Shown piece after piece: positions 1 through 64,000 of a DNA stretch of 64,000 bases. The notes beneath the pieces are model-generated. The model saw only the letters and a list, made by a program, of their open reading frames with translations. It searched no databases and had not been told where the DNA came from. The stretch's first letter is position 1; each line of letters starts with the position of its first letter. The position numbers and the translations under genes are program-made. Origin of the DNA: Candidatus Thorarchaeota archaeon (GTDB lineage: Archaea; Asgardarchaeota; Thorarchaeia; Thorarchaeales; Thorarchaeaceae); contig JAGXKG010000003.1 in assembly GCA_018335335.1 (NCBI GenBank), forward strand, positions 1-64,000. The letters run 5' to 3'.

Positions 1-2
1 GA

Positions 3-1220
3 AAAAAAGACTGGAGTGTGTACAACAGCTATCTTCCCGCTGATTTCCTTCCCACTTTCATCGCTGGAGATTTTCAAAATACGATTATCGGCGCTGTTAT
101 GGTCCTTGATAATGCAGTTGCCCTCTTCATGCAACCATATATCGGTGCTAAGTCTGATGCTACTCAAACGAAATGGGGCCGAAGAATGCCGTATATCATG
201 ATTGGCGCACCTATCGCAGCAGCATTTTTCACACTCGTGGCATATGGCTGGGCGGTATTCGGTTTCTGGGCAATGTTCGCATTCATCACCTCGTTTAACA
301 TTGCAATGGCATTCTACCGAGCACCAGTTGTGGCACTGATGCCTGATTTGGTACCTGAAGAACACCGCTCCAAAGCTAATGGCGTCATCAATTTGATGGG
401 GGGGATTGGTGCCATCTACGCCTTCGCAGTGGCCTCTCAGATTTACAAAATAAACAGCCCCGCCATAGGTTCATTTCTTGGAGTAACAGCTGAGCAGTCA
501 GGCCCAATCCTAGCTTTTCTGACAACCTCTGTAATCATGGTTGTCTCTGTGATTATCCTCTTTTTTGTTGTCAAGGAACCAGAAGTCCCTCATGATTCAC
601 GTGATAAGATGGGTATCGTGGAAGCATTCCAGACTGTGTCTTTCTCGGAGGACAAATCTGCAGCTGCATTGCTTTGTGCTATTCTGTTCTGGTTTTTCGG
701 GTATAACGCTATAGAGACATGGTTTACACGTTATGGTAAAGAAGTCCTCGGTTTCCTCACTGCCGACGCATCGTTTCTGCTGAATGGGATTGCTTTGTCC
801 TTTGTCATCTTCGCTGTTCCAGCAGGTTATGTTGCAGGTAAGATTGGACGGAGACGGACTATCCTAGTGGGTCTATGTATCATGATTGCTTCCCTCTTTG
901 TGCTCTGGTTTGCGGTTGACTACTGGCTGATTCTTGGAATTCTAGGTATAGCTGGGGTTGGTTGGGCTTTTGTTAATGTTAACAGCATCGTCATGATTTG
1001 GCAACTTATCGGTCAGGAGAAGGTTGGCGCCGGAACTGGGTTGTACTACGCTAGCAGTATGACAGCTGCTATTGTTGGTCCATTCATAAGCGGAGTCATT
1101 TTCGATCTGACCTCCATAGCTGTGCTTTTCCCGCTTTCAATCACGTTCTTCGTCATCTCATTGATTCTCACCCTCATGGTCCGAACAGGTGAAGTTGGTG
1201 ATGCTGCTATTGGAGAATGA
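3..1220 (+). CDS. MFS transporter, GPH/SLC45-like, 5' end cut by window
   Basis: This is a polytopic membrane carrier of the major facilitator superfamily, probably moving a sugar or similar solute with a cation. The frame is open to the first bases of the window, so the true start lies outside. Residues like GRRMPYIMIGAP after the second predicted helix resemble the glycoside-pentoside-hexuronide/SLC45 branch, and a second MFS loop motif (GKIGRRRT) occurs in the C-terminal half near base 840. About 11-12 hydrophobic segments can be counted. It converges on another MFS gene with only 29 bases between them. The substrate cannot be read from the sequence. Confidence 0.85.
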   Translation, partial: KKDWSVYNSYLPADFLPTFIAGDFQNTIIGAVMVLDNAVALFMQPYIGAKSDATQTKWGRRMPYIMIGAPIAAAFFTLVAYGWAVFGFWAMFAFITSFNIAMAFYRAPVVALMPDLVPEEHRSKANGVINLMGGIGAIYAFAVASQIYKINSPAIGSFLGVTAEQSGPILAFLTTSVIMVVSVIILFFVVKEPEVPHDSRDKMGIVEAFQTVSFSEDKSAAALLCAILFWFFGYNAIETWFTRYGKEVLGFLTADASFLLNGIALSFVIFAVPAGYVAGKIGRRRTILVGLCIMIASLFVLWFAVDYWLILGILGIAGVGWAFVNVNSIVMIWQLIGQEKVGAGTGLYYASSMTAAIVGPFISGVIFDLTSIAVLFPLSITFFVISLILTLMVRTGEVGDAAIGE

Positions 1221-1249
1221 AGCTCTTCACTAGAGTAGAACAAACCACG

Positions 1250-2371
1250 TTAGAAGTGGAAGCCAGTATCCGCGTAGCCGCTCTTAGCGGCATTCCGTTT
1301 TCTAGCTCCATACGTGAATATGACAAATGCCACGAATGACATTATCATAGCATTGAGCAGTATAGGGGTATAGCTTGGCCAGACAAAATAGAGAATCGTT
1401 GCTATAATGGGACCTATGACGCCTGAGATAGACATCATTGACTGAAGCAGTCCTGAAGCTGTACTTTTCTCTTGGTTCCGATCAGTGACATATCGAAGAG
1501 CCCCAACATACAGACATGCCCAGGAGAATCCAAGTAGAATCTGAGCAGGAATCATCTGAATGATATTGGTTACCAAGGCAAACCAAGCAAAGGTTACGGC
1601 AGACGCCAGAAGCCCCATTATAACTAGCTTCTCATATCCTATACGGTCCGTAATGGCGGCCATGAAAATTACCTGACTAATCGAATTGCTGGCTTGAACA
1701 ATCCCAATCATGAAGAAGTTAGCACCCAAGTCGCTAAGAAGAAGAGGCCATAGGGTCCATACAGCGGAAGCACTGCTGTGACGAATAAGAATTGCAAGAT
1801 AGACCGGGAGATTCTGCTTCAGTGTTTTCATTGGCAGCAAAGGAACATCCATCTCAGTATGCTCTATTGGAGGCAGCTTCATTGAGGCGGCAAATGCCAT
1901 CATGTAGAAAAGACTGGAAAGGCCAAACGCATAATAGATGTTGAAGCCTGCAGCCAGTCCGGCTAGCGCGGTTCCAATCCCCCATCCGAGCGCACCAAAG
2001 GTAGCGAATCTTCCCATTGCCATCTTAGATTCGTGAGCATAGGCTGCTAGTGCTCCTGGATATATGCCAATACAGAAGCCGTTCAGCACTCTGATGATGA
2101 AAAGCGACTCTGGCGATGAGGCTATGAGAAGGAAAGCAAAGCTCAAAGTAGAAAGCAGTAAACCAATTCTCAGAACGATTCTACGTCCATAAATATCGCC
2201 TGCTCGTCCGAAAATATAGCTTGAGAGAAACATGGCAGCAGCATAAGAGCTCACCAATAATGTTACGTAGAATTCGTTTGCTCCTAGGTAATCCCTTGCT
2301 AGTATCGGAACATAGGTGAAGGCAGAAAGGACTGCAGCTCCGGCCATAATCTGGATAGTCTCGGTCTTCAC
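1250..2371 (-). CDS. MFS transporter
   Basis: A 373-residue membrane carrier of the major facilitator superfamily. It has roughly 12 hydrophobic helices and the canonical loop 2-3 motif GRAGDIYGRR near residue 55. The start is a GTG at 2369-2371, preceded by a G-rich stretch (GGTGGGCG) that could be a ribosome binding site. It ends 29 bases from the stop of the convergent MFS gene. It does not closely resemble that neighbour in its motifs, so the two look like separate subfamilies and not a tandem duplication. Drug or metabolite efflux is possible; the substrate is unknown. Confidence 0.85.
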   Translation of the reverse strand: MKTETIQIMAGAAVLSAFTYVPILARDYLGANEFYVTLLVSSYAAAMFLSSYIFGRAGDIYGRRIVLRIGLLLSTLSFAFLLIASSPESLFIIRVLNGFCIGIYPGALAAYAHESKMAMGRFATFGALGWGIGTALAGLAAGFNIYYAFGLSSLFYMMAFAASMKLPPIEHTEMDVPLLPMKTLKQNLPVYLAILIRHSSASAVWTLWPLLLSDLGANFFMIGIVQASNSISQVIFMAAITDRIGYEKLVIMGLLASAVTFAWFALVTNIIQMIPAQILLGFSWACLYVGALRYVTDRNQEKSTASGLLQSMMSISGVIGPIIATILYFVWPSYTPILLNAMIMSFVAFVIFTYGARKRNAAKSGYADTGFHF

Positions 2372-2493
2372 CAGTCGCCCACCGTTACGGAAGCGAAGGT
2401 CATCTGCTAATTAAGCATGTGTGTATCTCACCAAAGGTTTTTCTCACTATGTACCAATCTGAGGATGATTACCATCTAAGGTTGATGTGTTGT

Positions 2494-2886
2494 ATGGTCT
2501 CTCCGAAAGTGAAATTCATTGCTATGACTATCGATGAACTTATCCTCGTTCCACTGGTGATCTTTCTTGTTTATTTCTTCGCTCCTGAATACCTATTCTT
2601 TGTTATTATAATCACTCTGGTTGGAGCTGCTATTTTTGTCTTGGTGAAGTTCTATCTGGTGTTTCCCACTATGTCTCAGGAACAATCCTATTCTCTATAC
2701 GACCTTTCTGGCGTTACGGGGAAAGTAACCAAAACAGTGACTCCTACTGAAGGGAAGGTCAAGGTGGGGCAGGAAATCTGGGATGCAAGATGCGATGAAG
2801 GAGAAATACCGGTGGGTACTGAAATCCAAGTTGTGGCTAGGGAAAGCTTCAGGGTAAAAGTTGCTCCGAAGGAATCCCAATGGTAA
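2494..2886 (+). CDS. NfeD-like membrane protein, C-terminal OB-fold
   Basis: A short membrane protein with two adjacent hydrophobic helices followed by a soluble domain of about 60 residues. The soluble part shows the NfeD C-terminal pattern: G-x-x-G-x-V, GKVKVGQEIWDA, then I-P-x-G-T-x-I-x-V-V, a small OB-fold. NfeD proteins usually act with slipin/stomatin membrane-domain proteins, but no such partner lies beside it here. The frame is open back to 2419. I prefer the ATG at 2494, with AAGGTTGATG upstream, over the earlier ATG; the ATG at 2524, just before the first helix, is also possible. Confidence 0.7.
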   Translation: MVSPKVKFIAMTIDELILVPLVIFLVYFFAPEYLFFVIIITLVGAAIFVLVKFYLVFPTMSQEQSYSLYDLSGVTGKVTKTVTPTEGKVKVGQEIWDARCDEGEIPVGTEIQVVARESFRVKVAPKESQW

Positions 2887-2910
2887 TTTGACATATCGAG
2901 GGACCACGTT

Positions 2911-3813
2911 ATGAGAAAATGGAATCCTGTCTGGAGCAAAAACCATCCTTCAACCTTTTCTATTGCGGCTCGTGATGCTTCAAACGGCGATCTTGGGATT
3001 GCTGTACAATCCAAGTTTCCTGCAGTAGGGGCAATTGTTCCTTGGGCAAAGGCAAACATAGGTGCAATAGCTACTCAAGCTTGGGCAAACGTAGCCTATG
3101 GCCCGGATGGCTTAGAACTCTTGTCAGAGGGCAAAAGTGCCGGCAAGGTACTTGAAACACTCTTGGAGAATGATGAGGGGATGGAACACCGCCAGGTTGG
3201 AATAGTCGACGGTAGTGGGGAAGTTGCTGTTCATACCGGGGATGAATGCATGGATTGGGCGGGCCATGTGAAAGGCGATGGTTACTGTTGCCAGGGTAAT
3301 ATTCTCACAGGTGAGTTTGTGGTCACCGGCATGTCTGATGCCTACCTTTCTACTGAGGGTGATTTGATTGACAAGCTTTTTGCGGGGCTCAAGGCAGCTC
3401 AAGCTGCAGGAGGAGACAGGCGAGGGAAACAATCAGCGGCTATTCTTGTTGTACGTGAAGAGGGTGGATATGAGGGAGGCAACGATCGATATGTCGATGT
3501 GCGAGTGGACGATCATCCAACTCCCATCAAAGAACTGGAACGAATTTTCAGGCTATATGACATGACGTTGCTAAGCCGAGAGGATCCAAGTGACCTTCTT
3601 GATATTGAGGGAACTGTTGCCTTTGATATCAAGAGAGCTCTTGTTTCTCTTGGTTATCTCGATGAAGTGGAGGGTGCTGGTTTCTTTGACAAAGACGAAA
3701 AAGCTCTGCAACAGTTCATTAACATCAATAACTTCGAGAATAAGGCTAGAGACGATGGCAAAATCTGGCAGAGTGTATTCCAGTATCTTCTCAATAAAGC
3801 GGGACTGAAATAG
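2911..3813 (+). CDS. DUF1028 family protein with C-terminal helical domain
   Basis: A 300-residue protein whose first ~215 residues match the DUF1028 family, predicted Ntn-hydrolase-like proteins: TFSIAARD near residue 15, then AVQSKFPAVGAIVPWAKA and ATQAWAN. The remaining ~85 residues form a charged helical tail resembling the small peptidoglycan-binding-like domain attached to many DUF1028 proteins, although pseudomurein or peptidoglycan is not expected in Asgard archaea. No signal peptide is visible, so it is likely cytoplasmic. The biochemical activity of the family is not established. It starts 24 bases after the NfeD-like gene and may be cotranscribed with it. Confidence 0.8.
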   Translation: MRKWNPVWSKNHPSTFSIAARDASNGDLGIAVQSKFPAVGAIVPWAKANIGAIATQAWANVAYGPDGLELLSEGKSAGKVLETLLENDEGMEHRQVGIVDGSGEVAVHTGDECMDWAGHVKGDGYCCQGNILTGEFVVTGMSDAYLSTEGDLIDKLFAGLKAAQAAGGDRRGKQSAAILVVREEGGYEGGNDRYVDVRVDDHPTPIKELERIFRLYDMTLLSREDPSDLLDIEGTVAFDIKRALVSLGYLDEVEGAGFFDKDEKALQQFININNFENKARDDGKIWQSVFQYLLNKAGLK

Positions 3814-3876
3814 ACAAATAAAGAAAGGAAAGAGCCCAAAGAATAATCTTCGGACTCTCCTATTGGTTCTTTTTAA

Positions 3877-5976
3877 CTAAGGCACTGTAAGACTTTCAGA
3901 AGTCTCTACATTCTCAGATTCAGCATAGGTATAGCCTGTTTTGGTGATGTCAGTTACTGTTGATGTATAGGTGCCAGTCTCACTGCTTCCTGCTTCGTAG
4001 ACAAAGGTCACCGTTCCATCTGTGCCTGTATCCCCATTACTTGTAGCAGTTCCACCGCCAGGTAGGCTCATCTCAAGATAAACCGTTGCTCCCTCCAACG
4101 GATCTGAATTCTGGTCATGCACGGTTACCTGGGTATATACATCGTAGCCGATTACCCAGTACCACCATGTGACTTCCTCGTACCACATGTCTATGCTGGC
4201 AACATGCATGGAATTATCTCCGTAGGTAGTTGCTGAGGCAGGATCTGACTTCTCGCCTTCATTACTTGATGTATCGACAGCTGAGACCTCATAGGTGTAG
4301 GTCGTATCAGGATCTAGACCTGTATCTGTGTAGTAGTTGTTGGTGGTATCTGCGATTTTAACGCCATCACGATAGATGTTGTAATGAGCAAGATCTGATT
4401 CAACATTTGCATCCCAGTTCAGCTCAATCTCTGTCTGTGAGATTGCATCCGCAGTAAGTCCAGTTACTTTTGCAGGTGGAGTTGTGTCTTCGGGTTCCGA
4501 ATCAGTTGTTGCTGAAGCAGGGTCTGATTTCTCTCCCTCGTTGTCCGATGTGTCAACCGCTGATACCTTGTATGTGTATGTTGTTTCAGGTGATAGGCCT
4601 GTGTCACTGTACTGTGTATTTGCTGTTTCTGCGATTTTTGCTCCATCACGATATACGTTGTAATGGGCAAGATCATCCTCGGTATTAGCGTCCCAACTGA
4701 GATCGATTTGAGAATGGGACACAGTTGTTGCTGTCAAACCAGTGACCTTTGCAGGTGGTGTGGTGTCTGATGTACCTCCAGCTTCGTCAACAGCCGCTTC
4801 TGCATCCACTTCACCATATCCAAAGTACTGGTCCCAACCACTAGAACCAAGATCAACAGCTGTAGTTTGTAGAATGTCTCTTACTTCTGGTGCAGTCAGA
4901 TCGGGATTAGCGTCACGAATCAAGGAAACAACTCCGGCCACCATTGGGCAGGCCATGGAGGTTCCACTCATCTGATCGTAATTGTTGCTGTAGCCATACC
5001 ACCAAGAAGTTAGTGTGACTCCATAGGTTGGCATGGTGGAATAGATGTCTACTCCTGGTGCCACAACTTCTTGCTCATCACCGTAGTTGCTGAAACTTGC
5101 CAGCTCATGGTTGCTATCGATTGCTCCTACTGCTATTGCATTGGTGTAAGCTGCTGGATATGATACAGTCCCTTCTCCATCATTCCCTGATGCTGCGCAA
5201 ACTACTATGTCTGCACTGTATGCGCGATTGATTGCGTCATCAAATGCATCATCGTAACTACCGCCGCCAAGGCTCATAGAGATGACGTTCATGCCATTGT
5301 TTATTGCCCAGTCGATACCTGCGATAATATCACTTGTATAGCCAGAGCCTTGATCATCAAGCACTCGTACAGCGTACAGAGATGTCATTGGAGCAACTCC
5401 AATAACCCCTTCGCCGTTGTCCTCTGCCGCAACTATTCCTGCACAGTGCGTTCCGTGGCCATTTCCGTCCTTGGGATCGCTGTCATCATCGACGTAGTCA
5501 TAACCGCCTGAATAGACATCGTCTAGGTCGGGATGAGTATAATCTATGCCAGTATCAAGGATAGCTACCTTAATGCCGTTTCCTGCAACATTACCAGAAA
5601 CGACATCTTTGGCGTCTTCTGCACCGCCCCAGACTCGTTCTGCTTCAACATCATCCACACCCCAATCCAATGTGTCTTGGAAGAGGCTTATCTTTGAATC
5701 ACGGACAATTGCATCAATATACCAGGCTGACTCGAGTGAATGAAAGAGCCAGAGTGGTAATCGTGCTGATACCCCATTCAATTTTTCATATCGATGATCG
5801 ATTTCTACACCATGTAGATTGACGTCGACCCCCGGTTCGAACAGGATGACTGCATCCACCATCTTCCCTCCGCCAAAAGTACCATTTAGCACAAGACTCG
5901 CGCTTGAAAAAAGTAGTAGTGGTACTATAATCGCAGAGAAGATTTTCAATTGTTTCTTTCTTCTCATAATAATCAC
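3877..5976 (-). CDS. Secreted subtilisin-like serine protease (S8) with two FN3 domains
   Basis: A 699-residue secreted protease. Residues ~5-30 form a basic-hydrophobic signal peptide. Residues ~37-95 look like an inhibitor-type propeptide. The subtilase domain (~100-400) carries the catalytic triad Asp141 (VAILDTGID), His174 (GHGTHCAG) and Ser340 (GTSMACPM), with oxyanion Asn265 (ASGND). Two tandem fibronectin type III repeats follow (~406-492 and ~498-585), both beginning DTTPPAKVTGL and nearly duplicated. A C-terminal Ig-like domain (~600-699) completes the protein. It should digest extracellular protein or mature surface proteins. Asp-rich segments around DYVDDDSDPKDGNG suggest calcium sites. 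It is transcribed divergently from a small secreted protein gene. Confidence 0.95.
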   Translation of the reverse strand: MIIMRRKKQLKIFSAIIVPLLLFSSASLVLNGTFGGGKMVDAVILFEPGVDVNLHGVEIDHRYEKLNGVSARLPLWLFHSLESAWYIDAIVRDSKISLFQDTLDWGVDDVEAERVWGGAEDAKDVVSGNVAGNGIKVAILDTGIDYTHPDLDDVYSGGYDYVDDDSDPKDGNGHGTHCAGIVAAEDNGEGVIGVAPMTSLYAVRVLDDQGSGYTSDIIAGIDWAINNGMNVISMSLGGGSYDDAFDDAINRAYSADIVVCAASGNDGEGTVSYPAAYTNAIAVGAIDSNHELASFSNYGDEQEVVAPGVDIYSTMPTYGVTLTSWWYGYSNNYDQMSGTSMACPMVAGVVSLIRDANPDLTAPEVRDILQTTAVDLGSSGWDQYFGYGEVDAEAAVDEAGGTSDTTPPAKVTGLTATTVSHSQIDLSWDANTEDDLAHYNVYRDGAKIAETANTQYSDTGLSPETTYTYKVSAVDTSDNEGEKSDPASATTDSEPEDTTPPAKVTGLTADAISQTEIELNWDANVESDLAHYNIYRDGVKIADTTNNYYTDTGLDPDTTYTYEVSAVDTSSNEGEKSDPASATTYGDNSMHVASIDMWYEEVTWWYWVIGYDVYTQVTVHDQNSDPLEGATVYLEMSLPGGGTATSNGDTGTDGTVTFVYEAGSSETGTYTSTVTDITKTGYTYAESENVETSESLTVP

Positions 5977-6054
5977 CGCTGGCCCCCCTCTCTCCTAAAG
6001 GGACCTCGCAGGGGGAATTCAACCCCTGATAGCTTCGCACGTATAACAAAGGAA

Positions 6055-6063
6055 TATATAAAT
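6055..6063 (-). promoter_or_regulatory. Predicted TATA box of the subtilisin gene
   Basis: On the minus strand the sequence reads TTTATATA here, about 80 bases before the protease start. With the usual archaeal spacing of about 25 bases, transcription would begin near 6030, giving a leader of about 55 bases. No start-site data are available. Confidence 0.45.
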
Positions 6064-6101
6064 CATTCTGGAAAAATTGCATGCACGAATTCCCACAACC
6101 C

Positions 6102-6109
6102 ATATATAC
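6102..6109 (+). promoter_or_regulatory. Predicted TATA box of the small secreted protein gene
   Basis: ATATATAC lies about 30-37 bases before the ATG at 6139. That predicts a start near 6131 and an almost leaderless transcript. Together with the oppositely oriented TATA at 6055-6063, it makes the region a compact divergent promoter. Confidence 0.5.
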
Positions 6110-6138
6110 TTCTCTTGCAATCGTGATAGAGAGAGTTT

Positions 6139-6648
6139 ATGACCATGAAATCTCCGAGATGGCGTTCATGGTGGGGTTTGAAGAAAACAACAGTCATCAT
6201 CGCAGTGATTTTTTCATTGTGTGTAGTGATGGTCACCAGCCCTTCCGCAAGAGCAACTGAAACCCCTTCACATGAATCTATTGCAGAAATTGAGGTTTCG
6301 ATTGAAGATGCTTGTTATCTCGACTTGGACCTCGATTCCTTCGAAGATGATGTGTATGTTCTTCTGAGGTTCGATCTAGCAGATTTCGATTATTACGAAT
6401 TTGCCTACATCATTACACTCGAACTACCTTCGGGCATCGAGTATTCTTACCTCGTGTACGTTTGGGCTTGGGTTGATGTTGTCTATACTAACAACCTCTT
6501 CTATAATCATGCAACAGAAAGCGGCAATTACACCGTCTACGTGGATGCTGCAATGGTAAGTCCCTTCTTTGCAACAGATTTTGAGGAATACATGTTCGAC
6601 CCGCCGGGTGGCAGTGAAGGCGGCAAGCCGACGTTCGGTGTTCACTGA
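6139..6648 (+). CDS. Small secreted acidic protein of unknown function
   Basis: A 169-residue protein with an N-terminal signal peptide: a basic start, hydrophobic residues ~17-34, and a likely cleavage after the SARA region near residue 40. The mature part is rich in Asp, Glu, Tyr and Phe and ends in a Gly/Pro tail (DPPGGSEGGKP). I recognise no family. It shares a short divergent promoter region with the secreted subtilisin, so it could be coexpressed with it as a substrate, partner or inhibitor; that is inference from position only. Confidence 0.65.
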   Translation: MTMKSPRWRSWWGLKKTTVIIAVIFSLCVVMVTSPSARATETPSHESIAEIEVSIEDACYLDLDLDSFEDDVYVLLRFDLADFDYYEFAYIITLELPSGIEYSYLVYVWAWVDVVYTNNLFYNHATESGNYTVYVDAAMVSPFFATDFEEYMFDPPGGSEGGKPTFGVH

Positions 6649-6716
6649 GATACTATGCTGGTGTGCAATTGCGTTGACCGGTTACTTTGATTACATGCAG
6701 AATCCGCCATTGAGTC

Positions 6717-7913
6717 GTGACTGAAATGGTTCTTTGGTCGAGCTACGGATTAGATCGCAAGGACTACCTCATCTTCTTATGTCTGGAACAGGATCCATCT
6801 CTGAGCAATGCATCAATAAGCGAAGAAGTAAGCGAGACAGAATCGATTTCGGCCGAGTCGGTTAGAACGCGGATTCAAAAAATGAAGGAATCCGGTTTTC
6901 TGCGTCCTGATCGAACGATAGAGGACCCTGTCTTGGGGGAACGGACCCAAACAGAAGTCGAAGCAGTGTATAATCCCCACCAGATCGGTCTCTTGCGGCA
7001 ACATGTTCTCTTTCAGGGTGTGCCAAATAATAGGTCCCTTGATGGATTAAAAGCCGCCTGTGATTCTCACCCTTATACTCATTATCGGACCCTCGGATAC
7101 AGCAAGGGTGCTACTTTGTATGCACAATTCGATATACCTCCATCGGCCATCGAGACCATGCATTGTTTCTACACCGAGCTTGAGGAACGCCAGCTATTTG
7201 CAAATCTCCATGTCTATGAAACACAATCTCTAGCTAAACATGAAGCTGATTTCCATGAATGGAACCTCGTAGATAACAAATGGTCTATGGAATATGGCAC
7301 AAAATCGAGGAAGGGGACTGGTCTTAGTAGAATAGAGAATCTGTGGGATGATTTCCTGCAGTCTCACGACGAAAAGGGGTTGGAACAGAAATCTCCCGAA
7401 ATGGCATTCACCTTGGATGAACTGGACATGGCCTTACTACGGGAATTAACAATTAATGGAACCCCTTCTATCAAACCTCTCGGACCAATACACAATAGAG
7501 ATCCTTCCACAATCTCTCGCAGAATCAGTCGTCTAAAAGAAACAGTTGCAGCTGACGATATGCTCTACTATGACCGTTCAGTGTTTGACCTCACTTATCC
7601 CCAGCTTGTTGTAGGTCGGTTTCTCCAGGACAACGAGATGAATGCTGATAGTCTCTACTGGTTCATTGAGTCAGGGGGGCTTCCATTTGAGTCAAAGGGG
7701 ATCATAGACGACGATGAGTTTATCCTGTTTATTACGACGCCTCCATCGGTTGCTCCCGAGATTTCCGAATTCATGTGGGAACATAGTGCTGAGATTGACG
7801 TTTTTCAATTGCAGCTGGATTCCTCGTTCACGTACTATTTCTATCACAAGAATTACTTAGGCAATGGTAAATGGAACACCAACAGAGACTACCTCTTGGA
7901 TGAACCACTGTAA
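6717..7913 (+). CDS. Two-module HTH (Lrp/AsnC-like) transcriptional regulator
   Basis: A 398-residue protein built of two similar halves. Residues ~12-60 contain a winged-helix-like segment with sequential HTH features (LSNASISEEV ... VRTRIQKMKESGFL). Residues ~235-285 contain a second one (DELDMALLRELTINGTPSIKPL ... STISRRISRLKE), typical of Lrp/AsnC-type HTHs. Each is followed by an alpha/beta segment of ~120 residues that may be a ligand-binding or dimerisation domain. No membrane segment is seen. The GTG at 6717 is used here; an ATG three codons later is equally possible. The target genes are unknown; it stands alone between a secreted protein gene and a convergent aminopeptidase. Confidence 0.65.
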   Translation: MTEMVLWSSYGLDRKDYLIFLCLEQDPSLSNASISEEVSETESISAESVRTRIQKMKESGFLRPDRTIEDPVLGERTQTEVEAVYNPHQIGLLRQHVLFQGVPNNRSLDGLKAACDSHPYTHYRTLGYSKGATLYAQFDIPPSAIETMHCFYTELEERQLFANLHVYETQSLAKHEADFHEWNLVDNKWSMEYGTKSRKGTGLSRIENLWDDFLQSHDEKGLEQKSPEMAFTLDELDMALLRELTINGTPSIKPLGPIHNRDPSTISRRISRLKETVAADDMLYYDRSVFDLTYPQLVVGRFLQDNEMNADSLYWFIESGGLPFESKGIIDDDEFILFITTPPSVAPEISEFMWEHSAEIDVFQLQLDSSFTYYFYHKNYLGNGKWNTNRDYLLDEPL

Positions 7914-7967
7914 TCTATTTCCTAGATGGAAAATACTCCCACTGAAGACGGAATGCAATCCGAAGCC

Positions 7968-9011
7968 CTATTGCTGAGCATTCAGAAAGGCATGGATGAG
8001 CTGAATTGTGGTTTCAATATCCGTTGGATTCACTGTCTCGAAACTACTGTGAGTATATCTGCAAGGAACGCCCAGTGCTGCTACCACCTCCCCTTGGGAC
8101 GCGATTTGGAACCCATCAGTTGCATAGTTGTGGAACACAGCCCTTTGCACTGGAAGCCCTTCTTTCTCTGCCGCTTCTAGGATCCTGCTATTGAGAGAAT
8201 GAGAATAATGGATTTGATTGTCTTTGATAACTAATGATGGACCACCCCCTAGGGAGACGCCAGATTCGCCCTCAGTACCTGGATAGTCATCAGCAAGGCC
8301 CACATCAATTATGATGACTCCGTCAACGTCCAAATGATTAGCTACCGAAGCTGCCCCCTTGGCACCCAATTCCTCCATTACTGTAGAGATGAACGTTATA
8401 GTTGGATGATTCTTGTGAGACGTTTTCTGCAGTCTTCCAAGAAGACCAATCATGATTGCTAGGCCAACTCTATCGTCCATGGCCTTCCCGACTAAATTGT
8501 TCCCGATTTTTTCAACGCCTGCTGCATACAAGACTGGGTCACCAATTGCAATCCCCGCGTCATGCACTTCTTCTGCTGAGGCCATTCCTATGTCAATGAA
8601 CACATCGTCCCATTCGGGCAGGGATTTTTTACCCTCTTTTCCTGCTATGTGGGCGGTCTTTACACAGAAACAGCCTGGGACAAACCCCCCATCTTTCATT
8701 ATTGTCACTCTTTGGCCGGGAAGAAGGCGCAAATCCGGCATGTGACTTTGTGTATTCCATTTGGCTTGAATGAACCCTTCATCGTTTACGTTGCTCACCA
8801 AGAAACCTACTTCGTCTGCGTGAGCAACAATCGCGTAATGATGATTTGTTCCTTTAATGGTCGCTCGAATGTTACCTATTTTGTCTCTTTCAACTTCAAG
8901 CCCATGCCTTTGGAAATGATCTGTCATCCTGTCTTGGACGAGGTCTTCTCTCCCGACGGGTCCTGGAGTCTCACTTAGAGTTGTTATGAGCTCGGTGATG
9001 CCATCTCTCAT
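7968..9011 (-). CDS. M42 family aminopeptidase
   Basis: A cytosolic metallo-aminopeptidase of 347 residues, usual length for M42 (TET-type) peptidases, which trim peptides into amino acids. Expected metal ligands are visible: His64 (AHADEVG), Asp179/180 (GKAMDDRVG), Glu213/214 (VMEELG, which includes the catalytic base), Asp236 (IDVG) and His321 (RYTHSS). The order and spacing fit the family. It is a single gene converging on the HTH regulator. With the M20 peptidase, the subtilisin and carriers in this window it fits peptide utilisation. Confidence 0.92.
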   Translation of the reverse strand: MRDGITELITTLSETPGPVGREDLVQDRMTDHFQRHGLEVERDKIGNIRATIKGTNHHYAIVAHADEVGFLVSNVNDEGFIQAKWNTQSHMPDLRLLPGQRVTIMKDGGFVPGCFCVKTAHIAGKEGKKSLPEWDDVFIDIGMASAEEVHDAGIAIGDPVLYAAGVEKIGNNLVGKAMDDRVGLAIMIGLLGRLQKTSHKNHPTITFISTVMEELGAKGAASVANHLDVDGVIIIDVGLADDYPGTEGESGVSLGGGPSLVIKDNQIHYSHSLNSRILEAAEKEGLPVQRAVFHNYATDGFQIASQGEVVAALGVPCRYTHSSFETVNPTDIETTIQLIHAFLNAQQ

Positions 9012-9251
9012 TGGTGCAGTCTTCCTTTGTAGTTTTCCATCTAATTGCAGGAGTCTATGAGGTGTGATGCTTATTCTCGTTCTGCAGGTATTGAATTGGT
9101 ATGCAAAAACAGGTTTTTGGATTTTCCTAAGGCTGAATCATTCTTGTGTTCTACTTCCTATTCTTCGCCCTTTTTCGGTCAAAAAATTGTATAGCTGGTG
9201 TATTTCAACACAATTACGGGTGCATATATTTCACCATTACCAATACATAGT

Positions 9252-9707
9252 ATGGCGTTACTGGACATCGTTATTGGCCTTGGAGTTGGCTTACTCATTG
9301 CAGTTATTGTATATGCGGCTATGAAAGCAAGGCTCCGACATCGTATTGAAATGGTCGAGGCAGAGTTTCGAAAGACATGGGCAGAGCAGGAATCAGACAT
9401 ACGAAAAGATGCTAGCCGTCGCAGCAGGTATGTACTGAAAGGAAAAATCGCAGAGCATATGGTACCCATGCTAAGCGATGTTTTTCAGTATGATCCATCA
9501 GATGCTCGCTTCTTAGGTGCTCCAATTGATTATCTCATTTTTGACGGTTATACCGCTGCAAAGGACCAAGGCTCTCCCTCACCGATTACCGTCGTCTTGG
9601 CTGACATAAAGACAGGCAACGCTAGGCTCAACAAGACGGAACGCAAAATCAAAAAAGCGGTCGAAGATGGACGAGTCCGTTGGGAAACAATACGGTTAAA
9701 TCTGTAG
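9252..9707 (+). CDS. Membrane-anchored endonuclease-like protein (COG4741, Holliday-junction-resolvase related)
   Basis: A 151-residue protein with one N-terminal hydrophobic helix (~3-23), a charged coiled segment (~28-70), and a C-terminal domain with D-Y-L-I-F-D-G, then VVLADIKTGNARLN. That D...D-I-K-T-G pattern matches the predicted endonuclease family distantly related to archaeal Holliday junction resolvases. The Asp-X-Lys pair would be the nuclease active site. Its role in the cell is not established; the helix suggests attachment to the membrane. The frame is open back to 9198, but the ATG at 9252 begins directly before the helix and fits the family start. Confidence 0.8.
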   Translation: MALLDIVIGLGVGLLIAVIVYAAMKARLRHRIEMVEAEFRKTWAEQESDIRKDASRRSRYVLKGKIAEHMVPMLSDVFQYDPSDARFLGAPIDYLIFDGYTAAKDQGSPSPITVVLADIKTGNARLNKTERKIKKAVEDGRVRWETIRLNL

Positions 9708-9825
9708 ATGGATTTGAGATATTTTGGACTAATGGGTCTGAGTTGCCCCTGCTTACCGGGCAGATATCTTATTTGTAAATAGTTCTCTTAACAAAAAAGA
9801 ACTTGCCCTTTAGGAGAGGCCGAAG

Positions 9826-10281
9826 ATGAAAATGAGCCTGTTCGAATACAAACCCGGAAGAATCTATGGCGGATCTCTGCCTCAGGAACGGGATTTGATT
9901 CGAATCAGGGGGTCGGATATTGATGTCGTTATTTCCCTAGAAACAGATTATCCTCTTCCAGATTTCGAAGGTCATGGACTCGAGCACTACGAGCTGCCTT
10001 TAAGGGAGTTTGGTATCCCCTCTGATGAAGATGTTATTCGATTCATCAGATTACTCAAAGATGTGTTCTCTCAAGGAAAGACCGTGTTGGTTCATTGTTT
10101 TGCAGGCTGTGGTCGAACAGGAACTATGCTGGCATTAGCCGAGCTCTATCTCTTTGAAGAGGATACTGCCACGGGTGCAATAAAGAAAGTTCGATCCATT
10201 AGGCCATGTGCGATAGAAACTACTGGGCAGGAAAACGTTATTGCTCGGCACGCTTCCTACCCATTGGAGACTATTGAATAA
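9826..10281 (+). CDS. Dual-specificity protein phosphatase
   Basis: A 151-residue cysteine phosphatase with the signature HCFAGCGRTG (His90, Cys91, Arg97), the P-loop of the protein tyrosine/dual-specificity phosphatase family. Cys91 is the expected nucleophile and Arg97 the phosphate-binding residue. A conserved upstream segment (DIDVVISLETDYPLP) resembles archaeal and eukaryotic small DSPs. A ribosome binding site GGAGAGG precedes the ATG. It would remove phosphate from Ser/Thr/Tyr residues or from a small molecule; the substrate is unknown. It is a single gene, convergent with the aldo/keto reductase. Confidence 0.88.
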   Translation: MKMSLFEYKPGRIYGGSLPQERDLIRIRGSDIDVVISLETDYPLPDFEGHGLEHYELPLREFGIPSDEDVIRFIRLLKDVFSQGKTVLVHCFAGCGRTGTMLALAELYLFEEDTATGAIKKVRSIRPCAIETTGQENVIARHASYPLETIE

Positions 10282-10352
10282 CTGAATTACACTTGCAAGT
10301 ATGTGCACTTCTGCTTCATGTATTTTGCACCATCATTGAATGAATTCACTTC

Positions 10353-11360
10353 TTAATGATAATACTGTGTCTCCTCTTCGTGGTATACATTAGGTGCATA
10401 TGTCCTTGGCCATTCCGGTTTATTATCAAGGACGTCCTCTATCCTCTGGATTACATCGTCTGGCAATTCGACATCTGAAGCTCCAGTGTTTTCTGCAATA
10501 TGCTCCGGTTTCGTAGCACCAATGATTGCCGCAGAAATCTCCCGCCTTCTGAGTATCCATGCTAACGCCAGCTGTGTCATTGTGATATCCATCGAATTGG
10601 CAATCTCTTCAAGTGTGTTCAGTTTCGCCCGCCACTCGTCCGTGAGATATTTGAGAAATCCGGGGGATCTATCCCCTCGACTGCCTTCAGGTATGCCTTC
10701 ATTGTACTTGCCTGTGAGAATGCCTTGGTATAGCGGGGACCAGACGGTGAAGCCCATTCCAAGTCGATGCGCTACCGGCATGATTTCAGTTTCAATGTGT
10801 CTGAAGAGCATGTTGTACATGGGCTGTTCGACGATGGGCGCATGTGCACCGAGTTCTTTGGCCGTAGCATGCACTCGCTCAAGCTGTGCAGCTGTCCAGA
10901 CGGATGTGCCCCAGTAATGTATTCTCCCTTCTTTGATCAAATCATCAATAGCCATCACGGTTTCGCGTAATGGTGTTTTCGGGTCAAATCTGTGCATATA
11001 GTAGATGTCAAGGTAATCTGTTCCTAGTCTCTCAAGTGTATCATCAATCGCTTTCATGATATTCTTTCTGCTTAATCCCCAGTCATTGACGTTCTGGCTC
11101 ATTGGCCAGAAGACCTTGCTCGATATGACTAAATCATCTCTATCGACCGTCTCCTCTTCCAACCACTCTCCGATGACTTCTTCAGCGCCACCTTTGGCAT
11201 AGATTTCTGCAGTATCTATGAAATTGATATCATGGTCGATAGCTGCGGAAAGGCATTTCTTTGCTCTATCCGTTTCCACTGTTTTGCCGTATGTGAGCCA
11301 AGACCCTAATCCAACCTCGCTTATTTTTAAACCACTGTTTCCAACTTGCCTATACCGCAT
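10353..11360 (-). CDS. Aldo/keto reductase
   Basis: A 335-residue NADPH-dependent oxidoreductase of the AKR superfamily, close in pattern to Kv-beta/YghZ-type members. The catalytic tetrad is in place: Asp49 (FIDTAEIY), Tyr54, Lys82 (VISSKVF) and His123 (YYMHRFD). A nucleotide-binding tail (AAIIGATKPEHIAENTGA) is also seen. It probably reduces an aldehyde or ketone, possibly in detoxification. It is a single gene; it diverges from MsrB, another redox-defence enzyme, with about 86 bases between the starts. Confidence 0.93.
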   Translation of the reverse strand: MRYRQVGNSGLKISEVGLGSWLTYGKTVETDRAKKCLSAAIDHDINFIDTAEIYAKGGAEEVIGEWLEEETVDRDDLVISSKVFWPMSQNVNDWGLSRKNIMKAIDDTLERLGTDYLDIYYMHRFDPKTPLRETVMAIDDLIKEGRIHYWGTSVWTAAQLERVHATAKELGAHAPIVEQPMYNMLFRHIETEIMPVAHRLGMGFTVWSPLYQGILTGKYNEGIPEGSRGDRSPGFLKYLTDEWRAKLNTLEEIANSMDITMTQLALAWILRRREISAAIIGATKPEHIAENTGASDVELPDDVIQRIEDVLDNKPEWPRTYAPNVYHEEETQYYH

Positions 11361-11446
11361 CTTTCTCTCTTCCTCGATACAAACATATAAGATAGCTATA
11401 GTTAAGAGTTATGTGTTTTAAAGGCAACGATATGTGAGATGATATC

Positions 11447-11833
11447 ATGAAGAAAAGTGACAAGGAATGGAAGGAAGCCCTAAGTAAGGAAGAGTATTAT
11501 GTGCTGAGAAAAGCAGGTACAGAACCCGCCTTCAGTGGAGAATTCGTTGAGCATAAGGCCGACGGGACCTACGTATGCGCGGCATGCGGCAATGAGTTAT
11601 TCCCCTCGGGCACCAAATTCAAATCTGGATCAGGGTGGCCAAGCTTCTGGGATAAGGTGTCTGAAGATAGTATTGAAACACGTCAAGATAAGAGCCATGG
11701 GATGACCCGGACTGAAGTCTTGTGTGCCAAATGTGGTGGGCACCTGGGACATGTGTTCAAGGATGGTCCAGATCCAACTGGCTTGAGATACTGTATCAAC
11801 TCGGTTGCACTAGACTTCGAGGAAGAAGAGTAA
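11447..11833 (+). CDS. msrB: Peptide-methionine (R)-S-oxide reductase MsrB
   Basis: A 128-residue enzyme that repairs oxidised methionine in proteins. The structural zinc site is formed by two CxxC pairs, Cys44/Cys47 (CAACG) and Cys93/Cys96 ([12 protein letters not shown]). The catalytic Cys116 lies in RYCINSVAL, the MsrB signature. SGSGWPSF near residue 60 is also typical. The length equals a stand-alone MsrB. No MsrA is nearby. It diverges from an aldo/keto reductase. Confidence 0.96.
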
Positions 11834-11892
11834 GTAACACATCCCTAGCTGCCCCAATGGGGTTTTATTGCGCCCCTACATCTGGCTCTATC

Positions 11893-12291
11893 ATGAACCG
11901 AGAAATGCACCAGAAAGTGATGTATACAGTCGCAGCGATTTGGAACTGGGTTCTAGCCATTCTGTTCCTTGTTCTGCCTAGAATCGATATTGGCTACTTC
12001 GGGATATCCGGCAATATAGTTCCGCCCACATTCTTGTGGTTCGACTGCTTCATGGGACTCGTATTTGCGTTTGGAATCGGATTCTACTTGGTCAGTTTGA
12101 ATCCTGAGAAGAATCGTGATTTGCTACTGGTTGCTATTTTTGAGAAATGCTGGGTTTTCGTCATAGGTCTATACTACTTCATTGCAGGAGAAGCATCAGT
12201 GTGGGTTCTTGCTGTGGTTACTGGGGATCTTCTGTTTGGATTGCTTTTTGCCGAGGATGTACTGGCGATGAGGAGAGCAAGCCCAACCTGA
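11893..12291 (+). CDS. Small integral membrane protein, unknown
   Basis: A protein of 132 residues with four hydrophobic segments (~14-33, ~44-66, ~80-97 and ~103-122) and a short basic C-terminus. I recognise no family with certainty; it resembles small four-helix membrane proteins of unknown function. The frame is open further upstream, into the end of msrB, but the ATG at 11893 gives a sensible start before the first helix. It follows msrB by 59 bases and its stop is one base from the next (opposite-strand) gene stop. Confidence 0.6.
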   Translation: MNREMHQKVMYTVAAIWNWVLAILFLVLPRIDIGYFGISGNIVPPTFLWFDCFMGLVFAFGIGFYLVSLNPEKNRDLLLVAIFEKCWVFVIGLYYFIAGEASVWVLAVVTGDLLFGLLFAEDVLAMRRASPT

Positions 12292-12292
12292 A

Positions 12293-13375
12293 TCATAGTA
12301 AATCAGACGGGTCGACACCTCTGGATATAGCCTTCTGTGTCATCCAGTCTACCATGTTCTCTGGTAGGGATTTGTTTCTCCCTTTTCTTGAAATCAACGT
12401 CAACGCGTCCTGAGGACATTTCAGCGCGCACACACCGCATCCAATGCACCTGTTGCTCTCGAGTTGGCAAACACCATCTATAACCCTAAGAGCATCGAAC
12501 TGACAACGTTCTACACACGTACCACATCCGATGCAGCGTTTTTGGTCAACTGAGAGGATGAAGTCAGAATTGACGAAAGCATGCGGCTGATTTGAATCAG
12601 AAAGCCCTCGAAGAACATTGCAGCAGCACGTGCAACAATTGCAGATATAGTAGTGGCCACTCTGTATGTTCATGGAGCAGTGGACAAGACCTGCTTCTTC
12701 CGCATCTTGCAGTATCTCCAGTGATTCTTCGATAGAAATGGACTGTGTTAACTCATCTTCATCAAATGCACGCTCTTTATTCGGTGCTAGCGTCAAACAA
12801 ACAGTTTCTGGGTATTTACATTCATTTCCAAGAAGTCGCTGTTGTTTCTTGCATATGCATTCCCTTAATCCCCAAGAGCTCGAATTCTTAATCATCTGTT
12901 CAGCCTGCTGATATGGATATATCTCCAAATTTGGTTGAATCACTTCGTTAACTGGAATGACTTTGAAAATGGCTGGCTCAGTATCGAAAAGTCCTGCTCC
13001 TCGTGAATTGATGAAGTAGTTCTCTGCGAGCTGAGCAAATTCTTCATCCATTCGGTTGAGTTGCTCTTCATAGATTCCTACAGCAAATGGCATCAGAGCG
13101 TATTTTCTTCCTGTACTGGAATTCCATGCGCTAATCTGCCCTTTCTTGGCCATTTTCTCGAGGAGTGGTTCTAGCTCATCTGAATTCCTTCCCAGCCGAG
13201 TAGACAGATCTTCCAGCTTCTCACCTCTGAGTTTCATCTTACTTGCAAGCGCTGCTTCATCAGCCGCAAAAATCCACTTCAATATCTCAATATGACCATC
13301 ATTTTCTGTAGCTGCAAAACCATTAGGAATCGTGTTCAGAACTTCTGCTAGTTCCTCCCAGACATCATTCTCCAC
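12293..13375 (-). CDS. HTH and 2[4Fe-4S] ferredoxin-domain protein with extra cysteine cluster
   Basis: A 360-residue cytosolic protein. Residues ~40-95 look like a winged helix (EDLSTRLGRNSDELEPLLEKM). Residues ~165-190 hold C-I-C and C-K-Y-P-E-T-V-C cysteines. Residues ~245-255 have a dense cysteine cluster (CNCCTCCC). The C-terminal third carries two ferredoxin motifs, CIGCGTCVERC and CIGCGVCALKCP, each binding a [4Fe-4S] cluster. Related archaeal and clostridial proteins are annotated only as 4Fe-4S binding proteins. The DNA-binding-like N-terminus and metal centres suggest a redox-linked role. The DUF362 gene, another family tied to ferredoxin domains, lies upstream on the same strand. 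Confidence 0.8.
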   Translation of the reverse strand: MENDVWEELAEVLNTIPNGFAATENDGHIEILKWIFAADEAALASKMKLRGEKLEDLSTRLGRNSDELEPLLEKMAKKGQISAWNSSTGRKYALMPFAVGIYEEQLNRMDEEFAQLAENYFINSRGAGLFDTEPAIFKVIPVNEVIQPNLEIYPYQQAEQMIKNSSSWGLRECICKKQQRLLGNECKYPETVCLTLAPNKERAFDEDELTQSISIEESLEILQDAEEAGLVHCSMNIQSGHYYICNCCTCCCNVLRGLSDSNQPHAFVNSDFILSVDQKRCIGCGTCVERCQFDALRVIDGVCQLESNRCIGCGVCALKCPQDALTLISRKGRNKSLPENMVDWMTQKAISRGVDPSDLL

Positions 13376-13847
13376 TAGGAATCACCCGCACTTACTCGTT
13401 ACGAGACCATATAATGTCTAGGTCGTACTTGAAATTGACAATTTAAACCGCCTAATAGGTGAAAGAAACACGCTTCTATCTCTGGAGCAGCTTCTTGACT
13501 TCCTTTATCCTATCTGCAGATTCCACTCCTTTTTCCCCAAATATCTTCGAAGGATTGCAGGTTCGTGCTAGGAGAGATTCGAGAAGAAAAAGAAACAAGC
13601 ATTCTTTTGCCACAAAGAATTTTCTAGTATGGCGAAATCAAATAGTGGTCATGGTTGCAGAACAGCTAATCATTCTCAAGTTTTCTCATCGATGAACAAA
13701 GCCTTCTATCTCCGTTACGGTACCCAAGACCCGAAACAACACATCTTGGTGAAGATGTTAATACATATCAATCACTAGGGTGTGAATTTCAATGGGTGTT
13801 ACTAACATGGATTTCGATGGATTGGGTGCTGGAATCACATACAACCG
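13376..13847. other. Intergenic region without a convincing gene
   Basis: This 472-base stretch holds no gene I can support. A 78-codon plus-strand frame (13459-13695) has a basic, low-complexity product and no recognisable motif. A hairpin with 7-bp arms (ACATCTT/AAGATGT, loop GGTG) is at 13741-13758. A 19-codon frame beginning with ATG at 13792 after AGGGTGTGA is possible but unsupported. Confidence 0.4.
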
Positions 13848-14684
13848 CTAAGGCGCCTTGAACTGAACCATAAGAGAATCTATGTCCTCGCCAAGAACTC
13901 GCGGATTGACATCGCCCAAGTCATGTTCTGCGCATTTAGCTAGATGTTTGATTTCCTGAGGATCAAAGCCCATAATACGAGCCATAGTTGCATCAACAGA
14001 GACTGGACTGTAGCCAAGTATGAATGAATCAAGCACTCTCTGCTTTGGACCATTCCAACTCTCCAAACCAACGCGTGCGTCAACGATGCAGAGATTTGGT
14101 TGAACGAGTCTATTCAAATCAACGATTATCTCGTCAATATCCGAATGGAACATCGACTGCTGTTTCTCAGGTAACAGCCCGAACTGGTTCTTGAGCGCTC
14201 CTGTAATCCAGGTCAGACTATGTGTTTTTGCGGTTGCTATAGATATGAAGAATCTGTGGTCTATAATGGTGTTCGGGAATTCAGGGTTTTTGAAATGGAA
14301 CCCGTCGAAATCCACAGAGCGTTTTAGTGAATGACTTAGATTGACTGTAGATACATCATACCCCTTTTCTTGTATATTCTGAGTTAATTGATTATATCCG
14401 AACTTCTCGAACGCCTCATCAGCATATTTACTTTGGCTGTCCGATTCTACTATTCGAATCTCTAGGTCTTCTCTTTGTTCAAGTAGAATGTCCACGACTG
14501 CCTTAACAACTTCTATGTTTGTCACGGTGTGACCGGTGCTATTATCTATTGTACAAATATTCGGCTTCAAGAGGACGGGTGATTGCAGCCCCCCAAATCC
14601 CCCAAGGAGGTTCAATCCTGTTTCTATCGTCTGTCGAACAGTGCCTTCATTTTTCACAAGCGCAACTGTATCCACGGCAATCAC
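13848..14684 (-). CDS. DUF362 domain-containing protein
   Basis: A 278-residue protein of the DUF362 family: LLKPNIC near residue 42, TGHTVTNIEVVKAVVDIL, and the conserved K-T-H (AKTHSLTWITGALKNQFGLLP) segment. Family members are often fused to ferredoxin domains or lie next to iron-sulfur genes; this one lacks the ferredoxin part but precedes an iron-sulfur protein gene on the same strand. The biochemical function of the family is unknown. Length is shorter than the fused forms (~370 residues), as expected for the stand-alone form. Confidence 0.85.
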   Translation of the reverse strand: MIAVDTVALVKNEGTVRQTIETGLNLLGGFGGLQSPVLLKPNICTIDNSTGHTVTNIEVVKAVVDILLEQREDLEIRIVESDSQSKYADEAFEKFGYNQLTQNIQEKGYDVSTVNLSHSLKRSVDFDGFHFKNPEFPNTIIDHRFFISIATAKTHSLTWITGALKNQFGLLPEKQQSMFHSDIDEIIVDLNRLVQPNLCIVDARVGLESWNGPKQRVLDSFILGYSPVSVDATMARIMGFDPQEIKHLAKCAEHDLGDVNPRVLGEDIDSLMVQFKAP

Positions 14685-15018
14685 AATCCTGTTATGACTG
14701 TTTCGTCTCTTAAATTAGTGATTGGTCGTGTTCCTTTCTCAATGGCCATATATGACCGAACATGTGAGCAACTTTTCACAGAAAGGGTATAGCCACTGCC
14801 CATAATATATACTCGTGTGAACTACAATGTCTCATTCAAGAAATACAACCAACAAGCGAGCTATTCTGAAACACTCAACAAAAGGGCCAAGTACTGAAGC
14901 ACTGTGTCATGCATATCGGTATCGGAAGTAGTGGAGCCGAGTATTCTCGCTCCCTCTTTCGCCGATATGATGATTTGCCACATTTGCCTTCAGTATAATT
15001 TGGGGTCTTTTTTGGTGA
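14685..15018. other. Intergenic region, possible promoter of the DUF362 gene
   Basis: No gene or stable RNA was recognised in these 334 bases. On the minus strand an AT-rich CATATATGG at about 14746-14754 could be the TATA element for the DUF362 gene, about 65 bases before its start. The rest, including ATAATATATAC near 14803-14813, is AT-rich with no clear assignment. Confidence 0.35.
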
Positions 15019-15795
15019 TTAAGACGCCAGAAACTCGATAAGTATCTGGTTGAGCTTATCCTGCCTCTGGACTGTAGGTGAATGACCACATTCTGAAAAC
15101 GTGATAATCCTAGAGTGCGGGATTCTATCATGCATGAGTTTCGCAAGACTGACATCCATTATCTCATCTTCCTCGCCATGAATGATGAGTGTCTCTGCGC
15201 TAATCTCCGGCAGCCTGTCAGTGACATCAAACGAAGCCATACCGAGTCCCGCAGCAAGCACTCCCTCTTGGTTTACGAGATCCTCTTTGCTCATCAAGTA
15301 CTCGATTAGCTCAGGATTGTTGTCCATGAAATCTTGTGGATATGTGCTGCGCATTGAAGCCTCCTGATATGCAGCGGGACCGCCTTCTATCTGTGCTTCG
15401 CGCCATGAATACACTTCGTCGATTGTCTCTTCAGTGATTCTTGGGGTTGTATCAATAAGAACGAGCTTATCTACAAAGTGCGGATAATCTAGGGCGAATT
15501 GTTGAGCTATCATTCCACCCATCGAGTGGCCTACGACATGGACTGACTCATACCCCAGCTTCTTGAGAAACGTGGCCAAATCGTTGGCGAAATCCTCGGT
15601 TGAGACTGCATCTGCATCCGGACCGTCGGAGTGACCATGGCCTCTCTGATCTGGCATGAGAAGGGTGAAGTGTTCTGCCAATGCGTCTTCCTGAAATTCG
15701 TAGCCGCGTATATCACCGCCTAGGCCGTGAACAAATAACACTGGTTCTCCTTCTCCGGTAATTCGGTAGAACATCTCGATTCCGTTGATTTCCAT
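15019..15795 (-). CDS. Alpha/beta-fold hydrolase
   Basis: A 258-residue soluble esterase-like enzyme of the alpha/beta hydrolase fold. The oxyanion HG motif is VHGLGGD (residue ~23). The nucleophile elbow is GHSMGG with Ser91. The acid is in IIHGEEDE and the catalytic His in ECGHSPT near the C-terminus. No signal peptide is present. Substrate cannot be assigned; similar sequences are annotated as esterases, lactonases or 3-oxoadipate enol-lactonase-like. It diverges from the PEP carboxykinase gene. Confidence 0.9.
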   Translation of the reverse strand: MEINGIEMFYRITGEGEPVLFVHGLGGDIRGYEFQEDALAEHFTLLMPDQRGHGHSDGPDADAVSTEDFANDLATFLKKLGYESVHVVGHSMGGMIAQQFALDYPHFVDKLVLIDTTPRITEETIDEVYSWREAQIEGGPAAYQEASMRSTYPQDFMDNNPELIEYLMSKEDLVNQEGVLAAGLGMASFDVTDRLPEISAETLIIHGEEDEIMDVSLAKLMHDRIPHSRIITFSECGHSPTVQRQDKLNQILIEFLAS

Positions 15796-15905
15796 AGTGG
15801 GCAGGTTCTATAACCTCCTGTGTTTAATACCCGTTAGATACATTACCTCCACTTAAGACTAGAGATGATGGGTGAAGGAAGAACCAGCTGCAATATCCAT
15901 GGGGC

Positions 15906-15914
15906 TTATATTTA
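15906..15914 (+). promoter_or_regulatory. Predicted TATA box of PEP carboxykinase
   Basis: TTATATTTA lies only a few bases before the first in-frame ATG at 15919. A normal archaeal spacing would place the transcription start near 15936, downstream of that ATG, so the box argues for a later translation start at 15937 or 15973. Confidence 0.45.
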
Positions 15915-15972
15915 ACACATGACGCCCCTCAGTCCCATGATGGCAGCGAAATCCGCCAGGGAGACAGACCGC

Positions 15973-17844
15973 ATGAATGAAGCAATATCGATCCTTGAAG
16001 AGAAACTTAACGACGCGAACTTCAAGAAGTTGTTAGCGATTCCTAACAGGCGCATTCATAGATTCGTTGCGAATGCTATAGAGCTCTGCCAGCCAATGAA
16101 GGTTTTCGTGTGCAGTGATGAGAAGGAGGACATAGAATATGTGCGGAAAACTGCAATAGCCCGTGGTGAGGAAACACCGCTAGCAAATCCAAATCATACT
16201 GTGCATTTCGATGGCTTTTACGATCAAGCACGTGACAAAGAACACACTCGCTACCTAGTTCCAGAGGGCGAGAGCCTTGGTGACCAGCTGGCACAAATGA
16301 ATCGGCAGAAGGGACTAAAGCTGGTTCGGAAGCGTCTGAAGAACAGCATGAATAACAAGAAGTTGGTCGTACGCTTCTTCTGTCTCGGCCCGGTGGATTC
16401 ACCCTTTTCCATACCCTGTGTTCAAATCACCGACTCCTTCTATGTTGCACATAGTGAGGACCTTCTTTATAGACAGGGATACGAATTCTTCAAGACACTA
16501 CCTGAGGATGCTGAGATATTCTGGATGCTTCATTCCTCCGGCAAGCTCGCTCATGCTACGAGTATCAATTGGGACAAGCGTGGTGTTTCAATTGATTACA
16601 AGGAAAACACAGTGTATAGCGTAAACACACAATATGCTGGAAATACAATAGGTCTCAAGAAGCTCGCACTCAGACTTGCCATACGAAAGGCAAATCGGGA
16701 AGGTTGGCTTGCTGAACACATGTTCTTGATGGCTGCCCATGGTTCCAAAGGACGAAAGACGTATCTTACTGGTGCCTTTCCCTCCGGCTGTGGCAAAACA
16801 AGCACCTCGATGGTGAAGGGTAGTACCATTGTTGGTGATGATATCGCCTATCTCAGAGCGATTGACGATGAAATCCGAGGGGTGAATGTTGAACATGGAA
16901 TCTTTGGTATAATTCGCTCCGTCAACAAAAAAGACGATCCCGTCATCTGGAATGTTCTCCAGTCTGATGAACCAGTCATTTTTACCAATGTGCTTATTCA
17001 TGATGGGGAACCCTATTGGCTTGGAGATGGAAGAGAAACTCCTGATCGCGGTATCAATCATTCTGGCAACTGGTTCAAAGGCAAAGTCGACGCGGAAGGC
17101 AATGAGATTCCACCTTCCCACAAAAATGCGCGTTACACAGTAAGCCTAGATAGTCTCCCCAACAAAGATGAGACACTAGATGAGCAGATGGGCGTGAAAG
17201 TCGGGGGCATCATATATGGTGGGCGTGATAGCGATACTTGGGTTCCCGTGCAGCAGTCACTGAGCTGGAATCATGGCGTCATCACGATGGGTGCAAGTCT
17301 CGAATCAGAAACCACTGCAGCTACATTGGGCCCCAGTGGTATTCGGAAATTACAGCCCTTCTCCAATCTTGATTTCGTCTCAATTCCGCTTGGTGAGTAC
17401 ATTCAAAACCATCTTGATTTCGGAACCAAGGTGAATCAGTCTCCTGAAATCTTTGCCGTCAATTACTTTCTGAAAGATGACAATGGCGAATACATGAATG
17501 GAAAGCAGGACAAGCGCGTCTGGTTACAGTGGATGGATAGGAGGATTCATGGAGAAGCTGATGGTATCCTGGGCCCGACTGGGTATCTTCCCTACTACGA
17601 AGATCTGAAGCCCATTTTCAAAGGGGAACTTGGCAAAGATTACTCGCACAAAGCCTATGAAGAACAGTTTACAATCAGGGTTCCAGAGCTATTGGAGAAA
17701 ATCAAGCGGGTATCGAGAACTTACCGTGAGACTGTACCCGATACACCCCACATCCTCTATCGATTACTTGACGAACAGAAAGACCGCCTCCTAGATGCAC
17801 AGGAGAACCATGGTGACTACATTCAACCCTCGCAACTTGAATAA
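15973..17844 (+). CDS. pckG: Phosphoenolpyruvate carboxykinase (GTP)
   Basis: This enzyme converts oxaloacetate and GTP to phosphoenolpyruvate, CO2 and GDP, the entry to gluconeogenesis. About 623 residues, the usual size of the GTP-type. The kinase P-loop with its mobile active-site cysteine is FPSGCGKTST (near residue 270). The neighbouring GSKGRKTYLTGA, DDIAYLRA and GVNVEHGIFGI metal and GTP-binding segments follow in order. The frame is open to an ATG at 15919, but a TATA box sits just before that codon. The ATG at 15973, with AGGGAG seven bases upstream, is preferred; 15937 is an alternative. Confidence 0.95.
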   Translation: MNEAISILEEKLNDANFKKLLAIPNRRIHRFVANAIELCQPMKVFVCSDEKEDIEYVRKTAIARGEETPLANPNHTVHFDGFYDQARDKEHTRYLVPEGESLGDQLAQMNRQKGLKLVRKRLKNSMNNKKLVVRFFCLGPVDSPFSIPCVQITDSFYVAHSEDLLYRQGYEFFKTLPEDAEIFWMLHSSGKLAHATSINWDKRGVSIDYKENTVYSVNTQYAGNTIGLKKLALRLAIRKANREGWLAEHMFLMAAHGSKGRKTYLTGAFPSGCGKTSTSMVKGSTIVGDDIAYLRAIDDEIRGVNVEHGIFGIIRSVNKKDDPVIWNVLQSDEPVIFTNVLIHDGEPYWLGDGRETPDRGINHSGNWFKGKVDAEGNEIPPSHKNARYTVSLDSLPNKDETLDEQMGVKVGGIIYGGRDSDTWVPVQQSLSWNHGVITMGASLESETTAATLGPSGIRKLQPFSNLDFVSIPLGEYIQNHLDFGTKVNQSPEIFAVNYFLKDDNGEYMNGKQDKRVWLQWMDRRIHGEADGILGPTGYLPYYEDLKPIFKGELGKDYSHKAYEEQFTIRVPELLEKIKRVSRTYRETVPDTPHILYRLLDEQKDRLLDAQENHGDYIQPSQLE

Positions 17845-17918
17845 CCTCCGCAGATACAATACTTCAAATAGACTCGTAGAGTGTCCTCGTTGTCCAGTAT
17901 CTTCAATGAACGACCGAG

Positions 17919-19238
17919 GTGAAGCCGCTGCAGATAGATATCCAACCGATTGGAGTACTGGTCATCATCATATTTGTTGTCACCTATGTTGCCATTTCCA
18001 GCGAGAAAGTCAATCGGACAGCAATGTCAATGACCGGGATGGCTTTCGCAGGATTCGCACTGTGGATTGCACACACCATCGATCCGTCTCAGGGAACTGA
18101 TTTCACGAATCTAGTTTCCCATATTGAGTGGCATACCATCCTATTTGTTATGGCCATGATGGTCATCGTTTCTGTTGCTGGGGCTTCGGGCATGTTTCAG
18201 TATCTTGCGTTGACTCTGGCAAAACCCTCGGGAGGCGATACAAAGCACCTTTTCATCGTGCTCTTGACTTTCGTGTGGGCGGTTTCACTATTCTTTGATA
18301 CTACTTCAACCATTCTTATCATGGCCCCCTTAACCATCGAAATCTGCAGGGCGCTGGAAATCGATTTCAAACCGTTTCTAATATCGGAGGCAATAGTGGC
18401 CAATTTCGGCTCAATTCCTTCTGTTGTGGGCGCAGTTCCCAACTTGGTAATCGCATCCAAAACAGGAGTAGATGCTGGACTGATGTTCCTTGTACTGATG
18501 CCCCTTTCCGCCATTCTCTTCATCATTACACTTGTATACCTCTTGGCTCTTTTCGAACCAAAATTTGTACGTTGTCCACAAGATTTGGTCGACGATATTT
18601 TTGACATCAATCCACAGAATATGATCAAGTCAAGACGTGACTTCTATGCTTCAATTATCGCGATTATCGTTCTCATTCTTGGTTTCACGGCAGGTTCGAG
18701 TGTGGGCATTGAACCAGCTATGGTGGCAGTTACCGTTGCATTTGCCATGCTGTTGATGAACCATGAGCGAGTCAATGTCTTCCTTGCACGAATCGGATGG
18801 GGCACCATCTTCTTTCTGATAGGAATCTTCGGCCTTGTCACGGCGCTGGAGATTACCGGCGTTATAGATGCATTTGGAGACGGTGTAAGTGCACTGGTTG
18901 GAGACAGCATGGAAGGAGCAGCTGTTCTCCTGACCTGGCTCCCGGCCGGCCTTTCTGCTATCGTAGACAATATTCCTGTATCTGTTGTTCTTGCTCCAGT
19001 TGCTTTAGAATTCGCTTCAATCTCACCGGTGTTTACGTTTGCTCTGATTACAGCTGTTAATATTGGTGGCTATTTGCTTCCCATGGGTGCGCCGGCTAAC
19101 CTTATGGCGATTGGACTTGCAGAAGAGGCACGAAATCCCATAAGCTTCGTTGAATTTGCGAAAGTTGCCAGTCTATTGGCAATACTCCATCTGCTAGTAG
19201 CTAGTGGTTGGTTCCTGTTGGTTTTGGCTTTCTTGTAG
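17919..19238 (+). CDS. ArsB/NhaD-type ion transporter
   Basis: A 439-residue integral membrane protein of the ion-transporter superfamily that includes ArsB, NhaD and CitM permeases. About 11-12 hydrophobic helices are seen. The paired motifs typical of this group are VSLFFDTTSTILIMAPLT in the first half and LSAIVDNIPVSVVLAPVA in the second, each with an acidic residue in a helix hairpin. It may exchange Na+ and H+, or export an anion. The start is GTG at 17919, preceded by GACCGAG. It follows the PEP carboxykinase by 74 bases and may share its transcript. Confidence 0.85.
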   Translation: MKPLQIDIQPIGVLVIIIFVVTYVAISSEKVNRTAMSMTGMAFAGFALWIAHTIDPSQGTDFTNLVSHIEWHTILFVMAMMVIVSVAGASGMFQYLALTLAKPSGGDTKHLFIVLLTFVWAVSLFFDTTSTILIMAPLTIEICRALEIDFKPFLISEAIVANFGSIPSVVGAVPNLVIASKTGVDAGLMFLVLMPLSAILFIITLVYLLALFEPKFVRCPQDLVDDIFDINPQNMIKSRRDFYASIIAIIVLILGFTAGSSVGIEPAMVAVTVAFAMLLMNHERVNVFLARIGWGTIFFLIGIFGLVTALEITGVIDAFGDGVSALVGDSMEGAAVLLTWLPAGLSAIVDNIPVSVVLAPVALEFASISPVFTFALITAVNIGGYLLPMGAPANLMAIGLAEEARNPISFVEFAKVASLLAILHLLVASGWFLLVLAFL

Positions 19239-19318
19239 CTGCTGTTGGGCTTGGATTTGGTATTTTTTCACTTGGATGCTACTTAGGAAAGGTGGTATCA
19301 TTCACAAAGTTTATCTAT

Positions 19319-19334
19319 ATATCGTTAACGATAT
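19319..19334. promoter_or_regulatory. Perfect 16-bp palindrome, predicted PadR operator
   Basis: ATATCGTTAACGATAT reads the same on both strands. It overlaps the likely TATA element (TTATCTATATA, from about 19311) of the PadR gene that starts at 19384. Position and symmetry fit an autoregulatory operator. A related site with the same ACGATAT core follows 5 bases later. Confidence 0.6.
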
Positions 19335-19339
19335 CACTT

Positions 19340-19361
19340 ACGATATCAATAACAATATCGT
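19340..19361. promoter_or_regulatory. Second operator-like inverted repeat before PadR gene
   Basis: Arms ACGATAT (19340-19346) and ATATCGT (19355-19361) are perfect inverted repeats separated by 8 bases. The half-sites equal those in the palindrome at 19319-19334. This element covers the predicted transcription start, so a bound repressor would block initiation. Confidence 0.55.
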
Positions 19362-19383
19362 TAAAGACAAAAGGCGGAATAGC

Positions 19384-20139
19384 ATGCATCACGATATGCG
19401 GGAACGGCTCAGGCAAACCATAGATCTCTTCAAGCAGAAGGGAGCAACAAGCAGAGAAAATGCCTTGTCTCTGGATGAGCTGGGATTACCAAGCGTCTTT
19501 GAGTATTTCATAGATTCTCCGATGGGGGAACGCCTTCCATTTCAAGAGGTTGATGGAAAATACTATCTCGATGAAGAGGGTGTGGATGAGTACAAGGAGG
19601 CTCCATTTCCGATTCCTCCAATGACCCGTTGGGCAAAGCAAACTGCGCGAGTCCCTAAAGGCTACTTGAGATATCGGGTTCTCTTACTATTGAAAGAAAA
19701 ACCAATGGCTGGCTCTGAGATTATGTCCCGCATCGAGGAAGAGACAGGCGGCAGATACAGTCCCAGTCCAGGCTCGATATATCCTCTCTTGAAGAAACTG
19801 AAAGAGAGTGGGCTTGCTGAAGAACTACCAACTATTGATGGTATGAAGCGATACGAGCTAACAGATATGGGACACGCTTTTCTAGAGGAGCAAAGCGGCC
19901 AGTTTGAAAAGATGAAACAGCGGCTCAGTTCGGGCCCGATGTCAGTCCCACCATTTCTAGATCTTCCTGATGAGATTGACTATCTCAGGGATTCAGCTCG
20001 AAGGCTGCTCCATGCTTTGCTGGCAGTCACGATGGAACTGACTGATCATCCTGAATCCGAGGTTGCCGAGAAGCTAGAGTCTCTCATGACTGAAGCCGCA
20101 GAAGAAGCTGAACGACTTCTTGCCGAACTCAAATCGTGA
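19384..20139 (+). CDS. PadR-family transcriptional regulator with N-terminal extension
   Basis: A 251-residue regulator. Residues ~92-150 form the PadR winged helix: YLRYRVLLLLKEKPMAGSEIM, then SPSPGSIYPLLKKLKESGL and YELTDMGHAFL. A helical region (~195-250) ends the protein and probably dimerises. About 90 residues precede the PadR domain, which is unusual; PadR proteins normally begin close to the winged helix. The frame is open to 19204, inside the upstream gene, but the ATG at 19384 follows the operator and AAGGCGG. It lies directly before a MacB-type ABC exporter, 3 bases apart, so it most likely represses that exporter and itself. Confidence 0.85.
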   Translation: MHHDMRERLRQTIDLFKQKGATSRENALSLDELGLPSVFEYFIDSPMGERLPFQEVDGKYYLDEEGVDEYKEAPFPIPPMTRWAKQTARVPKGYLRYRVLLLLKEKPMAGSEIMSRIEEETGGRYSPSPGSIYPLLKKLKESGLAEELPTIDGMKRYELTDMGHAFLEEQSGQFEKMKQRLSSGPMSVPPFLDLPDEIDYLRDSARRLLHALLAVTMELTDHPESEVAEKLESLMTEAAEEAERLLAELKS

Positions 20140-20142
20140 AGT

Positions 20143-20859
20143 ATGTTGTTCCGCCCCACACAGGGGTCGATACAACTGAACACAGTACTACAAATAGAGG
20201 ATGCAACGAAACACTATAGAATGGGTGAAGTGACAGTCAAAGCCTTACGTGGAGTCAGTTTTGATGTCCACCAGGGCGAACTGATTTCAATTCTGGGACC
20301 AAGTGGAAGCGGCAAATCCACCTTGCTTAACTTAGCGGGTGCCTTGGACCGACCAACTAGCGGGAAAGTGGTCTTGAGTGGTGTGAATTTGAACGAGCTG
20401 GATGATAACGAGCTTGCTGGCATGAGGAAATCGGTTGGTTTTGTTTTTCAGTTCTATAATCTCATACCCCGGCTAAATGCCAAGGGGAATGTCGAGCTTC
20501 CGCTTACCATTGCAGGAATGTCAAAGGAGGAGCGAAAAGCCCGAGTAACTGATGCCTTGACCAAGGTTGGTCTTGGAAAGCGAATGGATCACAAACCTGC
20601 TGAGCTTAGCGGCGGTGAACGTCAGCGTGTTGCTATTGCACGGGCACTTGTGAATAATCCAACATTCTTGCTCATGGACGAGCCAACTGGCAATCTTGAT
20701 TCAGAGACGGCTCAAGACATCATGGAGCTTGTTATAGGGCTGAATGAAGAGCAGCACATTACTTGTATCATCGTCACTCATGATCCAGAAGTTTCCAAGG
20801 AAACGCCACGGATTCTCAGAATGCGTGACGGGCATATCGTGTCTGACGGGGGGAACTAG
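20143..20859 (+). CDS. ABC transporter ATP-binding protein, MacB/LolD type
   Basis: A 238-residue ATPase subunit. Walker A is GPSGSGKST, the Q-loop is VFQFYNLIP, the signature is LSGGERQRVAIARAL, Walker B is FLLMDEPTGNLDS and the switch His is in VTHD. These sequences match the LolD/MacB group, which powers FtsX-like permeases that export peptides, antibiotics or lipoproteins. It begins 3 bases after the PadR stop and ends 1 base before the permease start, so the three genes form one operon. Confidence 0.93.
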   Translation: MLFRPTQGSIQLNTVLQIEDATKHYRMGEVTVKALRGVSFDVHQGELISILGPSGSGKSTLLNLAGALDRPTSGKVVLSGVNLNELDDNELAGMRKSVGFVFQFYNLIPRLNAKGNVELPLTIAGMSKEERKARVTDALTKVGLGKRMDHKPAELSGGERQRVAIARALVNNPTFLLMDEPTGNLDSETAQDIMELVIGLNEEQHITCIIVTHDPEVSKETPRILRMRDGHIVSDGGN

Positions 20860-20860
20860 A

Positions 20861-22120
20861 GTGAAAGCACGTGATACACTATCATACTCATTTGGTGCCA
20901 TTCGTCTACGAAAGGTTCGGTCTGGCCTGACCACTTTGGGAATCGTTATTGGCGTTGGGGCGATAGTTGCACTCCTATCCTTCACTCAGGGTTTCCAGGT
21001 GGCAATAACTGGCCAGTTCCAAGAAGGTCTTTCTACTGATGTTGTGACTGTACAGACAGGCTCAACTGGTTTTGGTTTCAACAGTAACGGAGATAGTGAC
21101 TTCACACTGTACGCGAACGATACTGAGCTTGTTAACGAGATAGATGGAGTTGTTACTTCTAGCGCCACGATTTCTAAGACCGTTACTGCTGAATTAGACG
21201 ATTCGGATAGAACACTCAGCCTAACCGGGGCAGACTTTGATACATACCGCGAATTGTATTCAACATTTGTCGCCGAACATGGGATTATACCTGACAATCC
21301 TGATGATGATGAGATGGTTATTGGACACAGTCTTTATGATCCGTGGAATAACGGAACACACCTAGTAGAACCTGGCGATACCGTGAATGTATACTACACG
21401 GTGAGAAACGGAACCAAGCTGGTACCTGTCAACAAGTCAGTGACAATCGTTGGGATTCTGGAGGAAATCGGTGCCTTTGGATTCGGCCCCTCTGACACGG
21501 GGGCGTACATATCCCTAGAATCAGCAATGGAGTACTTCGATTCAGAAGAGATTTCTCAAATCTCAGTCAAGCTTGAGAGTGATGATAGTGACTTTATCGA
21601 CTCAGTTTCGGAAGACATTGAGGAGCTATTCCTCAACGAGGTGTCAGTTGTTTCTGCCACAGCAATGCTGAATACCATTTCTAATGCTCTTGACACTGTC
21701 GAGCTTCTCCTTGGGGGAATTGCTGGGATATCGCTTCTTGTTGCAGGGATTGGAATCATGAATATCATGATTGTCTCCCTCATGGAGCGCACTCGAGAAA
21801 TTGGAATTCTGAAGGCATTAGGCTCAACCGGCAGGAATGTGCTGCTCATCTTTCTTGGAGAAGCACTTCTTATTGGTTTGATTGGTGGTGCCCTCGGGAT
21901 TGGGGTTGGGGCACTCCTAGCCAATTTCTTTGGTCGATTCATGAGTGGTTTAGGAGGTCCTGGAGCTCAACGTGCCCCAATGGCCATCACACCCGTCCTA
22001 ACACCCACATTGGCCCTTGAGGCCTTGCTCTTCGGAGTACTTGTGAGTGTCGTGTTTGCACTCTACCCGGCATGGCGAGCCTCCAAGCTGGAACCAGTAG
22101 AAGCGCTTAGAAGTGAGTAG
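20861..22120 (+). CDS. MacB/FtsX-type ABC transporter permease
   Basis: A 419-residue permease. One N-terminal helix (~25-50) follows the usual LRKVRSGLTTLGIVIGVGAIVALLS start. A large extracytoplasmic domain (~55-270) follows, and then three C-terminal helices including the FtsX motif GIMNIMIVSLMERTREIGILKALG. It partners with the preceding ATPase. The frame remains open into the ATPase gene, but the GTG at 20861, just after its stop, gives the standard N-terminus. Export of a peptide or toxic compound is likely but the substrate is unknown. A hairpin terminator follows. Confidence 0.92.
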   Translation: MKARDTLSYSFGAIRLRKVRSGLTTLGIVIGVGAIVALLSFTQGFQVAITGQFQEGLSTDVVTVQTGSTGFGFNSNGDSDFTLYANDTELVNEIDGVVTSSATISKTVTAELDDSDRTLSLTGADFDTYRELYSTFVAEHGIIPDNPDDDEMVIGHSLYDPWNNGTHLVEPGDTVNVYYTVRNGTKLVPVNKSVTIVGILEEIGAFGFGPSDTGAYISLESAMEYFDSEEISQISVKLESDDSDFIDSVSEDIEELFLNEVSVVSATAMLNTISNALDTVELLLGGIAGISLLVAGIGIMNIMIVSLMERTREIGILKALGSTGRNVLLIFLGEALLIGLIGGALGIGVGALLANFFGRFMSGLGGPGAQRAPMAITPVLTPTLALEALLFGVLVSVVFALYPAWRASKLEPVEALRSE

Positions 22121-22146
22121 TATAATCCCTGCTGGATCGGGGATTG

Positions 22147-22190
22147 GGGGAGGAACTGAAGATCACCTCCCTCAATGATTTTTTTGCTTT
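22147..22190 (+). terminator. Hairpin terminator after the ABC operon
   Basis: GGGAGG and CCTCCC arms pair around a 12-base loop (22147-22172) and are followed by AATGATTTTTTTGC. The structure lies 27-50 bases after the permease stop. Confidence 0.6.
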
Positions 22191-22204
22191 CGTATTGCTA
22201 GGAC

Positions 22205-22319
22205 CCATGAGAGCAGCTCTTCTCAAACCTCCTGATGACATGAAGAAGCTGTCTGATGTGGTTTTTTTTGAGTTCGTCAACAAAAGAAGATGAAGCGTGA
22301 AGTTGAGGGATTTTCCTGA
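22205..22319 (+). pseudogene. Remnant of the 3' end of an HTH-LAGLIDADG gene
   Basis: Bases 22205-22260 match 25648-25703, inside the intact LAGLIDADG gene, at 54 of 56 positions, in the same orientation. The similarity then continues at the protein level after a frame change in an 8-T run: QQKKMKREVEG (22278-22310) against QQEERKQDVEH in the intact gene, and stops at TGA 22317-22319. No other part of that gene was found here. It is therefore a frameshifted leftover of a second copy, about 1.5 kb on the 5' side of the intact gene's start. Confidence 0.75.
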
Positions 22320-22502
22320 CAAAGAAATCGTATGGATTTGCATATTCTTCACTCTTGGTTCAGAGTTCCTGGTAGAATAAGGACACAGACGAATCAGCTT
22401 GCACGACCAGTTGGGATTACTGTAGAATCGATTCCAGATGTTGTTCTAACACAGGGCGCGGTCTGATGGGGCTTTCTTCGGGCTCACACAAACTAGTTAT
22501 GC
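22320..22502. other. Short gap without recognised features
   Basis: Nothing supportable was found between the pseudogene remnant and the stop of the BMP lipoprotein gene. It could hold further decayed pieces of the remnant copy, but I see no alignment by eye. Confidence 0.3.
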
Positions 22503-23660
22503 CTACCAGTACTTGCTACTTGGAACCGTAAGCTCGCCATCTATTATTTTCTGTTTTAGGTTCTCAACAGCAGTTATGATGTCGGCAGGCAGAGATAGCA
22601 AATCTTGATTCGTCTCATAACCTAGACCACCATTAGCTAAATCGAAGACCTGAACGCCTCCTTGAAACTGGTTATTGTACACGTTCTTGATGTTTTCATA
22701 CACCGCCACATCAATCTTCTTCAACATGGAAGTAACACAGACAGTTGGCGGCTCAGGGTTCTCCGGATTTTCAGTGCCAAGATACATCTGAGGACTATCG
22801 GAACCAATAACCCACACATTATGATCAGTATTGTTGTTTTTGGCAGCCGTAAATGCTCCTAGGCCGGCACGACCAGCGGCAGTGTAAATAGTATCGACAC
22901 CATTTGCGTACATTCCGTCAGCTAGATTCTGACCTGCTGTTGTGTCTGTCCATGACCCTGTATAGCTGACCGTGAAATCGATTCCGGGGTTAGAATAATT
23001 GGCTCCCCAGACATAACCTGCAGCGTATCTGTTAACTAATGGTATATCCATGCCGCCAATAAATCCAATCTGCTCTCTTTCTGTCCACATCCCCGCAATT
23101 GCACCAACAAGAGCTGAACCTTCATGCTCATCAAATACAGCACTGGAGACGTTGGGTTGATCCACCACCGTGTCAATTATGCAGAATTTCTGATTGGGAT
23201 AGTCCTCCGCAGTTTCGTTAAGCGATTCTGCTTGGTCAAATCCTATTGATATAATCAGTTCATACGGTTCACGCCCTTCAGGATCCGCATAGTCTCTTAG
23301 ATGGGTCTCATATTCCGAAATTGATTCAGGCTCAACATAGTCAAAGTCCCAACCAAAATCGTTTTCGAATTGTTGCGCACCTCTGAAGGCAGCGTCATTG
23401 AATGATTTGTCGCCTAGTCCACTTGTTGTGAACACAATTGCAATTTCGCCATCTTGCATTGGTTCTGTGGGAGTAGTCGTAGTCGGACTGGTCATTGTAG
23501 TGGTTGTTGTAGGAGTGGTTGTAGTGGTATTCCCATTTCCGTTAGTTGACCCCGAAAATAAGAAGAATCCCAAGGTCACTCCCATCAACAAAACAATAAT
23601 AACAGCCGCAGCGATAGTTCTGATGCTTGTCGATTCCTTTTGTGCTAGAGGCACTTCCAA
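22503..23660 (-). CDS. BMP/PnrA-like surface substrate-binding protein
   Basis: A 385-residue secreted or membrane-anchored binding protein. Residues ~12-35 form a hydrophobic anchor. Residues ~40-70 are a Thr/Pro-rich linker, probably glycosylated. The rest is a BMP-family (PnrA/TmpC, nucleoside-binding) fold: IAIVFTTSGLGDKSFNDAAFRGAQQ, then ISIGFDQAESL, FCIIDTVVD, HEGSALVGAIAG, IGFIGGMDIPL, and VIGSDSPQ. It probably captures nucleosides or a related ligand. The frame is open to 23870, but a TTG at 23658-23660 with GGAGGGT upstream gives a natural N-terminus; the longer start would overlap the divergent gene. No ABC permease is next to it. Confidence 0.85.
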   Translation of the reverse strand: MEVPLAQKESTSIRTIAAAVIIVLLMGVTLGFFLFSGSTNGNGNTTTTTPTTTTTMTSPTTTTPTEPMQDGEIAIVFTTSGLGDKSFNDAAFRGAQQFENDFGWDFDYVEPESISEYETHLRDYADPEGREPYELIISIGFDQAESLNETAEDYPNQKFCIIDTVVDQPNVSSAVFDEHEGSALVGAIAGMWTEREQIGFIGGMDIPLVNRYAAGYVWGANYSNPGIDFTVSYTGSWTDTTAGQNLADGMYANGVDTIYTAAGRAGLGAFTAAKNNNTDHNVWVIGSDSPQMYLGTENPENPEPPTVCVTSMLKKIDVAVYENIKNVYNNQFQGGVQVFDLANGGLGYETNQDLLSLPADIITAVENLKQKIIDGELTVPSSKYW

Positions 23661-23816
23661 ACAATTTACCCTCCATTTCCATACGCTGAAGACAATACAA
23701 AAGAATTTCTCTTGTTTACCTTTCTTTGGATATCTGGAGGTTTGGCTGGAGGTGCCTGTATATGCTTTAGTATCTTCATGAGATACTATTGAGGAGAATT
23801 CATAGATACATTGAGG

Positions 23817-25802
23817 ATGCGCGACTTGGAATTCAATGGAGAAGGCACTCGGAAAAGCTACACATTTCATGAATCTGCTTATCCAACCGAGGTTTTCCTA
23901 GATAGTTTTCCCCAGTCAGTAGAAGAATTGAATTGGATGCTCAAAAGACACCCTCATTTGCGTGAATACAATCATTTCTCCGAATATTATCGCAGATGCG
24001 TATCGTATATTCGTCTCAAGAAGAGACAAAAGAAAGGCAATCTCGATGATGTGACATATACCGAATTAGCAAGGCAGTATCATGTATCGAGGGGTGTAAT
24101 TGGTTCATGGCTACGAGGCGAAAAGTCACCTGAACTCGCTAACATGCTGGTAAGGAGCGAAATCAGACGTAGAGAATACGAAGCCAGATTCAGCCATATG
24201 GCGTTCAGACATCGAATTGACCCCAGTACTGTTTATACTGTCCTAGAGCCTTTGCGGAAAAATGACATATTCACGATTTCAACTCTACAGGATGCTATCG
24301 AATCTCTATATGATTTTGTAGAGAACAAACCCGGCGTGACATTTGCGGAGCTTCGGCCATGCCACAGAATCAAAGGAAAATGGCTTGGAGGAATAGCAGA
24401 ATCGATAGAGGATGCCTTACAAGAGATACAGGAGCAAATCAATCGCGGTCTTGGTTTAGACGAAATCCTTACACGAGAGCTTCGCCTTGGTGTCGTTCAG
24501 GACAGATTATATTTCAGAATCCACGACCGTGACCCTCTGAACTGGTTCAACCTCTACAAGAACGAATTGTTCTATTTCACTTCCATTAATGAAAAAATAG
24601 AGCTTATGGCTGATGCGAGAAAACGATTGGGCATTCACGGTGATACGGTGCTCAGCTACCTAATAGATCAAATCACTGACTACCGGCGGACAGTTGAGAC
24701 TTTCAATCAGAATTCAGACCTGAAACGGAACCATGCATACCTGCGCGGGGAGACACTACATTTCCTACTTGATGTCGTTGAAATGACAATCCAGGACATA
24801 CAAGAGAAAATCGATTGCGTTGGACGAAGCTATGGGAACCAAGCTGGCTCGATTCGGAATCCGCGCTTTCCTGACGACCAACACGAAATTAGCATGATAC
24901 TTGTGAGGCTGCTCGGAGCGGGGATGTCCGATGGTCATATTGAGAGTAGAAACAAAGGTTTCGTCTATACAGAATCGAATGAAGATCGTGCCGAAATTTT
25001 CAAAGCGCACATGAATGAGCTTGGAGAGGTCGACTATGATGAGAAGCAGTTGACTAATGGAATGATACGGATACGCTTCCCAACTATTGTTGGTCGCATG
25101 CTTGCTAGGCTAGGGATGCCATTGGGAGACAAGGCTCTTTCCTGTACCGGTTTGCCTCGGTTCATCAAGGAAGCATCATTCCCCGTGATTTGCGAGTATT
25201 TCCAGCAAATGTGGGTCGAGGATGGCAACTTTAGCGTGGTTAGTGAGGGGTGCCGAGCAAGGTTTCAGTGGGACCGTGGTGTCACTTTTCGGGATCCATC
25301 CAAAGCGACCAAGTATGACTTTCAGTCATTGGCCTCGGATGATCATATTGCACTCGTTCGTCGGCATGGAGACAAACATCAGGATAAGACCTTTGGCGAG
25401 ACATCCACCTTAACACTTGGGAAATTGAATGAGCTATGCGGGACAAAAGAAACAAACGAAACAATGAACGCGAAGTCTTTGAAAGAATTAATTGAAAATA
25501 ACCCACCAAATCTCATGGAAGACGAAATTGAGCTATTAGCAAAACTTGGAGTCTCTGCAAAGAAGTATGTGGTTGAAGTGAATTTCTATGAAGGAACGGG
25601 TCGTCTTTCTGCTCTCTGGAGGGCTTTAACTTGCAGACAAGAGGATACCATGAGAGCAGCTCTTCTCACACCTCCTGATGACATGGAGAAGCTGTCTGAT
25701 GTGATGAGATGGGTCTTTCAGCAAGAGGAACGGAAACAAGATGTTGAACATGACCTTGCTGCAGAAGGAATCGACGACTGGCCTTTCCGCTCTCTGGAAT
25801 AA
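23817..25802 (+). CDS. Free-standing HTH-LAGLIDADG homing-endonuclease-like protein
   Basis: A ~660-residue cytosolic protein. Near residues 82-103 is a helix-turn-helix (TYTELARQYHVSRGVIGSWL). Two LAGLIDADG-type motifs follow: LLGAGMSDGHIES (~366-379) and FQQMWVEDGNFSV (~464-476), each ending in an acidic residue as needed for metal-dependent cleavage. No intein splicing blocks are seen at the ends, and it is not inside another gene. Function by homology would be site-specific DNA cleavage or a regulatory role derived from it. ATG at 23817; the TTG at 23811 is less likely. A decayed copy of its 3' end lies at 22205-22319. Confidence 0.75.
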   Translation: MRDLEFNGEGTRKSYTFHESAYPTEVFLDSFPQSVEELNWMLKRHPHLREYNHFSEYYRRCVSYIRLKKRQKKGNLDDVTYTELARQYHVSRGVIGSWLRGEKSPELANMLVRSEIRRREYEARFSHMAFRHRIDPSTVYTVLEPLRKNDIFTISTLQDAIESLYDFVENKPGVTFAELRPCHRIKGKWLGGIAESIEDALQEIQEQINRGLGLDEILTRELRLGVVQDRLYFRIHDRDPLNWFNLYKNELFYFTSINEKIELMADARKRLGIHGDTVLSYLIDQITDYRRTVETFNQNSDLKRNHAYLRGETLHFLLDVVEMTIQDIQEKIDCVGRSYGNQAGSIRNPRFPDDQHEISMILVRLLGAGMSDGHIESRNKGFVYTESNEDRAEIFKAHMNELGEVDYDEKQLTNGMIRIRFPTIVGRMLARLGMPLGDKALSCTGLPRFIKEASFPVICEYFQQMWVEDGNFSVVSEGCRARFQWDRGVTFRDPSKATKYDFQSLASDDHIALVRRHGDKHQDKTFGETSTLTLGKLNELCGTKETNETMNAKSLKELIENNPPNLMEDEIELLAKLGVSAKKYVVEVNFYEGTGRLSALWRALTCRQEDTMRAALLTPPDDMEKLSDVMRWVFQQEERKQDVEHDLAAEGIDDWPFRSLE

Positions 25803-25832
25803 AAATGAAAATGGCTGGCCATCTACCAGCCA
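25801..25832 (-). terminator. Hairpin terminator of the S19 gene (possibly bidirectional)
   Basis: Perfect 7-bp arms TGGCTGG/CCAGCCA (25812-25818 and 25826-25832) with a 7-base loop. On the minus strand the stem is followed by ATTTTCATTTTTATT, a T-rich tract 19-50 bases after the S19 stop. Confidence 0.6.
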
Positions 25833-25850
25833 AAAGTTTTGTCCTTCGCT

Positions 25851-26264
25851 CTACTTCAGTGGTACGTATGCAGAGCTCTTGGTAGCTCCGATACCGGGGC
25901 TGCCATGCTTAACCTTCTTGTTAGTGATAGCGAACTCTCCTAAACAATGTCCAATCATAAGCGGAGTGACTTTAACATCTTGGAAGCGATAACCGTCGTG
26001 AACTCCAAAGGTGAGGTCTACCATTTCGGGGAGAATGACCATGTCGCGGCAGTGAGTTCGGATGACTGGGGCCTTTCCTTTCTTGAGTTTCTTGCGAGCA
26101 TCCCTGACCTTCTTGAGGAGTTTCTTCTGGCGCGGAGGAAGGCCTCGTTTAAGAGATCGTCTGCGTCGAGCTGGGAGGAGTTCGATGAGATCGTCCATGC
26201 TCATTTCGACGAGCTCTTGGATTTTGTAGCCACGATATGTTGGTTCTCTGCCACGTTGGGACAT
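25851..26264 (-). CDS. rps19: 30S ribosomal protein S19 (uS19), archaeal type
   Basis: A 137-residue protein that binds the head of the small ribosomal subunit. Archaeal/eukaryotic features include YRGYKIQELVEMSMDDL (an N-terminal extension absent from bacterial S19), PVIRTHCRDMVILPEMV, IGHCLGEFA and KHGSPGIGATKSS near the end. The start follows GGGTGAT, a good ribosome binding site. In most archaea this gene sits in the S10/L2-L22-S3 cluster; here it is alone, beside a LAGLIDADG gene, with no other ribosomal gene in the window. Confidence 0.95.
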   Translation of the reverse strand: MSQRGREPTYRGYKIQELVEMSMDDLIELLPARRRRSLKRGLPPRQKKLLKKVRDARKKLKKGKAPVIRTHCRDMVILPEMVDLTFGVHDGYRFQDVKVTPLMIGHCLGEFAITNKKVKHGSPGIGATKSSAYVPLK

Positions 26265-26641
26265 GTAATCACCCTATGAATTGGGGAATATACTATTGGT
26301 AGTAATTCAATGTGATGCCTTGAAAGTGTGAATTTAAGGGTTATGCAGCAGCTGTTGAAAACTTCATGACTTGGATCAATGGGGTCGACAGGGTCGTTTT
26401 CATCCATTTCCTTGAGCTTGTTTCTGATCTCCGACTCGGTCAACTCATCGGCGTTTGGAATCGTTCCTTTGAATGCCTCCAGTTCCGCCTTCTTGGAGAA
26501 TGCCATGTCAGCTCTTCTGTCCCATTCCCTTATTTTGCAATCCATATCTGTTTGCTCCGTCTCATCTATCTTCTTCAGAAGACGCTGACAGTCTGAAACA
26601 GAACGGGTATTTTTGCATATGGCTAGAAGCAGAACAAACAC
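26201..26641 (-). CDS. Doubtful charged small protein overlapping the S19 start
   Basis: A 146-codon minus-strand frame between the TPR gene and S19. The middle section (about residues 18-95) has a hydrophilic helical composition like real protein, with KKIDETEQTDMDCKIREWDRR and acidic PNADELTESE. The last ~40 codons read into the 5' part of S19 in a different frame and look non-coding. It may be the remains of a gene or chance. No family is recognised. The region 26265-26693 otherwise contains only the S19 promoter/leader. Confidence 0.25.
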   Translation of the reverse strand: MFVLLLAICKNTRSVSDCQRLLKKIDETEQTDMDCKIREWDRRADMAFSKKAELEAFKGTIPNADELTESEIRNKLKEMDENDPVDPIDPSHEVFNSCCITLKFTLSRHHIELLPIVYSPIHRVITCPNVAENQHIVATKSKSSSK

Positions 26642-26693
26642 TGTGAGGGTCCGAAGTAGATACCATGAATCAGTTCAATAGAGACGATACTAC

Positions 26694-27230
26694 TTACTCT
26701 TGGTCCGTTTGTTCTTCATCGAGCATGTCCGCTTTCTCCATGGCTTCAGGTACCCATGTCAATGTCTCTTTTAATCCCGGGTCTCTGATAAGCGCTCGTC
26801 GGGCATACTCAATAGCAGTTTCCCAGCGTTCGAGCTCATAGTTGATTTCTGCGATATGTAGTAAGGCAAGGGGTTGTCGCTCCTCGATTTCAAGTACTTC
26901 TTTGAAGGCTTCAATTGCCTCTTCGGGCCTGTTCAGTTTCCGCAGCAAAACCGCCTTGTTGAATATGGGGATAGGATCTTCCGGGTCGATTTCTGCAGCC
27001 CGATTCAAGTAATCAAGACCTTCTGCGATGCTGGGATCTGCTAGGTTTGGATTGACATGCATAGAAATCATAGCAACTCCCATTGAGGTAAGAGCGTTTG
27101 TATGCTCTGGGTCCATTTTGAGGACTTTCTCTAGAAGCGAGATCGCCTCTTCATACTTCTCTTCGGCCAACATTTCGGCTGCTTTCTCATACTTCTTGTC
27201 CTTCTCTTTCTTGAAGAAACCGAACGGCAT
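26694..27230 (-). CDS. TPR-repeat protein
   Basis: A 178-residue protein made of tetratricopeptide repeats: YEEAISLLEKVLKMDPEHTN, then YLNRAAEIDPEDPIPIFN, PEEAIEAFKEVLEIEERQ and WETAIEYARRALIRDP. About four TPR units, each ~34 residues, cover almost the whole protein. Such proteins act as scaffolds for protein-protein contacts; the partner is unknown. No signal peptide. It diverges from the phosphohexomutase gene with 75 bases between them. Confidence 0.9.
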   Translation of the reverse strand: MPFGFFKKEKDKKYEKAAEMLAEEKYEEAISLLEKVLKMDPEHTNALTSMGVAMISMHVNPNLADPSIAEGLDYLNRAAEIDPEDPIPIFNKAVLLRKLNRPEEAIEAFKEVLEIEERQPLALLHIAEINYELERWETAIEYARRALIRDPGLKETLTWVPEAMEKADMLDEEQTDQE

Positions 27231-27305
27231 ATCGAGTCTCTTCGGTCACACTTAACGACACTCTTAAGTCTGGGCCTAGTTACACAAACCCAGGTACGAT
27301 TCACT

Positions 27306-28670
27306 ATGGGGAAGAAACTCTTTGGGACAAATGGCGTTCGTGGAATCACTAATCGTGAAATCACTCCGGAAATTGCTCTCAACATAGGAAAGGCTGTTGG
27401 CACGGTCCTGGAAGGTGAGGAGGTGGCTGTTGGGCGTGATTCCAGAATGGGAGGCGAAATGCTACAGCATGCCGTCACATCAGGGCTGCTTTCTGCCGGG
27501 AAATCCGTTGTGGATGTTGGATTCGTCCCGACGCCCACCCTTCAATTCATTATTCCAGAGCTTGGGTGTACCGGCGGAATAGTGATTACTGCATCTCATA
27601 ACCCCCCAGAATTCAATGGACTCAAGGTCATGGGATCGAACGGTATAGAAGTATCTAGGGATTTAGAAGACGAAATGGAGGAAATCTACTTCAATGAGGA
27701 TTTTAAACTTGCGAACTGGACTGAAATTGGCAGCAAAAGGAGCTACGATTCTGCTATCGATGATTACCTCCAAGCAATAAAATCTCACGTTGATATAGAA
27801 GCTGTGAAGAAACAAGGGCTCAAAGTGGTAGTGGATGGAGCCAATAGTGTCGGATCACTGGCAACGCCAATATTGCTTAGGCAGATCGGTTGTAAGGTCA
27901 TTTCTTTGAATGCTCAAATGGATGGATTGTTCCCTGGGCGAGACCCTGAACCAACACCTGAAAATCTGAAAATGCTTGCAGCAGCTGTGAAAGCTGTAGG
28001 TGCGGATTTCGGAATTGCCCATGATGGTGATGCAGACAGGGCGACATTTGTTGATGAGAACGGTACTATCCTCTGGGGAGACCAATCCTTTGCTATTATG
28101 GCTTCCTATATCCTAGCAGATTATGAAAACCCAACTCTGGTAACACCTGTGAGTAGTGGTCGACTGATTGAGGATGTTGCTGAAGAAGCGGGGGCGACAA
28201 TCGATTGGACCGTAGTAGGAAGTGTTGATGTGTCTCATCGCATGATGGAAATCGACGCTGAGATGGGCGGGGAAGAAAACGGGGGTGTGTTCTATCCTGA
28301 GCATCAGGCTGTTCGTGACGGGGCGATGACAGCCGCAAAAATGGCTGAAATCATGGCTGTTGAGAACAAGACCCTATCTGAACTTGTTGCTGATTTACCT
28401 CAGTACAAGAGCGTAAAGCTGGCTGTGGATGTTCCTCAGGAGAAAAAGGTCGATATCTTGGAACCACTGCTTAAACTAACCAAGGATGAAAAACGGATAA
28501 CGATAGATGGTGTGAAACTGATATACGATGAAGGCTGGGTTCTCATGAGGCCCTCGGGAACAGAACCAATCTGGCGTTGCTTTGCTGAGAGCGAAACGGA
28601 GGAAACAGCTGAGAAGTTAGCAGAGAAAGGGAAGAACATGATTCTCAAGGCGCTGGCAACCCTCGAGTAG
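27306..28670 (+). CDS. glmM: Phosphohexomutase (phosphoglucosamine/phosphomannomutase type)
   Basis: A 454-residue alpha-D-phosphohexomutase, which interconverts 1-phospho and 6-phospho hexoses or hexosamines. The phosphoserine is Ser97 in TASHNPPEFNGLK. The Mg2+ loop DGDADRATFV is near residue 241, the sugar-binding EENGGV near 320, and the phosphate-binding RPSGTEPIWR near 420. Archaeal enzymes of this pattern can be GlmM, PGM or PMM, so the sugar is not certain and the symbol is tentative. It supplies sugar phosphates for glycan synthesis. Confidence 0.9.
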   Translation: MGKKLFGTNGVRGITNREITPEIALNIGKAVGTVLEGEEVAVGRDSRMGGEMLQHAVTSGLLSAGKSVVDVGFVPTPTLQFIIPELGCTGGIVITASHNPPEFNGLKVMGSNGIEVSRDLEDEMEEIYFNEDFKLANWTEIGSKRSYDSAIDDYLQAIKSHVDIEAVKKQGLKVVVDGANSVGSLATPILLRQIGCKVISLNAQMDGLFPGRDPEPTPENLKMLAAAVKAVGADFGIAHDGDADRATFVDENGTILWGDQSFAIMASYILADYENPTLVTPVSSGRLIEDVAEEAGATIDWTVVGSVDVSHRMMEIDAEMGGEENGGVFYPEHQAVRDGAMTAAKMAEIMAVENKTLSELVADLPQYKSVKLAVDVPQEKKVDILEPLLKLTKDEKRITIDGVKLIYDEGWVLMRPSGTEPIWRCFAESETEETAEKLAEKGKNMILKALATLE

Positions 28671-28804
28671 ATTCGTTCCTATACAACGACGCTGAATCTT
28701 GGGTTCGATCATGCTATCGGGTACGCGGAAATAGATAGATGATATCATAAGAAATTAGTCTTGATTGACTGTGCGGGCGTTAAAGAACAAATAGAATTAG
28801 AGAG

Positions 28805-28823
28805 GGGCCGGATGAACCGGCCC
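28805..28823 (-). terminator. Hairpin terminator of the small acidic-tail membrane gene
   Basis: GGGCCGG/CCGGCCC with a 5-base loop. On the minus strand it is followed by CCTCTCTAATTCTATTTG, a T-rich stretch, after the stop at 28861. Confidence 0.55.
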
Positions 28824-28860
28824 ATAAACTGTAGAAGTAAGATGAAGGAATGGAGGTTGA

Positions 28861-29226
28861 TTACTCTTCTTCCTCGGGCTCTTCCTCGATCTCTTCTTCC
28901 ATCTCTGGCTCTGCTATCTCTTCTTCGTCGAAATCAAAATCCTCAAGTGGTTCTGGAGCAGGAGTTGTCATCATTGTCCAACCAATCCAGGCTCCAATGA
29001 CCATGATAAGTACAGCTGCAAGCCACACTGGCAAGATGATGAGGAACATTGGCTCAGGAGCGAAGATTTGATGTAGAAGAGTACCCGCTCCGAAAGTATT
29101 GTCCACCCAAGTCTTGAGGGCTGGCCCGAACCATGGGTTCTGCAATAGCGGTAGTGCCCACGTGTAGTAAATGAGCACTAGGATAGCAACTATGAAGATT
29201 AATGCGCCGATAACTTTCTCTTTCAT
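28861..29226 (-). CDS. Two-helix membrane protein with acidic C-terminal tail
   Basis: A 121-residue protein with two hydrophobic helices (~6-25 and ~61-86). The C-terminus (~95-121) is almost entirely Glu and Asp. No family recognised. The acidic cytoplasmic or external tail could bind cations or a basic partner; that is a guess from composition. It stands alone, with its own terminator hairpin. Confidence 0.6.
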   Translation of the reverse strand: MKEKVIGALIFIVAILVLIYYTWALPLLQNPWFGPALKTWVDNTFGAGTLLHQIFAPEPMFLIILPVWLAAVLIMVIGAWIGWTMMTTPAPEPLEDFDFDEEEIAEPEMEEEIEEEPEEEE

Positions 29227-29390
29227 TTTCCGTCAACTACCTCGAGTCTACCTCCCGAGTATACCGAACCGCGAGAGGTTATCATTATGGAACTAAACGA
29301 AAAGAAAAGTTCACACAATAAAAGGGTTGTGTAAAAGCGTTTGGAGTCCCGTGGTATCTGGCGAGGTTGTCAGATTTCCGGGGGCATATT

Positions 29391-29421
29391 GCTTATAATG
29401 TAGAACGCCCTCTCTGGCGTT
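29391..29421 (+). promoter_or_regulatory. Etf operon promoter with inverted repeat at predicted start
   Basis: GCTTATAATG (29391-29400) is a candidate TATA. A perfect inverted repeat AACGCC-CTCTCT-GGCGTT covers 29404-29421, where transcription would start, and GGGAATGG follows before the ATG at 29436. It could be an operator or a leader hairpin. Confidence 0.4.
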
Positions 29422-29435
29422 AGGGAATGGTCTGA

Positions 29436-30224
29436 ATGAAGATTGTAGTGCCAATAAAACAAGTTCCCGAAGTAGCAGAAGTCAAGATTGACCCGGAGAC
29501 TAACACCCTTGTGCGTGAAGGTGTACCATCAATTCTGAATCCTTTTGATGAATTTGCTGTGGAAGCCGCAATGCAGTTGAAGGAGCAGTTCGGCGGCGAG
29601 GTCACCATTATCACCATGGGTCCCCCACAAGCAAAGGATGCGCTGTACAAGGCTTTAGCAATGGGTGGTGACAAGGCTGTTCTGATTACGGATCGAGCTT
29701 TTGCAGGGGCTGATACCTGGGCAACATCATACACTCTTGCACAGCAAATCAAGAAGATGGATTACGATCTTGTGATTTGCGGCAAACAGGCCATCGACGG
29801 TGATACTGCACAGGTCGGTCCTGAAATTGCAGAATTGCTGGGTATTCCACAGATATGCTATGTCCGCGATATCGAGGTATCAGATGACGAGAAGCATATT
29901 ACTGTTCACAGGGAAACCGATGAAGGGTACGAAGTTGTCAGGGCAAAGATGCCCATGTTACTCACAGCCACCAAGGGTCTCAATGAACCACGGTTGCCGA
30001 ATATTATGGGTATTATGAAGGCGAAGAAGAAACCGCTGGAAGAAGTGAGTTTTGAGGACCTTGGCGTTGATGAAGACGATGTGGGATTGAAGGGTTCCCC
30101 CACTCAGGTGAGAAAGGTGTTTCCGCCTGAGAAGAAGAAAGGTGGTATCAAAATAGAACCAGAGACTCCTGAAGAAGGGGCCAACCAACTTGTTGAATTC
30201 CTCGCGAAGAAGGGGGCGATATGA
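29436..30224 (+). CDS. etfB: Electron transfer flavoprotein beta subunit
   Basis: A 262-residue Etf small subunit: MKIVVPIKQVPE start, TLVREGVPSILNPFDEFA, and DLVICGKQAIDGDTAQVGP, which are standard for FixA/EtfB. It pairs with the following alpha subunit; together they hold FAD and AMP/FAD and pass electrons from dehydrogenases. The two genes are 1 base apart. Residues ~180-235 include a Lys-rich, charged loop (MKAKKKPLEEVS). Beta subunits of bifurcating complexes share this length. Confidence 0.95.
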   Translation: MKIVVPIKQVPEVAEVKIDPETNTLVREGVPSILNPFDEFAVEAAMQLKEQFGGEVTIITMGPPQAKDALYKALAMGGDKAVLITDRAFAGADTWATSYTLAQQIKKMDYDLVICGKQAIDGDTAQVGPEIAELLGIPQICYVRDIEVSDDEKHITVHRETDEGYEVVRAKMPMLLTATKGLNEPRLPNIMGIMKAKKKPLEEVSFEDLGVDEDDVGLKGSPTQVRKVFPPEKKKGGIKIEPETPEEGANQLVEFLAKKGAI

Positions 30225-30225
30225 A

Positions 30226-31425
30226 ATGGGTCTGAATTACGATAGAGACACCTGTACTGGATGCGGCATGTGTCTAAAAGTGTGCAATTTTGGAGCAATC
30301 AAGAAGGATGGCAAGAAAGTCGCCTTCGATATGAACAAATGTGTACTTTGTGGCTCCTGTGAGGAAGTGTGCCCCGTTGATGCTATCGAAATCGAACGAA
30401 AAGCTGTAGATGAGGAAACCCTTGAAGGCTACGAAGGGGTTTGGGTGGTCTGCGAGACCAAAGAGGGAAGACTACGTAGTGTTGCCAACGAACTCATAAC
30501 AGAGGGAAGAGTGCTTGCAGACAAACTAGGCGAGGAACTCACTGCAGTCGTCGTCGGGCATGATATCCAAGACCTTGCCCAGCCTCTTATCTATCAGGGG
30601 GCGGACAAGGTATTGGTCGTAGACGACGAAGTGTATGCTGACTACACCACTGATGCGTATACAATCGCTGTAACCTCCCTCATCTCCTCCAGAGACCCTT
30701 CAATCGTACTTTACGGTGCGACAAGCAATGGCAGAGATTTGGCCCCTCGCGTTGCAGCCAGGCTCGGACTCGGACTTACTGCGGACTGCACGGCACTTGA
30801 CATCGATGATGAAGGTCAACTCGTTCAGACACGCCCTGCATTTGGTGGCAATGTCATGGCTGAAATCATCACTCCATATACCCGCCCCCAGATGGCCACT
30901 GTTCGGCCCAATGTATTCAAAGTGGCTGAACCGGATGAATCACGAGAGGGTGAAATCGAAAAGATCGACATTACAATCGACAAATCGCAGATCCGGACCG
31001 AAGTCCTTGACACCGTCATCGAAAAGGTCGAAGGAATGAAATCGGTCGAAGAGGCTGACATAGTTGTCTGTAGCGGCCGTGGCATCAAAGATCCTTCCAA
31101 CCTGGACCTTCCCAAGAAATTGGCTGACTTGCTTGACGCTGCTGTCGGTGGCTCGCGACCCATCGTCGACGCCGGCTGGCTCCCACCAACCCAGCAGGTC
31201 GGCCAGTCTGGACGGACCATCTGTCCCAAACTCTACTTTGCATTCGGGATCAGTGGAGCCATACAACATCTAGCAGGAATGAGAAGCAGCGATATAATCG
31301 TAGCTGTGAATAAAGACCCAGAAGCGCCGATTTTCGAAGTAGCAGATTTCGGAATCGTGGGAGACCTGTTTGATGTTGTCCCTGAAATCATCGAGCAGAT
31401 CAAGAAGCTGCAAGAAGAAAGGTAG
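30226..31425 (+). CDS. etfA: Electron transfer flavoprotein alpha subunit with N-terminal ferredoxin domain
   Basis: A 399-residue fusion. Residues 1-60 carry two [4Fe-4S] motifs: Cys10, 13, 16, 20 (CTGCGMCLKVC) and Cys39, 42, 45, 49 (CVLCGSCEEVCP). Residues ~75-399 are EtfA, with FAD-binding GGSRPIVDAGWLP, GQSGRTICPKLYFAFGISGA and VNKDPEAPIFEVADFG. Similar ferredoxin-EtfA fusions occur in the caffeyl-CoA reductase and lactate dehydrogenase Etf complexes of anaerobes, several of which bifurcate electrons to ferredoxin. No dehydrogenase partner is adjacent. The frame is open slightly upstream but the ATG at 30226, just after etfB, matches the ferredoxin start. Confidence 0.94.
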   Translation: MGLNYDRDTCTGCGMCLKVCNFGAIKKDGKKVAFDMNKCVLCGSCEEVCPVDAIEIERKAVDEETLEGYEGVWVVCETKEGRLRSVANELITEGRVLADKLGEELTAVVVGHDIQDLAQPLIYQGADKVLVVDDEVYADYTTDAYTIAVTSLISSRDPSIVLYGATSNGRDLAPRVAARLGLGLTADCTALDIDDEGQLVQTRPAFGGNVMAEIITPYTRPQMATVRPNVFKVAEPDESREGEIEKIDITIDKSQIRTEVLDTVIEKVEGMKSVEEADIVVCSGRGIKDPSNLDLPKKLADLLDAAVGGSRPIVDAGWLPPTQQVGQSGRTICPKLYFAFGISGAIQHLAGMRSSDIIVAVNKDPEAPIFEVADFGIVGDLFDVVPEIIEQIKKLQEER

Positions 31426-31434
31426 AAACGACTC

Positions 31435-31468
31435 AGAGCCTGTTTGTCAGACAGTGGGAGCAGGCTCT
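31435..31468 (+). terminator. Hairpin after the Etf operon
   Basis: AGAGCCTG (31435-31442) and CAGGCTCT (31461-31468) pair perfectly around an 18-base loop and a T-containing stretch follows. It is 10 bases after the etfA stop. The right arm also lies inside the direct repeat that flanks the next gene. Confidence 0.5.
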
Positions 31469-31495
31469 CGTTCATTTATTTCAAATTCGGATATT
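31459..31495. repeat. Direct repeat copy 1 at the 3' end of an HTH-LAGLIDADG gene
   Basis: A 37-base stretch starting AGCAGGCTCTCG matches 33194-33230 with one mismatch, same orientation. It includes the last codons and stop of the LAGLIDADG gene (31476). The two copies bracket the whole gene. Confidence 0.85.
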
Positions 31496-33131
31496 CCTTT
31501 CTAGCCCATCTACTAATCGTGTAATACGGCCAGCCATGACCAAATTCGTCGAAAATCGTTTCTGAAATGTTGCCCCAAGACATTCCATCCTTGCGAAGGA
31601 TATGGATTCTTCTCAGTTCATCTTCCGTCATTTGACGTGAATGGTCCCATGTTTTCATCATTATCTTAAGTTTATGCAGATTCTGTTTCCTGTCTGCTGC
31701 GTATCTGAACATGTCTAATTCAGCCAATCTGGCAATCGAATTATGAGCGCTAACCACGATTGCTCCATCTCCGACATGCGATTCCACTTCAAATGTACTC
31801 AGTAGTTTCTGAAAGAATTCGGTATTACTAGTTGTTGCAATACTGACATACTGGGACGCAAGAGAAGCGCATCCGTCTCCATCGCAGATACCTTGTAGAA
31901 ATGCTACCCTCCAATCTAAGGGAGAATCGAGTATCCAGTCTGCGGACACGGAGTCATATGTCTTCGATTCAGAGCTCTCAAGCCCCAGACATGTTTCTCT
32001 TATCCAAGTCAAGAAGGGAGTGGCTTCACTCTCCCAATGATGGCTTCCTGACGAAGGATATGAGCGTGTAGATTCCCGGGAATCGCTATCTTGATTTCTA
32101 TGTGCATCAATGCCTAACATCCTGAGATGATAACAGGTTCCATCGCCATAATCCAAACTCCAGTCGTATTCCTGCCCTAGCCCCATTCCGAACGATGACG
32201 AACGAATGTTTGTCCCTTCTCTCAATCTAATACTACCATCAGATAGAATGGATCCAAGCGCATACATGAAGGAATCTATTGGTGTTGTAGGACCGAATCT
32301 TCTTCGCATACTTTTCGTTAGTTCGCCTTCCAGTGGTCGCAGGGGAGAAACCACATCCTCTATTTCTCTATGACTTTGGATTCTCAGAGGAACTTGTATG
32401 AAGTTCGAGGGATTGTTCTTTGGACCAGTTTTCAAAGGCAGCCAGACGTAACCTTCTATAGGTTTTTCAGATGGTATAGCAGATGCCAGTTGAATCATCC
32501 ACGGGATTGTACTATTATACCATCTTCTTACAGTAGAATGAGAAACCCCTACTAGCCGAGCAATATCGGTAAGCAGACCGCCCTGAGCAATTTGTTCCAT
32601 GAAAAGGAAATACTTCTTGGCCATTTCGTGATCCTTATCGTAATTGGCTGACTCTCTGTACTCCCTTCCCGCATAGTAGTTGTCAATTCTTCGGTCTATC
32701 TCCCCAATATCCTCAATGCCATCAATGGCTGACTTAATTCCATTGAGTTTCTTTCTTGCATCAGGAACAGAAATAGCATCTCGAAGCACAGATATGATTT
32801 TGGGTGGTACCGCTTTCAGAACTCTGTCTTGAACGGTGGTGTAATTTATGTCAAATTCTCTTGATAGCTTGCTAAGTTCTCCATACGCTAGGAACTTACG
32901 CCCTTCGATTTTCCCGAGTAATTTGAAGTCCTTGCAGGAAAGTTCCATCCATCTCTCAAAACACATGGTGTGTCTTATGCCGGGGCAAATCTTATCGATT
33001 AAAGCGACGAGGTGGGCATGAGATTTGACAGTTATCCCGAATACACTCAATTCCGGTGAATCTATGTTGTGATATTCCTCTCCATTTCTCTTTGTGTAAT
33101 GTTCCCCCTTCTTATCCCGAATTTCACTCAT
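31476..33131 (-). CDS. Free-standing HTH-LAGLIDADG homing-endonuclease-like protein
   Basis: A 551-residue protein. Predicted HTH segments lie at ~84-105 (YGELSKLSREFDINYTTV) and ~185-206 (LLTDIARLVGVSHSTVRRW), and a third HTH-like end region is at ~500-545. The LAGLIDADG pair is ALGSILSDGSIR (~291-302) and FLQGICDGDGCA (~411-422), both with conserved acidic residues. Architecture matches the protein at 23817-25802, although the sequences differ. No splice junction blocks indicate an intein. The start ATG follows GGAG. The whole gene sits between 37-bp direct repeats, so recent insertion or duplication is likely. Confidence 0.75.
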   Translation of the reverse strand: MSEIRDKKGEHYTKRNGEEYHNIDSPELSVFGITVKSHAHLVALIDKICPGIRHTMCFERWMELSCKDFKLLGKIEGRKFLAYGELSKLSREFDINYTTVQDRVLKAVPPKIISVLRDAISVPDARKKLNGIKSAIDGIEDIGEIDRRIDNYYAGREYRESANYDKDHEMAKKYFLFMEQIAQGGLLTDIARLVGVSHSTVRRWYNSTIPWMIQLASAIPSEKPIEGYVWLPLKTGPKNNPSNFIQVPLRIQSHREIEDVVSPLRPLEGELTKSMRRRFGPTTPIDSFMYALGSILSDGSIRLREGTNIRSSSFGMGLGQEYDWSLDYGDGTCYHLRMLGIDAHRNQDSDSRESTRSYPSSGSHHWESEATPFLTWIRETCLGLESSESKTYDSVSADWILDSPLDWRVAFLQGICDGDGCASLASQYVSIATTSNTEFFQKLLSTFEVESHVGDGAIVVSAHNSIARLAELDMFRYAADRKQNLHKLKIMMKTWDHSRQMTEDELRRIHILRKDGMSWGNISETIFDEFGHGWPYYTISRWARKEYPNLK

Positions 33132-33193
33132 ATTCTCCTCTCGGAGTCTAGTCTCTGCCTAGCCTATTTAGTCTCCCACGGTATGAGAATAGC

Positions 33194-33230
33194 AGCAGGC
33201 TCTCGTTCATTTATTACAAATTCGGATATT
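33194..33230. repeat. Direct repeat copy 2 upstream of the LAGLIDADG gene
   Basis: The second copy of the 37-base repeat. On the minus strand it encodes a 3' end like that of the intact gene: KKYPNL and a stop, against RKEYPNLK and a stop. It begins just past the stop of the alpha/beta hydrolase gene and 63 bases upstream of the LAGLIDADG start. It looks like the leftover 3' tail of another copy. Confidence 0.8.
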
Positions 33231-33235
33231 TCTTC

Positions 33236-34222
33236 TCACATGGATTCTCCAAGAAATTCAAGTATTTCTGAACTCGTTTCAGGGATATGTTCTCCTAACC
33301 AGACTATATGGCCAACATGGTCAAGACTGTACAATCTAGCATTTGGGATTGATGAAGCCGAGAGCTCAGCATTTGTGTATGATACATCACCATCGGCTGT
33401 TCCATGAACCACTAATGTTGGGCACTCTATGACGTCCAAATTATCAAAAGATACCTGTCCAAGCTGCTCCAAATCATTGTTGAGCCCTACATTTCTTAGA
33501 CTCATTGGACAGGTCGTGCGGACGAACCTCTTATACCAAGCAACCTGTTCTGGGATCGCCATCACTTCGTCTACATACTCATCTAATTCCTCTGGTTCCA
33601 AGGTCACGTTCTCTTTGAACATCTGTTTCAATGACATGCTAGTCCAGTATCTGGTCAGAATGTCGTACAACCAGACCCCGAAATCCGCAATCGTGTCGGA
33701 CATAAGTATCCGACCAAGCAAGGAATGCATTTGGTTTTCTTTTACTGTATACTCTTGGCTGACCGCCGCCACTAGAACCAGAGCATCTACTCTGTCTGGA
33801 TAACGTAAAGCAAAATGCAGGGCTATTGGACCCCCTGCCGAGGCAGCAACAATCGCGACATTTGAGATACCAAGTGTGTCCAGTAACGCGTTAATAGCAT
33901 CTGCTTGTGCTTCGAATGTCTTGCCCGTCCTCAATGGTGTGCGCAGATAGCCTGGTCTAGAAATTGCCAACAATGAGAACCCCTCGTTGACCCACATATC
34001 CATATCTAGTGAACCTTGATCATATCCGCCAGGAGCACCATGTAACATCAGAACTACTGGTCCATCTCCTTTTAGAGCATACTCGATTTCGCCCGTTGAA
34101 GTGCTTGCAACTCTACTCCCCTCCTTTAGAGCGCTGGTTATATTTCGCTTCCAACCTCTAAATGATACTATAATCCAGATAAGAATCAATACCAGAATCA
34201 CAAGAGCGAGTTCAACGAACAT
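33236..34222 (-). CDS. Membrane-anchored alpha/beta hydrolase
   Basis: A 328-residue enzyme with an N-terminal hydrophobic anchor (~2-22) and an alpha/beta hydrolase domain. The oxyanion segment is LMLHGAPGGYDQ. The nucleophile elbow is AASAGGP, with Ser in the GxSxG-like position. The acid lies near VVHGTADGDVSY and the His in LDHVGHIVW. Substrate unknown, probably an ester. The stop codon touches the direct repeat copy left of it, so the 3' neighbourhood was altered by the LAGLIDADG insertion or duplication, but the enzyme appears complete. Confidence 0.85.
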   Translation of the reverse strand: MFVELALVILVLILIWIIVSFRGWKRNITSALKEGSRVASTSTGEIEYALKGDGPVVLMLHGAPGGYDQGSLDMDMWVNEGFSLLAISRPGYLRTPLRTGKTFEAQADAINALLDTLGISNVAIVAASAGGPIALHFALRYPDRVDALVLVAAVSQEYTVKENQMHSLLGRILMSDTIADFGVWLYDILTRYWTSMSLKQMFKENVTLEPEELDEYVDEVMAIPEQVAWYKRFVRTTCPMSLRNVGLNNDLEQLGQVSFDNLDVIECPTLVVHGTADGDVSYTNAELSASSIPNARLYSLDHVGHIVWLGEHIPETSSEILEFLGESM

Positions 34223-34360
34223 ATCGAACCCATGATTCTAATACTATATCAAATCTTGCGCACCATGCAAACCCAGCCACATTACCGGAGTTCAGAAATG
34301 CTGGTGAATCGTCAGCTATAGGCCGCTTACAGTCCAAGTAACACTTTGGCAGGTTCAACC

Positions 34361-34876
34361 ATGATTGAGACAGATCGACTAATCCTTAGAGCCATGAAGG
34401 ACGGTGACTTCAATGGCTTGCTGAAAATCTTCACTGACAAGAAAGTCATGAAATCCTTCAATTCACAAGCATTCAGTCGAGAACAGATGAGGAACTGGAT
34501 AAATCGTAATTTGGAACATCAAGAGGAATACGGTTAAGGGCTATTTTCAGTGATTCTGAAATCAAATGGAGAGATGATTGGCGATTGTGGGTTAGAACAC
34601 ACCGAATATGAAGGTAAGCTCTGTGTTGAGGTTGGATATGATTTTCTAAGCAAATACTGGAATCAAGGCTATGCCACAGAAGCTACCGAAGCTGTACGAG
34701 ACTACGCGGTAGAACAATTGAGAATTGAGCCAGAGAAGATATGCAGCTTCATTCGCACTCACAATAGAGCATCGCAACGCGTATCTGAGAAGATTGGCAT
34801 GCAACGAGTGAAAAAATACAGCATACACGATACTAAGTATTACCTCTACTCTTTCTCAATGGATTATTTCTCTTAA
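34361..34876 (+). pseudogene. GNAT N-acetyltransferase interrupted by one in-frame stop
   Basis: The frame gives a normal GNAT (RimJ/RimL-like) protein: TDRLILRAMKDGDFNGL, then after the stop the acetyl-CoA region VEVGYDFLSKYWNQGYATEA and ICSFIRTHNRASQRVSEKIGM. A TAA at 34535-34537 splits it, but both halves are in the same frame with no missing sequence (EEYG, stop, GLFSVILKSNG). One base change, probably from a Tyr codon, explains it. It is either a fresh pseudogene or an assembly/sequencing error. TAA is not known to be reassigned in archaea. Confidence 0.8.
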
Positions 34877-35047
34877 ATTTGGAGAAGGCCTGAACTGATA
34901 TTGTTATTCTCTTGAGAAACAGAGAAATGAAGACGCACCCTTGGCAGATTCCCAATTTGATATTTCAGAGCTCAGCTTTTTCTTACTAACAAAGATGAAA
35001 GGCTCTGCTCGAGCGCACACCCGGTACCTATCACAAGACTACATTGA

Positions 35048-35644
35048 CTAGCCAAAGCTTTCAAAGAATTCTTCCGGTTCATCTCCCTCTTCTACCAGTT
35101 CTATGTCTTGGACGCCCACTCTCTCAGCGTCATATCTTCGTGCGATGATATTACCATCGAATTTCTCTCTGGCGGTTGCTGTTTTTCCGCGCCATACATA
35201 GATATCGTCCCATGCATCAAGCACGAAGACATCGTCTGATTTCAGTGAGCTTTCTTCAAGTGGCACTTCCGCGAAGAAGGTCTCGTCCCCTTCACGGTGT
35301 ACTTTCCACAGCTTATACTCATGGGTTTCTAAACGCACTTTCTTCAACATACTGGCAGTGTCTTGATCGGTGATTTCGAAATCATCGAAAAGGGTCATGA
35401 ACGATTCCGGTTCATCCCCGCCATCGATTCTATCAATGTCAGCTTTGCCTTTTCGGGCAGTATCCTGCATTACTGCTTCTGCTGCAGTTAGGAATCTCTC
35501 ATCAACGGTTGATTCGGGTCCAATCCACAGATAGATTTTGTCCCCACCGTCAACAAGGTAGCAGTCTCCTTTTCCAAAGGCTCCAGGATCCTTCATCAAA
35601 ACAAGGCGTCCTTCTTGCACGTGGTAAACGATGGGCTCGGTCAT
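35048..35644 (-). CDS. Two-domain gelsolin-like protein (eukaryotic signature)
   Basis: A 198-residue protein made of two gelsolin/villin-like repeats, ~1-100 and ~105-198. Each has the gelsolin pattern of an F/Y-V-L-D core strand and a W: DCYLVDGGDKIYLWIGPEST, then DVFVLDAWDDIYVWRGKTAT. Gelsolin domains bind actin; such two-domain proteins are described from Thorarchaeota and can act on actin filaments in vitro. An N-terminal MTEPIVYHVQEGRL segment resembles the start of gelsolin domains. No actin gene is in this window. Acidic residues in both repeats could bind calcium. Confidence 0.9.
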   Translation of the reverse strand: MTEPIVYHVQEGRLVLMKDPGAFGKGDCYLVDGGDKIYLWIGPESTVDERFLTAAEAVMQDTARKGKADIDRIDGGDEPESFMTLFDDFEITDQDTASMLKKVRLETHEYKLWKVHREGDETFFAEVPLEESSLKSDDVFVLDAWDDIYVWRGKTATAREKFDGNIIARRYDAERVGVQDIELVEEGDEPEEFFESFG

Positions 35645-35684
35645 GACCCCAGAGTTAGCAATCTTGCCCTTGAATCATGCTTGC

Positions 35685-36026
35685 ATGGGTTATCCTCAAT
35701 CCACTACTTTTTCAATAATCTGTGCTACATTTGAGTGGAGGCGAAGAGGACTGAACATCAAGCATGTTATTGATACTGCCATCAAGGAATACAACAAGTA
35801 TAGAGTACCTGAAGTAAAGGCGGAATTGATATCATTTCAGGACGAATCGCTTATTCTTGAGTTTACTGGCTCGTTTTGTACAACCTGTGGCTACTACGAT
35901 TATTTCGATGATTTTCGGTTTCTTCTTGAACACGAATTTGGACTTAACGCCAAGATAACAGAAATTGAAGAGACACTTGAGGGCGGAACAGTCGAGTTTA
36001 ATGTTTCAAAGGGCTCTTCAAACTAG
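35685..36026 (+). CDS. Conserved small protein with CxxC motif, unknown
   Basis: About 114 residues from the ATG at 35685; earlier ATGs in the same frame are possible and the conserved part may begin only at LNIKHVIDTA (~28). The sequence is FCTTCGYYDYFDDFRFLLE around the CxxC, with aromatic and acidic residues, ending with a beta-rich segment. No family recognised. It diverges from the gelsolin gene with about 40 bases between starts and converges on a membrane protein gene, overlapping by four bases. Confidence 0.55.
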   Translation: MGYPQSTTFSIICATFEWRRRGLNIKHVIDTAIKEYNKYRVPEVKAELISFQDESLILEFTGSFCTTCGYYDYFDDFRFLLEHEFGLNAKITEIEETLEGGTVEFNVSKGSSN

Positions 36027-36535
36027 TTTTCATCCAGGAAGCGCTCAATTCGTTCCCTTATTTCTGAACAAAGATCTTCTATTTCCTCCTGAAGCTCAGC
36101 TGGTTTTTCCTGCTCTGGATTTAGTAGCATAGCTCTGTGAAAGTTCTCAATATCCTCATTGTAGTGCGTGATTCGGGAATAGATTTCCCAAAGATTGTGC
36201 CTGCTTTCATCGGGGAGGTACTGTGCTCTTCCTGACCGGATTCCCAGAATCCAGAAGCCTTTTCGCAATGGTACACCCTTGCCAAGAATCTCGAGATTCG
36301 CTTTGCATTCCTCTCGCAAATCATCCAAGAGATTGTGTCCAGTTTGCTGATTATTTCTGATTCTGAATAGCTCCCCTAGAGCCGTACCTCCAAGCATGCC
36401 AAGGAAAATGGAAACTAATCTCGTGGCATTGAGCAATACTGAATCCAAACCCCGCGGCCATAGTGAAAGAATCATTACCGCACCAGATATCACAACAGCA
36501 AGAAAAACGCCAATCCAGAGTGAACGCTCGCTCAT
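36023..36535 (-). CDS. Two-helix membrane protein with cytoplasmic helical domain
   Basis: A 170-residue protein with two hydrophobic helices (~6-24 and ~35-56). A long charged helical C-terminal domain follows, with Glu-rich repeats at the end (PAELQEEIEDLCSEIRERIE). No family recognised. The ATG at 36535 is preferred because it starts just before the first helix; the frame is open six codons further upstream. Confidence 0.5.
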   Translation of the reverse strand: MSERSLWIGVFLAVVISGAVMILSLWPRGLDSVLLNATRLVSIFLGMLGGTALGELFRIRNNQQTGHNLLDDLREECKANLEILGKGVPLRKGFWILGIRSGRAQYLPDESRHNLWEIYSRITHYNEDIENFHRAMLLNPEQEKPAELQEEIEDLCSEIRERIERFLDEN

Positions 36536-36961
36536 TATGCCACATCTTCCCACTATCCTGACTGTTGTGTTTTCCTACTTCTATCTTTCTGCTAAAGTGA
36601 TTCATATGTTTCATTGAGCCACATTGACGGTAAATGCCCGGGCTGTTCAATTGCAAAGAGATTAGACCTTTCCATTATGATACGCAGGCATAGGCCCTTC
36701 AATGGGCGGCAAGAGATTAGACTCAACACAACCACCCCACACAAAGGCTGGCCCGTTGGATTAGAAATAATTGGCCCCTCCTCCTTCGAATACGAGCATA
36801 GGTCTCATCTCACTTCTTAACGGAGGCTCATTGGGCCTTCTCTTACTCTCTCTCCTTTTGGGAATCAGATTTGAATGGTCTGATTCCACCTATAACTCTT
36901 TGATGTATTATGACCGTATAATTTATAAACAGACTGTACTAATGTACATTAGACGAATAAA
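36536..36961. other. Intergenic region holding the promoter of a regulator operon
   Basis: No gene recognised; a 68-codon frame at 36614-36820 is not supported. The right end contains the promoter of the ArsR-like operon. AATTTATAAAC at 36920-36930 is a good TATA element and is followed by a 14-bp palindrome (listed separately). Confidence 0.45.
36939..36952. promoter_or_regulatory. Perfect 14-bp palindrome, predicted autoregulatory operator
   Basis: CTAATGTACATTAG is a perfect palindrome between the TATA element (36920-36930) and the ATG at 36962, covering the predicted transcription start near 36950. The gene that follows encodes a winged-helix protein, so a repressor acting on its own operon is likely. 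Confidence 0.6.
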
Positions 36962-37699
36962 ATGAGTGACGACATTGACAACCTAAGAGATGAGCTTCGT
37001 GAAGTGCGAGAGCTCAAAGAAACCCTCCGTGAAGAAATTGAGGAACTTCGCCGAGAAAGGAAGAACCTTCGCAGTAAAAGGCGGACCCGGCGGGAACCAT
37101 CTCGCCATACCACTGAATCTCGTCATGGTCCTCGTGGCCCCTTCATTGATTTGAGTGGTATGACCGAAAGCTTGAGTGACATGATGGAAGGCATAAATGA
37201 ACAGATTCAGGCCTCTGTAGAGGGCATTGGTGATTTCAGAGTCAAGGTTCCTCCAGTACGGGTTCATCGCGCGAAACGGAAATGGGATCGTGAAGAAATC
37301 GAGCAAATACCCCCTGAGCGTGTTGCTGAGGTAATCAGTCCTCTGGGAAGTGAGGAGCGACTACGTATCCTCGAATTTCTGAAAGACGGTGCCAAATCTT
37401 TCAACGAACTGGAGAACCAAGTTGGGCGAACGGGAAGTTCACTAACCCATCATCTCAATCCTTTGCTTGAAGCCGGATATGTGGTGAAAGGGGAGGTGCG
37501 GGGAACCTATTACATTACCATTGAAGGCCGACTAGCGTATCGACTATCACAGTGGTTAACCAGCCAAGTTGAAGATGAGAGACGAGTACAAAACGGAAAG
37601 AACACTGCTGGAACCAATGGTGAAGTCTCGGTCGAGTTTGACAAGAATGAGAACGGAAACGACATTGAAGAAGATGATGACTTTAGGAGTGATGTGTAA
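36962..37699 (+). CDS. Coiled-coil winged-helix regulator, ArsR-like
   Basis: A 245-residue protein. Residues 1-40 are a heptad-rich Arg/Glu coiled coil (RELKETLREEIEELRRERK). Residues ~120-195 are an ArsR-like winged helix: LGSEERLRILEFLKDGAKSF, NQVGRTGSSLTHHLNPL, VVKGEVRGTYYITIEGRLAYRL. The end is acidic. Coiled coil plus wHTH suggests a dimer. A palindrome covers its promoter. It is followed after 2 bases by a gene of unknown function, its probable target. No metal-binding cysteine motif typical of ArsR/SmtB is seen. Confidence 0.75.
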   Translation: MSDDIDNLRDELREVRELKETLREEIEELRRERKNLRSKRRTRREPSRHTTESRHGPRGPFIDLSGMTESLSDMMEGINEQIQASVEGIGDFRVKVPPVRVHRAKRKWDREEIEQIPPERVAEVISPLGSEERLRILEFLKDGAKSFNELENQVGRTGSSLTHHLNPLLEAGYVVKGEVRGTYYITIEGRLAYRLSQWLTSQVEDERRVQNGKNTAGTNGEVSVEFDKNENGNDIEEDDDFRSDV

Positions 37700-37701
37700 C
37701 G

Positions 37702-38457
37702 ATGGCACGCATGATAATAGACGAAACGACGAATATAATCGAAACACCCCATGACCTCATTTCTAAAGAGAAGTGTTTGGTCACGCTAGGGGCAGGATGC
37801 GTCTGGTCAAGGCTTCTTGACAACGGCGAACCAATTGGGCTTGTATTCAATGGTCCTGCAGAGTTTGTTGTTGATGCAATTGCAGAAACTGACCGGGGTG
37901 CTGTTGGTGAATCTATATCAGGTTCTTTCAAGGGCATACAGGTCTATTTTGGACCTACCGAAATCGATGATATCTCACGGGTGGCAGATGGTATCGCTTT
38001 TCAGCAGACGGGATACAAGAATAGCCATGAGTTCTTGGAAGCCGCAAGGTCCAAACTAGATGACTTGGGTGCTACCAAAGATGAACGGCGAGGGACCTTG
38101 GATGAAGAAGGTGTTATCATCGGGACCGACCAAGAAGATGAGAAAATTGTTCTTGTAGCAAAGGACTCAGAGATTGTCCTTGTCAGAGGCAAATCGGTTT
38201 TCGTGGTTAAAGAAAATCGACTGGTCTCGGTTGAGAAGAGTGGTGTCACCGTCACTGAATCAAGCGGGAAGACCATCACAATCGGCAAGAACGGAATAGG
38301 TGGGATAGATATTCCCGGGATAAAGGGACTGGGCCAATCAATCTCCAATATAGTTGGTACATCCATGATGGGACTTAAGGGTTTGAAGGGACTAAAGAGT
38401 TTGAAGAAACTGCGCTCCAGCGATATTGAGGACCTAGACTGGGACGACGAAGAGTAG
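37702..38457 (+). CDS. Protein of unknown function, operon partner of the ArsR-like regulator
   Basis: A 251-residue protein without signal peptide. The N-terminal two thirds contain repeated beta-strand-like stretches with alternating V/I residues (KIVLVAKDSEIVLVRGKSVFVV, trimmed). The C-terminal part is Gly/Lys/Leu rich (GLKGLKGLKSLKKL). It ends in an acidic tail. A beta-solenoid or polymer-forming fold is possible but not shown. GGAGTGATG precedes the ATG and it begins 2 bases after the regulator stop, so they are cotranscribed. A strong terminator hairpin follows. Confidence 0.6.
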   Translation: MARMIIDETTNIIETPHDLISKEKCLVTLGAGCVWSRLLDNGEPIGLVFNGPAEFVVDAIAETDRGAVGESISGSFKGIQVYFGPTEIDDISRVADGIAFQQTGYKNSHEFLEAARSKLDDLGATKDERRGTLDEEGVIIGTDQEDEKIVLVAKDSEIVLVRGKSVFVVKENRLVSVEKSGVTVTESSGKTITIGKNGIGGIDIPGIKGLGQSISNIVGTSMMGLKGLKGLKSLKKLRSSDIEDLDWDDEE

Positions 38458-38496
38458 AATGGCATCTTCTAGTTCCATACATCGAATCAGTATTCA

Positions 38497-38530
38497 GCCC
38501 CTGTGCTCGGAGCAGGGGCCTTCTTTTTTT
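38497..38530 (+). terminator. Rho-independent-like hairpin terminator
   Basis: GCCCCTG (38497-38503) and CAGGGGC (38513-38519) pair, with CTTCTTTTTTT following. It is 40 bases after the stop of the second gene of the regulator operon and between two convergent transcription units. Confidence 0.7.
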
Positions 38531-38561
38531 ACAAAGCAACTATCTGAATATTTCCTTGTCC

Positions 38562-40370
38562 TTACACGGTCGCAGTTGATTCCATCGCCCTTGGTTTGAG
38601 TTGTAATTCATAAAGCGAGAAATATTTACCCCTATTCTTCATGAGTTCTTCATGTTTGCCAGATTCTACAATCTCTCCGCCTTCTATAACGACAATCCGG
38701 TCAGCATTGACTATTGTGGATAACCGATGTGCAATCACAAGCGATGTCCGCCCGCCAAGAAGTGTTTCCATGCCTTTCTGAATCGTGTGTTCGGTGTAGA
38801 CATCGATGCTACTGGTGGCCTCATCCAACACCAAGATTCGTGGATCAGCAAGCAAAGCTCTGGCGAAACTCACGAGCTGTCGCTCTCCCTCCGATAGATG
38901 ACTACCTCGTTCTCCTACGCCGGTTTCGAAGCCATTGTCGAGGTTCTCAATTAGCTTTCTTGCCCCAATGGCTTCAGTAGCCTCCATTATTTCTTCATCT
39001 GTGGCATCGGGTCGGCCATATGCGATATTTTCCTTCACGGTTCCCATGAAGAGGAATGGATCCTGCAGCACTATACCAATAGTGGAATGCAGTGATTCTT
39101 GAGTGACATCCCGCACGTCTATCCCATCAATTTTGACAGAACCTTCCCACACATCATAGAACCGATTGAGTAAGTTCACCACTGTGGTTTTCCCAGCACC
39201 AGTATCTCCTACAAGAGCTATCGTCTCACCCGGTTTGATGTCTAGGTTGAAGTCTTCCAAAACCGGTGTATCCTCTACATAGCCGAATGTAACATTATCA
39301 AATTCTATCCGGCCTTTGACGGGAGGCATCTCAATGGCGTCTGGCTTGTCCTCGATTGAGGGCTCAGAATCCATGATTGTAAATACCCTCTCCGAACCAG
39401 CAAATGCGGCCTGTACAGTGTTATAGAAGGAAGATATGATAAGAAGCGGACGGAAGAATAAACTGTTGAAGCGGATGAACAAGACAAGTGTACCAAGCGT
39501 TAGTGTCCCTTGGGTCAGTCGCATACCACCTATCCAGAGGATGAGGAAAACACCTATGGCACCAACAAATCTGATACTCGGGAAAAAGGTCGAACTGGCT
39601 TTGGATGCAGCGATGTTTGACTCGTAATCTGCTTTGTTGAGTTCTTCGAATGTTTCTGCCGATCGTCTTTCTCTGGCGAAGCTCTTGGTGACCTTGGCGC
39701 CTGAGATACTCTCGGCGAGATTGGCTGTAACGCTGGATATTGTCTTCCGAGTACTCCGATACGCTTCCCTCATCTTCTTTCTGAAGAATATGGCTGTTCC
39801 TCCCAAAAGGGGTACGACGGCCAGTGAAACAATTGCCAATTGAACGTCAACGGTGAAGATGATTCCCCCTATTGCGAAAATTATGAAGAACTGTGCCATC
39901 GTGTTGATGAGCCCACCTGAAAGGAACTCGCTCATACGATCGACATCATTAGTGAGTCTTGAAATCACTCGGCCGCTTTCATAGTCATCATAGAAATCTT
40001 GGCCCATCTTCTGAAGCTCGCCAAAAAGCTCCTGTCTGACAGAGTATACTGCTCGTTGTCCCATGAGAGCTGTTAAGTAACCGCTGCCATAGTTCGAAAG
40101 CCAGTTGCCTATCCGAAGAACAACATACAGCAAAGCAGTCATTGCTAAAGCCTGTAAATCACCGCTGACAAAGTCCACATCTATAGCATGTCTAAGCACA
40201 AAGGGTGCCCAGATGTTCACAATGATGTTGATAGCAACAAAAATACAAGCTGCTATGAAATGCCCTTTGTATTCAAGAAGATAACTCACCATCCGGGTTA
40301 GGAGGGTCATGTCTTCATATTCATTGGATCTTTCTAGATCCTCGTAGAGTAATGCTCGTCTACCCACCAC
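38562..40370 (-). CDS. ABC exporter half, canonical catalytic site
   Basis: A 602-residue half-transporter. Residues ~35-320 contain six predicted helices of the exporter fold. The ATPase domain has Walker A GDTGAGKTT, Q-loop VLQDPFLF, signature LSEGERQ and Walker B ILVLDEATS with catalytic Glu. The H-loop is in IAHRL. It overlaps the end of the preceding gene by 11 bases. The two half-transporters should assemble a heterodimer that exports lipids, drugs or peptides. The LSEGE signature differs from the usual LSGGQ. Confidence 0.92.
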   Translation of the reverse strand: MVGRRALLYEDLERSNEYEDMTLLTRMVSYLLEYKGHFIAACIFVAINIIVNIWAPFVLRHAIDVDFVSGDLQALAMTALLYVVLRIGNWLSNYGSGYLTALMGQRAVYSVRQELFGELQKMGQDFYDDYESGRVISRLTNDVDRMSEFLSGGLINTMAQFFIIFAIGGIIFTVDVQLAIVSLAVVPLLGGTAIFFRKKMREAYRSTRKTISSVTANLAESISGAKVTKSFARERRSAETFEELNKADYESNIAASKASSTFFPSIRFVGAIGVFLILWIGGMRLTQGTLTLGTLVLFIRFNSLFFRPLLIISSFYNTVQAAFAGSERVFTIMDSEPSIEDKPDAIEMPPVKGRIEFDNVTFGYVEDTPVLEDFNLDIKPGETIALVGDTGAGKTTVVNLLNRFYDVWEGSVKIDGIDVRDVTQESLHSTIGIVLQDPFLFMGTVKENIAYGRPDATDEEIMEATEAIGARKLIENLDNGFETGVGERGSHLSEGERQLVSFARALLADPRILVLDEATSSIDVYTEHTIQKGMETLLGGRTSLVIAHRLSTIVNADRIVVIEGGEIVESGKHEELMKNRGKYFSLYELQLKPRAMESTATV

Positions 40371-42294
40371 TTGGCACCTCCATTTCTTTGGTGGATGCTT
40401 TTGTGCTCTCTGCTCGTGGGGCTGCTATCTCCATCTCTTTTAGAGTAGCATGTAGACCTGCATAAAGTCCATCCTTCTCTAGTAGTTCTTTGTGAGTACC
40501 CCTCTCCACTATACGCCCCCTATCCATCATTACAATCATGTCAGCATTACGAATGGTGCTGAGTCTATGAGTGATAATGAACGTAGTCCGTCCGGTCATG
40601 AGTTTCTCCAGCGCCTCTTGAATGAGCATCTCCGTCCGGGCGTCCACAGAGCTTGTTGAATCGTCAAGAATCAAGATTCGCGGATTTGCTAACAACGCTC
40701 TGGCAATAGCAATCCTCTGTTTCTGACCCCCGCTTAAAGTAACTCCCCTTTCTCCTATCCTAGCATCGTATCCATTTTCAAGCGTAATGATATAATCATG
40801 AATGTTTGCTGCTTTTGCCGCCTCTTTGACCTCTCTTAGCGAGGCTTGGGGATTACCAAATGCAATATTGTCTCTCACGGATGCAGAGAAGAGGAATGGA
40901 TCTTGATGGACCATTCCTATGTTGCTTCTGAGATCTTCCAAGGAGTATAACCTCACATCGATACCATCTACTCGAACTGCCCCAGGCAATTTGATTGGGT
41001 ACTCTTCGCCTTCTATTTCCACGGTGTCTCCTTCGACGGTATATGTCTCACCTTCTATCTCCACATTCCCATTCTCGTCGACAGGGTATTTCTTACAATC
41101 GTAGGTTACAGTACTGCGGGTATCAACATCGTAGAATCGTGGAATGAGGTTAACGAGGCTAGTCTTGCCTGAACCTGTTCCGCCTAGAAGCGCTACTGTT
41201 TGGCCAGGCTCTACACTCAGATTGATATCACGCAGGATCCAATTGTCTCCTCCATAGCTGAAATCCACCCCGTCAAACTCAACTCGTCCATTGAGGTCTT
41301 CAACTCGAACAGGTTCCTCGGGTTCGGTCAATTCGTCTTTGTGGTCCAAAATATAGAATGTTCGTTCACCAGATGCTGATGCTCTTTGATACATGCCGAC
41401 TCCCCAGCTAAGAAATCTGGCTGGAAGGTACAGCATGCTTACCAGACTGATGAAACCAACAAAACGACCATAGCTAATCCCTCCAAGGTTGAAAGAGATA
41501 CCTCCATAGTAGATGAGAATACCGGTTATCAATCCAAGAACTGCAGGGAGTAATGGTCTATATAGTGACAGAAGTCGAAGCGCCTCAGTTCGTGTCTCAT
41601 AGAATTTCTCATTTTCTTCTTGAACTCTATCATATTCTCGGTCTGTTGCTGTATATGCCTTGACAACCTTCATGCCCGTCACATTCTCAGACAAAACAGA
41701 GCTGAGGGTGCCATATTGGCTTCTGGCCTCGTAGAAAACAGGCCGTACGCGTTTTGCAAAAAGATAGATAAATGCAACAATGAATGGGAGGGCAAGCAGC
41801 ATGTAAAGCGTCAGCTGAATGCTTAACGTGAGCATAACTGCGTAGGTTCCGATGAGGGTTGCAACAGCAATGAAGACAACTCTGTAGCCCCAATACAGGA
41901 AATGTCTCATAGTTGTGACATCTGTGGTAACCCTTGCTAGAAGCTTGCCAGTCTCGTTTTCATCATAGAATGCCAAGTCTTTTTCCAAGAGGCTATCGTA
42001 CAATTCACTTCGTAAATCATAGATTACGTTCTGAGCAGTAAGTGCTGCACCATACCTTCCAGCGATATCAAAAACGGCATAGAGCCCACTCAGGGTGATG
42101 TAGATCAAAACGTATGGCAGTATTAGTTCATATTGTCCACTCGGAAGGACATCATCGATGATACTTACAAGTACGAGGGGAGTTAGCACGTTGAAGAGTG
42201 ATCCAATTCCTGCACAGGCAAGATAGCCTATGAAATGGCCCCAGTGCTTGAGGGCGTATTTTGTTAGTCGCCATACATAACCCATTCGTGCCAT
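40360..42294 (-). CDS. ABC exporter half with degenerate site and repeat insertion
   Basis: A 644-residue half-transporter. Six predicted helices span ~20-300. The ATPase domain carries Walker A GGTGSGKTS (371-379), signature LSGGQ (520-524), and Walker B ILILDDSTS in which the usual catalytic Glu is Asp545. Between Walker A and the Q-loop (residues ~391-440) there is an insertion of about 49 residues, absent from the partner, made of two similar pieces (NVEIEGETYTV and TVEIEGEEYPI). The Asp-for-Glu change is typical of the degenerate member of heterodimeric exporters. It precedes its partner gene, with which it overlaps. Confidence 0.92.
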   Translation of the reverse strand: MARMGYVWRLTKYALKHWGHFIGYLACAGIGSLFNVLTPLVLVSIIDDVLPSGQYELILPYVLIYITLSGLYAVFDIAGRYGAALTAQNVIYDLRSELYDSLLEKDLAFYDENETGKLLARVTTDVTTMRHFLYWGYRVVFIAVATLIGTYAVMLTLSIQLTLYMLLALPFIVAFIYLFAKRVRPVFYEARSQYGTLSSVLSENVTGMKVVKAYTATDREYDRVQEENEKFYETRTEALRLLSLYRPLLPAVLGLITGILIYYGGISFNLGGISYGRFVGFISLVSMLYLPARFLSWGVGMYQRASASGERTFYILDHKDELTEPEEPVRVEDLNGRVEFDGVDFSYGGDNWILRDINLSVEPGQTVALLGGTGSGKTSLVNLIPRFYDVDTRSTVTYDCKKYPVDENGNVEIEGETYTVEGDTVEIEGEEYPIKLPGAVRVDGIDVRLYSLEDLRSNIGMVHQDPFLFSASVRDNIAFGNPQASLREVKEAAKAANIHDYIITLENGYDARIGERGVTLSGGQKQRIAIARALLANPRILILDDSTSSVDARTEMLIQEALEKLMTGRTTFIITHRLSTIRNADMIVMMDRGRIVERGTHKELLEKDGLYAGLHATLKEMEIAAPRAESTKASTKEMEVPSGG

Positions 42295-42367
42295 CCCTAG
42301 CTACTGGTCGCTACAAGAATATGATAAGGGTTGTGAACCCTACATTTGGAACAGATGAATATACACT

Positions 42368-42787
42368 CTAGCTCGTACAGGAATCTGCAAGTCTTTTGCC
42401 TAGATTTTTGCAGAGCTCCAGCTCATTTCTGTTAGGCATTTCCTTTGCCTTGACTGGTTGATCTTCAACAAGTGAGCCTCCAAGCCTCTTCAGTTCTTCA
42501 GCAATCGTGTCTGGTGCTTCCCCGCTCCACCCGTACGATCCAAAAGCTGCACTTGGTATTCCATCAAGATCCCTCATCTCTGCAAGCAATCGTCTCACAT
42601 GAGGAAGTGCCTTTTTCATTCGTGTTGAACTGCCTACAGCTAAAGCACAAGCGTTCTCCAGTTCATCGAAATCTTTTGCATTGATGATCTCGCATTCTTG
42701 ACCATTTGAATTAACACCTTCACAAATTGCTTTGGCCATGGCTTCTGTTCTTCCTCTTGTGCTTTCGTAGATGACGACCACTTTCAT
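42368..42787 (-). CDS. Flavodoxin-like protein
   Basis: A 139-residue FMN-binding protein: VVVIYESTRGRTEAMAKAI is the flavodoxin phosphate-binding loop, and SYGWSGEAPDTIAEELKRLG is typical of the flavodoxin part of flavodiiron proteins. It probably carries electrons between redox enzymes. The upstream MLLLIT start of the open frame is unlikely; the ATG at 42787 begins the beta strand of the fold. It is next to the DNA-repair gene nth on the opposite strand, with no evident partner. Confidence 0.9.
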   Translation of the reverse strand: MKVVVIYESTRGRTEAMAKAICEGVNSNGQECEIINAKDFDELENACALAVGSSTRMKKALPHVRRLLAEMRDLDGIPSAAFGSYGWSGEAPDTIAEELKRLGGSLVEDQPVKAKEMPNRNELELCKNLGKRLADSCTS

Positions 42788-42950
42788 CGTTATCAGTAAA
42801 AGCAAGAAGATAGAATAAACAAAAGGATTGGCACATGTACGTAAGCTGAGGAACCAACAGTCTAAACTTGCCTAACGTCACAATCTTCGTTAAGAAAACT
42901 GTAATCTCCTCATATCATCAGGCGTAGATTAGAATAAGGAAGTGAAAAGA

Positions 42951-43622
42951 ATGTCTGATTTCCCAAGACGAAAACAGAAGGCTCGTGATGTGTGCCAGAT
43001 TCTGATAGAAAACTACGGTGATATCATTCATGAACGACGCCTTCCGCCGATTGATGAGCTCATACTCACCATTTTGAGCCAGAATACAACGGATGTTAAT
43101 TCACGAAGAGCATTTGAATCATTGAAAGAACGATTCGATTCTTGGGAAGCAATATTGAAAGCTCCACAAGAAGAGGTGGCTGAAGCCATCAATTGCTCTG
43201 GTCTCTATAACGTTAAGGCAGAACGAATCAAGGCCGGGTTAGCGGAAATAGAGAATCGTATCGGAGAACTGGATCTTGCTTTGCTTGATGATATGCCCCT
43301 TGATGAAGCAAAGAAATGGCTCACTTCTTTGCATGGTGTAGGCCCGAAGACAGCTGCGATTATTCTGCTATTCTCATTTGGCCGCCCAGCACTGCCTGTT
43401 GACACGCATGTCTGGCGAGTAACAAAGCGACTTGATCTTATTGATCAGGATACTTCGCGGGAGAAGGCGCATGTAGTACTGGAAGAAATCATACCCCATG
43501 ACTGTGTTTTTTCACTAAACCGGAACTTGGTTAAGCATGGTCGAGAAATTTGCAAAGCACAAAATCCACTTTGCGAAAATTGTTTTCTCAAGGATTACTG
43601 TGACTACTACGCATCACTATAG
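42951..43622 (+). CDS. nth: Endonuclease III (DNA glycosylase/AP lyase)
   Basis: A 223-residue base-excision repair enzyme that removes oxidised pyrimidines and nicks the abasic site. The helix-hairpin-helix is LHGVGPKTAAIILL with the catalytic Lys. The catalytic Asp is in PVDTHVWRV. The [4Fe-4S] cluster ligands are CKAQNPLCENCFLKDYC, in the pattern C-x6-C-x2-C-x5-C. The ATG at 42951 follows AAGGAAG; a GTG nine bases earlier is less likely. Confidence 0.95.
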   Translation: MSDFPRRKQKARDVCQILIENYGDIIHERRLPPIDELILTILSQNTTDVNSRRAFESLKERFDSWEAILKAPQEEVAEAINCSGLYNVKAERIKAGLAEIENRIGELDLALLDDMPLDEAKKWLTSLHGVGPKTAAIILLFSFGRPALPVDTHVWRVTKRLDLIDQDTSREKAHVVLEEIIPHDCVFSLNRNLVKHGREICKAQNPLCENCFLKDYCDYYASL

Positions 43623-43625
43623 GTT

Positions 43626-43961
43626 TCAGACAGAAGATTTCTTTTCGAGGAGCTCACTAAAGTTCTCATGTAAGTCTTCTAGCACCGCACTCTTCATATC
43701 CCGATTAGACATAAGTGTGAGATTACGACCATACCAACCACATTCCAGGCAGTAGTATGCAGGATGGAAACTGCCGATATAACCAAGATCACGAAAAGAG
43801 GTTAGTCGAATCAAGCGAGCACTCTTACAGTTAGGACAGATTGGTATATCTGCACTTTTTCCTTTCTTCTTCAATTCTCTGAGCATCTTCCTGACAATTT
43901 TCAATTTCCTAAGTTCAGCAAGTTCCTTTGAGGATAGCTGCCCAGTCAACTTTTTCTGCAC
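43626..43961 (-). CDS. Small zinc-ribbon protein, unknown
   Basis: A 111-residue protein. The first 35 residues are basic and helical. Residues ~40-78 contain CPNCK and CLECGW, spaced 27 residues apart, likely one zinc site. The remaining tail is hydrophilic. The start is GTG at 43961. No family recognised; short zinc ribbons of this kind often bind nucleic acid. It converges on nth with 3 bases between the stops. Confidence 0.6.
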   Translation of the reverse strand: MQKKLTGQLSSKELAELRKLKIVRKMLRELKKKGKSADIPICPNCKSARLIRLTSFRDLGYIGSFHPAYYCLECGWYGRNLTLMSNRDMKSAVLEDLHENFSELLEKKSSV

Positions 43962-44104
43962 ATGGCTCAGCTCCAGTCTTTATTGTTGTGGCTACTTTTG
44001 ATGTTTCGTATCGGAGGAAACTTGTTCTAAACGAAAATTATTCCGATTCCCCAAAGAGCAATAAGCAGACCGGACTAGCAATTACACGCCACACAAACTA
44101 GTGA

Positions 44105-44851
44105 ATGGAGAATAGCAACATGCCCCGAAGGAGAAGAAGAGGACGTGGAGAGAAAGATGATCCATGGGGACTGGCTATTCCCATCGCAGTACTTCTAATC
44201 ATGATGGTGCTCACGCGTTTCGTTTGGTTCCTCGTTCCGCTTCTAATACTTCTAGTTGTTTTCGCATTAAGCATTCAGAAGGACCAAGAGATTACTCGTA
44301 GAGCTAGTGATATTGACTATTGGAAAGCACCTGATGCCAAATCTATTTTCTCGGGTTCCCGTATTGGTGAGACTGGGGATATTCGAGAACCAATCTACAC
44401 AACACAAAGGAAGAAAGGGCAAGGTATTACTGCAGGAGTATTAATTCTTATTGCAGTGTTAAACCTCATTTTCTTTCTGACCGGAACTGTCTGGTTCATA
44501 ATCCCCATTGCTGTTTTGGTGATTTCTTTATTGGGATCTTCAGCTAAATCCCAACAGAACCAATCACGAGTAATCAAAGAATTTGAGAGGGGAGATGCAA
44601 AGAGCGTAGATGATGCGGCAGAAGAAACAGGACTTTCTGAAGAAAAAGTCAGGCGTCATATTGTGGAAGGGAAACGTAAAGGTGGGACCAATGTCTGGTT
44701 TGATCCAAATACTGGAACCAAGACTTCTACGCCAATTAGAGTTGCAGAACCCCAAGCCGAACATGTACGTCCTTGTGAGTACTGTGGTTTTGAGTTAAGA
44801 AAAGAGGACCGATTCTGTCCCTATTGTGGGGCTCCTATCAAAGCCGAATGA
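44105..44851 (+). CDS. Membrane protein with HTH-like segment and C-terminal zinc ribbon
   Basis: A 248-residue protein. A basic N-terminus precedes two hydrophobic helices (~22-60), and two more are at ~105-140. Residues ~155-200 form a helix-turn-helix-like segment (SVDDAAEETGLSEEKVRRHI). The end is a zinc ribbon: CEYCGFELRKEDRFCPYCG (CxxC...CxxC). No known family recognised; the mix of membrane, HTH and ribbon parts is unusual. The stop lies a short distance before the TspO-like gene. Confidence 0.6.
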   Translation: MENSNMPRRRRRGRGEKDDPWGLAIPIAVLLIMMVLTRFVWFLVPLLILLVVFALSIQKDQEITRRASDIDYWKAPDAKSIFSGSRIGETGDIREPIYTTQRKKGQGITAGVLILIAVLNLIFFLTGTVWFIIPIAVLVISLLGSSAKSQQNQSRVIKEFERGDAKSVDDAAEETGLSEEKVRRHIVEGKRKGGTNVWFDPNTGTKTSTPIRVAEPQAEHVRPCEYCGFELRKEDRFCPYCGAPIKAE

Positions 44852-44934
44852 AATATGCATCTGTGATATTCAATGAAAACCGGTCTATTTTACCATCAAG
44901 TAGGCTTATTAACGATAGTTATCATGTTAATAGT

Positions 44935-45711
44935 ATGTCATCTCGAGTTAATCCGACTATCTTACAGGTTACAAACATCATTGCAGTAGTTGCAACACTT
45001 GTCATTGATGCGCTTGCAAACATTTTGCCCATAAATGGTGTGACCACTGGAGAAGTAGCTGATGCGTATCCAAATCTTTTCACGCCACCAGGTTACGTAT
45101 TCGCCATCTGGGGCGTTATCTACGTCCTGCTAGCGGTATTCATGGTTTTTCAAGCTCGACCAAATCAACGAGGTGAGCAGTATCTTCAGGATATCAGTTT
45201 CTTCCATCTCCTTGGTGCAATTGGAAATACATCTTGGATTTTCTTGTTCCATTACGAACAGATTGTTTTAGCTGTTATCCCAATTGTGGTTCTGCTGATA
45301 TCACTCATTATCATGTACGTTCGACTGGGTATCGGTGTGCGAGATGTTCCTCGTAAGCAGATGCTTGCTGTACACCTTCCAGTGAGTGTTTATCTCGGGT
45401 GGATTAGCCTGGCTACAATTGCAGGTATTGCTTCGGCACTGAATGTCTTGATTCCAGGAATTCCGATACCTACTCAGGTGATGTGGACAGTCATCATGTT
45501 GGTAGTTGCACTAGCGCTGACACTTCTCATGCTTTTTATGCGAAAAGACATCGCATTCGGCTTAGTAGTCATATGGGCATCTACTGGTGTAGTTGTGAAA
45601 CAGCTTGCGACCTATCCCCTCATTGGAATTACTGCTGGTGTGGTTGCCGCGGTGGTTACAATTTCCATAATCATAGTAGCTTTGCGGGAAGGAGAAGTAG
45701 TTTCGTCCTAA
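44935..45711 (+). CDS. TspO/MBR-family-like membrane protein
   Basis: A 258-residue integral membrane protein with ~8 hydrophobic helices. The segment YPNLFTPPGYVFAIWGVIYVLLA matches the N-terminal helix of the TspO/MBR (tryptophan-rich sensory) family, in its longer archaeal/Firmicutes form. TspO binds porphyrins and is linked to stress signalling, but the function of the long form is not established. The ATG at 44935 is preferred; the longer frame extends upstream to 44824 and would overlap the previous gene. A terminator hairpin follows. Confidence 0.75.
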   Translation: MSSRVNPTILQVTNIIAVVATLVIDALANILPINGVTTGEVADAYPNLFTPPGYVFAIWGVIYVLLAVFMVFQARPNQRGEQYLQDISFFHLLGAIGNTSWIFLFHYEQIVLAVIPIVVLLISLIIMYVRLGIGVRDVPRKQMLAVHLPVSVYLGWISLATIAGIASALNVLIPGIPIPTQVMWTVIMLVVALALTLLMLFMRKDIAFGLVVIWASTGVVVKQLATYPLIGITAGVVAAVVTISIIIVALREGEVVSS

Positions 45712-45731
45712 TCCTCAATTGAAGGGAATAT

Positions 45732-45768
45732 GCCAAGTGGGATAGGGATGTCCTTTTTCCCATTTGGC
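45732..45768 (+). terminator. Long hairpin after the TspO-like gene
   Basis: Arms GCCAAGTGGGA and TCCCATTTGGC pair over 11 positions with one G-U pair and a T-rich loop. It lies 20 bases after the stop and before the LarA gene promoter. Confidence 0.6.
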
Positions 45769-45809
45769 TATACTATTATTGCCGGATATCGATATGGACA
45801 TGGTGAAAC

Positions 45810-47075
45810 TTGTTGAAATTTGACGTACTCTATGCTGGAGAGAAGACAACTATAGATATTCCTGAATCCTGTGATGTGCAAGTAGTCGAACCCCAACCTG
45901 TGGATGTCGACATGGATCCTGCCCAAATTGTGGACAATGCCCTGGAATCACCTATTGATTCGCCCTCTTTTGAGGAATTCATCGCATCTCACGATTCGTT
46001 TCTCGTAATTGTCAATGACTATGCTCGGCGAACACCCACTCCCGAGATATTGAAGGTTGTTCTTCTTTATCTTAAAGATGTAGATTTCAAAATTATTGTC
46101 GCAAGTGGAACTCATACCAAACCAACCGAGAAAGATCTTCGTGAACAGATTCTCGGTCAATTCTATGAAGAACTCAAAGACCGTGTTATTCTGCATGATT
46201 GCAAGAACGATGAAATGGTGGATTACGGTGAAACCAGCAGAGGAACACCTCTGAAATTCAACAAGACAATCACCGAGTTTGATGCTATCATCGCCATCAA
46301 TTCCATTGAACCTCATTATTTCGCAGGGTACACTGGAGGAAGAAAGAGCATTCTACCCGGTATAGCCGAGTACATGACGGTTGAGCGAAATCACAGCATG
46401 GCTCTAGATGGACGTGCAAACGTTCTTGCGTTGAAAGGCAACCCTCTCCATGAGGACATGGAAGAGGCGGTTGGGAAGGTCGTAGATGATTATCCAACCT
46501 TTGGTATCAATGTCGTTCAGGATGGCGAGGGACAAATCGTCGGAGCAGTAGCTGGCGATATATTCAAGCAACTTTACAAAGGTGCAGAGCTCGCAGAAGA
46601 AATCTATGCCCCTTCTATCGAGAACAATGTCGATTTGCTCATCTCTGTAGTCTATCCTCCTCTAGATCATGACCTCTATCAGGGTGCCAAAGGATTTGAG
46701 AACACGAAGGATGTTGTTAGAGATGGAGGCATCATGGCGCTGATGGTTGCCTGTCCTGGAGGAATTGGAAATGAAGAATACACTAAAATGATGCAGTGTT
46801 CCGATTCCGTTGAGGGGCTTGTCAAGCGATTCGAGGAAATGCAAGAGCACTATGAACTGGGTGCGCACAAGATCGGATCAATTCCTCCTTTTCTAGCGAA
46901 TAAGGAGCTTTGGATGGTCACTGATATGAGCGAGGAGACCGTTGAAAGTATCAATCTGAAAAAAGCCCCTTCTCCGCAAGCAGCTGTAGATATGGCATAC
47001 GAGAAGTTGGGTCCTGATATGGATGTGCTTATCGTTCGGGATAGTGGGAATGTAGTGCCCCGGCTAAGTGAGTAA
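45810..47075 (+). CDS. larA: LarA-like nickel-dependent lactate racemase family protein
   Basis: A 421-residue enzyme of the LarA family, which uses a nickel-pincer nucleotide to racemise lactate and related 2-hydroxyacids. The residues that hold the cofactor and act in catalysis are in place: His102 (ASGTHTKPT), His169 (EPHYFAGYTGG), Lys179 (GGRKS) and His195 (ERNHSM). They correspond to His108, His174, Lys184 and His200 of the Lactobacillus enzyme. The start is TTG at 45810. Cofactor genes larB, larC and larE are not in this window. The true substrate could differ from lactate. Confidence 0.9.
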   Translation: MLKFDVLYAGEKTTIDIPESCDVQVVEPQPVDVDMDPAQIVDNALESPIDSPSFEEFIASHDSFLVIVNDYARRTPTPEILKVVLLYLKDVDFKIIVASGTHTKPTEKDLREQILGQFYEELKDRVILHDCKNDEMVDYGETSRGTPLKFNKTITEFDAIIAINSIEPHYFAGYTGGRKSILPGIAEYMTVERNHSMALDGRANVLALKGNPLHEDMEEAVGKVVDDYPTFGINVVQDGEGQIVGAVAGDIFKQLYKGAELAEEIYAPSIENNVDLLISVVYPPLDHDLYQGAKGFENTKDVVRDGGIMALMVACPGGIGNEEYTKMMQCSDSVEGLVKRFEEMQEHYELGAHKIGSIPPFLANKELWMVTDMSEETVESINLKKAPSPQAAVDMAYEKLGPDMDVLIVRDSGNVVPRLSE

Positions 47076-47108
47076 TCTGCTACGTCTTATTCGTGGAGGT
47101 ACGAAATA

Positions 47109-47717
47109 GTGAATTGGAAGGACATACAGAGAGTTGGCATTCTTGCATTTCCTGAAGCTGAAGAACTTGATATTGTAGGTATCTATGAAGTGCTGGCTTG
47201 TGTGAAGACACTCGAAGAGGAAGGTTTGCTCAACACTGGTCATCCCCTAGAAGTTGAGATCCTAGCTTCAAAGAAACGAATACGGTGTGCCAATGGTCTC
47301 TTGTTGATGCCTCATGTTTCGGACTTGGATTTCTCTTCATACGACTTGATAGTAGTACCAGGCGGCAGTGGAATCAGGGAGGTCATGAAAAATGACGATA
47401 TTCTCTCGAAAATTCAGAGTTTCAGCAAGAAGAAACCAATTGCTTCGGTCTGTACCGGAGCGCTGATTCTTGCGAAGGCTGGCATTCTATCCGACAAAAC
47501 AGCATCTACACATCATAGTGTTCGCGATGAGCTTGGCGAGTATTGCGAAGTGAGTACCGATCGAGTGATTCTTGATGGAGATGTACTGACCGCCGGTGGC
47601 GTCACGTCGACTTTGGCTGCAGGTTTGAAAATTCTAGAATTAGTATATGATGGACAGGTTGTCACTACCGTTGCTGATGAGTTAGAGATTCCAGCATCGC
47701 TAAGACCCGATAGCTAG
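47109..47717 (+). CDS. DJ-1/PfpI family protein
   Basis: A 202-residue protein of the DJ-1/PfpI superfamily. The nucleophile is Cys115 in ASVCTGALILAKAG. LIVVPGGSGIRE near residue 82 and GGVTSTLAAGLKILE at ~165-180 are typical. The relatives resemble isonitrile hydratase/ThiJ-like proteins rather than PfpI protease, so it may act on a small molecule or in carbonyl stress. The start is GTG at 47109, 34 bases after larA, so the two may be cotranscribed. Confidence 0.9.
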   Translation: MNWKDIQRVGILAFPEAEELDIVGIYEVLACVKTLEEEGLLNTGHPLEVEILASKKRIRCANGLLLMPHVSDLDFSSYDLIVVPGGSGIREVMKNDDILSKIQSFSKKKPIASVCTGALILAKAGILSDKTASTHHSVRDELGEYCEVSTDRVILDGDVLTAGGVTSTLAAGLKILELVYDGQVVTTVADELEIPASLRPDS

Positions 47718-47718
47718 C

Positions 47719-48369
47719 TTAGACCTCGATATCCAAACCTGCTCCACACCGCTTGCTTGAGAGCTTGTAAAGCTCGTGGATTTCTTTCTTCTTGCTGGTG
47801 CAGTGGCAAGGAATAATGAGTGATATGTGCTCAAGTGCATAGAGTCTACTAAAACCATGGAAACCACCGAGTACACAGTGAATTTTTCCAAATTCCTCTG
47901 CTTTCTCAAGAATGGTCTCCAGTCCAGGATGAGCGCATCCAGTTACGAGTGTCCACCCATCATCTCCCTCGACTACCAGTGATTGTTCCTTGGTTCCACT
48001 GCCCAACTCTCCAGTGGTATGAACTCTATCCGCTATCCTCTGCGATCCACTGATTTCCACTATTTCCGTATTACTGAATGAGGCTATGTTCTTCTTCAAA
48101 CTTCGAGAGAATGAGCTTGGCAGATACACCTTAACTTCTCCCAATTTCTCTAGTATGCCTATGCCACCTGCATGGTCACGGTGATTATGCGACAGGGCCA
48201 AAGTATGGATTTTCTTAATGTCAACTTCAAGGCGATTGATATTATGAAGCAAGATACTGAGATTGGCACCGGTATCGAACAGCACTTGATCACCGATTAA
48301 ACACGAGAATCCCCAATCAGCCTTGAAACCTTCCATGGCTCTGTTGTCGAATAGAACTCGAAGCCTCAT
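47719..48369 (-). CDS. Metallo-beta-lactamase-fold protein, COG1237-like
   Basis: A 216-residue metal-dependent hydrolase. The HxHxDH signature is HNHRDHAGG, preceded by LLFDTGAN-type LFDTGANLSILL. Later ligands are in VTGCAHPG. It resembles COG1237, the family that includes a dihydropterin ribofuranosyl-aminobenzene 5'-phosphate synthase of methanopterin synthesis. The reaction here is uncertain. The ATG at 48369 (MRLRVLFDN) fits the family better than the upstream ATG at 48408. The stop lies 1 base after that of the DJ-1 gene, so they converge. Confidence 0.85.
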   Translation of the reverse strand: MRLRVLFDNRAMEGFKADWGFSCLIGDQVLFDTGANLSILLHNINRLEVDIKKIHTLALSHNHRDHAGGIGILEKLGEVKVYLPSSFSRSLKKNIASFSNTEIVEISGSQRIADRVHTTGELGSGTKEQSLVVEGDDGWTLVTGCAHPGLETILEKAEEFGKIHCVLGGFHGFSRLYALEHISLIIPCHCTSKKKEIHELYKLSSKRCGAGLDIEV

Positions 48370-48447
48370 TCGCTCATCTCCCCGTATGATTGGGTTGGGG
48401 GCACTCATATTTTCAATGAGTCTGTTCCCTTAAGTCGCTATCCATTG

Positions 48448-48511
48448 CCCACTATCACATTTGGCGGAAATTCGAATAACTATTAAACAGCGAGAGAAAT
48501 AGCATAGTGGG
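48448..48511. promoter_or_regulatory. Inverted repeat around the mscL promoter
   Basis: CCCACTAT (48448-48455) and ATAGTGGG (48504-48511) are perfect inverted arms 48 bases apart. Between them lies an AT-rich CTATTAAAC at about 48480-48488, the likely TATA for the mscL-like gene. It might be an operator pair; spacing is long. Confidence 0.35.
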
Positions 48512-48533
48512 ATAGTTCCCAGAGGAGAGCTAA

Positions 48534-48899
48534 ATGGAACGAGAAGACGAGCTTCTGAAGGAAGTTGAGAAGATACGTAAGATGCTTGAACCACCCCCAC
48601 CAGAACCCCCTCCAGAGAATTTCGTAGAGGAATTCAAGGATTTCATTAGCAAGTACAAAGTACTGGGACTGGCCGTGGCCTTCATTCTAGGTGTCTATTT
48701 GGGACAGCTGGTTCAATCACTTGTGAGTAATCTGATAATGCCAATCGTAGAACTAATTCTACCCAGTGTAGAATGGAACCAAATCGAGATTGGTCCTTTC
48801 GGTGTTGGAGCGTTCGTTGGCGACCTTATCACTTTCATAATCATCGCCCTTGTCGTGTTTGTCATAGTCAAAGTGGCAAATCGAGCCGGCATCAAGTAG
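48534..48899 (+). CDS. mscL: MscL-like large-conductance mechanosensitive channel
   Basis: A 121-residue membrane protein with two transmembrane helices. ENFVEEFKDFISKYKVLGLAVAFILG gives the N-terminal amphipathic helix and pore helix of MscL, and the Gly/Ala-rich pore lining (GVYLGQLVQSLVSNLIMPI). A Pro-rich segment (PPPPEPPPEN) precedes it. MscL homopentamers open under membrane tension to release solutes after osmotic downshock. GGAGAG precedes the ATG. It diverges from the metallo-beta-lactamase gene. Confidence 0.85.
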   Translation: MEREDELLKEVEKIRKMLEPPPPEPPPENFVEEFKDFISKYKVLGLAVAFILGVYLGQLVQSLVSNLIMPIVELILPSVEWNQIEIGPFGVGAFVGDLITFIIIALVVFVIVKVANRAGIK

Positions 48900-48936
48900 A
48901 GCCTTCCAGTTCAGGAGTCGTCAGGTCTATGCGGAA

Positions 48937-49233
48937 ATGGGTAAGCCTAATTTAGACCTGCCTCTAGAACACAAAGAGCGATTGGATGTAACCTCAGTGA
49001 ATGAGCTATATTCCTACCTTGTGAAACAGTTGGTGCTATATACTGTAGTTGGTGCCGCCATCCGCATTTTCTTGTATGACTTTCCCGTGATTGAAACAGC
49101 CTGGCTGCTTGTGGGCTTGTCATTCAGTGTGGGTAGTGGTGGAACTGTGCTTCAATTGGCCCGCTTGACCAATAAGAAGCACTATGCATTAGGAGGAATA
49201 TTCCTCATCATTTTTGGGTTACTCCCCTTCTGA
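48937..49233 (+). CDS. Small membrane protein, unknown
   Basis: A 98-residue protein with two to three hydrophobic segments (~32-48, ~54-75 and ~84-98). No family is recognised. Its end overlaps the tail of the isoprenylcysteine-methyltransferase-like gene on the other strand by 15 bases. It follows mscL by 37 bases and could be cotranscribed with it. Confidence 0.5.
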   Translation: MGKPNLDLPLEHKERLDVTSVNELYSYLVKQLVLYTVVGAAIRIFLYDFPVIETAWLLVGLSFSVGSGGTVLQLARLTNKKHYALGGIFLIIFGLLPF

Positions 49234-49857
49234 GACAGGCCACTCTGTACCTATTCGTGGCAGGAACATAGGAACTTCATCTCCATACTCCTCGTATCGG
49301 TCTCCAAACATCCTTGCAAGTTGTTTCTCCTCTGCGTGACTCATAGCATATACTGCAACGAAGATAATCGGGGTCAACAGAAAAGAGTATAATCCTGACA
49401 TGAGTAGGCTAATACCGATATGAGACAGAATACCCCCCAAATACTGAGGGTGTCTGCATTTTGCGTATATCCCATTTGTGACCAATTCGTTCGGCAATTG
49501 AGTTTGAGAAACACTTAGAGAAAGTTTTGATACTGCACTTAATCCGAAATAGGCGCCGAATACTAGGAAGAACAAGCCAACAATAAAATGAATGATGGGA
49601 ATTTGGATTTCAATCATTGGTATGCTAATCCAAAACGATTGGAAGATGGGCAAACTAAGAGCGGGTTGGGGAACAAACCAGATTCCTGCCCAAGAAGCAA
49701 ACAGTAACCATCCTGAAACAATACCGATGGCATTGCCTATTTTCCTCCCCCAATTTTCTCCGAATTGCTCTCTTAACTTCGTTCGATTCAACGAGACGAT
49801 GTGAAGTAGAACAGATATCCCGAACAGGGCCAAGAAAAGCAAGAGTAGTTCATCCAT
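49219..49857 (-). CDS. Isoprenylcysteine carboxyl methyltransferase-like membrane protein
   Basis: A 212-residue integral membrane protein with ~5 hydrophobic helices. The ICMT/PEMT signature is CRHPQYLGGILSHIGISLL (near residue 135), followed by SHAEEKQLARMFGDRYEEY, in which the E-x3-L and Y-x3 pattern helps bind S-adenosylmethionine. It could methylate lipids or prenylated substrates. Such short relatives (NnrU-like) are common in prokaryotes and their substrates are unknown. Confidence 0.85.
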   Translation of the reverse strand: MDELLLLFLALFGISVLLHIVSLNRTKLREQFGENWGRKIGNAIGIVSGWLLFASWAGIWFVPQPALSLPIFQSFWISIPMIEIQIPIIHFIVGLFFLVFGAYFGLSAVSKLSLSVSQTQLPNELVTNGIYAKCRHPQYLGGILSHIGISLLMSGLYSFLLTPIIFVAVYAMSHAEEKQLARMFGDRYEEYGDEVPMFLPRIGTEWPVSEGE

Positions 49858-49883
49858 GGATTTCCCCCACGCATTGTAGTTGC

Positions 49884-50522
49884 CTATATTTTTCGAAAGT
49901 TATGGATTGTTCCTGTCTCCAGGTTATCCCAATGCATCAATTCGAGCTCTGTGGATTGATGATGATCGAAAACTGATTCAGTTATCCCAAGTACATCATG
50001 CGGACTGATGCTTTGGCTATGAAGATGTTTGATGAAGACAGAGAGTTTCCCCCCGTGTTTGAGAATTCGGTCAAACTCATCCAAGAGGCGTCTATAGGGA
50101 TCAAGAGTGCCATCGATTCTAAGCAAGCTGCGAATGATGTCATAAAAGAGGATAAAATCAACAGAATTTTCCTCTAGATTTATGTCGAGCTCGCCGTTTG
50201 TTCTCATAGGTGTGATGATGTCATCAAGATTCATGATGGAGGCTCTGCGCATCAGTTCATCTATGGCTGAGTGTTTCTTGTCAAGGGCGTAGACAGTACC
50301 CTTTCTCCCGACTACTCCTGCAGCTGGGATTGTGTAATTGCCCACTCTGCAACCGAAATCGAGCACGACATTCCTTGGTTGTAAACCTATCCTTCGGAAG
50401 AGGTCTTTTCCCATCTTAGTATACCATTTCAGGACATCTGAGCCAATAGAAAGAGAACCCAGAATGTTCTTCTCAAGAGCTTCCTGAGTTTCGAGTTCTT
50501 TGTCACTCTTTTTGTTGTTCAT
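49884..50522 (-). CDS. Class I SAM-dependent methyltransferase
   Basis: A 212-residue soluble methyltransferase. Motif I is VVLDFGCRVGNYTIPAA, the SAM-binding glycine loop. Motif II is VYALDKKHSAI; later motifs are VDFILFYDIIRSL and LKHGGKLSVFIK. The substrate cannot be predicted. It starts with ATG at 50522, following a stretch of about 180 bases that also serves as promoter for the divergent receptor-like gene. Confidence 0.85.
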   Translation of the reverse strand: MNNKKSDKELETQEALEKNILGSLSIGSDVLKWYTKMGKDLFRRIGLQPRNVVLDFGCRVGNYTIPAAGVVGRKGTVYALDKKHSAIDELMRRASIMNLDDIITPMRTNGELDINLEENSVDFILFYDIIRSLLRIDGTLDPYRRLLDEFDRILKHGGKLSVFIKHLHSQSISPHDVLGITESVFDHHQSTELELMHWDNLETGTIHNFRKI

Positions 50523-50703
50523 TCTCTACACTTTCCGATCTTCAGCGATCAAATCATTTTCATATTCGAACTTCTCAAGCATGTTTCTAAACGATTCGGA
50601 AAAACGAAATAGGTACACATAGGAAAAGGTTTTGTTCCATTTTGAATGCTTTTGCAATCCGTAGTTGAAGCTAGCCATTGTTATAGTGTTACGGGGTGTT
50701 TGA

Positions 50704-53700
50704 ATGATCCAAAACAAATTCAATCTTGTCATGGCATTCGTTCTTATTTCTGTTTTTGTGGGCTCGCCGCTTCTCCAATCCAGTGGAATGAGTCCAGAAT
50801 GTTTTGAAAGCGACTTTTCGTATACCCCGGATGGTCCGCGATCCATTACCAATACGATGAACCCGGAAAATGCCCCCAGAAACATATCAAGGAGAACTCC
50901 TAATCATAACCTTCTTGCTGAATCTTCAACAGAGAATGAAGAAGTTGTTGAAGAAGGTGTCCTAAATGCTCTAGATGTGGAACAAAGGGGCTATACAACT
51001 CCTGGCATCTTAGCTGGTCGGACTGATACCGGGATAGGTACATCCTATGCAATTCCCCTTGATGAGGAACATGATTGGATTGCAAGCATGGCTGAGCTAG
51101 AGGTATGGAATCTTACAAGATTATATGCTGTAAATGGCAGTTTCATTGACGGAATTCCAGGGCCAAATGTGAATCCCAATGGAAGTGTATCATATCGTCC
51201 CTTTGGCTGGGATGCTACAAGCTATGAACCTGAAGGATATAATCAGACACAGGTTGCAGCGTATGACGATGGTGACACAGGGTACGTTGTTGTTGAAAAT
51301 CAAGGTGAGAGAAAAGGACAGAATAATTGGCAGGTACATGCTGCTGGTACCTATGTAGTCTGGAATCAGACGCTTAGAAACCTCGATGACGTAGATGAGG
51401 CCTTCTTATCTTTTAGGTACTTGTACCTCAGAGGTCCTTTAGGAGATTTGTCCCAAGGCTCGTGTTCCATAAAAGTTCTGATAGACGATACCACTATCTG
51501 GAATCTAAGTCTTCTCGATCTTGGTGCAAGGGGAGAGTGGAATAGCACCGGCCGAATACCACTAAATCTGACGGGTTTTAGTAATTCTGCTAATTTGAAA
51601 ATTGGGCTATTCATAGATGAAACCATGGAATTGAAGCCCGAGGACCAAGGGATAGAAAATGCTGTATATATCACGACATACCTTGATGATTTATCACTCT
51701 ACGCGAAGAAACCCCCCTCATTTTCCGAAGTATCTCTGGAATATAAAGTCGGACAGAATACGACATCTGTGACAGGTAGCAACGGGGAAGGATCTGCTTT
51801 GATTAGTTTTGAGGATTACATCACATCCGGCCCTGTTGATGTTGCTGTTACGTCAAATACTTCTGTTTCTTTCTTGCACCAACCGAGATTACTCTCTCAT
51901 AAATTTGATAATTCTAGCTGGACAACTGATTTCGAGGAAAAAGGTGTAGCTTATTCTATATCTGTTAATCGAAGTTCCAATTTGACACTCTATACGTATC
52001 TTGGAACTCGAGAAGAATACGAAAATTTCTCACTTGTTTTGTATCATCCAATCGATTGGATGGATGCTAGAGTATACGACCCATTCCTCGCTGAGCTGTC
52101 AGACCAATGCATTGTCCAAGAGGGTCGACTAGAGGTTCCCGAGTCCGTTTTGACCCGTCTTGGATGGTGGCTCATCACCTTTCGCTCGCCCAACTACGCT
52201 GAGTCGCTCTCTCCACAGATTTGGAATGACAAAGAGTCGTACTGGTCTAACACAACATCATATGCTACCGGAAACCTAACAAGAGCACTGGCATCCCTGG
52301 GAAGTGAACATACAGTAGATTCAAGCTTGGAAGATCTGTATTTTAGGTGGAAAATGCCCAACGGGACAATCTGGTATAATACTACAATTGATTCTAGTAG
52401 TCCAGCTTCTATACACACGCAAGGGCTGAGGCTTGCTGGTTCCAATACTACTGCTGGTCAATGGAGGATTGAACTATTCTGGACTAACGGCACGGAAATC
52501 GCTCTGAGTTCCATGTCTTTTACTCTCCGTCATGAACTGACAATCGAACCTGTCCAAGCTATCATTGAAACGGAAGTCGGTGAGACGATTAATGTTCTTG
52601 TTAGATTACATGATGCTGACAATGGAGATTTAGTCATGAGTGGTCCAACCATTGTGACAATGGAGTGGGCTGAATCCACATTCGAATTTGTTCCAAATAT
52701 CCTTAGGAACTGGTGGGAGGCCAGTGTAGACACATCATTGCGACCTGCTGGCACTTACACGATGAATGCCTCTGTTTCATCTCCCTATTTCTGGAGTACA
52801 TACTGTACAATTGAACTCAAATCGGTGTTTTCTACAAACTTGGACCCCCCTGACGGCCCAGTTGAGCCTCTTGTATTTGGCAGGTCACATTCCTTCACGT
52901 TTGCATACTCGCTCAAACTGAATGGTAGCGACGTTAGTAGAGCAGATGTTTCAGTTTCGGAGTTTGGAACGGGAGATTACGAAGTTACGGAAGCAGAAAA
53001 TGGTGTTTACAATCTGACAATTACCCCTGAATCCCTCGGGAATCAGAGCTTGGCTTTGACTTTCGACAAGGAGGGTTGTGAATCCCAGCAATATATTTTC
53101 ACGTATCTTGTTGTGAGAGTTCCCATCCAAGTCTCAATTGAGTCCTCTCTTGTCGGAGTTGAAGGCGAATCTCTTGATTTGGAGATACAAGTAACAGAAT
53201 CTGATACTGGCGAACCAGTTACAAACGCTTCTGTTGTATACGGAATTTTCCCTGCAGTAGGAGACCCCATAAAAACTGGGAACGCAGAGGAGACTTCGCC
53301 GGGTTTGTATGTAGCCACCGTTACTGTTCCTACTTCCACCTCTAGTGGATACAAACTGCGAGTGCAAGTTGAAAAGGCGAATTTCGAGACCGTTGACGAT
53401 TTCAGCGCAGATTTCGTGTCCCTTGTAAATCAGCAAGCCCGGCTGGTCTATTATGGCACCCGTATTGGTGGCATATTGGCTTTTCTAGCAATATCCGGGG
53501 TTGTGTATACACTCTATCGTAGGAAGAAGAAGGCTGAATACCAAGAAGCTCTGGTTGTTAAACGCCGCTTTGAGGACGCTAGTGATTTGATAGGAATCAT
53601 CGTTCTGCACAAAGATAGCGGTCTACCTGTATATTCCAAGATTCTCAAAGGCGGTTTTGATGAAAGTGTAATCTCTGCATTCATTACTGCTATCAGCCAT

Positions 53701-54225
53701 TTCAGATCAGAATTTGATTCTGAAAGCATGGAGGCAAAATGGAAAATATTGCCTATTTCAGATATTATTCGTGCAGTAGAAACTGAAAACCTGATTTGTG
53801 CATTTATCACTGTTAGCAAACCTTCCGAAATCCAAGAAGATAGGATGGAGCAATTTGCAGTTGCTGTTGGTGATGCTATTGACGATTTATACGAGGATAG
53901 ACCGACTAAAGCCGAAGATGAAAGCGTAACGAATCTTATTGATACCTTGTTCGATAGCACTTTAGATGGTCATCTCTTGAAATACTACAAGCGCGGCACA
54001 TCTGAGGAGTTCCCTGGTAGATACAAGTGCTTGGAAGAAGTTCTGGAAGCAACGGAGAGCCATTGTGCGAAACCAAGCTATCTTGCAAGAAGCATGTCAA
54101 AGTGCGGTGTGAATGAGCCGAAAGCAAGCAAACTTGTGATGGAGGCAATCGATAGGGATCTGCTGGTTTCCTGTCAACCAGATGAAGCTAACGACCATTC
54201 ATTTGCATTAGACTGGGAGCTCTAG
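50704..54225 (+). CDS. Receptor-like surface protein with cytoplasmic longin/roadblock-like and HTH-like domains
   Basis: A 1173-residue protein. A signal peptide is at ~5-25. A large extracytoplasmic region (~30-910) contains Asn-rich, NxT/S-bearing Ig-like repeats. One transmembrane helix (~919-938) is followed by a basic stop (YRRKKK). The cytoplasmic part includes ~960-1065, LIGIIVLHKDSGLPVYSKIL and AFITVSKPSEIQEDRMEQFAVAVGDAIDDL, with the pattern of longin/roadblock-type domains that many Asgard proteins use. Residues ~1085-1165 may form a winged helix. It probably senses something outside and signals inside. The family is not recognised beyond this. Confidence 0.75.
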   Translation: MIQNKFNLVMAFVLISVFVGSPLLQSSGMSPECFESDFSYTPDGPRSITNTMNPENAPRNISRRTPNHNLLAESSTENEEVVEEGVLNALDVEQRGYTTPGILAGRTDTGIGTSYAIPLDEEHDWIASMAELEVWNLTRLYAVNGSFIDGIPGPNVNPNGSVSYRPFGWDATSYEPEGYNQTQVAAYDDGDTGYVVVENQGERKGQNNWQVHAAGTYVVWNQTLRNLDDVDEAFLSFRYLYLRGPLGDLSQGSCSIKVLIDDTTIWNLSLLDLGARGEWNSTGRIPLNLTGFSNSANLKIGLFIDETMELKPEDQGIENAVYITTYLDDLSLYAKKPPSFSEVSLEYKVGQNTTSVTGSNGEGSALISFEDYITSGPVDVAVTSNTSVSFLHQPRLLSHKFDNSSWTTDFEEKGVAYSISVNRSSNLTLYTYLGTREEYENFSLVLYHPIDWMDARVYDPFLAELSDQCIVQEGRLEVPESVLTRLGWWLITFRSPNYAESLSPQIWNDKESYWSNTTSYATGNLTRALASLGSEHTVDSSLEDLYFRWKMPNGTIWYNTTIDSSSPASIHTQGLRLAGSNTTAGQWRIELFWTNGTEIALSSMSFTLRHELTIEPVQAIIETEVGETINVLVRLHDADNGDLVMSGPTIVTMEWAESTFEFVPNILRNWWEASVDTSLRPAGTYTMNASVSSPYFWSTYCTIELKSVFSTNLDPPDGPVEPLVFGRSHSFTFAYSLKLNGSDVSRADVSVSEFGTGDYEVTEAENGVYNLTITPESLGNQSLALTFDKEGCESQQYIFTYLVVRVPIQVSIESSLVGVEGESLDLEIQVTESDTGEPVTNASVVYGIFPAVGDPIKTGNAEETSPGLYVATVTVPTSTSSGYKLRVQVEKANFETVDDFSADFVSLVNQQARLVYYGTRIGGILAFLAISGVVYTLYRRKKKAEYQEALVVKRRFEDASDLIGIIVLHKDSGLPVYSKILKGGFDESVISAFITAISHFRSEFDSESMEAKWKILPISDIIRAVETENLICAFITVSKPSEIQEDRMEQFAVAVGDAIDDLYEDRPTKAEDESVTNLIDTLFDSTLDGHLLKYYKRGTSEEFPGRYKCLEEVLEATESHCAKPSYLARSMSKCGVNEPKASKLVMEAIDRDLLVSCQPDEANDHSFALDWEL

Positions 54226-54308
54226 TGTCAAATATCAAGATCTGAGTGGCTCTCTGCAACCAATCAAGAAGGGCATGCAATTAGAACCCCATCTTAAGCG
54301 TGAACCAC

Positions 54309-54974
54309 CTATTGAGAATGGAAAAACTTGGTTAAGCTCTGTATGATTCTGTCCATAATCTCAAGGAGCTCCAGTGGGTTTGTAGATACCTCCATTCCGT
54401 GGTTTGCCCCCTCGATAACCAAGCTATCTCCCCCTGTTGATTCTACTAGTTCGGATAGCAACTCCTTGTCGTAGTATGGATCCTCCGTTCCAATCACAAA
54501 CAACGAATCTGGTGTATAATCATTCAGTGCTTTCTGTATGTCCGGCAAAAGAATGAGTGGTGTATGCCAAATGAATTTGGAATCTCGTGCATCAGGAAAT
54601 TCCTCTAGAATATTGGCCAAAGCAATGGTGCCGAGTGATTTTCCTACAATACAGCAAAGCTGTTCATCCAGCTGTTGTTGTGCAGTGGTATATGCTGCGA
54701 CAACATCATCTTTCAACCACTCCATTTTTGCTTCTTGGCTTCTATTCTCAAAGTTGGGATTATCCATGTAGTCATAGTTGATGTTCAGGACATTGATTCC
54801 CATGTAGAGAAGAAAGCGATTAGTGTAATATAGAAGGGGTGCTTGAGTTGTGTATCCTCTACCCGGAAAGGTAATTGCATATCTGTCGGTATCCGTTTTC
54901 AGTCGAAGATATTCATTCGGCACTTTGCCAACATGTCCTTCTATATTGAGCTCTTCAAATGAATACATTGACAA
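54309..54974 (-). CDS. Small alpha/beta hydrolase
   Basis: A 221-residue protein with the hydrolase-fold elbow GKSLGTIAL (Ser near 112) and the acid/His in VIGTEDPYYDK and EGANHGMEV. An AITFPGRGYTTQAPLLYY segment forms the oxyanion region. It is smaller than usual esterases, with a short cap. Substrate unknown. It follows the M20 peptidase gene on the same strand, 9 bases away, so the two may be cotranscribed. Confidence 0.8.
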   Translation of the reverse strand: MSMYSFEELNIEGHVGKVPNEYLRLKTDTDRYAITFPGRGYTTQAPLLYYTNRFLLYMGINVLNINYDYMDNPNFENRSQEAKMEWLKDDVVAAYTTAQQQLDEQLCCIVGKSLGTIALANILEEFPDARDSKFIWHTPLILLPDIQKALNDYTPDSLFVIGTEDPYYDKELLSELVESTGGDSLVIEGANHGMEVSTNPLELLEIMDRIIQSLTKFFHSQ

Positions 54975-54983
54975 TCAACTCCT

Positions 54984-56324
54984 TCAAGTCAAGAATCCCT
55001 TGGCTATCAGCATATAAGACTGTGCGGTTAACCCAACGCTCCCCAAGGGAACTCGCTCGTTGGTACCATGAATCAGCCCAAGCAGCTCACCCATATCAAG
55101 AGTATCATCGAAGAGGCTGAAACCATAAGCTTGGGTTCCGAATTCATTTCGGAAAAAACGACAGTCGGTTACGCCTGGCATTAGCATTGGCACTAGCTTA
55201 CAAGTTGTCCCTTTCAATTGTTTTACACTACGTTCCATCTGCTTCACCAGTGGCGATTCGACTTCACTTGCATTTCCATACGAAGGCTCCGAACCCGCTT
55301 CTTTCGGAAGTGGTCCAACATCGGTCTCTTCAGCAAGTGGACCTAAAGCTTTCTTGAGATGTTCGTGTACGTATTGCGCATTCTGCCCTGGAAGTGTACG
55401 TATATCTATGTCCACGTAAGCACCTCCGGCTACGACATTCACCTTGGTTCCTCCCTGGCATAAGTTTGGTGAGATAGTCATTCTGCTGAGTGCATGAAGT
55501 ATCTTCGCTTGCGCAAGATTGTCCTTGCTGGCCATTTCAATAAGCCGTGGAAGCAGACTCTCTCTTCTGAGTAGCCATTTCTGTGTACTTCCAATTGGCA
55601 TATTCTCGATAAGAACATCGAGAAACTCGGTAGTCAGCGGTGGTTGATACTCTTTCAGTCGGCGAACTGCATCCGCCATTTTCACAACTGCATTCTCCGA
55701 TTTGAAAGGCATAGACCCATGTTGTTCTTCTCCTTTGAAATTCAGTCGCAACCAGGTCGCCCCCTTTTCTCCATATGCGAATACGAATCTGTTTTCTCCT
55801 ATTGGATGCCCCCCGGTTTCTGTTATCAGATAGTCCACTTTGACCTTCTCTGGATAGTTCTTAACCATATATCCTGCACCATATTGTCCAGCTGCTTCTT
55901 CATCGGAAACGACTAGGAATTTCAGATCTCCTTTCGGCTGAAATCCTTCATCATATAGGTGTGCGAAGACGGCAGCTTGAGTTGCAACTATGTAAAGCAT
56001 GTCCAGTGTTCCTCTTCCCCATATACAACCATCTTCGATTTTACCCGAAAATGGCGGGACTTCCCACTTAGATGGATCTTCGACAGGTACCACATCTACA
56101 TGAGCTGGGCCGAACATCAGGCTTGGGCCTTGTCCCGTACCTTCAATTGTGCAAAGAAGATTACCCCGATTTGTATCAGTCTTAAAAATCTCAGTTTCAC
56201 TCCCGTATGATTGTAGGTAGCGATTCACGCTCTTGATTGATTTCATCTCATTTCCTGGAGGATTAACACACTTGTTCTTGACCAGTTCCTGAATGAGCTC
56301 AATAGATTCCTCTCGTAAAGACAT
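54984..56324 (-). CDS. M20 family peptidase (ArgE/DapE/CPG2-like)
   Basis: A 446-residue zinc hydrolase. Metal ligands and catalytic acids appear in PAHVDVVPVED (His, Asp), GRGTLDML (Asp bridging), VVSDEEAAGQYG (Glu general base) and a later ITETGG (Glu/His region) plus GLIHGTNERV near the end (His). A dimerisation domain lies in the middle. It probably cleaves a dipeptide, N-acyl amino acid or carbamoyl compound. The hydrolase gene follows it on the same strand. Confidence 0.9.
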   Translation of the reverse strand: MSLREESIELIQELVKNKCVNPPGNEMKSIKSVNRYLQSYGSETEIFKTDTNRGNLLCTIEGTGQGPSLMFGPAHVDVVPVEDPSKWEVPPFSGKIEDGCIWGRGTLDMLYIVATQAAVFAHLYDEGFQPKGDLKFLVVSDEEAAGQYGAGYMVKNYPEKVKVDYLITETGGHPIGENRFVFAYGEKGATWLRLNFKGEEQHGSMPFKSENAVVKMADAVRRLKEYQPPLTTEFLDVLIENMPIGSTQKWLLRRESLLPRLIEMASKDNLAQAKILHALSRMTISPNLCQGGTKVNVVAGGAYVDIDIRTLPGQNAQYVHEHLKKALGPLAEETDVGPLPKEAGSEPSYGNASEVESPLVKQMERSVKQLKGTTCKLVPMLMPGVTDCRFFRNEFGTQAYGFSLFDDTLDMGELLGLIHGTNERVPLGSVGLTAQSYMLIAKGFLT

Positions 56325-56418
56325 GGTTCATCGCACACTCCATTTCGACGTATTGTGCTAATATTCGTTAAGGGTACTCCCCCACAGCTTAAGTAGGAGT
56401 TATAGATATCGCCTGTTT

Positions 56419-57666
56419 ATGTCGGAACAAGTCCATGGCAATCAATACAACGTTTGGGAAGACTATTACCTCCTCATCCAAGGTGTATTCTATTTTGCAC
56501 AAGGAGTAGCAATGGGGGCTCTGTTCTTCCTGACAGCATTCTTAGATTATCTGTCAGTAGGCCCCTTCCAACGAATCGTCGTACAAGCGGTTATATGGTT
56601 GCCATGGTATCTGAAGATTGTATTTGGCGTTCTTTCTGACAATTTCCCACTGGCCGGCTACGGCAGAAGAAAACCGTATATATTCATGGCGGGGTTGTTC
56701 GGAGTCATTGGATGGGTTACTCTTCCACTGCATACCGTCTTTACTCCACTGCTTTTGGTTTCAGGCATCCTCGCCTCGCTCGGAACAAGCATGAGCGATG
56801 CCACGATTGATGCTCTGGCTGTGGATATCACTCCGCCCAAAAGACGTGGTACTATGCAAGGAGTCTCATGGGGTTCACGTGGTCTGGGTGTTGGCATAGC
56901 TGGTGTAGTGGTGGGCATGCTGGCGGATCAGAACCTCTGGGTACAAATATTCGCTGTACCGGGCCTTATCGTAAGTGGGGCAACCTTTCTTGTCCTCCTC
57001 TTCGAAGAACGGCCTTTGCCATCTGATTTTGAGAGAGTTCCTATGAGTACTTACACTGGAGTGCTGAAACAGAGAAATGTCATAGTCTGTATACTGTTTC
57101 AGATGCTCGCAGGAGCAGGGATTGCTATCCTCAGTATACTACAAACATTCCTGGAGGAAGGGCTAGGCTTCACCAACACTACGATTGGTATCGTTTTTGC
57201 GATATTTTCGGCAGGCATGTTCATTGGTGCAGTTGTTTTTGGGTTGCTGGGTGATCGGATTGCAGTTAGAGTGACATTGCCCTTCACAGCTCTAGCATAC
57301 ACGGTTGTCATTCTAAGCATTCTAGCTCTTGACGTTACCATACCGTTGGTTGCTTCTGCGTTCTTCTTCGCAGTTGGTCTGGTGAATGGCGGATATGAGG
57401 CCACTCAGATGAGAATCAGTATGGATAATTCGCCAGTAGTGGCAGCCGGTACAATGTACAATCTGTACAACAGTATCTCAAATCTCGGCCAAGTCGCCAT
57501 AGGAGCCATCCTGATTGCGATGTTCGTAGAGGCCGTTGGGGATTACAGAATCGGATGGCAACTTGCTTGGGTGTTCCTTCTCCTAAGTCTGGTGCCCGGA
57601 TATCTTCTGGTCAGAAAGAAGAACCTAGAAACGGAAGATGTGGAGTCCACGGCAAACACTAAATGA
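56419..57666 (+). CDS. MFS transporter
   Basis: A 415-residue carrier with ~12 hydrophobic helices. LSDNFPLAGYGRRKPYI is the MFS loop motif of the first half, and FGLLGDRIAVRVTLP is the second. The D-A-T-I-D-A-L region resembles the folate-biopterin/BT1-like and PUCC-related branches, but the substrate is not certain. It diverges from the M20 peptidase, which would fit uptake of the peptidase's substrate or product; that is inference from adjacency. Confidence 0.85.
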   Translation: MSEQVHGNQYNVWEDYYLLIQGVFYFAQGVAMGALFFLTAFLDYLSVGPFQRIVVQAVIWLPWYLKIVFGVLSDNFPLAGYGRRKPYIFMAGLFGVIGWVTLPLHTVFTPLLLVSGILASLGTSMSDATIDALAVDITPPKRRGTMQGVSWGSRGLGVGIAGVVVGMLADQNLWVQIFAVPGLIVSGATFLVLLFEERPLPSDFERVPMSTYTGVLKQRNVIVCILFQMLAGAGIAILSILQTFLEEGLGFTNTTIGIVFAIFSAGMFIGAVVFGLLGDRIAVRVTLPFTALAYTVVILSILALDVTIPLVASAFFFAVGLVNGGYEATQMRISMDNSPVVAAGTMYNLYNSISNLGQVAIGAILIAMFVEAVGDYRIGWQLAWVFLLLSLVPGYLLVRKKNLETEDVESTANTK

Positions 57667-57690
57667 CCAAATTACTCAGCTTCAAGTGTT

Positions 57691-58413
57691 ATGAATTGGC
57701 TATCAGACCAAGAATCTGTTGTCAAACCTGACCTGTTTGCTGTAGATCTCTCTGCTACCACATCAATAATGTGCTTTGCTCCTCCCGTCTTCATATGTCT
57801 ATTGAACAGTCTGAACATGGAAGGAAGTCAGCAAGCCCCTTCAATAGCAGGTTCGCAACAGGGATTGATGAATGATTCAGTTGTTGTCTATGAATGCATG
57901 TTTGGATCTCCTGCTGCGGGAATGCATATGGAGGCGCTGATTGCTTCGGGTATACGGCGAGTTATCATGGTGGGCGATGCTGGTTCCCTTACGGGCGACT
58001 GTAGAATAGGAGATATCCTCCTTCCAACGTGGGGTATCCGTGAGGAAGGCACATCCTTTCATTACCTAGCCGCAAACAAACGATGTAAACCGTCCATGAA
58101 TATGATTGATAATATACGAAGAGCACTAGATAGCGTAGAATATCGAGAAGGAGGTGTTTGGACGACGGATGCCCCCTTTCGAGAGACCCTTGAGAAAATC
58201 ACCCGATTCAGGAAGCAAGGTGCAATTGCCGTCGAGATGGAGTGTACTGCTTTGATGTCTATTCCCTCGTTTCGAGGGATCCAATTTGCGGCATTATTGA
58301 CGATTACTGATGAGCTTTTCAGCGGGAAATGGAATGTGGGTTTCAAATCAGATGAAGTTCAATCAACGAGAGAAAGGATTGCGAAGATAGTTCTCTCAGT
58401 TGTACTAGAATGA
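57691..58413 (+). CDS. Purine/uridine nucleoside phosphorylase family protein
   Basis: A 240-residue PNP/UDP-type phosphorylase. The phosphate/ribose segment is MFGSPAAGMHMEAL, followed by the strand IRRVIMVGDAGSL with GD for the usual GT. Base-binding is ECTALMSIPSFRG with VEMECTALM, including the conserved Glu. It cleaves nucleosides with phosphate to a base and ribose 1-phosphate. It starts 24 bases after the MFS gene and may be cotranscribed with it, suggesting nucleoside uptake and use; a binding protein of nucleoside type (BMP) is elsewhere in the window. Confidence 0.9.
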   Translation: MNWLSDQESVVKPDLFAVDLSATTSIMCFAPPVFICLLNSLNMEGSQQAPSIAGSQQGLMNDSVVVYECMFGSPAAGMHMEALIASGIRRVIMVGDAGSLTGDCRIGDILLPTWGIREEGTSFHYLAANKRCKPSMNMIDNIRRALDSVEYREGGVWTTDAPFRETLEKITRFRKQGAIAVEMECTALMSIPSFRGIQFAALLTITDELFSGKWNVGFKSDEVQSTRERIAKIVLSVVLE

Positions 58414-58522
58414 TTGTCCCATCTCGGTTTTGGCCTTCTCCGAATGTCTTATCTTGGTATTCTCGTTATCATGGTGGCGTAAAGATTACGACTGTTTGAT
58501 ACAAAGAACGGGGGATTGACTA

Positions 58523-59416
58523 TTGCTCACTGAGAACGAATCCATAATCCGATTCTTCAAGGAATTGGGTCTTGAGGTGACAAGCATTGATTTGGGGATT
58601 GCGAGTGAACAAGAAAGGAGTTCCACGATTCAAATTAGTCGGGATTCCTATCCTGGTGTGGAACCACATTTGGTAACAATTGCAGATATAGCGCGCTGGT
58701 TCCCAGAACTCACTTCCTCAGGCGATATACGACTTAAGCAACCCCAGCCAGACGTTTCCAACTGCGAGTCCTTAGATATCTACCGTCAATATTGGGAGCA
58801 ATTGCTTTCTGTAACAGATATCATCATGGGGTTCCTTAAGGAATATAGAACACGATTTTCGAGGGGCGAGTATCCAACCACTTCGTGGGCTCATTATTTT
58901 ATGAACTGGACTCATGAGACTTGGGATTCTCGCCGCTTGGAGCCAGCACCAATTGATTCATGGATATGCTATGTTGACCCCTCAATCAGGCCGCATATCA
59001 GAGAGCTCAATGAATTTGGACTTATTACGCGAGAGAGTTGTTCAGGCCACCCAGATGACCATCCCGCTAGAGAACCTTTCTGGCCCTATGTGATGTTTGA
59101 AGAACGAGCCTATCCCGGCATCAGTGCTCATCTCTTTACTCTTGCTGACATGGCTTGTTGGATACCAACTTATGGCCGTCATGGGTTTGATGTTTCATTG
59201 GAGATACCCAGAGACGTAGAACTGACGAGAGGAAACATAGAATCTTACTGGAATCAGCTGATTTCCAGTACAAGACAGCTTATGCCTCTCCTTGAGGATT
59301 ACATATCTACCAGTGGAGTAGATTTCTACACCAATATGTCTAACCCCTCTCTATTCAGAATGCCTGCAAACTTCCAATGCAAGGATATGTCGACAACAGG
59401 AGACTTTAGTCGCTAG
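58523..59416 (+). CDS. Protein of unknown function with internal duplication
   Basis: A 297-residue protein that contains the same ~80-residue unit twice. The first copy is about residues 40-115, with RDSYPGVEPHLVTIADIARWF and YWEQLLSVTDIIMGFLKEY. The second is about 190-270, with RAYPGISAHLFTLADMACWI and YWNQLISSTRQLMPLLEDY. Between them is a conserved SCSGHPDD motif. I recognise no family. No signal peptide or membrane helix. The start is TTG at 58523 after GGGGGAT. It lies alone before the arginine decarboxylase operon. Confidence 0.6.
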   Translation: MLTENESIIRFFKELGLEVTSIDLGIASEQERSSTIQISRDSYPGVEPHLVTIADIARWFPELTSSGDIRLKQPQPDVSNCESLDIYRQYWEQLLSVTDIIMGFLKEYRTRFSRGEYPTTSWAHYFMNWTHETWDSRRLEPAPIDSWICYVDPSIRPHIRELNEFGLITRESCSGHPDDHPAREPFWPYVMFEERAYPGISAHLFTLADMACWIPTYGRHGFDVSLEIPRDVELTRGNIESYWNQLISSTRQLMPLLEDYISTSGVDFYTNMSNPSLFRMPANFQCKDMSTTGDFSR

Positions 59417-59762
59417 GAAACCAGTTCCACAGAGTTTTGAACCGTAATTCACTGAAGATTCATCAGTAAACTTGTCTATTCACAACTGGATGTCGAGGAA
59501 AACCACTCTGATTTTGCGTATTGAAATTTCCTTGTGGACGATAGGCTATGGCTTCTAATAATGTACCCAGACATCATAAAACTGAGCTACTTGAGTTAAG
59601 TATGAACCGGAGAATACAACGAAAGCATTCTAGGTTTATGATATGACCTCTGCAGAAAAGCCCTATCTTGAGTGATAACTCTTACAATATGACACGATTT
59701 GAAGTTTATTACTTACTATCGATATATTGAAAATCCCGAAACAACGTAGAGGCAAACCAGTC
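59417..59762. other. Intergenic region before the arginine decarboxylase
   Basis: Nothing other than the likely promoter of speA was recognised. TTGAAGTTTATTACTT around 59700-59714 and GATATATTG at 59719-59727 are AT-rich candidates for a TATA box. A short open frame from 59727 belongs to the upstream extension of speA and is not preferred. Confidence 0.35.
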
Positions 59763-61556
59763 ATGTGGACCATTGAAGAATCTAAATATATTCACGGCGT
59801 TGGTCGAGGCGACCTTGATTTCCTCGATATGGATGAATCGGGAGATCTTCTGATCAATCTGAAGGGTACCACCATCGCAGTTAGTGATTTGATAGAACGA
59901 TATCAAGAAGATAATCAATCCAAGAAAGGATACACTCCAACCTTTTCGGTACAACTCCCCCAACTAATTACGGCTCAAATTGAGAAGATGAAAAAGGTGT
60001 TCTTATCTCACATGGAAGCTGCACACTATGATGGAGAGTACATCCCCCTCTATCCGGTGAAAGTAAACCAACAGTCTAGCTTCTTGTCTACAATCTTGCA
60101 GTCGGATATTGAATATGGATTAGAAGTGGGATCTAAGACCGAGATGTTACTCACTATGCGTGCAGTCTATGACGATAAAAACCGCCTAATTGTCTGCAAC
60201 GGTACTAAAGACAGAGAATACTTGGAGATGGCCCGTGCTGCAGCAGAGCAAGGCCACCAAGTGATTGTATCACTTGAGAGTATCGCTGAGGCGAAGCTTA
60301 CACTTGAGTATCTTGAACCTGGAAAAGTCGAGTTCGCACTGCGTGTTAAGCCCTACATTCATTCTAGTGGCCATTGGCAACGCTCAGGTGGTCGTGTTTC
60401 CAAGTTTGGACTATCTGTCCATGACATGATAGAGGTGGCAGAGATATTAGCGGACTCTCCTCTAGTGGAGGATGTGCGCACTATCCATGCCCATCTTGGT
60501 TCCCAACTCACGGACTTGGAACAAAACATGGCTGATTACGGGAAATACATGGCTGAGGTATTCTTTTCACTTCGCAAGCACGGTCTATCCAGTCTAAGTA
60601 CGATAGACATTGGTGGGGGTATCCCTACAGACTACAAGAGTCTGTTCAAACGGGAAGCTATCCCTGTCTTCGTAGATACCGTGCTCAAGGCAATCAAAGA
60701 TGTCTGCGATGAGGAAGGTGTAGTTCGACACCCGAATATCATGACTGAGGCCGGTCGGGTAGTGACTGCGAAGGCCTCTACAATTATCGTAAAGGTACTC
60801 GATATCAGACGCCTATTTCCTGATTTTGATGAGCTTGAATCCGCGATGTTGTCTTTCAAGCAGAAGATTGAACGGATTTCGGATACTGCTGCTTTATATG
60901 ATATATGGAAGAAATTGAACTATACTACTCCTACCGGAAATCTTGAAGAGCTGTATAGACAAGAGAAACGCATCGCACTGTTCAAGAAAACGGTTAGACG
61001 ACGAGTCTTGGACGAGGATTTGAAGGTACCAGATAGTCTGCATGAGTGGCTCTTTCTTCCTGATTACGTTGCTATTGGTAATTTCAGTGTCTTCAACAGC
61101 TGTCTTGACCACGTTTTAGTCGATCAGTACTTTCCAGTAATTCCTATTTCAGGTCATGACAAACAACCTGCCACAACTGTTCGATTGGCTGACGTGACCT
61201 GTGATAGCGATGGTGAAATCTCTCCGTTTGTTGTAAGAAAATGCCGAGAGGAACCCCTTGTTACAAAGGATTCTCGGCCCTTGACGTCATCGAAAAGATT
61301 CGAGACAGTTGGAATTCCTGTAGCTGATGTTGACACTTTGGACTATTTTCTAGTAGCCCTAACTGGAGCATATCAAGATGTCCTTGAAGCCGATCATAAC
61401 TTGTTTGGGAATCTACCTGATGTTGTTTTGACCGTGGACGATGACGGAAGCAGCAATCTGCACTGGATTCACGGTGCACAAGCTATGACTGAGATTCTTG
61501 ATGATGCTTCCTTTGAAGAGATTATCGATATAGACGATCCCTATTACGAGCTGTAA
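59763..61556 (+). CDS. speA: Arginine decarboxylase, SpeA (PLP) type
   Basis: A ~597-residue enzyme that decarboxylates arginine to agmatine for polyamine synthesis. The PLP lysine is in LYPVKVNQQ (Lys100). GLEVGSKTEM, CNGTKDREYLEMARAA, and HAHLGSQL follow, and the C-terminal half contains the FSVFNSCLDHV region, as in SpeA. The usual length is ~630. Most archaea use the pyruvoyl-type or AdoMetDC-like enzymes instead, so a PLP SpeA is notable. The ATG at 59763 is preferred over the TTG at 59727. The DUF169 gene follows 17 bases after the stop. Confidence 0.92.
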   Translation: MWTIEESKYIHGVGRGDLDFLDMDESGDLLINLKGTTIAVSDLIERYQEDNQSKKGYTPTFSVQLPQLITAQIEKMKKVFLSHMEAAHYDGEYIPLYPVKVNQQSSFLSTILQSDIEYGLEVGSKTEMLLTMRAVYDDKNRLIVCNGTKDREYLEMARAAAEQGHQVIVSLESIAEAKLTLEYLEPGKVEFALRVKPYIHSSGHWQRSGGRVSKFGLSVHDMIEVAEILADSPLVEDVRTIHAHLGSQLTDLEQNMADYGKYMAEVFFSLRKHGLSSLSTIDIGGGIPTDYKSLFKREAIPVFVDTVLKAIKDVCDEEGVVRHPNIMTEAGRVVTAKASTIIVKVLDIRRLFPDFDELESAMLSFKQKIERISDTAALYDIWKKLNYTTPTGNLEELYRQEKRIALFKKTVRRRVLDEDLKVPDSLHEWLFLPDYVAIGNFSVFNSCLDHVLVDQYFPVIPISGHDKQPATTVRLADVTCDSDGEISPFVVRKCREEPLVTKDSRPLTSSKRFETVGIPVADVDTLDYFLVALTGAYQDVLEADHNLFGNLPDVVLTVDDDGSSNLHWIHGAQAMTEILDDASFEEIIDIDDPYYEL

Positions 61557-61573
61557 CCTTTGTATTGAGACAT

Positions 61574-62482
61574 ATGGATATTACCTCAGTGAAAACCTCA
61601 GAATTTTATGGCACCAGTGACTGGGCCAGATACAGTGATGTTCTCTTGAACGAATTCAATGGATACGGAAAGCGAATCGTTGCGGCCATACGGCCAATAA
61701 GCGACCCTCTGGCAATCAAGATGCTTGTAAGTGAGTCTGATATTCCCGCCGATGCTAAGCGCCCAACGGAAGATTTTGTTTCCTGTATTTCGACCTGCCA
61801 ATGTTTTGCACTATCTAGACGCTTTGGCATGACCGTAGCGCAGTTGTTTGAAGACATGTGGTGTCCGGAGCCTGTGATAGGCTTTGGTCTCGCAGAGCCA
61901 CCCCAGTACTTCCTTGAAGGTCACAATCGCTATCCTACTGGTGTAGCATCACTGGAAGCTGGTTCTAAATGGGCGCAGAATTTCCCCCGATTTGAGGTTG
62001 GAAAGTACAAGGGTGTAGTTTCAGCACCCCTTGTTTCCGCGAGTTTTGAACCTGATGTTGCTGTTATTTACTGCAATTCCGCTCAACTAACGAAGCTGTT
62101 GCTCGGGGCTGCTTACTCCAATGGCATGGACATTGAAAGCGTATTAGGTGGACATTCCGCTTGTGTATATGCGGTCGTACCCCCTCTCCTGTGGGATGAT
62201 TATCATGTAGCAGTTCCTTGCAGAGGCGATAGAGGCCGTGCGGGAACACAGGATGATGAGATCATCTTTTCTGCCCCAAAAAGTAAGATTAGTGAACTTG
62301 CGCATGGTCTTGAGCAGAAAGGAACAGGGTCTGTTCCAACACGTTTCTCAATGAAAGCCGAATACCCGATGTCACCGGATTACGCCAAAATTGCTCGCTT
62401 GATGGGTATGAAGAAAGCTGATGGTTCCGAAATTGAGGGATTCGACGAGAAAGAGAGACGACGCGATCTCGGATATCATTGA
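61574..62482 (+). CDS. DUF169 family protein
   Basis: A 302-residue protein of the DUF169 family: TEDFVSCISTCQCFALSRR, DMWCPEPVIGFGLAEPP, VSAPLVSASFEPDVAVIYC, and MLVS... The family has conserved cysteines (here CISTCQC) and an unknown function; it is common in anaerobic archaea and bacteria. No signal peptide. It lies just after speA, so they may form a two-gene operon; the meaning is unknown. A few bases of overlap with the Nudix gene on the opposite strand are at the end. Confidence 0.85.
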   Translation: MDITSVKTSEFYGTSDWARYSDVLLNEFNGYGKRIVAAIRPISDPLAIKMLVSESDIPADAKRPTEDFVSCISTCQCFALSRRFGMTVAQLFEDMWCPEPVIGFGLAEPPQYFLEGHNRYPTGVASLEAGSKWAQNFPRFEVGKYKGVVSAPLVSASFEPDVAVIYCNSAQLTKLLLGAAYSNGMDIESVLGGHSACVYAVVPPLLWDDYHVAVPCRGDRGRAGTQDDEIIFSAPKSKISELAHGLEQKGTGSVPTRFSMKAEYPMSPDYAKIARLMGMKKADGSEIEGFDEKERRRDLGYH

Positions 62483-63189
62483 AGAGCAGAGAATTCCTTC
62501 TTGAGAAAGAGCAACCCTGAAAGCACTTGGTGTTTTCCAAGGCTGGCCAATGAATCCACATCATACCACTTCAAGGTCTCGTCTTTCCATTCCTTATTTC
62601 CCTGTATTTGCCGTCCCGCCTGTGGCTTTGTCTTGGCTTCTCCCTTAACAATCAGTGTTATCCCTACAGCGGAGTGAAGGTCTTTGACTATGCCAATCAA
62701 GTGCCTTCCCTCATGAATATCTATGGAGACTTCTTCTAGGAATTCTCTCATACATGCGTGGTCAAAACTACCCTCTGTATCGGACACCTCCAACATACCG
62801 CCCGGAAGAGAGTAGAGACCTGGGCAATACATCTCTGTATGAGCACGCTCTCCGTATAGGATGTATTGATGATTTTCTGAAAACACTGCCATCTGCAATC
62901 CTACTGTACCATATTCCCCCAGTTTCTGTCCGATTCGTTCAAGCACAAGAACCCGTGAGAATTTTATTTCCTTTGTATGCAGGATCATTCTCTCATTCTT
63001 TGATGACACTCCCTCAAGAACTAGAATGTCGCCATCGTAGGAATTCGGATATTGTTGCACAGTTTCTTCCCAAATATGCTCTCTAATCTCTTCAAGCTTA
63101 TGGGATAGCAAGATTCGTTCGTGAGAATGCTCAAATTCAATGTTCCCTGTTGCCACTCTACCTTTCCAATAGACGGTATGACCTTTCAT
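62476..63189 (-). CDS. Nudix hydrolase
   Basis: A 237-residue protein whose Nudix box lies at about residues 130-156 (LPGGMLEV ... ACMREFLEEVSI). Both the glycine start and the REFLEEVSI core are present, but the spacing between them is longer than the standard G-x5-E-x7. The core differs from REUxEExGU by Ser for Gly. It likely cleaves a nucleoside-diphosphate derivative such as NADH or ADP-ribose; the substrate is unknown. The N-terminal 90 residues form a separate beta-rich domain. It overlaps the end of the DUF169 gene by 7 bases. Confidence 0.8.
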   Translation of the reverse strand: MKGHTVYWKGRVATGNIEFEHSHERILLSHKLEEIREHIWEETVQQYPNSYDGDILVLEGVSSKNERMILHTKEIKFSRVLVLERIGQKLGEYGTVGLQMAVFSENHQYILYGERAHTEMYCPGLYSLPGGMLEVSDTEGSFDHACMREFLEEVSIDIHEGRHLIGIVKDLHSAVGITLIVKGEAKTKPQAGRQIQGNKEWKDETLKWYDVDSLASLGKHQVLSGLLFLKKEFSALQ

Positions 63190-63316
63190 TGTGTTTCCCC
63201 AATCCTGTACTGGATAAATGGTTTTACTTTTTCAACAAAACTGAATAACTGAAATTAGTACACGTGTTCCAAATTCTGTGCTCACTGTCTCATTCAGCCC
63301 TGTTTAGTGGGATATG

Positions 63317-64000
63317 CTAAAGACAGATCCAAAACCAGCGCATGTATTCAGGTGAATTCAACACCCTGACGTCGGAGGGAAGATGGATGTGATTTCCCTT
63401 GAATCCGAAGAAATCTCGATCACCCGAATCGTAGACGAATCCGCAAGTACCAGCAGCTTGGTCTTCGTTGATGCGTACAATATAGTAATTTCTTACAATT
63501 TCTGCTGTTCCTATGGACTCATACCATTGGATATCATATGTCAGCTTCCCTTGATCACCTAACGACATGATTACGTCTATGCCTGTAATGACACCATCTC
63601 TGAAGGTTTCATTGCGAAGGTTATGTGGTGTTACATTCACACTATAGAAAGTAAGATCTTGGGTTCTGCTTTGGATAGTCACTGTTGGAATAATGATTTG
63701 ACCATCATTTCTCTGATGTCGCATCACTTCCTCCACGTAGGTTGAGTAGATTTGCTTTATGCGGTCTGGGTTTTCTTTGTAGACGACAAGTGTAGTCCCC
63801 TCTTTGTAGACATAGTGGTCCATACGGTAGACGTTGTTTTCCATCCACCCACCAGAATAGTGTGCCCGGTACCACCAGTGCTCGTGTCCGTTGAGGGAAT
63901 CTATTACATAAGTGTTCATTGAGGAATTGAAGTGGTACTCTAAATCGATGCCATCTTCTTGGGCTACATGAACCAGCACATCGAACATCGAGAAACTGTC
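63317..64000 (-). CDS. C-terminal part of a larger beta-rich protein, 5' end outside
   Basis: At least 227 codons, open to the edge of the window, so the N-terminus is missing. The first visible in-frame ATG is at 63988, four codons in, and is not a likely start. The part begins with FDVLVHVAQEDGI and YHFNSSMNTYVIDSLNG, as in the DUF4430-type domain, and goes on with Tyr- and Asn-rich beta-strand-like sequence and few charged patches, typical of secreted or surface proteins. A family cannot be confirmed. Confidence 0.6.
   Translation of the reverse strand, partial: DSFSMFDVLVHVAQEDGIDLEYHFNSSMNTYVIDSLNGHEHWWYRAHYSGGWMENNVYRMDHYVYKEGTTLVVYKENPDRIKQIYSTYVEEVMRHQRNDGQIIIPTVTIQSRTQDLTFYSVNVTPHNLRNETFRDGVITGIDVIMSLGDQGKLTYDIQWYESIGTAEIVRNYYIVRINEDQAAGTCGFVYDSGDRDFFGFKGNHIHLPSDVRVLNSPEYMRWFWICL

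Follow-up and report, generated by a model that had tools for sequence, protein, structure and literature searches.

A candidate homing element beside the ribosomal protein S19 gene in a Thorarchaeota genome

In the yeasts Torulaspora and Lachancea, WHO elements insert by homing next to FBA1, which thereby receives a new 3′ end while the displaced one stays downstream (Coughlan et al., 2020, eLife 9:e55336, PMC7282813); they were recognized in 2020 as a third structural class of homing elements and are known from few yeast genera (PMC7282813). The thorarchaeal gene family described here resembles them in having a free-standing gene for a LAGLIDADG endonuclease beside a full-length host gene, a host 3′ end duplicated on the far side (here at the loci of relatives), successive 3′ ends that accumulate, relic fragments (here in the window and at L190), and mostly one host gene with occasional new hosts. 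It differs in being archaeal, in having an HTH-like region at the N terminus while neither a Hint nor a zinc-finger domain was detected, in the use of at least ten host genes, including tRNAs, where WHO elements use mainly FBA1, in an orientation that is often convergent with the host gene, and in its passenger genes (BMP here; ATPase and partner genes elsewhere).

The closest folds of the predicted nuclease part are those of VMA intein nucleases, archaeal TliVMA (Z 15.5) and PI-SceI (Z 12.5), together with I-DmoI (Z 13.2), and PI-PfuI was likewise among the matches, which span Z 12-15.5. Unlike the inteins, the thorarchaeal protein has no detected splicing domain and its host gene is uninterrupted; with I-DmoI and other archaeal intron-encoded LAGLIDADG enzymes it shares a predicted monomer with two LAGLIDADG motifs, but its gene lies outside introns and encodes a long N-terminal region. 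Another Asgard element, HeimM2 of Heimdallarchaeum, has a homing-endonuclease homologue beside conserved RNA genes (Wu et al., 2022, PMC8813620); its enzyme, however, is of the rRNA-intron type, situated between 16S and tRNA genes, and host 3′-end duplication is unmentioned in the portion of that paper drawn on here. A literature search on LAGLIDADG proteins or homing in Asgard archaea or Thorarchaeota, and on S19 as an integration site, recovered no description of such a system, and no report of WHO-type elements in archaea was found in the literature searched.

A repeated gene tail beside rpS19 and its counterpart in a related genome

The locus lies in the window, the 64,000-nucleotide stretch analyzed here, where a putative endonuclease gene stops 48 bp from the 3′ end of rpS19, beside that gene and not within it (Table 1). 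In Pfam, the window protein had only a weak HTH match, while one family member matched PF14528 (LAGLIDADG_3) above its cut-off. Both LAGLIDADG motifs and their acids (SDG, ED/EE) are conserved across the family, S373-D374-G375 and E470/G472 being invariant or nearly so in the family alignment. An AlphaFold (AF2) run on residues 300-663, from an alignment of the window protein and seven relatives, gave a model with pLDDT 81 and pTM 0.82, from which the structural matches above were obtained; the lone full-length protein gave pLDDT 34, leaving the N-terminal half without a reliable model. Neither a Hint domain nor a zinc finger was found by Pfam/NCBIfam, and a PDB sequence search with the family profile found no relative. 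The gene is thus predicted, from motifs and model, to encode a LAGLIDADG protein with a two-motif fold, a putative endonuclease.

Table 1. Features of the locus by window position, followed by loci elsewhere with arrays of rpS19 3′ ends
Feature	Position	Strand	Details
MacB/FtsX-type ABC permease gene (macB), left chromosomal flank	20744-22120	+	PF12704, PF02687; 93% aa identical in G001:C108
Left repeat copy	22205-22260	+	ATG at 22207; start of endonuclease C-terminal tail; probably older resident relic
Second tail, diverged continuation	22261-22330	+	frameshifted, stop at 22317; about 63% in register
Segment missing from G001	22261-25703 (equivalently 22205-25647)		3,443 bp; with the segment removed, both flanks are about 91% identical to G001
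BMP-family (PnrA-like) lipoprotein gene	22503-23870	-	PF02608, E 2.2e-61; inside segment absent from G001
HTH-LAGLIDADG putative endonuclease gene	23811-25802	+	663 aa; ATG at 23817; profile relatives, C-terminal model
Right repeat copy	25648-25703	+	inside intact endonuclease gene, codons 614-631
Remaining native tail	25704-25802	+	97% identical to G001 remnant
rpS19 (uS19), presumed host gene	25851-26264	-	convergent; PF00203, E 2.6e-31
rpS19 3′-end array loci	L155 (G028:C84) 905-15967; L154 (G006:C188); L156, L157, L158, L159, L161, L163, L227		remnants end at stop

A repeat search of the window returned the match that the first-pass annotation had reported between the two tail copies, identical at 54 of 56 bases (96%) with a spacing of 3443, and the partner copy was the sole strong match to this stretch in the 2.94-Mb assembly (E 6e-20). 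Both copies open at the ATG of codon 614 (plus two bases), share no sequence 5′ of that point, and encode part of the closing helices of the nuclease domain in the predicted structure. Beyond the repeat, the left copy shifts frame after a T run at 22262-22269 (VRQQKKMKREVEGFS vs VFQQEERKQDVEHDL) and terminates at the TGA at 22317-22319, as had also been noted; this continuation aligned in register to the gene tail, with a score equalled in 5 of 1000 shuffles and by 9 of 1583 other stretches of the window. Its homology is moderately significant alone and is strengthened because it is collinear with the 56-bp repeat. As proposed, 22205-22330 represents the tail of a further copy from the same gene family. 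The sharp drop in identity at 22260/22261 points to a recombination junction, not to gradual decay. The BMP lipoprotein gene reported between the copies was recovered as well; its open reading frame runs to the listed end, the true start is probably near 23660, and a paralogue (70%) occurs in the window's genome (G000:C12).

The window's genome (G000) was compared at this locus with the sole other genome of its genus in the comparison (G001), in which the orthologous contig (G001:C108, L033) carries macB, then a single 50-codon tail, then rpS19. This tail is 94% identical in amino acids to that of the window endonuclease, its left flank is the sequence preceding the left copy in the window and its right flank is the sequence following the right copy. 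Without the extra segment, identity between the window and G001 is about 91% across the aligned 5.9 and 3.1 kb. The same-locus comparison that had been called for thus found a tail in G001 with neither the BMP gene nor codons 1-613 of the endonuclease, the window being longer by one repeat-bounded segment of 3,443 bp. An assembly artefact was ruled out, since G001 has the left junction too, and a conserved protein runs without a break across the right one. A separate small gene was also considered for the 50-codon tail of G001, but a relic is likelier, because the tail corresponds to the C terminus conserved across the nuclease family (DAMRxALxxPPDDxRK); its differences between the two genomes, 3 non-synonymous and 1 synonymous, were counted towards a relic as well. 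In the GNAT acetyltransferase gene beside S19, intact in G001 (L033 6307-6813), the middle has apparently been lost in the window (26265-26640).

Because G001 has a single tail at this site, the left piece is best read as an older resident tail, that is, as empty-site sequence, and the intact gene with the BMP gene as a segment present only in the window. The first-pass annotation had instead seen a second full gene decayed beside the first, which the G001 locus does not bear out; its broader idea, that the gene had been copied or inserted here and then lost, is borne out as far as the gene is present in one of the two relatives and absent from the other. Neither rpS19 as the probable host gene nor the duplication of host 3′ ends at the loci of relatives had been noticed in it. 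The tail differs at 5 of 153 bases between window and G001, the intergenic flanks at 23 of 132 (Fisher 8e-5), so that the tails appear to have a common ancestor younger than the surrounding chromosome, as lateral conversion predicts; the tail could also have been homogenized by conversion following an older event.

This difference in divergence bears on the opposite polarity, in which the genus started from the two-tail state and homologous recombination between the 56-bp repeats removed the 3.4-kb segment from G001. A crossover within the repeat would yield exactly the G001 sequence, and the left, right and G001 copies are about equidistant (2-3 differences in 56), so that no order can be read from them. 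The comparison draws on one same-genus genome and on fragmented assemblies, in which no outgroup had macB directly beside S19. A tail in place since the split should, however, match its flanks in divergence, whereas it is much less diverged, and a deletion leaves the left piece's 96% over 56 bp followed by about 63% without explanation. We regard such a deletion as unlikely, though deserving more weight than the other alternatives considered below.

Relatives, host genes and displaced 3′ ends

A second element was found at ahcY in the window's own genome. One contig ends in an endonuclease gene and a 112-bp ahcY 3′ end (L219, G000:C15:30000-38679, 5884-8680), another (C4, L218) ends in ahcY, and the two share 127 bp exactly; joined, they give the order ahcY, endonuclease, displaced ahcY end (98% identical), downstream gene. 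In G001 (L217), ahcY is followed directly by the same downstream gene, an empty site. Between the two genomes the ahcY 3′ end differs at 5 of 112 bases and the gene at about 16%, which suggests, from this comparison of sequences, that the 3′ end has its own history. A third, broken relative in the window's genome (L035, G000:C1, 5198-6360) adjoins a membrane-protein gene near tRNA-Asn.

The empty site at ahcY also weighs on the simplest account of the window, a local duplication with gene conversion, in which no element moved and the gene's own tail was simply copied to the macB side. Template switching can create short direct repeats and could have made this one, and the left copy holds no more than tail. 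The left flank with its tail is, however, the only arrangement in G001, where the BMP gene and the gene body are missing, and the family shows the same presence and absence at ahcY; a purely local origin is accordingly very improbable.

A profile search of 227 genomes of the phylum found relatives of the endonuclease in 39, of which 31 belong to the window's family, and the named matches are from Candidatus Thorarchaeota. Single-protein scans of genome and virus contigs returned no relatives, nor did an alignment-based scan of virus contigs, while the alignment-based scan of genome contigs returned seven Thorarchaeota loci. At many loci a few tens of bases separate the end of the endonuclease gene from that of a conserved gene, the two being usually convergent. 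In Thorarchaeota-type genomes, the conserved genes just before relatives are those for S19, AhcY, Sm, NuoD, OTCase, SufS and tRNAs, with tRNA-Ala and tRNA-Val genes abutting two relatives, and further relatives again adjoin AhcY (G059), NuoD (G124) and Sm (G060). Endonuclease genes were also seen just upstream of rpL2 in two genomes (L229 5828-5963; L237 7702-7914). Additionally, larger versions of the element (L193, L191, L200, L206, L186, L036) have a HerA/TraG-like ATPase gene (about 850-1070 aa) upstream of the endonuclease and a small gene of no known type downstream.

Self-comparison of the loci revealed that the direct repeats flanking the endonuclease are 3′ ends of the neighbor gene, most of them ending at the stop codon. 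Duplicated host 3′ ends flank relatives at OTCase, SufS, NuoD/FpoD, VhuA hydrogenase, Sm-like and HDAC-like genes, with weaker cases at rubredoxin and ScpB. A displaced tail copy was present for 6 of 67 ORFs near an endonuclease vs 3 of 412 other ORFs (Fisher 4e-4), the adjacency statistic being modest when every neighbor is counted, and many relatives (e.g., L173, L184, L196) have no duplicated neighbor. In the window, no displaced or hidden S19 3′ end was found in 22261-23900; the far side bears an endonuclease tail in its place and, with no S19 end between the BMP gene and the left tail, the locus is without the defining host-gene duplication. Relic endonuclease fragments are present both here and at L190 (G008), a locus of comparable layout that has a 205-bp endonuclease fragment, identical at 200 of 205 bases, on the far side of the cassette.

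The S19 3′ end itself is duplicated elsewhere, its last 22-26 codons recurring as remnants in at least nine genomes (G028, G006, G060, G014, G035, G062, G017, G061 and G025). The two best arrays hold seven copies each, with one to few unrelated genes between copies in an integron-like layout. Remnants differ from the functional end almost only by synonymous changes (pN/pS 0.083, 21 copies), which argues that each remnant was once a working end. At one array locus in G025 (L163 1277-2811), an S19 3′-end remnant has a BMP-family gene next to it, a passenger of the type seen in the window. In the one-contig genome G022 (G022:C1), two full-length rpS19 genes lie 55 kb apart, at 1263512-1263916 (-) and 1318587-1318991 (+).

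Host-gene 3′ ends and tRNAs are classic att sites, and their use here, the exact stop of the arrayed S19 ends at the stop codon, and the company of HerA/TraG-like ATPases at some relatives are all features of a site-specific integrase element, with repeats as att sites of the tyrosine-recombinase type and the endonuclease only as cargo. No recombinase was found, however, among the 25 Pfam families listed, of 55 in all, for 38 array ORFs, nor in the segment specific to the window, and the tree shows the endonuclease tracking its host gene, as expected of a specificity factor; we therefore consider an integrase element improbable as an explanation of the window. For the arrays, in which a family profile search found no endonuclease relics, the possible builders include an endonuclease acting in trans, endonucleases since lost, or an integrase.

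Phylogenetic analysis bears out this tracking. Endonucleases lie beside S19 in G000 (the window), G006, G007, G033 (on contigs that overlap exactly over 149 bp) and G222. The S19-linked endonucleases of G000, G006, G007 and G033 formed one clade in the careful tree (support 92/55, unstarred), and in a wider quick tree they fell together in a group of eight whose inner branching is weakly resolved and which also takes in G222 and three endonucleases not beside S19, two of them preceding rpL2. The G222 endonuclease was placed in the S19 group before its neighbors were checked, and S19 (71% identical) was then found there. Mapped on the tree, the 13 host targets of 24 endonucleases required 12 changes, the minimum possible, which none of 5000 shuffles reached; with near-identical rows removed, the change count of the tree was reached in 3 of 5000. 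Judging from these trees, relatives at the same host gene group together, and the window gene falls in the S19-linked group.

Proposed mechanism and implications

Taken together, the window locus is likely a WHO-like homing element of the S19 group beside the tail of an older element, and the host gene of its endonuclease is probably rpS19. In such an element, the endonuclease would cut the 3′ part of the conserved host gene in an element-free allele, and repair would copy in the element along with a recoded 3′ end that preserves host-gene function, as the remnants suggest. The old 3′ end, with any remains of older elements, would be pushed to the far side, a displacement seen at several loci as flanking 3′-end duplications. 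The sequence originally resident beside S19 in the window would have been the tail of an older element, still seen in G001, and incoming DNA with the endonuclease body and the BMP passenger would have joined in register within it, restoring a full-length gene next to S19 and leaving on the macB side a fusion of the old tail's start with a diverged tail. The 56-bp direct repeat would be the outcome of this in-register joining, the crossover steps being a reconstruction that takes the G001 state as ancestral. We infer for the BMP gene a role as passenger.

More broadly, we hold it an even call whether Asgard archaea, in Thorarchaeota and neighboring families, harbor a large family of free-standing LAGLIDADG homing elements, faithful to their host genes, that replace the 3′ ends of essential genes as a counterpart of WHO elements and build the integron-like passenger arrays with spent rpS19 3′ ends between the genes. 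If the archaeal family works like WHO elements, the class would be either ancient or have arisen more than once, and its host range would reach ribosomal proteins, core enzymes and tRNAs. Lateral exchange would then affect where essential archaeal genes end and disturb gene trees built on these ends, and passenger genes, here a BMP lipoprotein gene, would have a concrete route by which to gather beside ribosomal genes in Asgard genomes.

Follow-up and report, generated by a model that had tools for sequence, protein, structure and literature searches.

A free-standing LAGLIDADG gene beside ETF-alpha in a Thorarchaeota genome: a probable homing gene that leaves duplicated host-gene ends

In the genome of a Candidatus Thorarchaeota archaeon, a putative homing endonuclease gene sits between the complete genes for an electron transfer flavoprotein subunit and a hydrolase. 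The window that we analysed is a stretch of 64,000 nucleotides on contig C3 of this genome (G000, a 2.94-Mb assembly in 176 contigs); all the genomes compared are draft MAGs. The features of the locus are as follows.

30190-31425, + strand: host gene, electron transfer flavoprotein alpha subunit (ETF-alpha) with a ferredoxin domain (Pfam ETF, ETF_alpha, Fer4)
31436-31470, + strand: intact terminator-like hairpin, AGAGCCTG...CAGGCTCT, directly 3' of ETF-alpha and followed by a T-rich stretch
31459-31499: left direct repeat, on the ETF-alpha side, holding the 3' arm of the hairpin and the last codons and stop of the endonuclease gene
31476-33131, - strand: putative free-standing HTH-LAGLIDADG homing endonuclease gene, 551 aa, ORF intact (ORF list, Pfam, AlphaFold2, Foldseek)
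31872-31901, - strand: LAGLIDADG motif 2, FLQGICDGDG, with D417 and D419 invariant (alignment of 27 relatives)
32235-32261, - strand: LAGLIDADG motif 1, LGSILSDGS, with D298 nearly invariant (alignment of 27 relatives)
32514-32597, - strand: helix-turn-helix segment, residues 179-206 (Pfam HTH_23)
33132-33184: 5' flank of the endonuclease gene, with the junction to the orphan copy near 33184, where the alignment to G039 stops
33194-33234: right direct repeat (orphan old end), adjoining the hydrolase stop, with the 3' arm of the hairpin only; the hairpin is lost on folding
33236-34222, - strand: flanking alpha/beta hydrolase gene (Pfam Abhydrolase_1), which adjoins ETF-alpha in the empty site (G039 synteny)

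The 551-aa protein matches HTH_23 and LAGLIDADG_3, both above Pfam cut-offs, and has no match in NCBIfam. A sequence search against solved structures gave no relevant match, and fold comparison alone was informative: the AlphaFold2 model (pLDDT 91, pTM 0.84) is matched by Foldseek to I-DmoI (probability 1.00, TM 0.6-0.7), PI-SceI and I-SceI, with WhiA also among the matches. Judged by its fold and by the conserved acidic residue in each motif, the product is most readily taken as a LAGLIDADG homing endonuclease, and it would be expected to cleave DNA. Because the ORF starts and stops on its own, with a complete gene on either side, it lies outside any intron or intein. An endonuclease borne by a group I intron or an intein was rejected: an Rfam scan of the window from 21.5 to 34.5 kb matched no intron family, and the ETF-alpha coding sequence is not interrupted by the insertion.

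The direct repeats that bracket the gene are 41 nt long and identical at 39 of 41 positions. They have only these two copies in the whole assembly, and their local alignment scores 36, whereas 40 shuffles reached at most 15. An earlier note on this DNA had described them as 37 bp long and differing at one base; the repeats are real, but those 37 bp are the inner part of the longer stretch. Its reading of the coding tails stands, as ...ARKEYPNLK-stop lies inside the left copy and KKYPNL-stop, in the same frame, in the right one. The claim that the repeat is a duplicated tail of the gene holds for the last codons only, since what is duplicated is first and foremost the end of the host locus, that is, the ETF-alpha hairpin arm and the adjoining DNA. 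Repeats dispersed through the genome without the gene, which the note had set against its own reading, are not what is seen. The repeat would thus be the terminator-like end of a host locus that overlaps the last codons of an endonuclease gene.

In G039, a genome of the same genus, the corresponding site is empty. Here ETF-alpha (97% amino acid identity to the window) and the hydrolase (85%) are about 80 nt apart, in the order ETF-alpha, hairpin, a single copy of the repeat, hydrolase, and there is no endonuclease gene. On the left, the alignment of this intergenic DNA to the window runs on to the end of the left copy; on the right it begins at about 33185, which is about 10 nt before the right copy becomes homologous to the left one. 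Over about 10 nt, the hairpin loop of the orphan copy resembles G039 more than the left copy does. The hairpin after ETF-alpha folds at -19.5 kcal/mol (z -2.8) in G000 and at -25.7 kcal/mol (z -4.5) in the empty site, whereas the right copy, with its 3' arm only, folds no better than shuffled sequence. Since the hairpin is whole at ETF-alpha and in G039 but halved in the right copy, the point of breakage and joining would lie in or near its loop. ETF-alpha itself shows no foreign stretch in G000 when compared with G039, so a donor-derived end is not demonstrated at the window locus.

A second element of the same architecture lies upstream in the window.

22205-22260: left (orphan) copy of a 56-nt repeat, 54/56 identical to the right copy; homology to G039 ends at 22260
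23811-25802, + strand: 663-aa LAGLIDADG-like gene (gene 2), its tail facing rpS19
25648-25703: right copy of that repeat, within the coding tail of gene 2; homology to G039 resumes at 25650, in single copy

Its neighbour, which we take from the sequence to be rpS19 (25851-26264, - strand), stands tail to tail with gene 2. Both LAGLIDADG genes are thus flanked on the 5' side by a copy of a 3' end, as the earlier note had proposed. In G039, window positions 13836-22260 and 25650-26362 directly follow one another, with one copy of the 54-56-nt repeat, and only the last 51 codons of gene 2 are kept there beside rpS19. Because these 51 codons are homologous to the C-termini of other members of the endonuclease family, they are a remnant of such a gene. 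This solo tail (G039:C108:21445-21597) is about 97% identical to window 25650-25802, compared with about 81-84% for the flanking non-coding DNA, which would mean either a recent loss of the gene or retention of the short ORF for some reason. Along with gene 2, the stretch absent from G039 includes, within window 22261-23810, a Bmp-family lipoprotein gene (22503-23870, - strand). Comparable passenger ORFs occur between orphan end and endonuclease at other loci, one of them, in G000:C24, being PIN-domain-like by eye.

ETF-alpha is present in 33 genomes, and we inspected the site after it for family members. An intact member follows it directly in G000 and in G010, where it is codirectional with ETF-alpha and so breaks the polarity. 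In G033 the member is 5'-truncated and has an in-frame TAG, and C-terminal pieces are found in G003 (cut by the contig end), G026 and G030, those of the latter two being remnants of 33 codons. A shorter resemblance after ETF-alpha was seen by eye in G020. The site is thus occupied in G000, empty in G039, and intact or broken in other genera. The earlier note had asked for an empty site: the one in G039 has a single repeat copy, and an empty site devoid of the repeat, which would have told against the proposal, was not seen. Insertion, one of the two origins suggested in that note, gains support from this single-copy, endonuclease-free site, and a resident tail from the C-terminal remnants in G026 and G030 and from the solo tail at rpS19 in G039. 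The other origin, tandem duplication followed by deletion, could account for one locus alone but is not needed.

Could the empty sites be secondary? The occupied, duplicated state might predate the split of G000 and G039, with G039 having lost both genes through recombination between the repeats, which would yield exactly its single-copy states. The high identity of the gene 2 tail (97%, against about 81-84% in adjoining non-coding DNA) looks as if the full gene had been under selection until recently. We regard such a loss as possible though rather unlikely. In fact, the left and right copies at ETF-alpha differ at 2 of 41 positions, whereas each differs from G039 at 8-9 of 41, which, small as these numbers are, points to a duplication after the two species had split. 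Moreover, loss still requires an earlier duplicating insertion, and would therefore change the date but not the mechanism.

Relatives of the endonuclease were sought in 47 related genomes, and 34 relative loci were taken with their flanks. Among named genome contigs, a single-protein query found no relatives; an alignment query did. The named records with relatives are mostly from Candidatus Thorarchaeota, with some labelled Hermodarchaeota, Woesearchaeota or Aenigmatarchaeota; no relatives were found in viral contigs. A conserved gene recurs downstream of the endonuclease, on its C-terminal side. The neighbour is the 5' end of pycB in G039, G015 and G020, that of an acyl-CoA carboxylase gene in G000, G008 and G034, and that of what we presume from sequence to be hutU in G000, G017 and G046; it is the 3' end of an acyl-CoA dehydrogenase gene in G015 and G032, L44e in G029, G017, G018 and G021, and fumarase in G008 and G045. 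In the protein tree, the members at pycB, those at hutU and those at ETF-alpha each form one clade with support of 100 and three genera each, whereas members at acyl-CoA carboxylase genes, or at L44e, do not group into one clade. Mapped on this tree, the site labels need 21 changes (the minimum being 20), against a mean of 29.1 when shuffled. Clades sorted by site are a pattern that would be expected of site-specific homing genes. A cross-genus transfer of the near-identical fumarase pair in G008 and G045 was dropped because the whole 5.8-kb contig is 95.6% identical, and misbinning is as likely.

Orphan ends of the adjoining host gene were found on the far, 5' side of the endonuclease in the window and at five relatives. 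G039 carries an orphan pycB start (first ~92 codons, 270 nt, 89% identical), G011 an orphan gcvT start (first 53 codons, 152 nt, 76%), G046 an orphan hutU start in two pieces (first ~94 codons, 203 nt, 65%) and G000:C24 an orphan acyl-CoA carboxylase start region (83 nt, 88%); in G015 the last 21-22 codons of the acyl-CoA dehydrogenase gene are present in two extra copies. A weaker duplicated end adjoins a formaldehyde-activating-enzyme-like gene in a Hermodarchaeota-labelled MAG. Thus, the duplicated end is a terminator in the window but a coding gene end in the related elements. Scored by a blind criterion, 6 of 24 testable endonuclease loci had such a bracket, compared with 4 of 47 other ORFs (Fisher p = 0.066; some of these control matches, at least, are repeated or paralogous stretches), and no orphan end was detectable at the remaining 18 of the 24. 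The excess over ordinary ORFs is only suggestive, and being modest, it leaves the argument resting on the repeats being ends of the adjoining host gene.

Several of these loci hold further features. The three acyl-CoA dehydrogenase 3' ends of G015 (L092 858-965, 4607-4714 and 6708-6819, endonuclease-sense coordinates) look as if they came from two successive insertions, with a masked stretch in the outer insert. The pycB contig of G000 (C132, L182) stops at codon 33, within the stretch duplicated in G039, and this contig end may reflect a similar duplication at which the assembly broke. A foreign pycB 5' end in G039 was considered and rejected, the old fragment, the new end and G000 being about equally distant (91-93%). 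In the hutU gene that lies beside a family member in G000, the first ~135 nt are 49-69% identical to G039 and later parts mostly 78-89%; such a divergent start would be expected of a donor-derived end, fast N-terminal evolution being possible too. The hutU frame is broken by insertions of 30-32 nt at two different conserved positions in G000, G017 and G046 (endonuclease-sense: L115 about 7230-7260, L117 about 6725-6760, L118 about 7405-7440) and absent from G039. Each holds a short hairpin, which makes them candidate miniature archaeal introns of the bulge-helix-bulge type.

We propose, as the probable explanation, that the window gene is a free-standing, site-specific LAGLIDADG homing gene of a lineage specialised on the 3' end of ETF-alpha, with sister lineages on other gene ends, and that it spreads by a cut-and-copy process that leaves an orphan end. 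The endonuclease would cut an allele without the insertion, close to where the host gene ends (for ETF-alpha, in the hairpin's loop region), and repair would copy the host-gene end together with the endonuclease gene from an occupied allele. The C-terminal side of the endonuclease would always point toward the intact host gene, as it does in the dated site groups; what had been the recipient's own end would be left as an orphan on the 5' side. The duplicated end would thus become a direct repeat, while the host gene and its terminator would stay whole. The sequences themselves display the empty single-copy site, a repeat that is a host end, recurrence at the same site across genera, site-sorted clades and orphan ends; from these we infer cleavage, mobility by gene conversion and the direction of copying.

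Copying may even be one-sided, though we put this forward tentatively, as a rather doubtful extension. The broken host end would invade the occupied allele, and copying would proceed outward across the new gene end, then the tail and the head of the endonuclease gene, and then passenger DNA; end-joining to the orphan old end would follow. If so, aborted copying would produce solo C-terminal tails and 5'-truncated copies, much as in LINEs, and the tail remnants at ETF-alpha and rpS19 would be by-products of homing and not of decay. In fact, the 5' part is missing while upstream sequence is present in G033, G042, G045, G032 and G000:C24; no clear 3'-truncated copies were seen, and C-terminal tails occur alone at ETF-alpha and rpS19. 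Since detection favours the C-terminal half, the asymmetry can serve only as a lead.

The repeats could also stem from an ordinary tandem duplication at the locus and a later deletion, the passenger being a WhiA-like HTH-LAGLIDADG regulator that is not mobile. WhiA is indeed among the fold matches and the protein has an HTH, but we think this improbable: WhiA-like regulators are single-copy and vertically kept, whereas the genes studied here are present or absent between sister genomes at two sites, re-use the same host genes across genera in site-sorted clades, and conserve both aspartates at the catalytic positions. Lastly, an integrase-type element with the endonuclease as cargo is very improbable. 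Direct repeats of ~40-56 nt over a gene 3' end do resemble attL and attR attachment sites, but no integrase ORF lies between the repeats (31459-33234) and those of the relatives vary from 41 to 270 nt, are host-gene-specific in sequence and fall on gene 5' ends too.

Homing genes that settle in conserved genes usually leave them functional by lying within an intron or an intein. The intron-encoded archaeal endonucleases of the I-DmoI type appear, from the model, to share the double-motif LAGLIDADG fold with the protein described here; unlike theirs, the present gene is not intron-borne, and its product has an extra N-terminal helical/HTH region and C-terminal helices. Our search of the open-access literature on homing endonucleases in Asgard archaea and Thorarchaeota returned nothing on this architecture and no archaeal report. 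HeimM2 of Heimdallarchaeum, an 8-kb element between a 16S rRNA gene and a tRNA, is likewise a mobile element of Asgard archaea that carries a homologue of homing endonucleases and is inserted precisely, next to a conserved gene, but its homologue is of the rRNA type, and the part of that account used here describes no duplicated host-gene end (PMC8813620). A general precedent, as far as the part of the source drawn on goes, is the intronless homing of T4-like phages by the free-standing endonucleases SegA-G and MobE, which are also intergenic beside conserved genes, outside introns and inteins, and present or absent between relatives; however, they are GIY-YIG or HNH enzymes that cleave hundreds of bases or more from their gene, and that part describes no host-end duplication (PMC2988022).

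The closest described analogue is found in fungal mitochondria, where mobile endonuclease ORFs replace the C-terminus of host genes, such as atp6 of Allomyces macrogynus and atp6, atp9, cox2 and nad3 of Glomus (PMC3630166). In both cases a free-standing LAGLIDADG (or, in fungi, GIY-YIG) ORF accompanies a duplicated host-gene end; in the fungi the native end is displaced beyond the ORF and a new end completes the gene, and the same may have happened here (PMC3630166). In contrast, the genes described here lie on an archaeal chromosome, encode HTH-LAGLIDADG proteins and use both 5' and 3' gene ends; the ETF-alpha duplicate is a terminator that overlaps the C-terminal codons of the endonuclease, and a foreign new end is only hinted at, in hutU. 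Duplication and replacement of gene ends would thus be a further way for homing genes to occupy conserved genes, one that we found described for fungal mitochondria only (PMC3630166). For annotators, orphan gene ends beside LAGLIDADG genes would be footprints of insertion, and the ends of adjoining host genes may be foreign. With several genera, several host genes and both gene ends involved in an Asgard lineage, and with sister genomes showing empty sites, orphan ends and solo tails, we envision that a cycle of invasion, decay and re-invasion would become testable in archaea.
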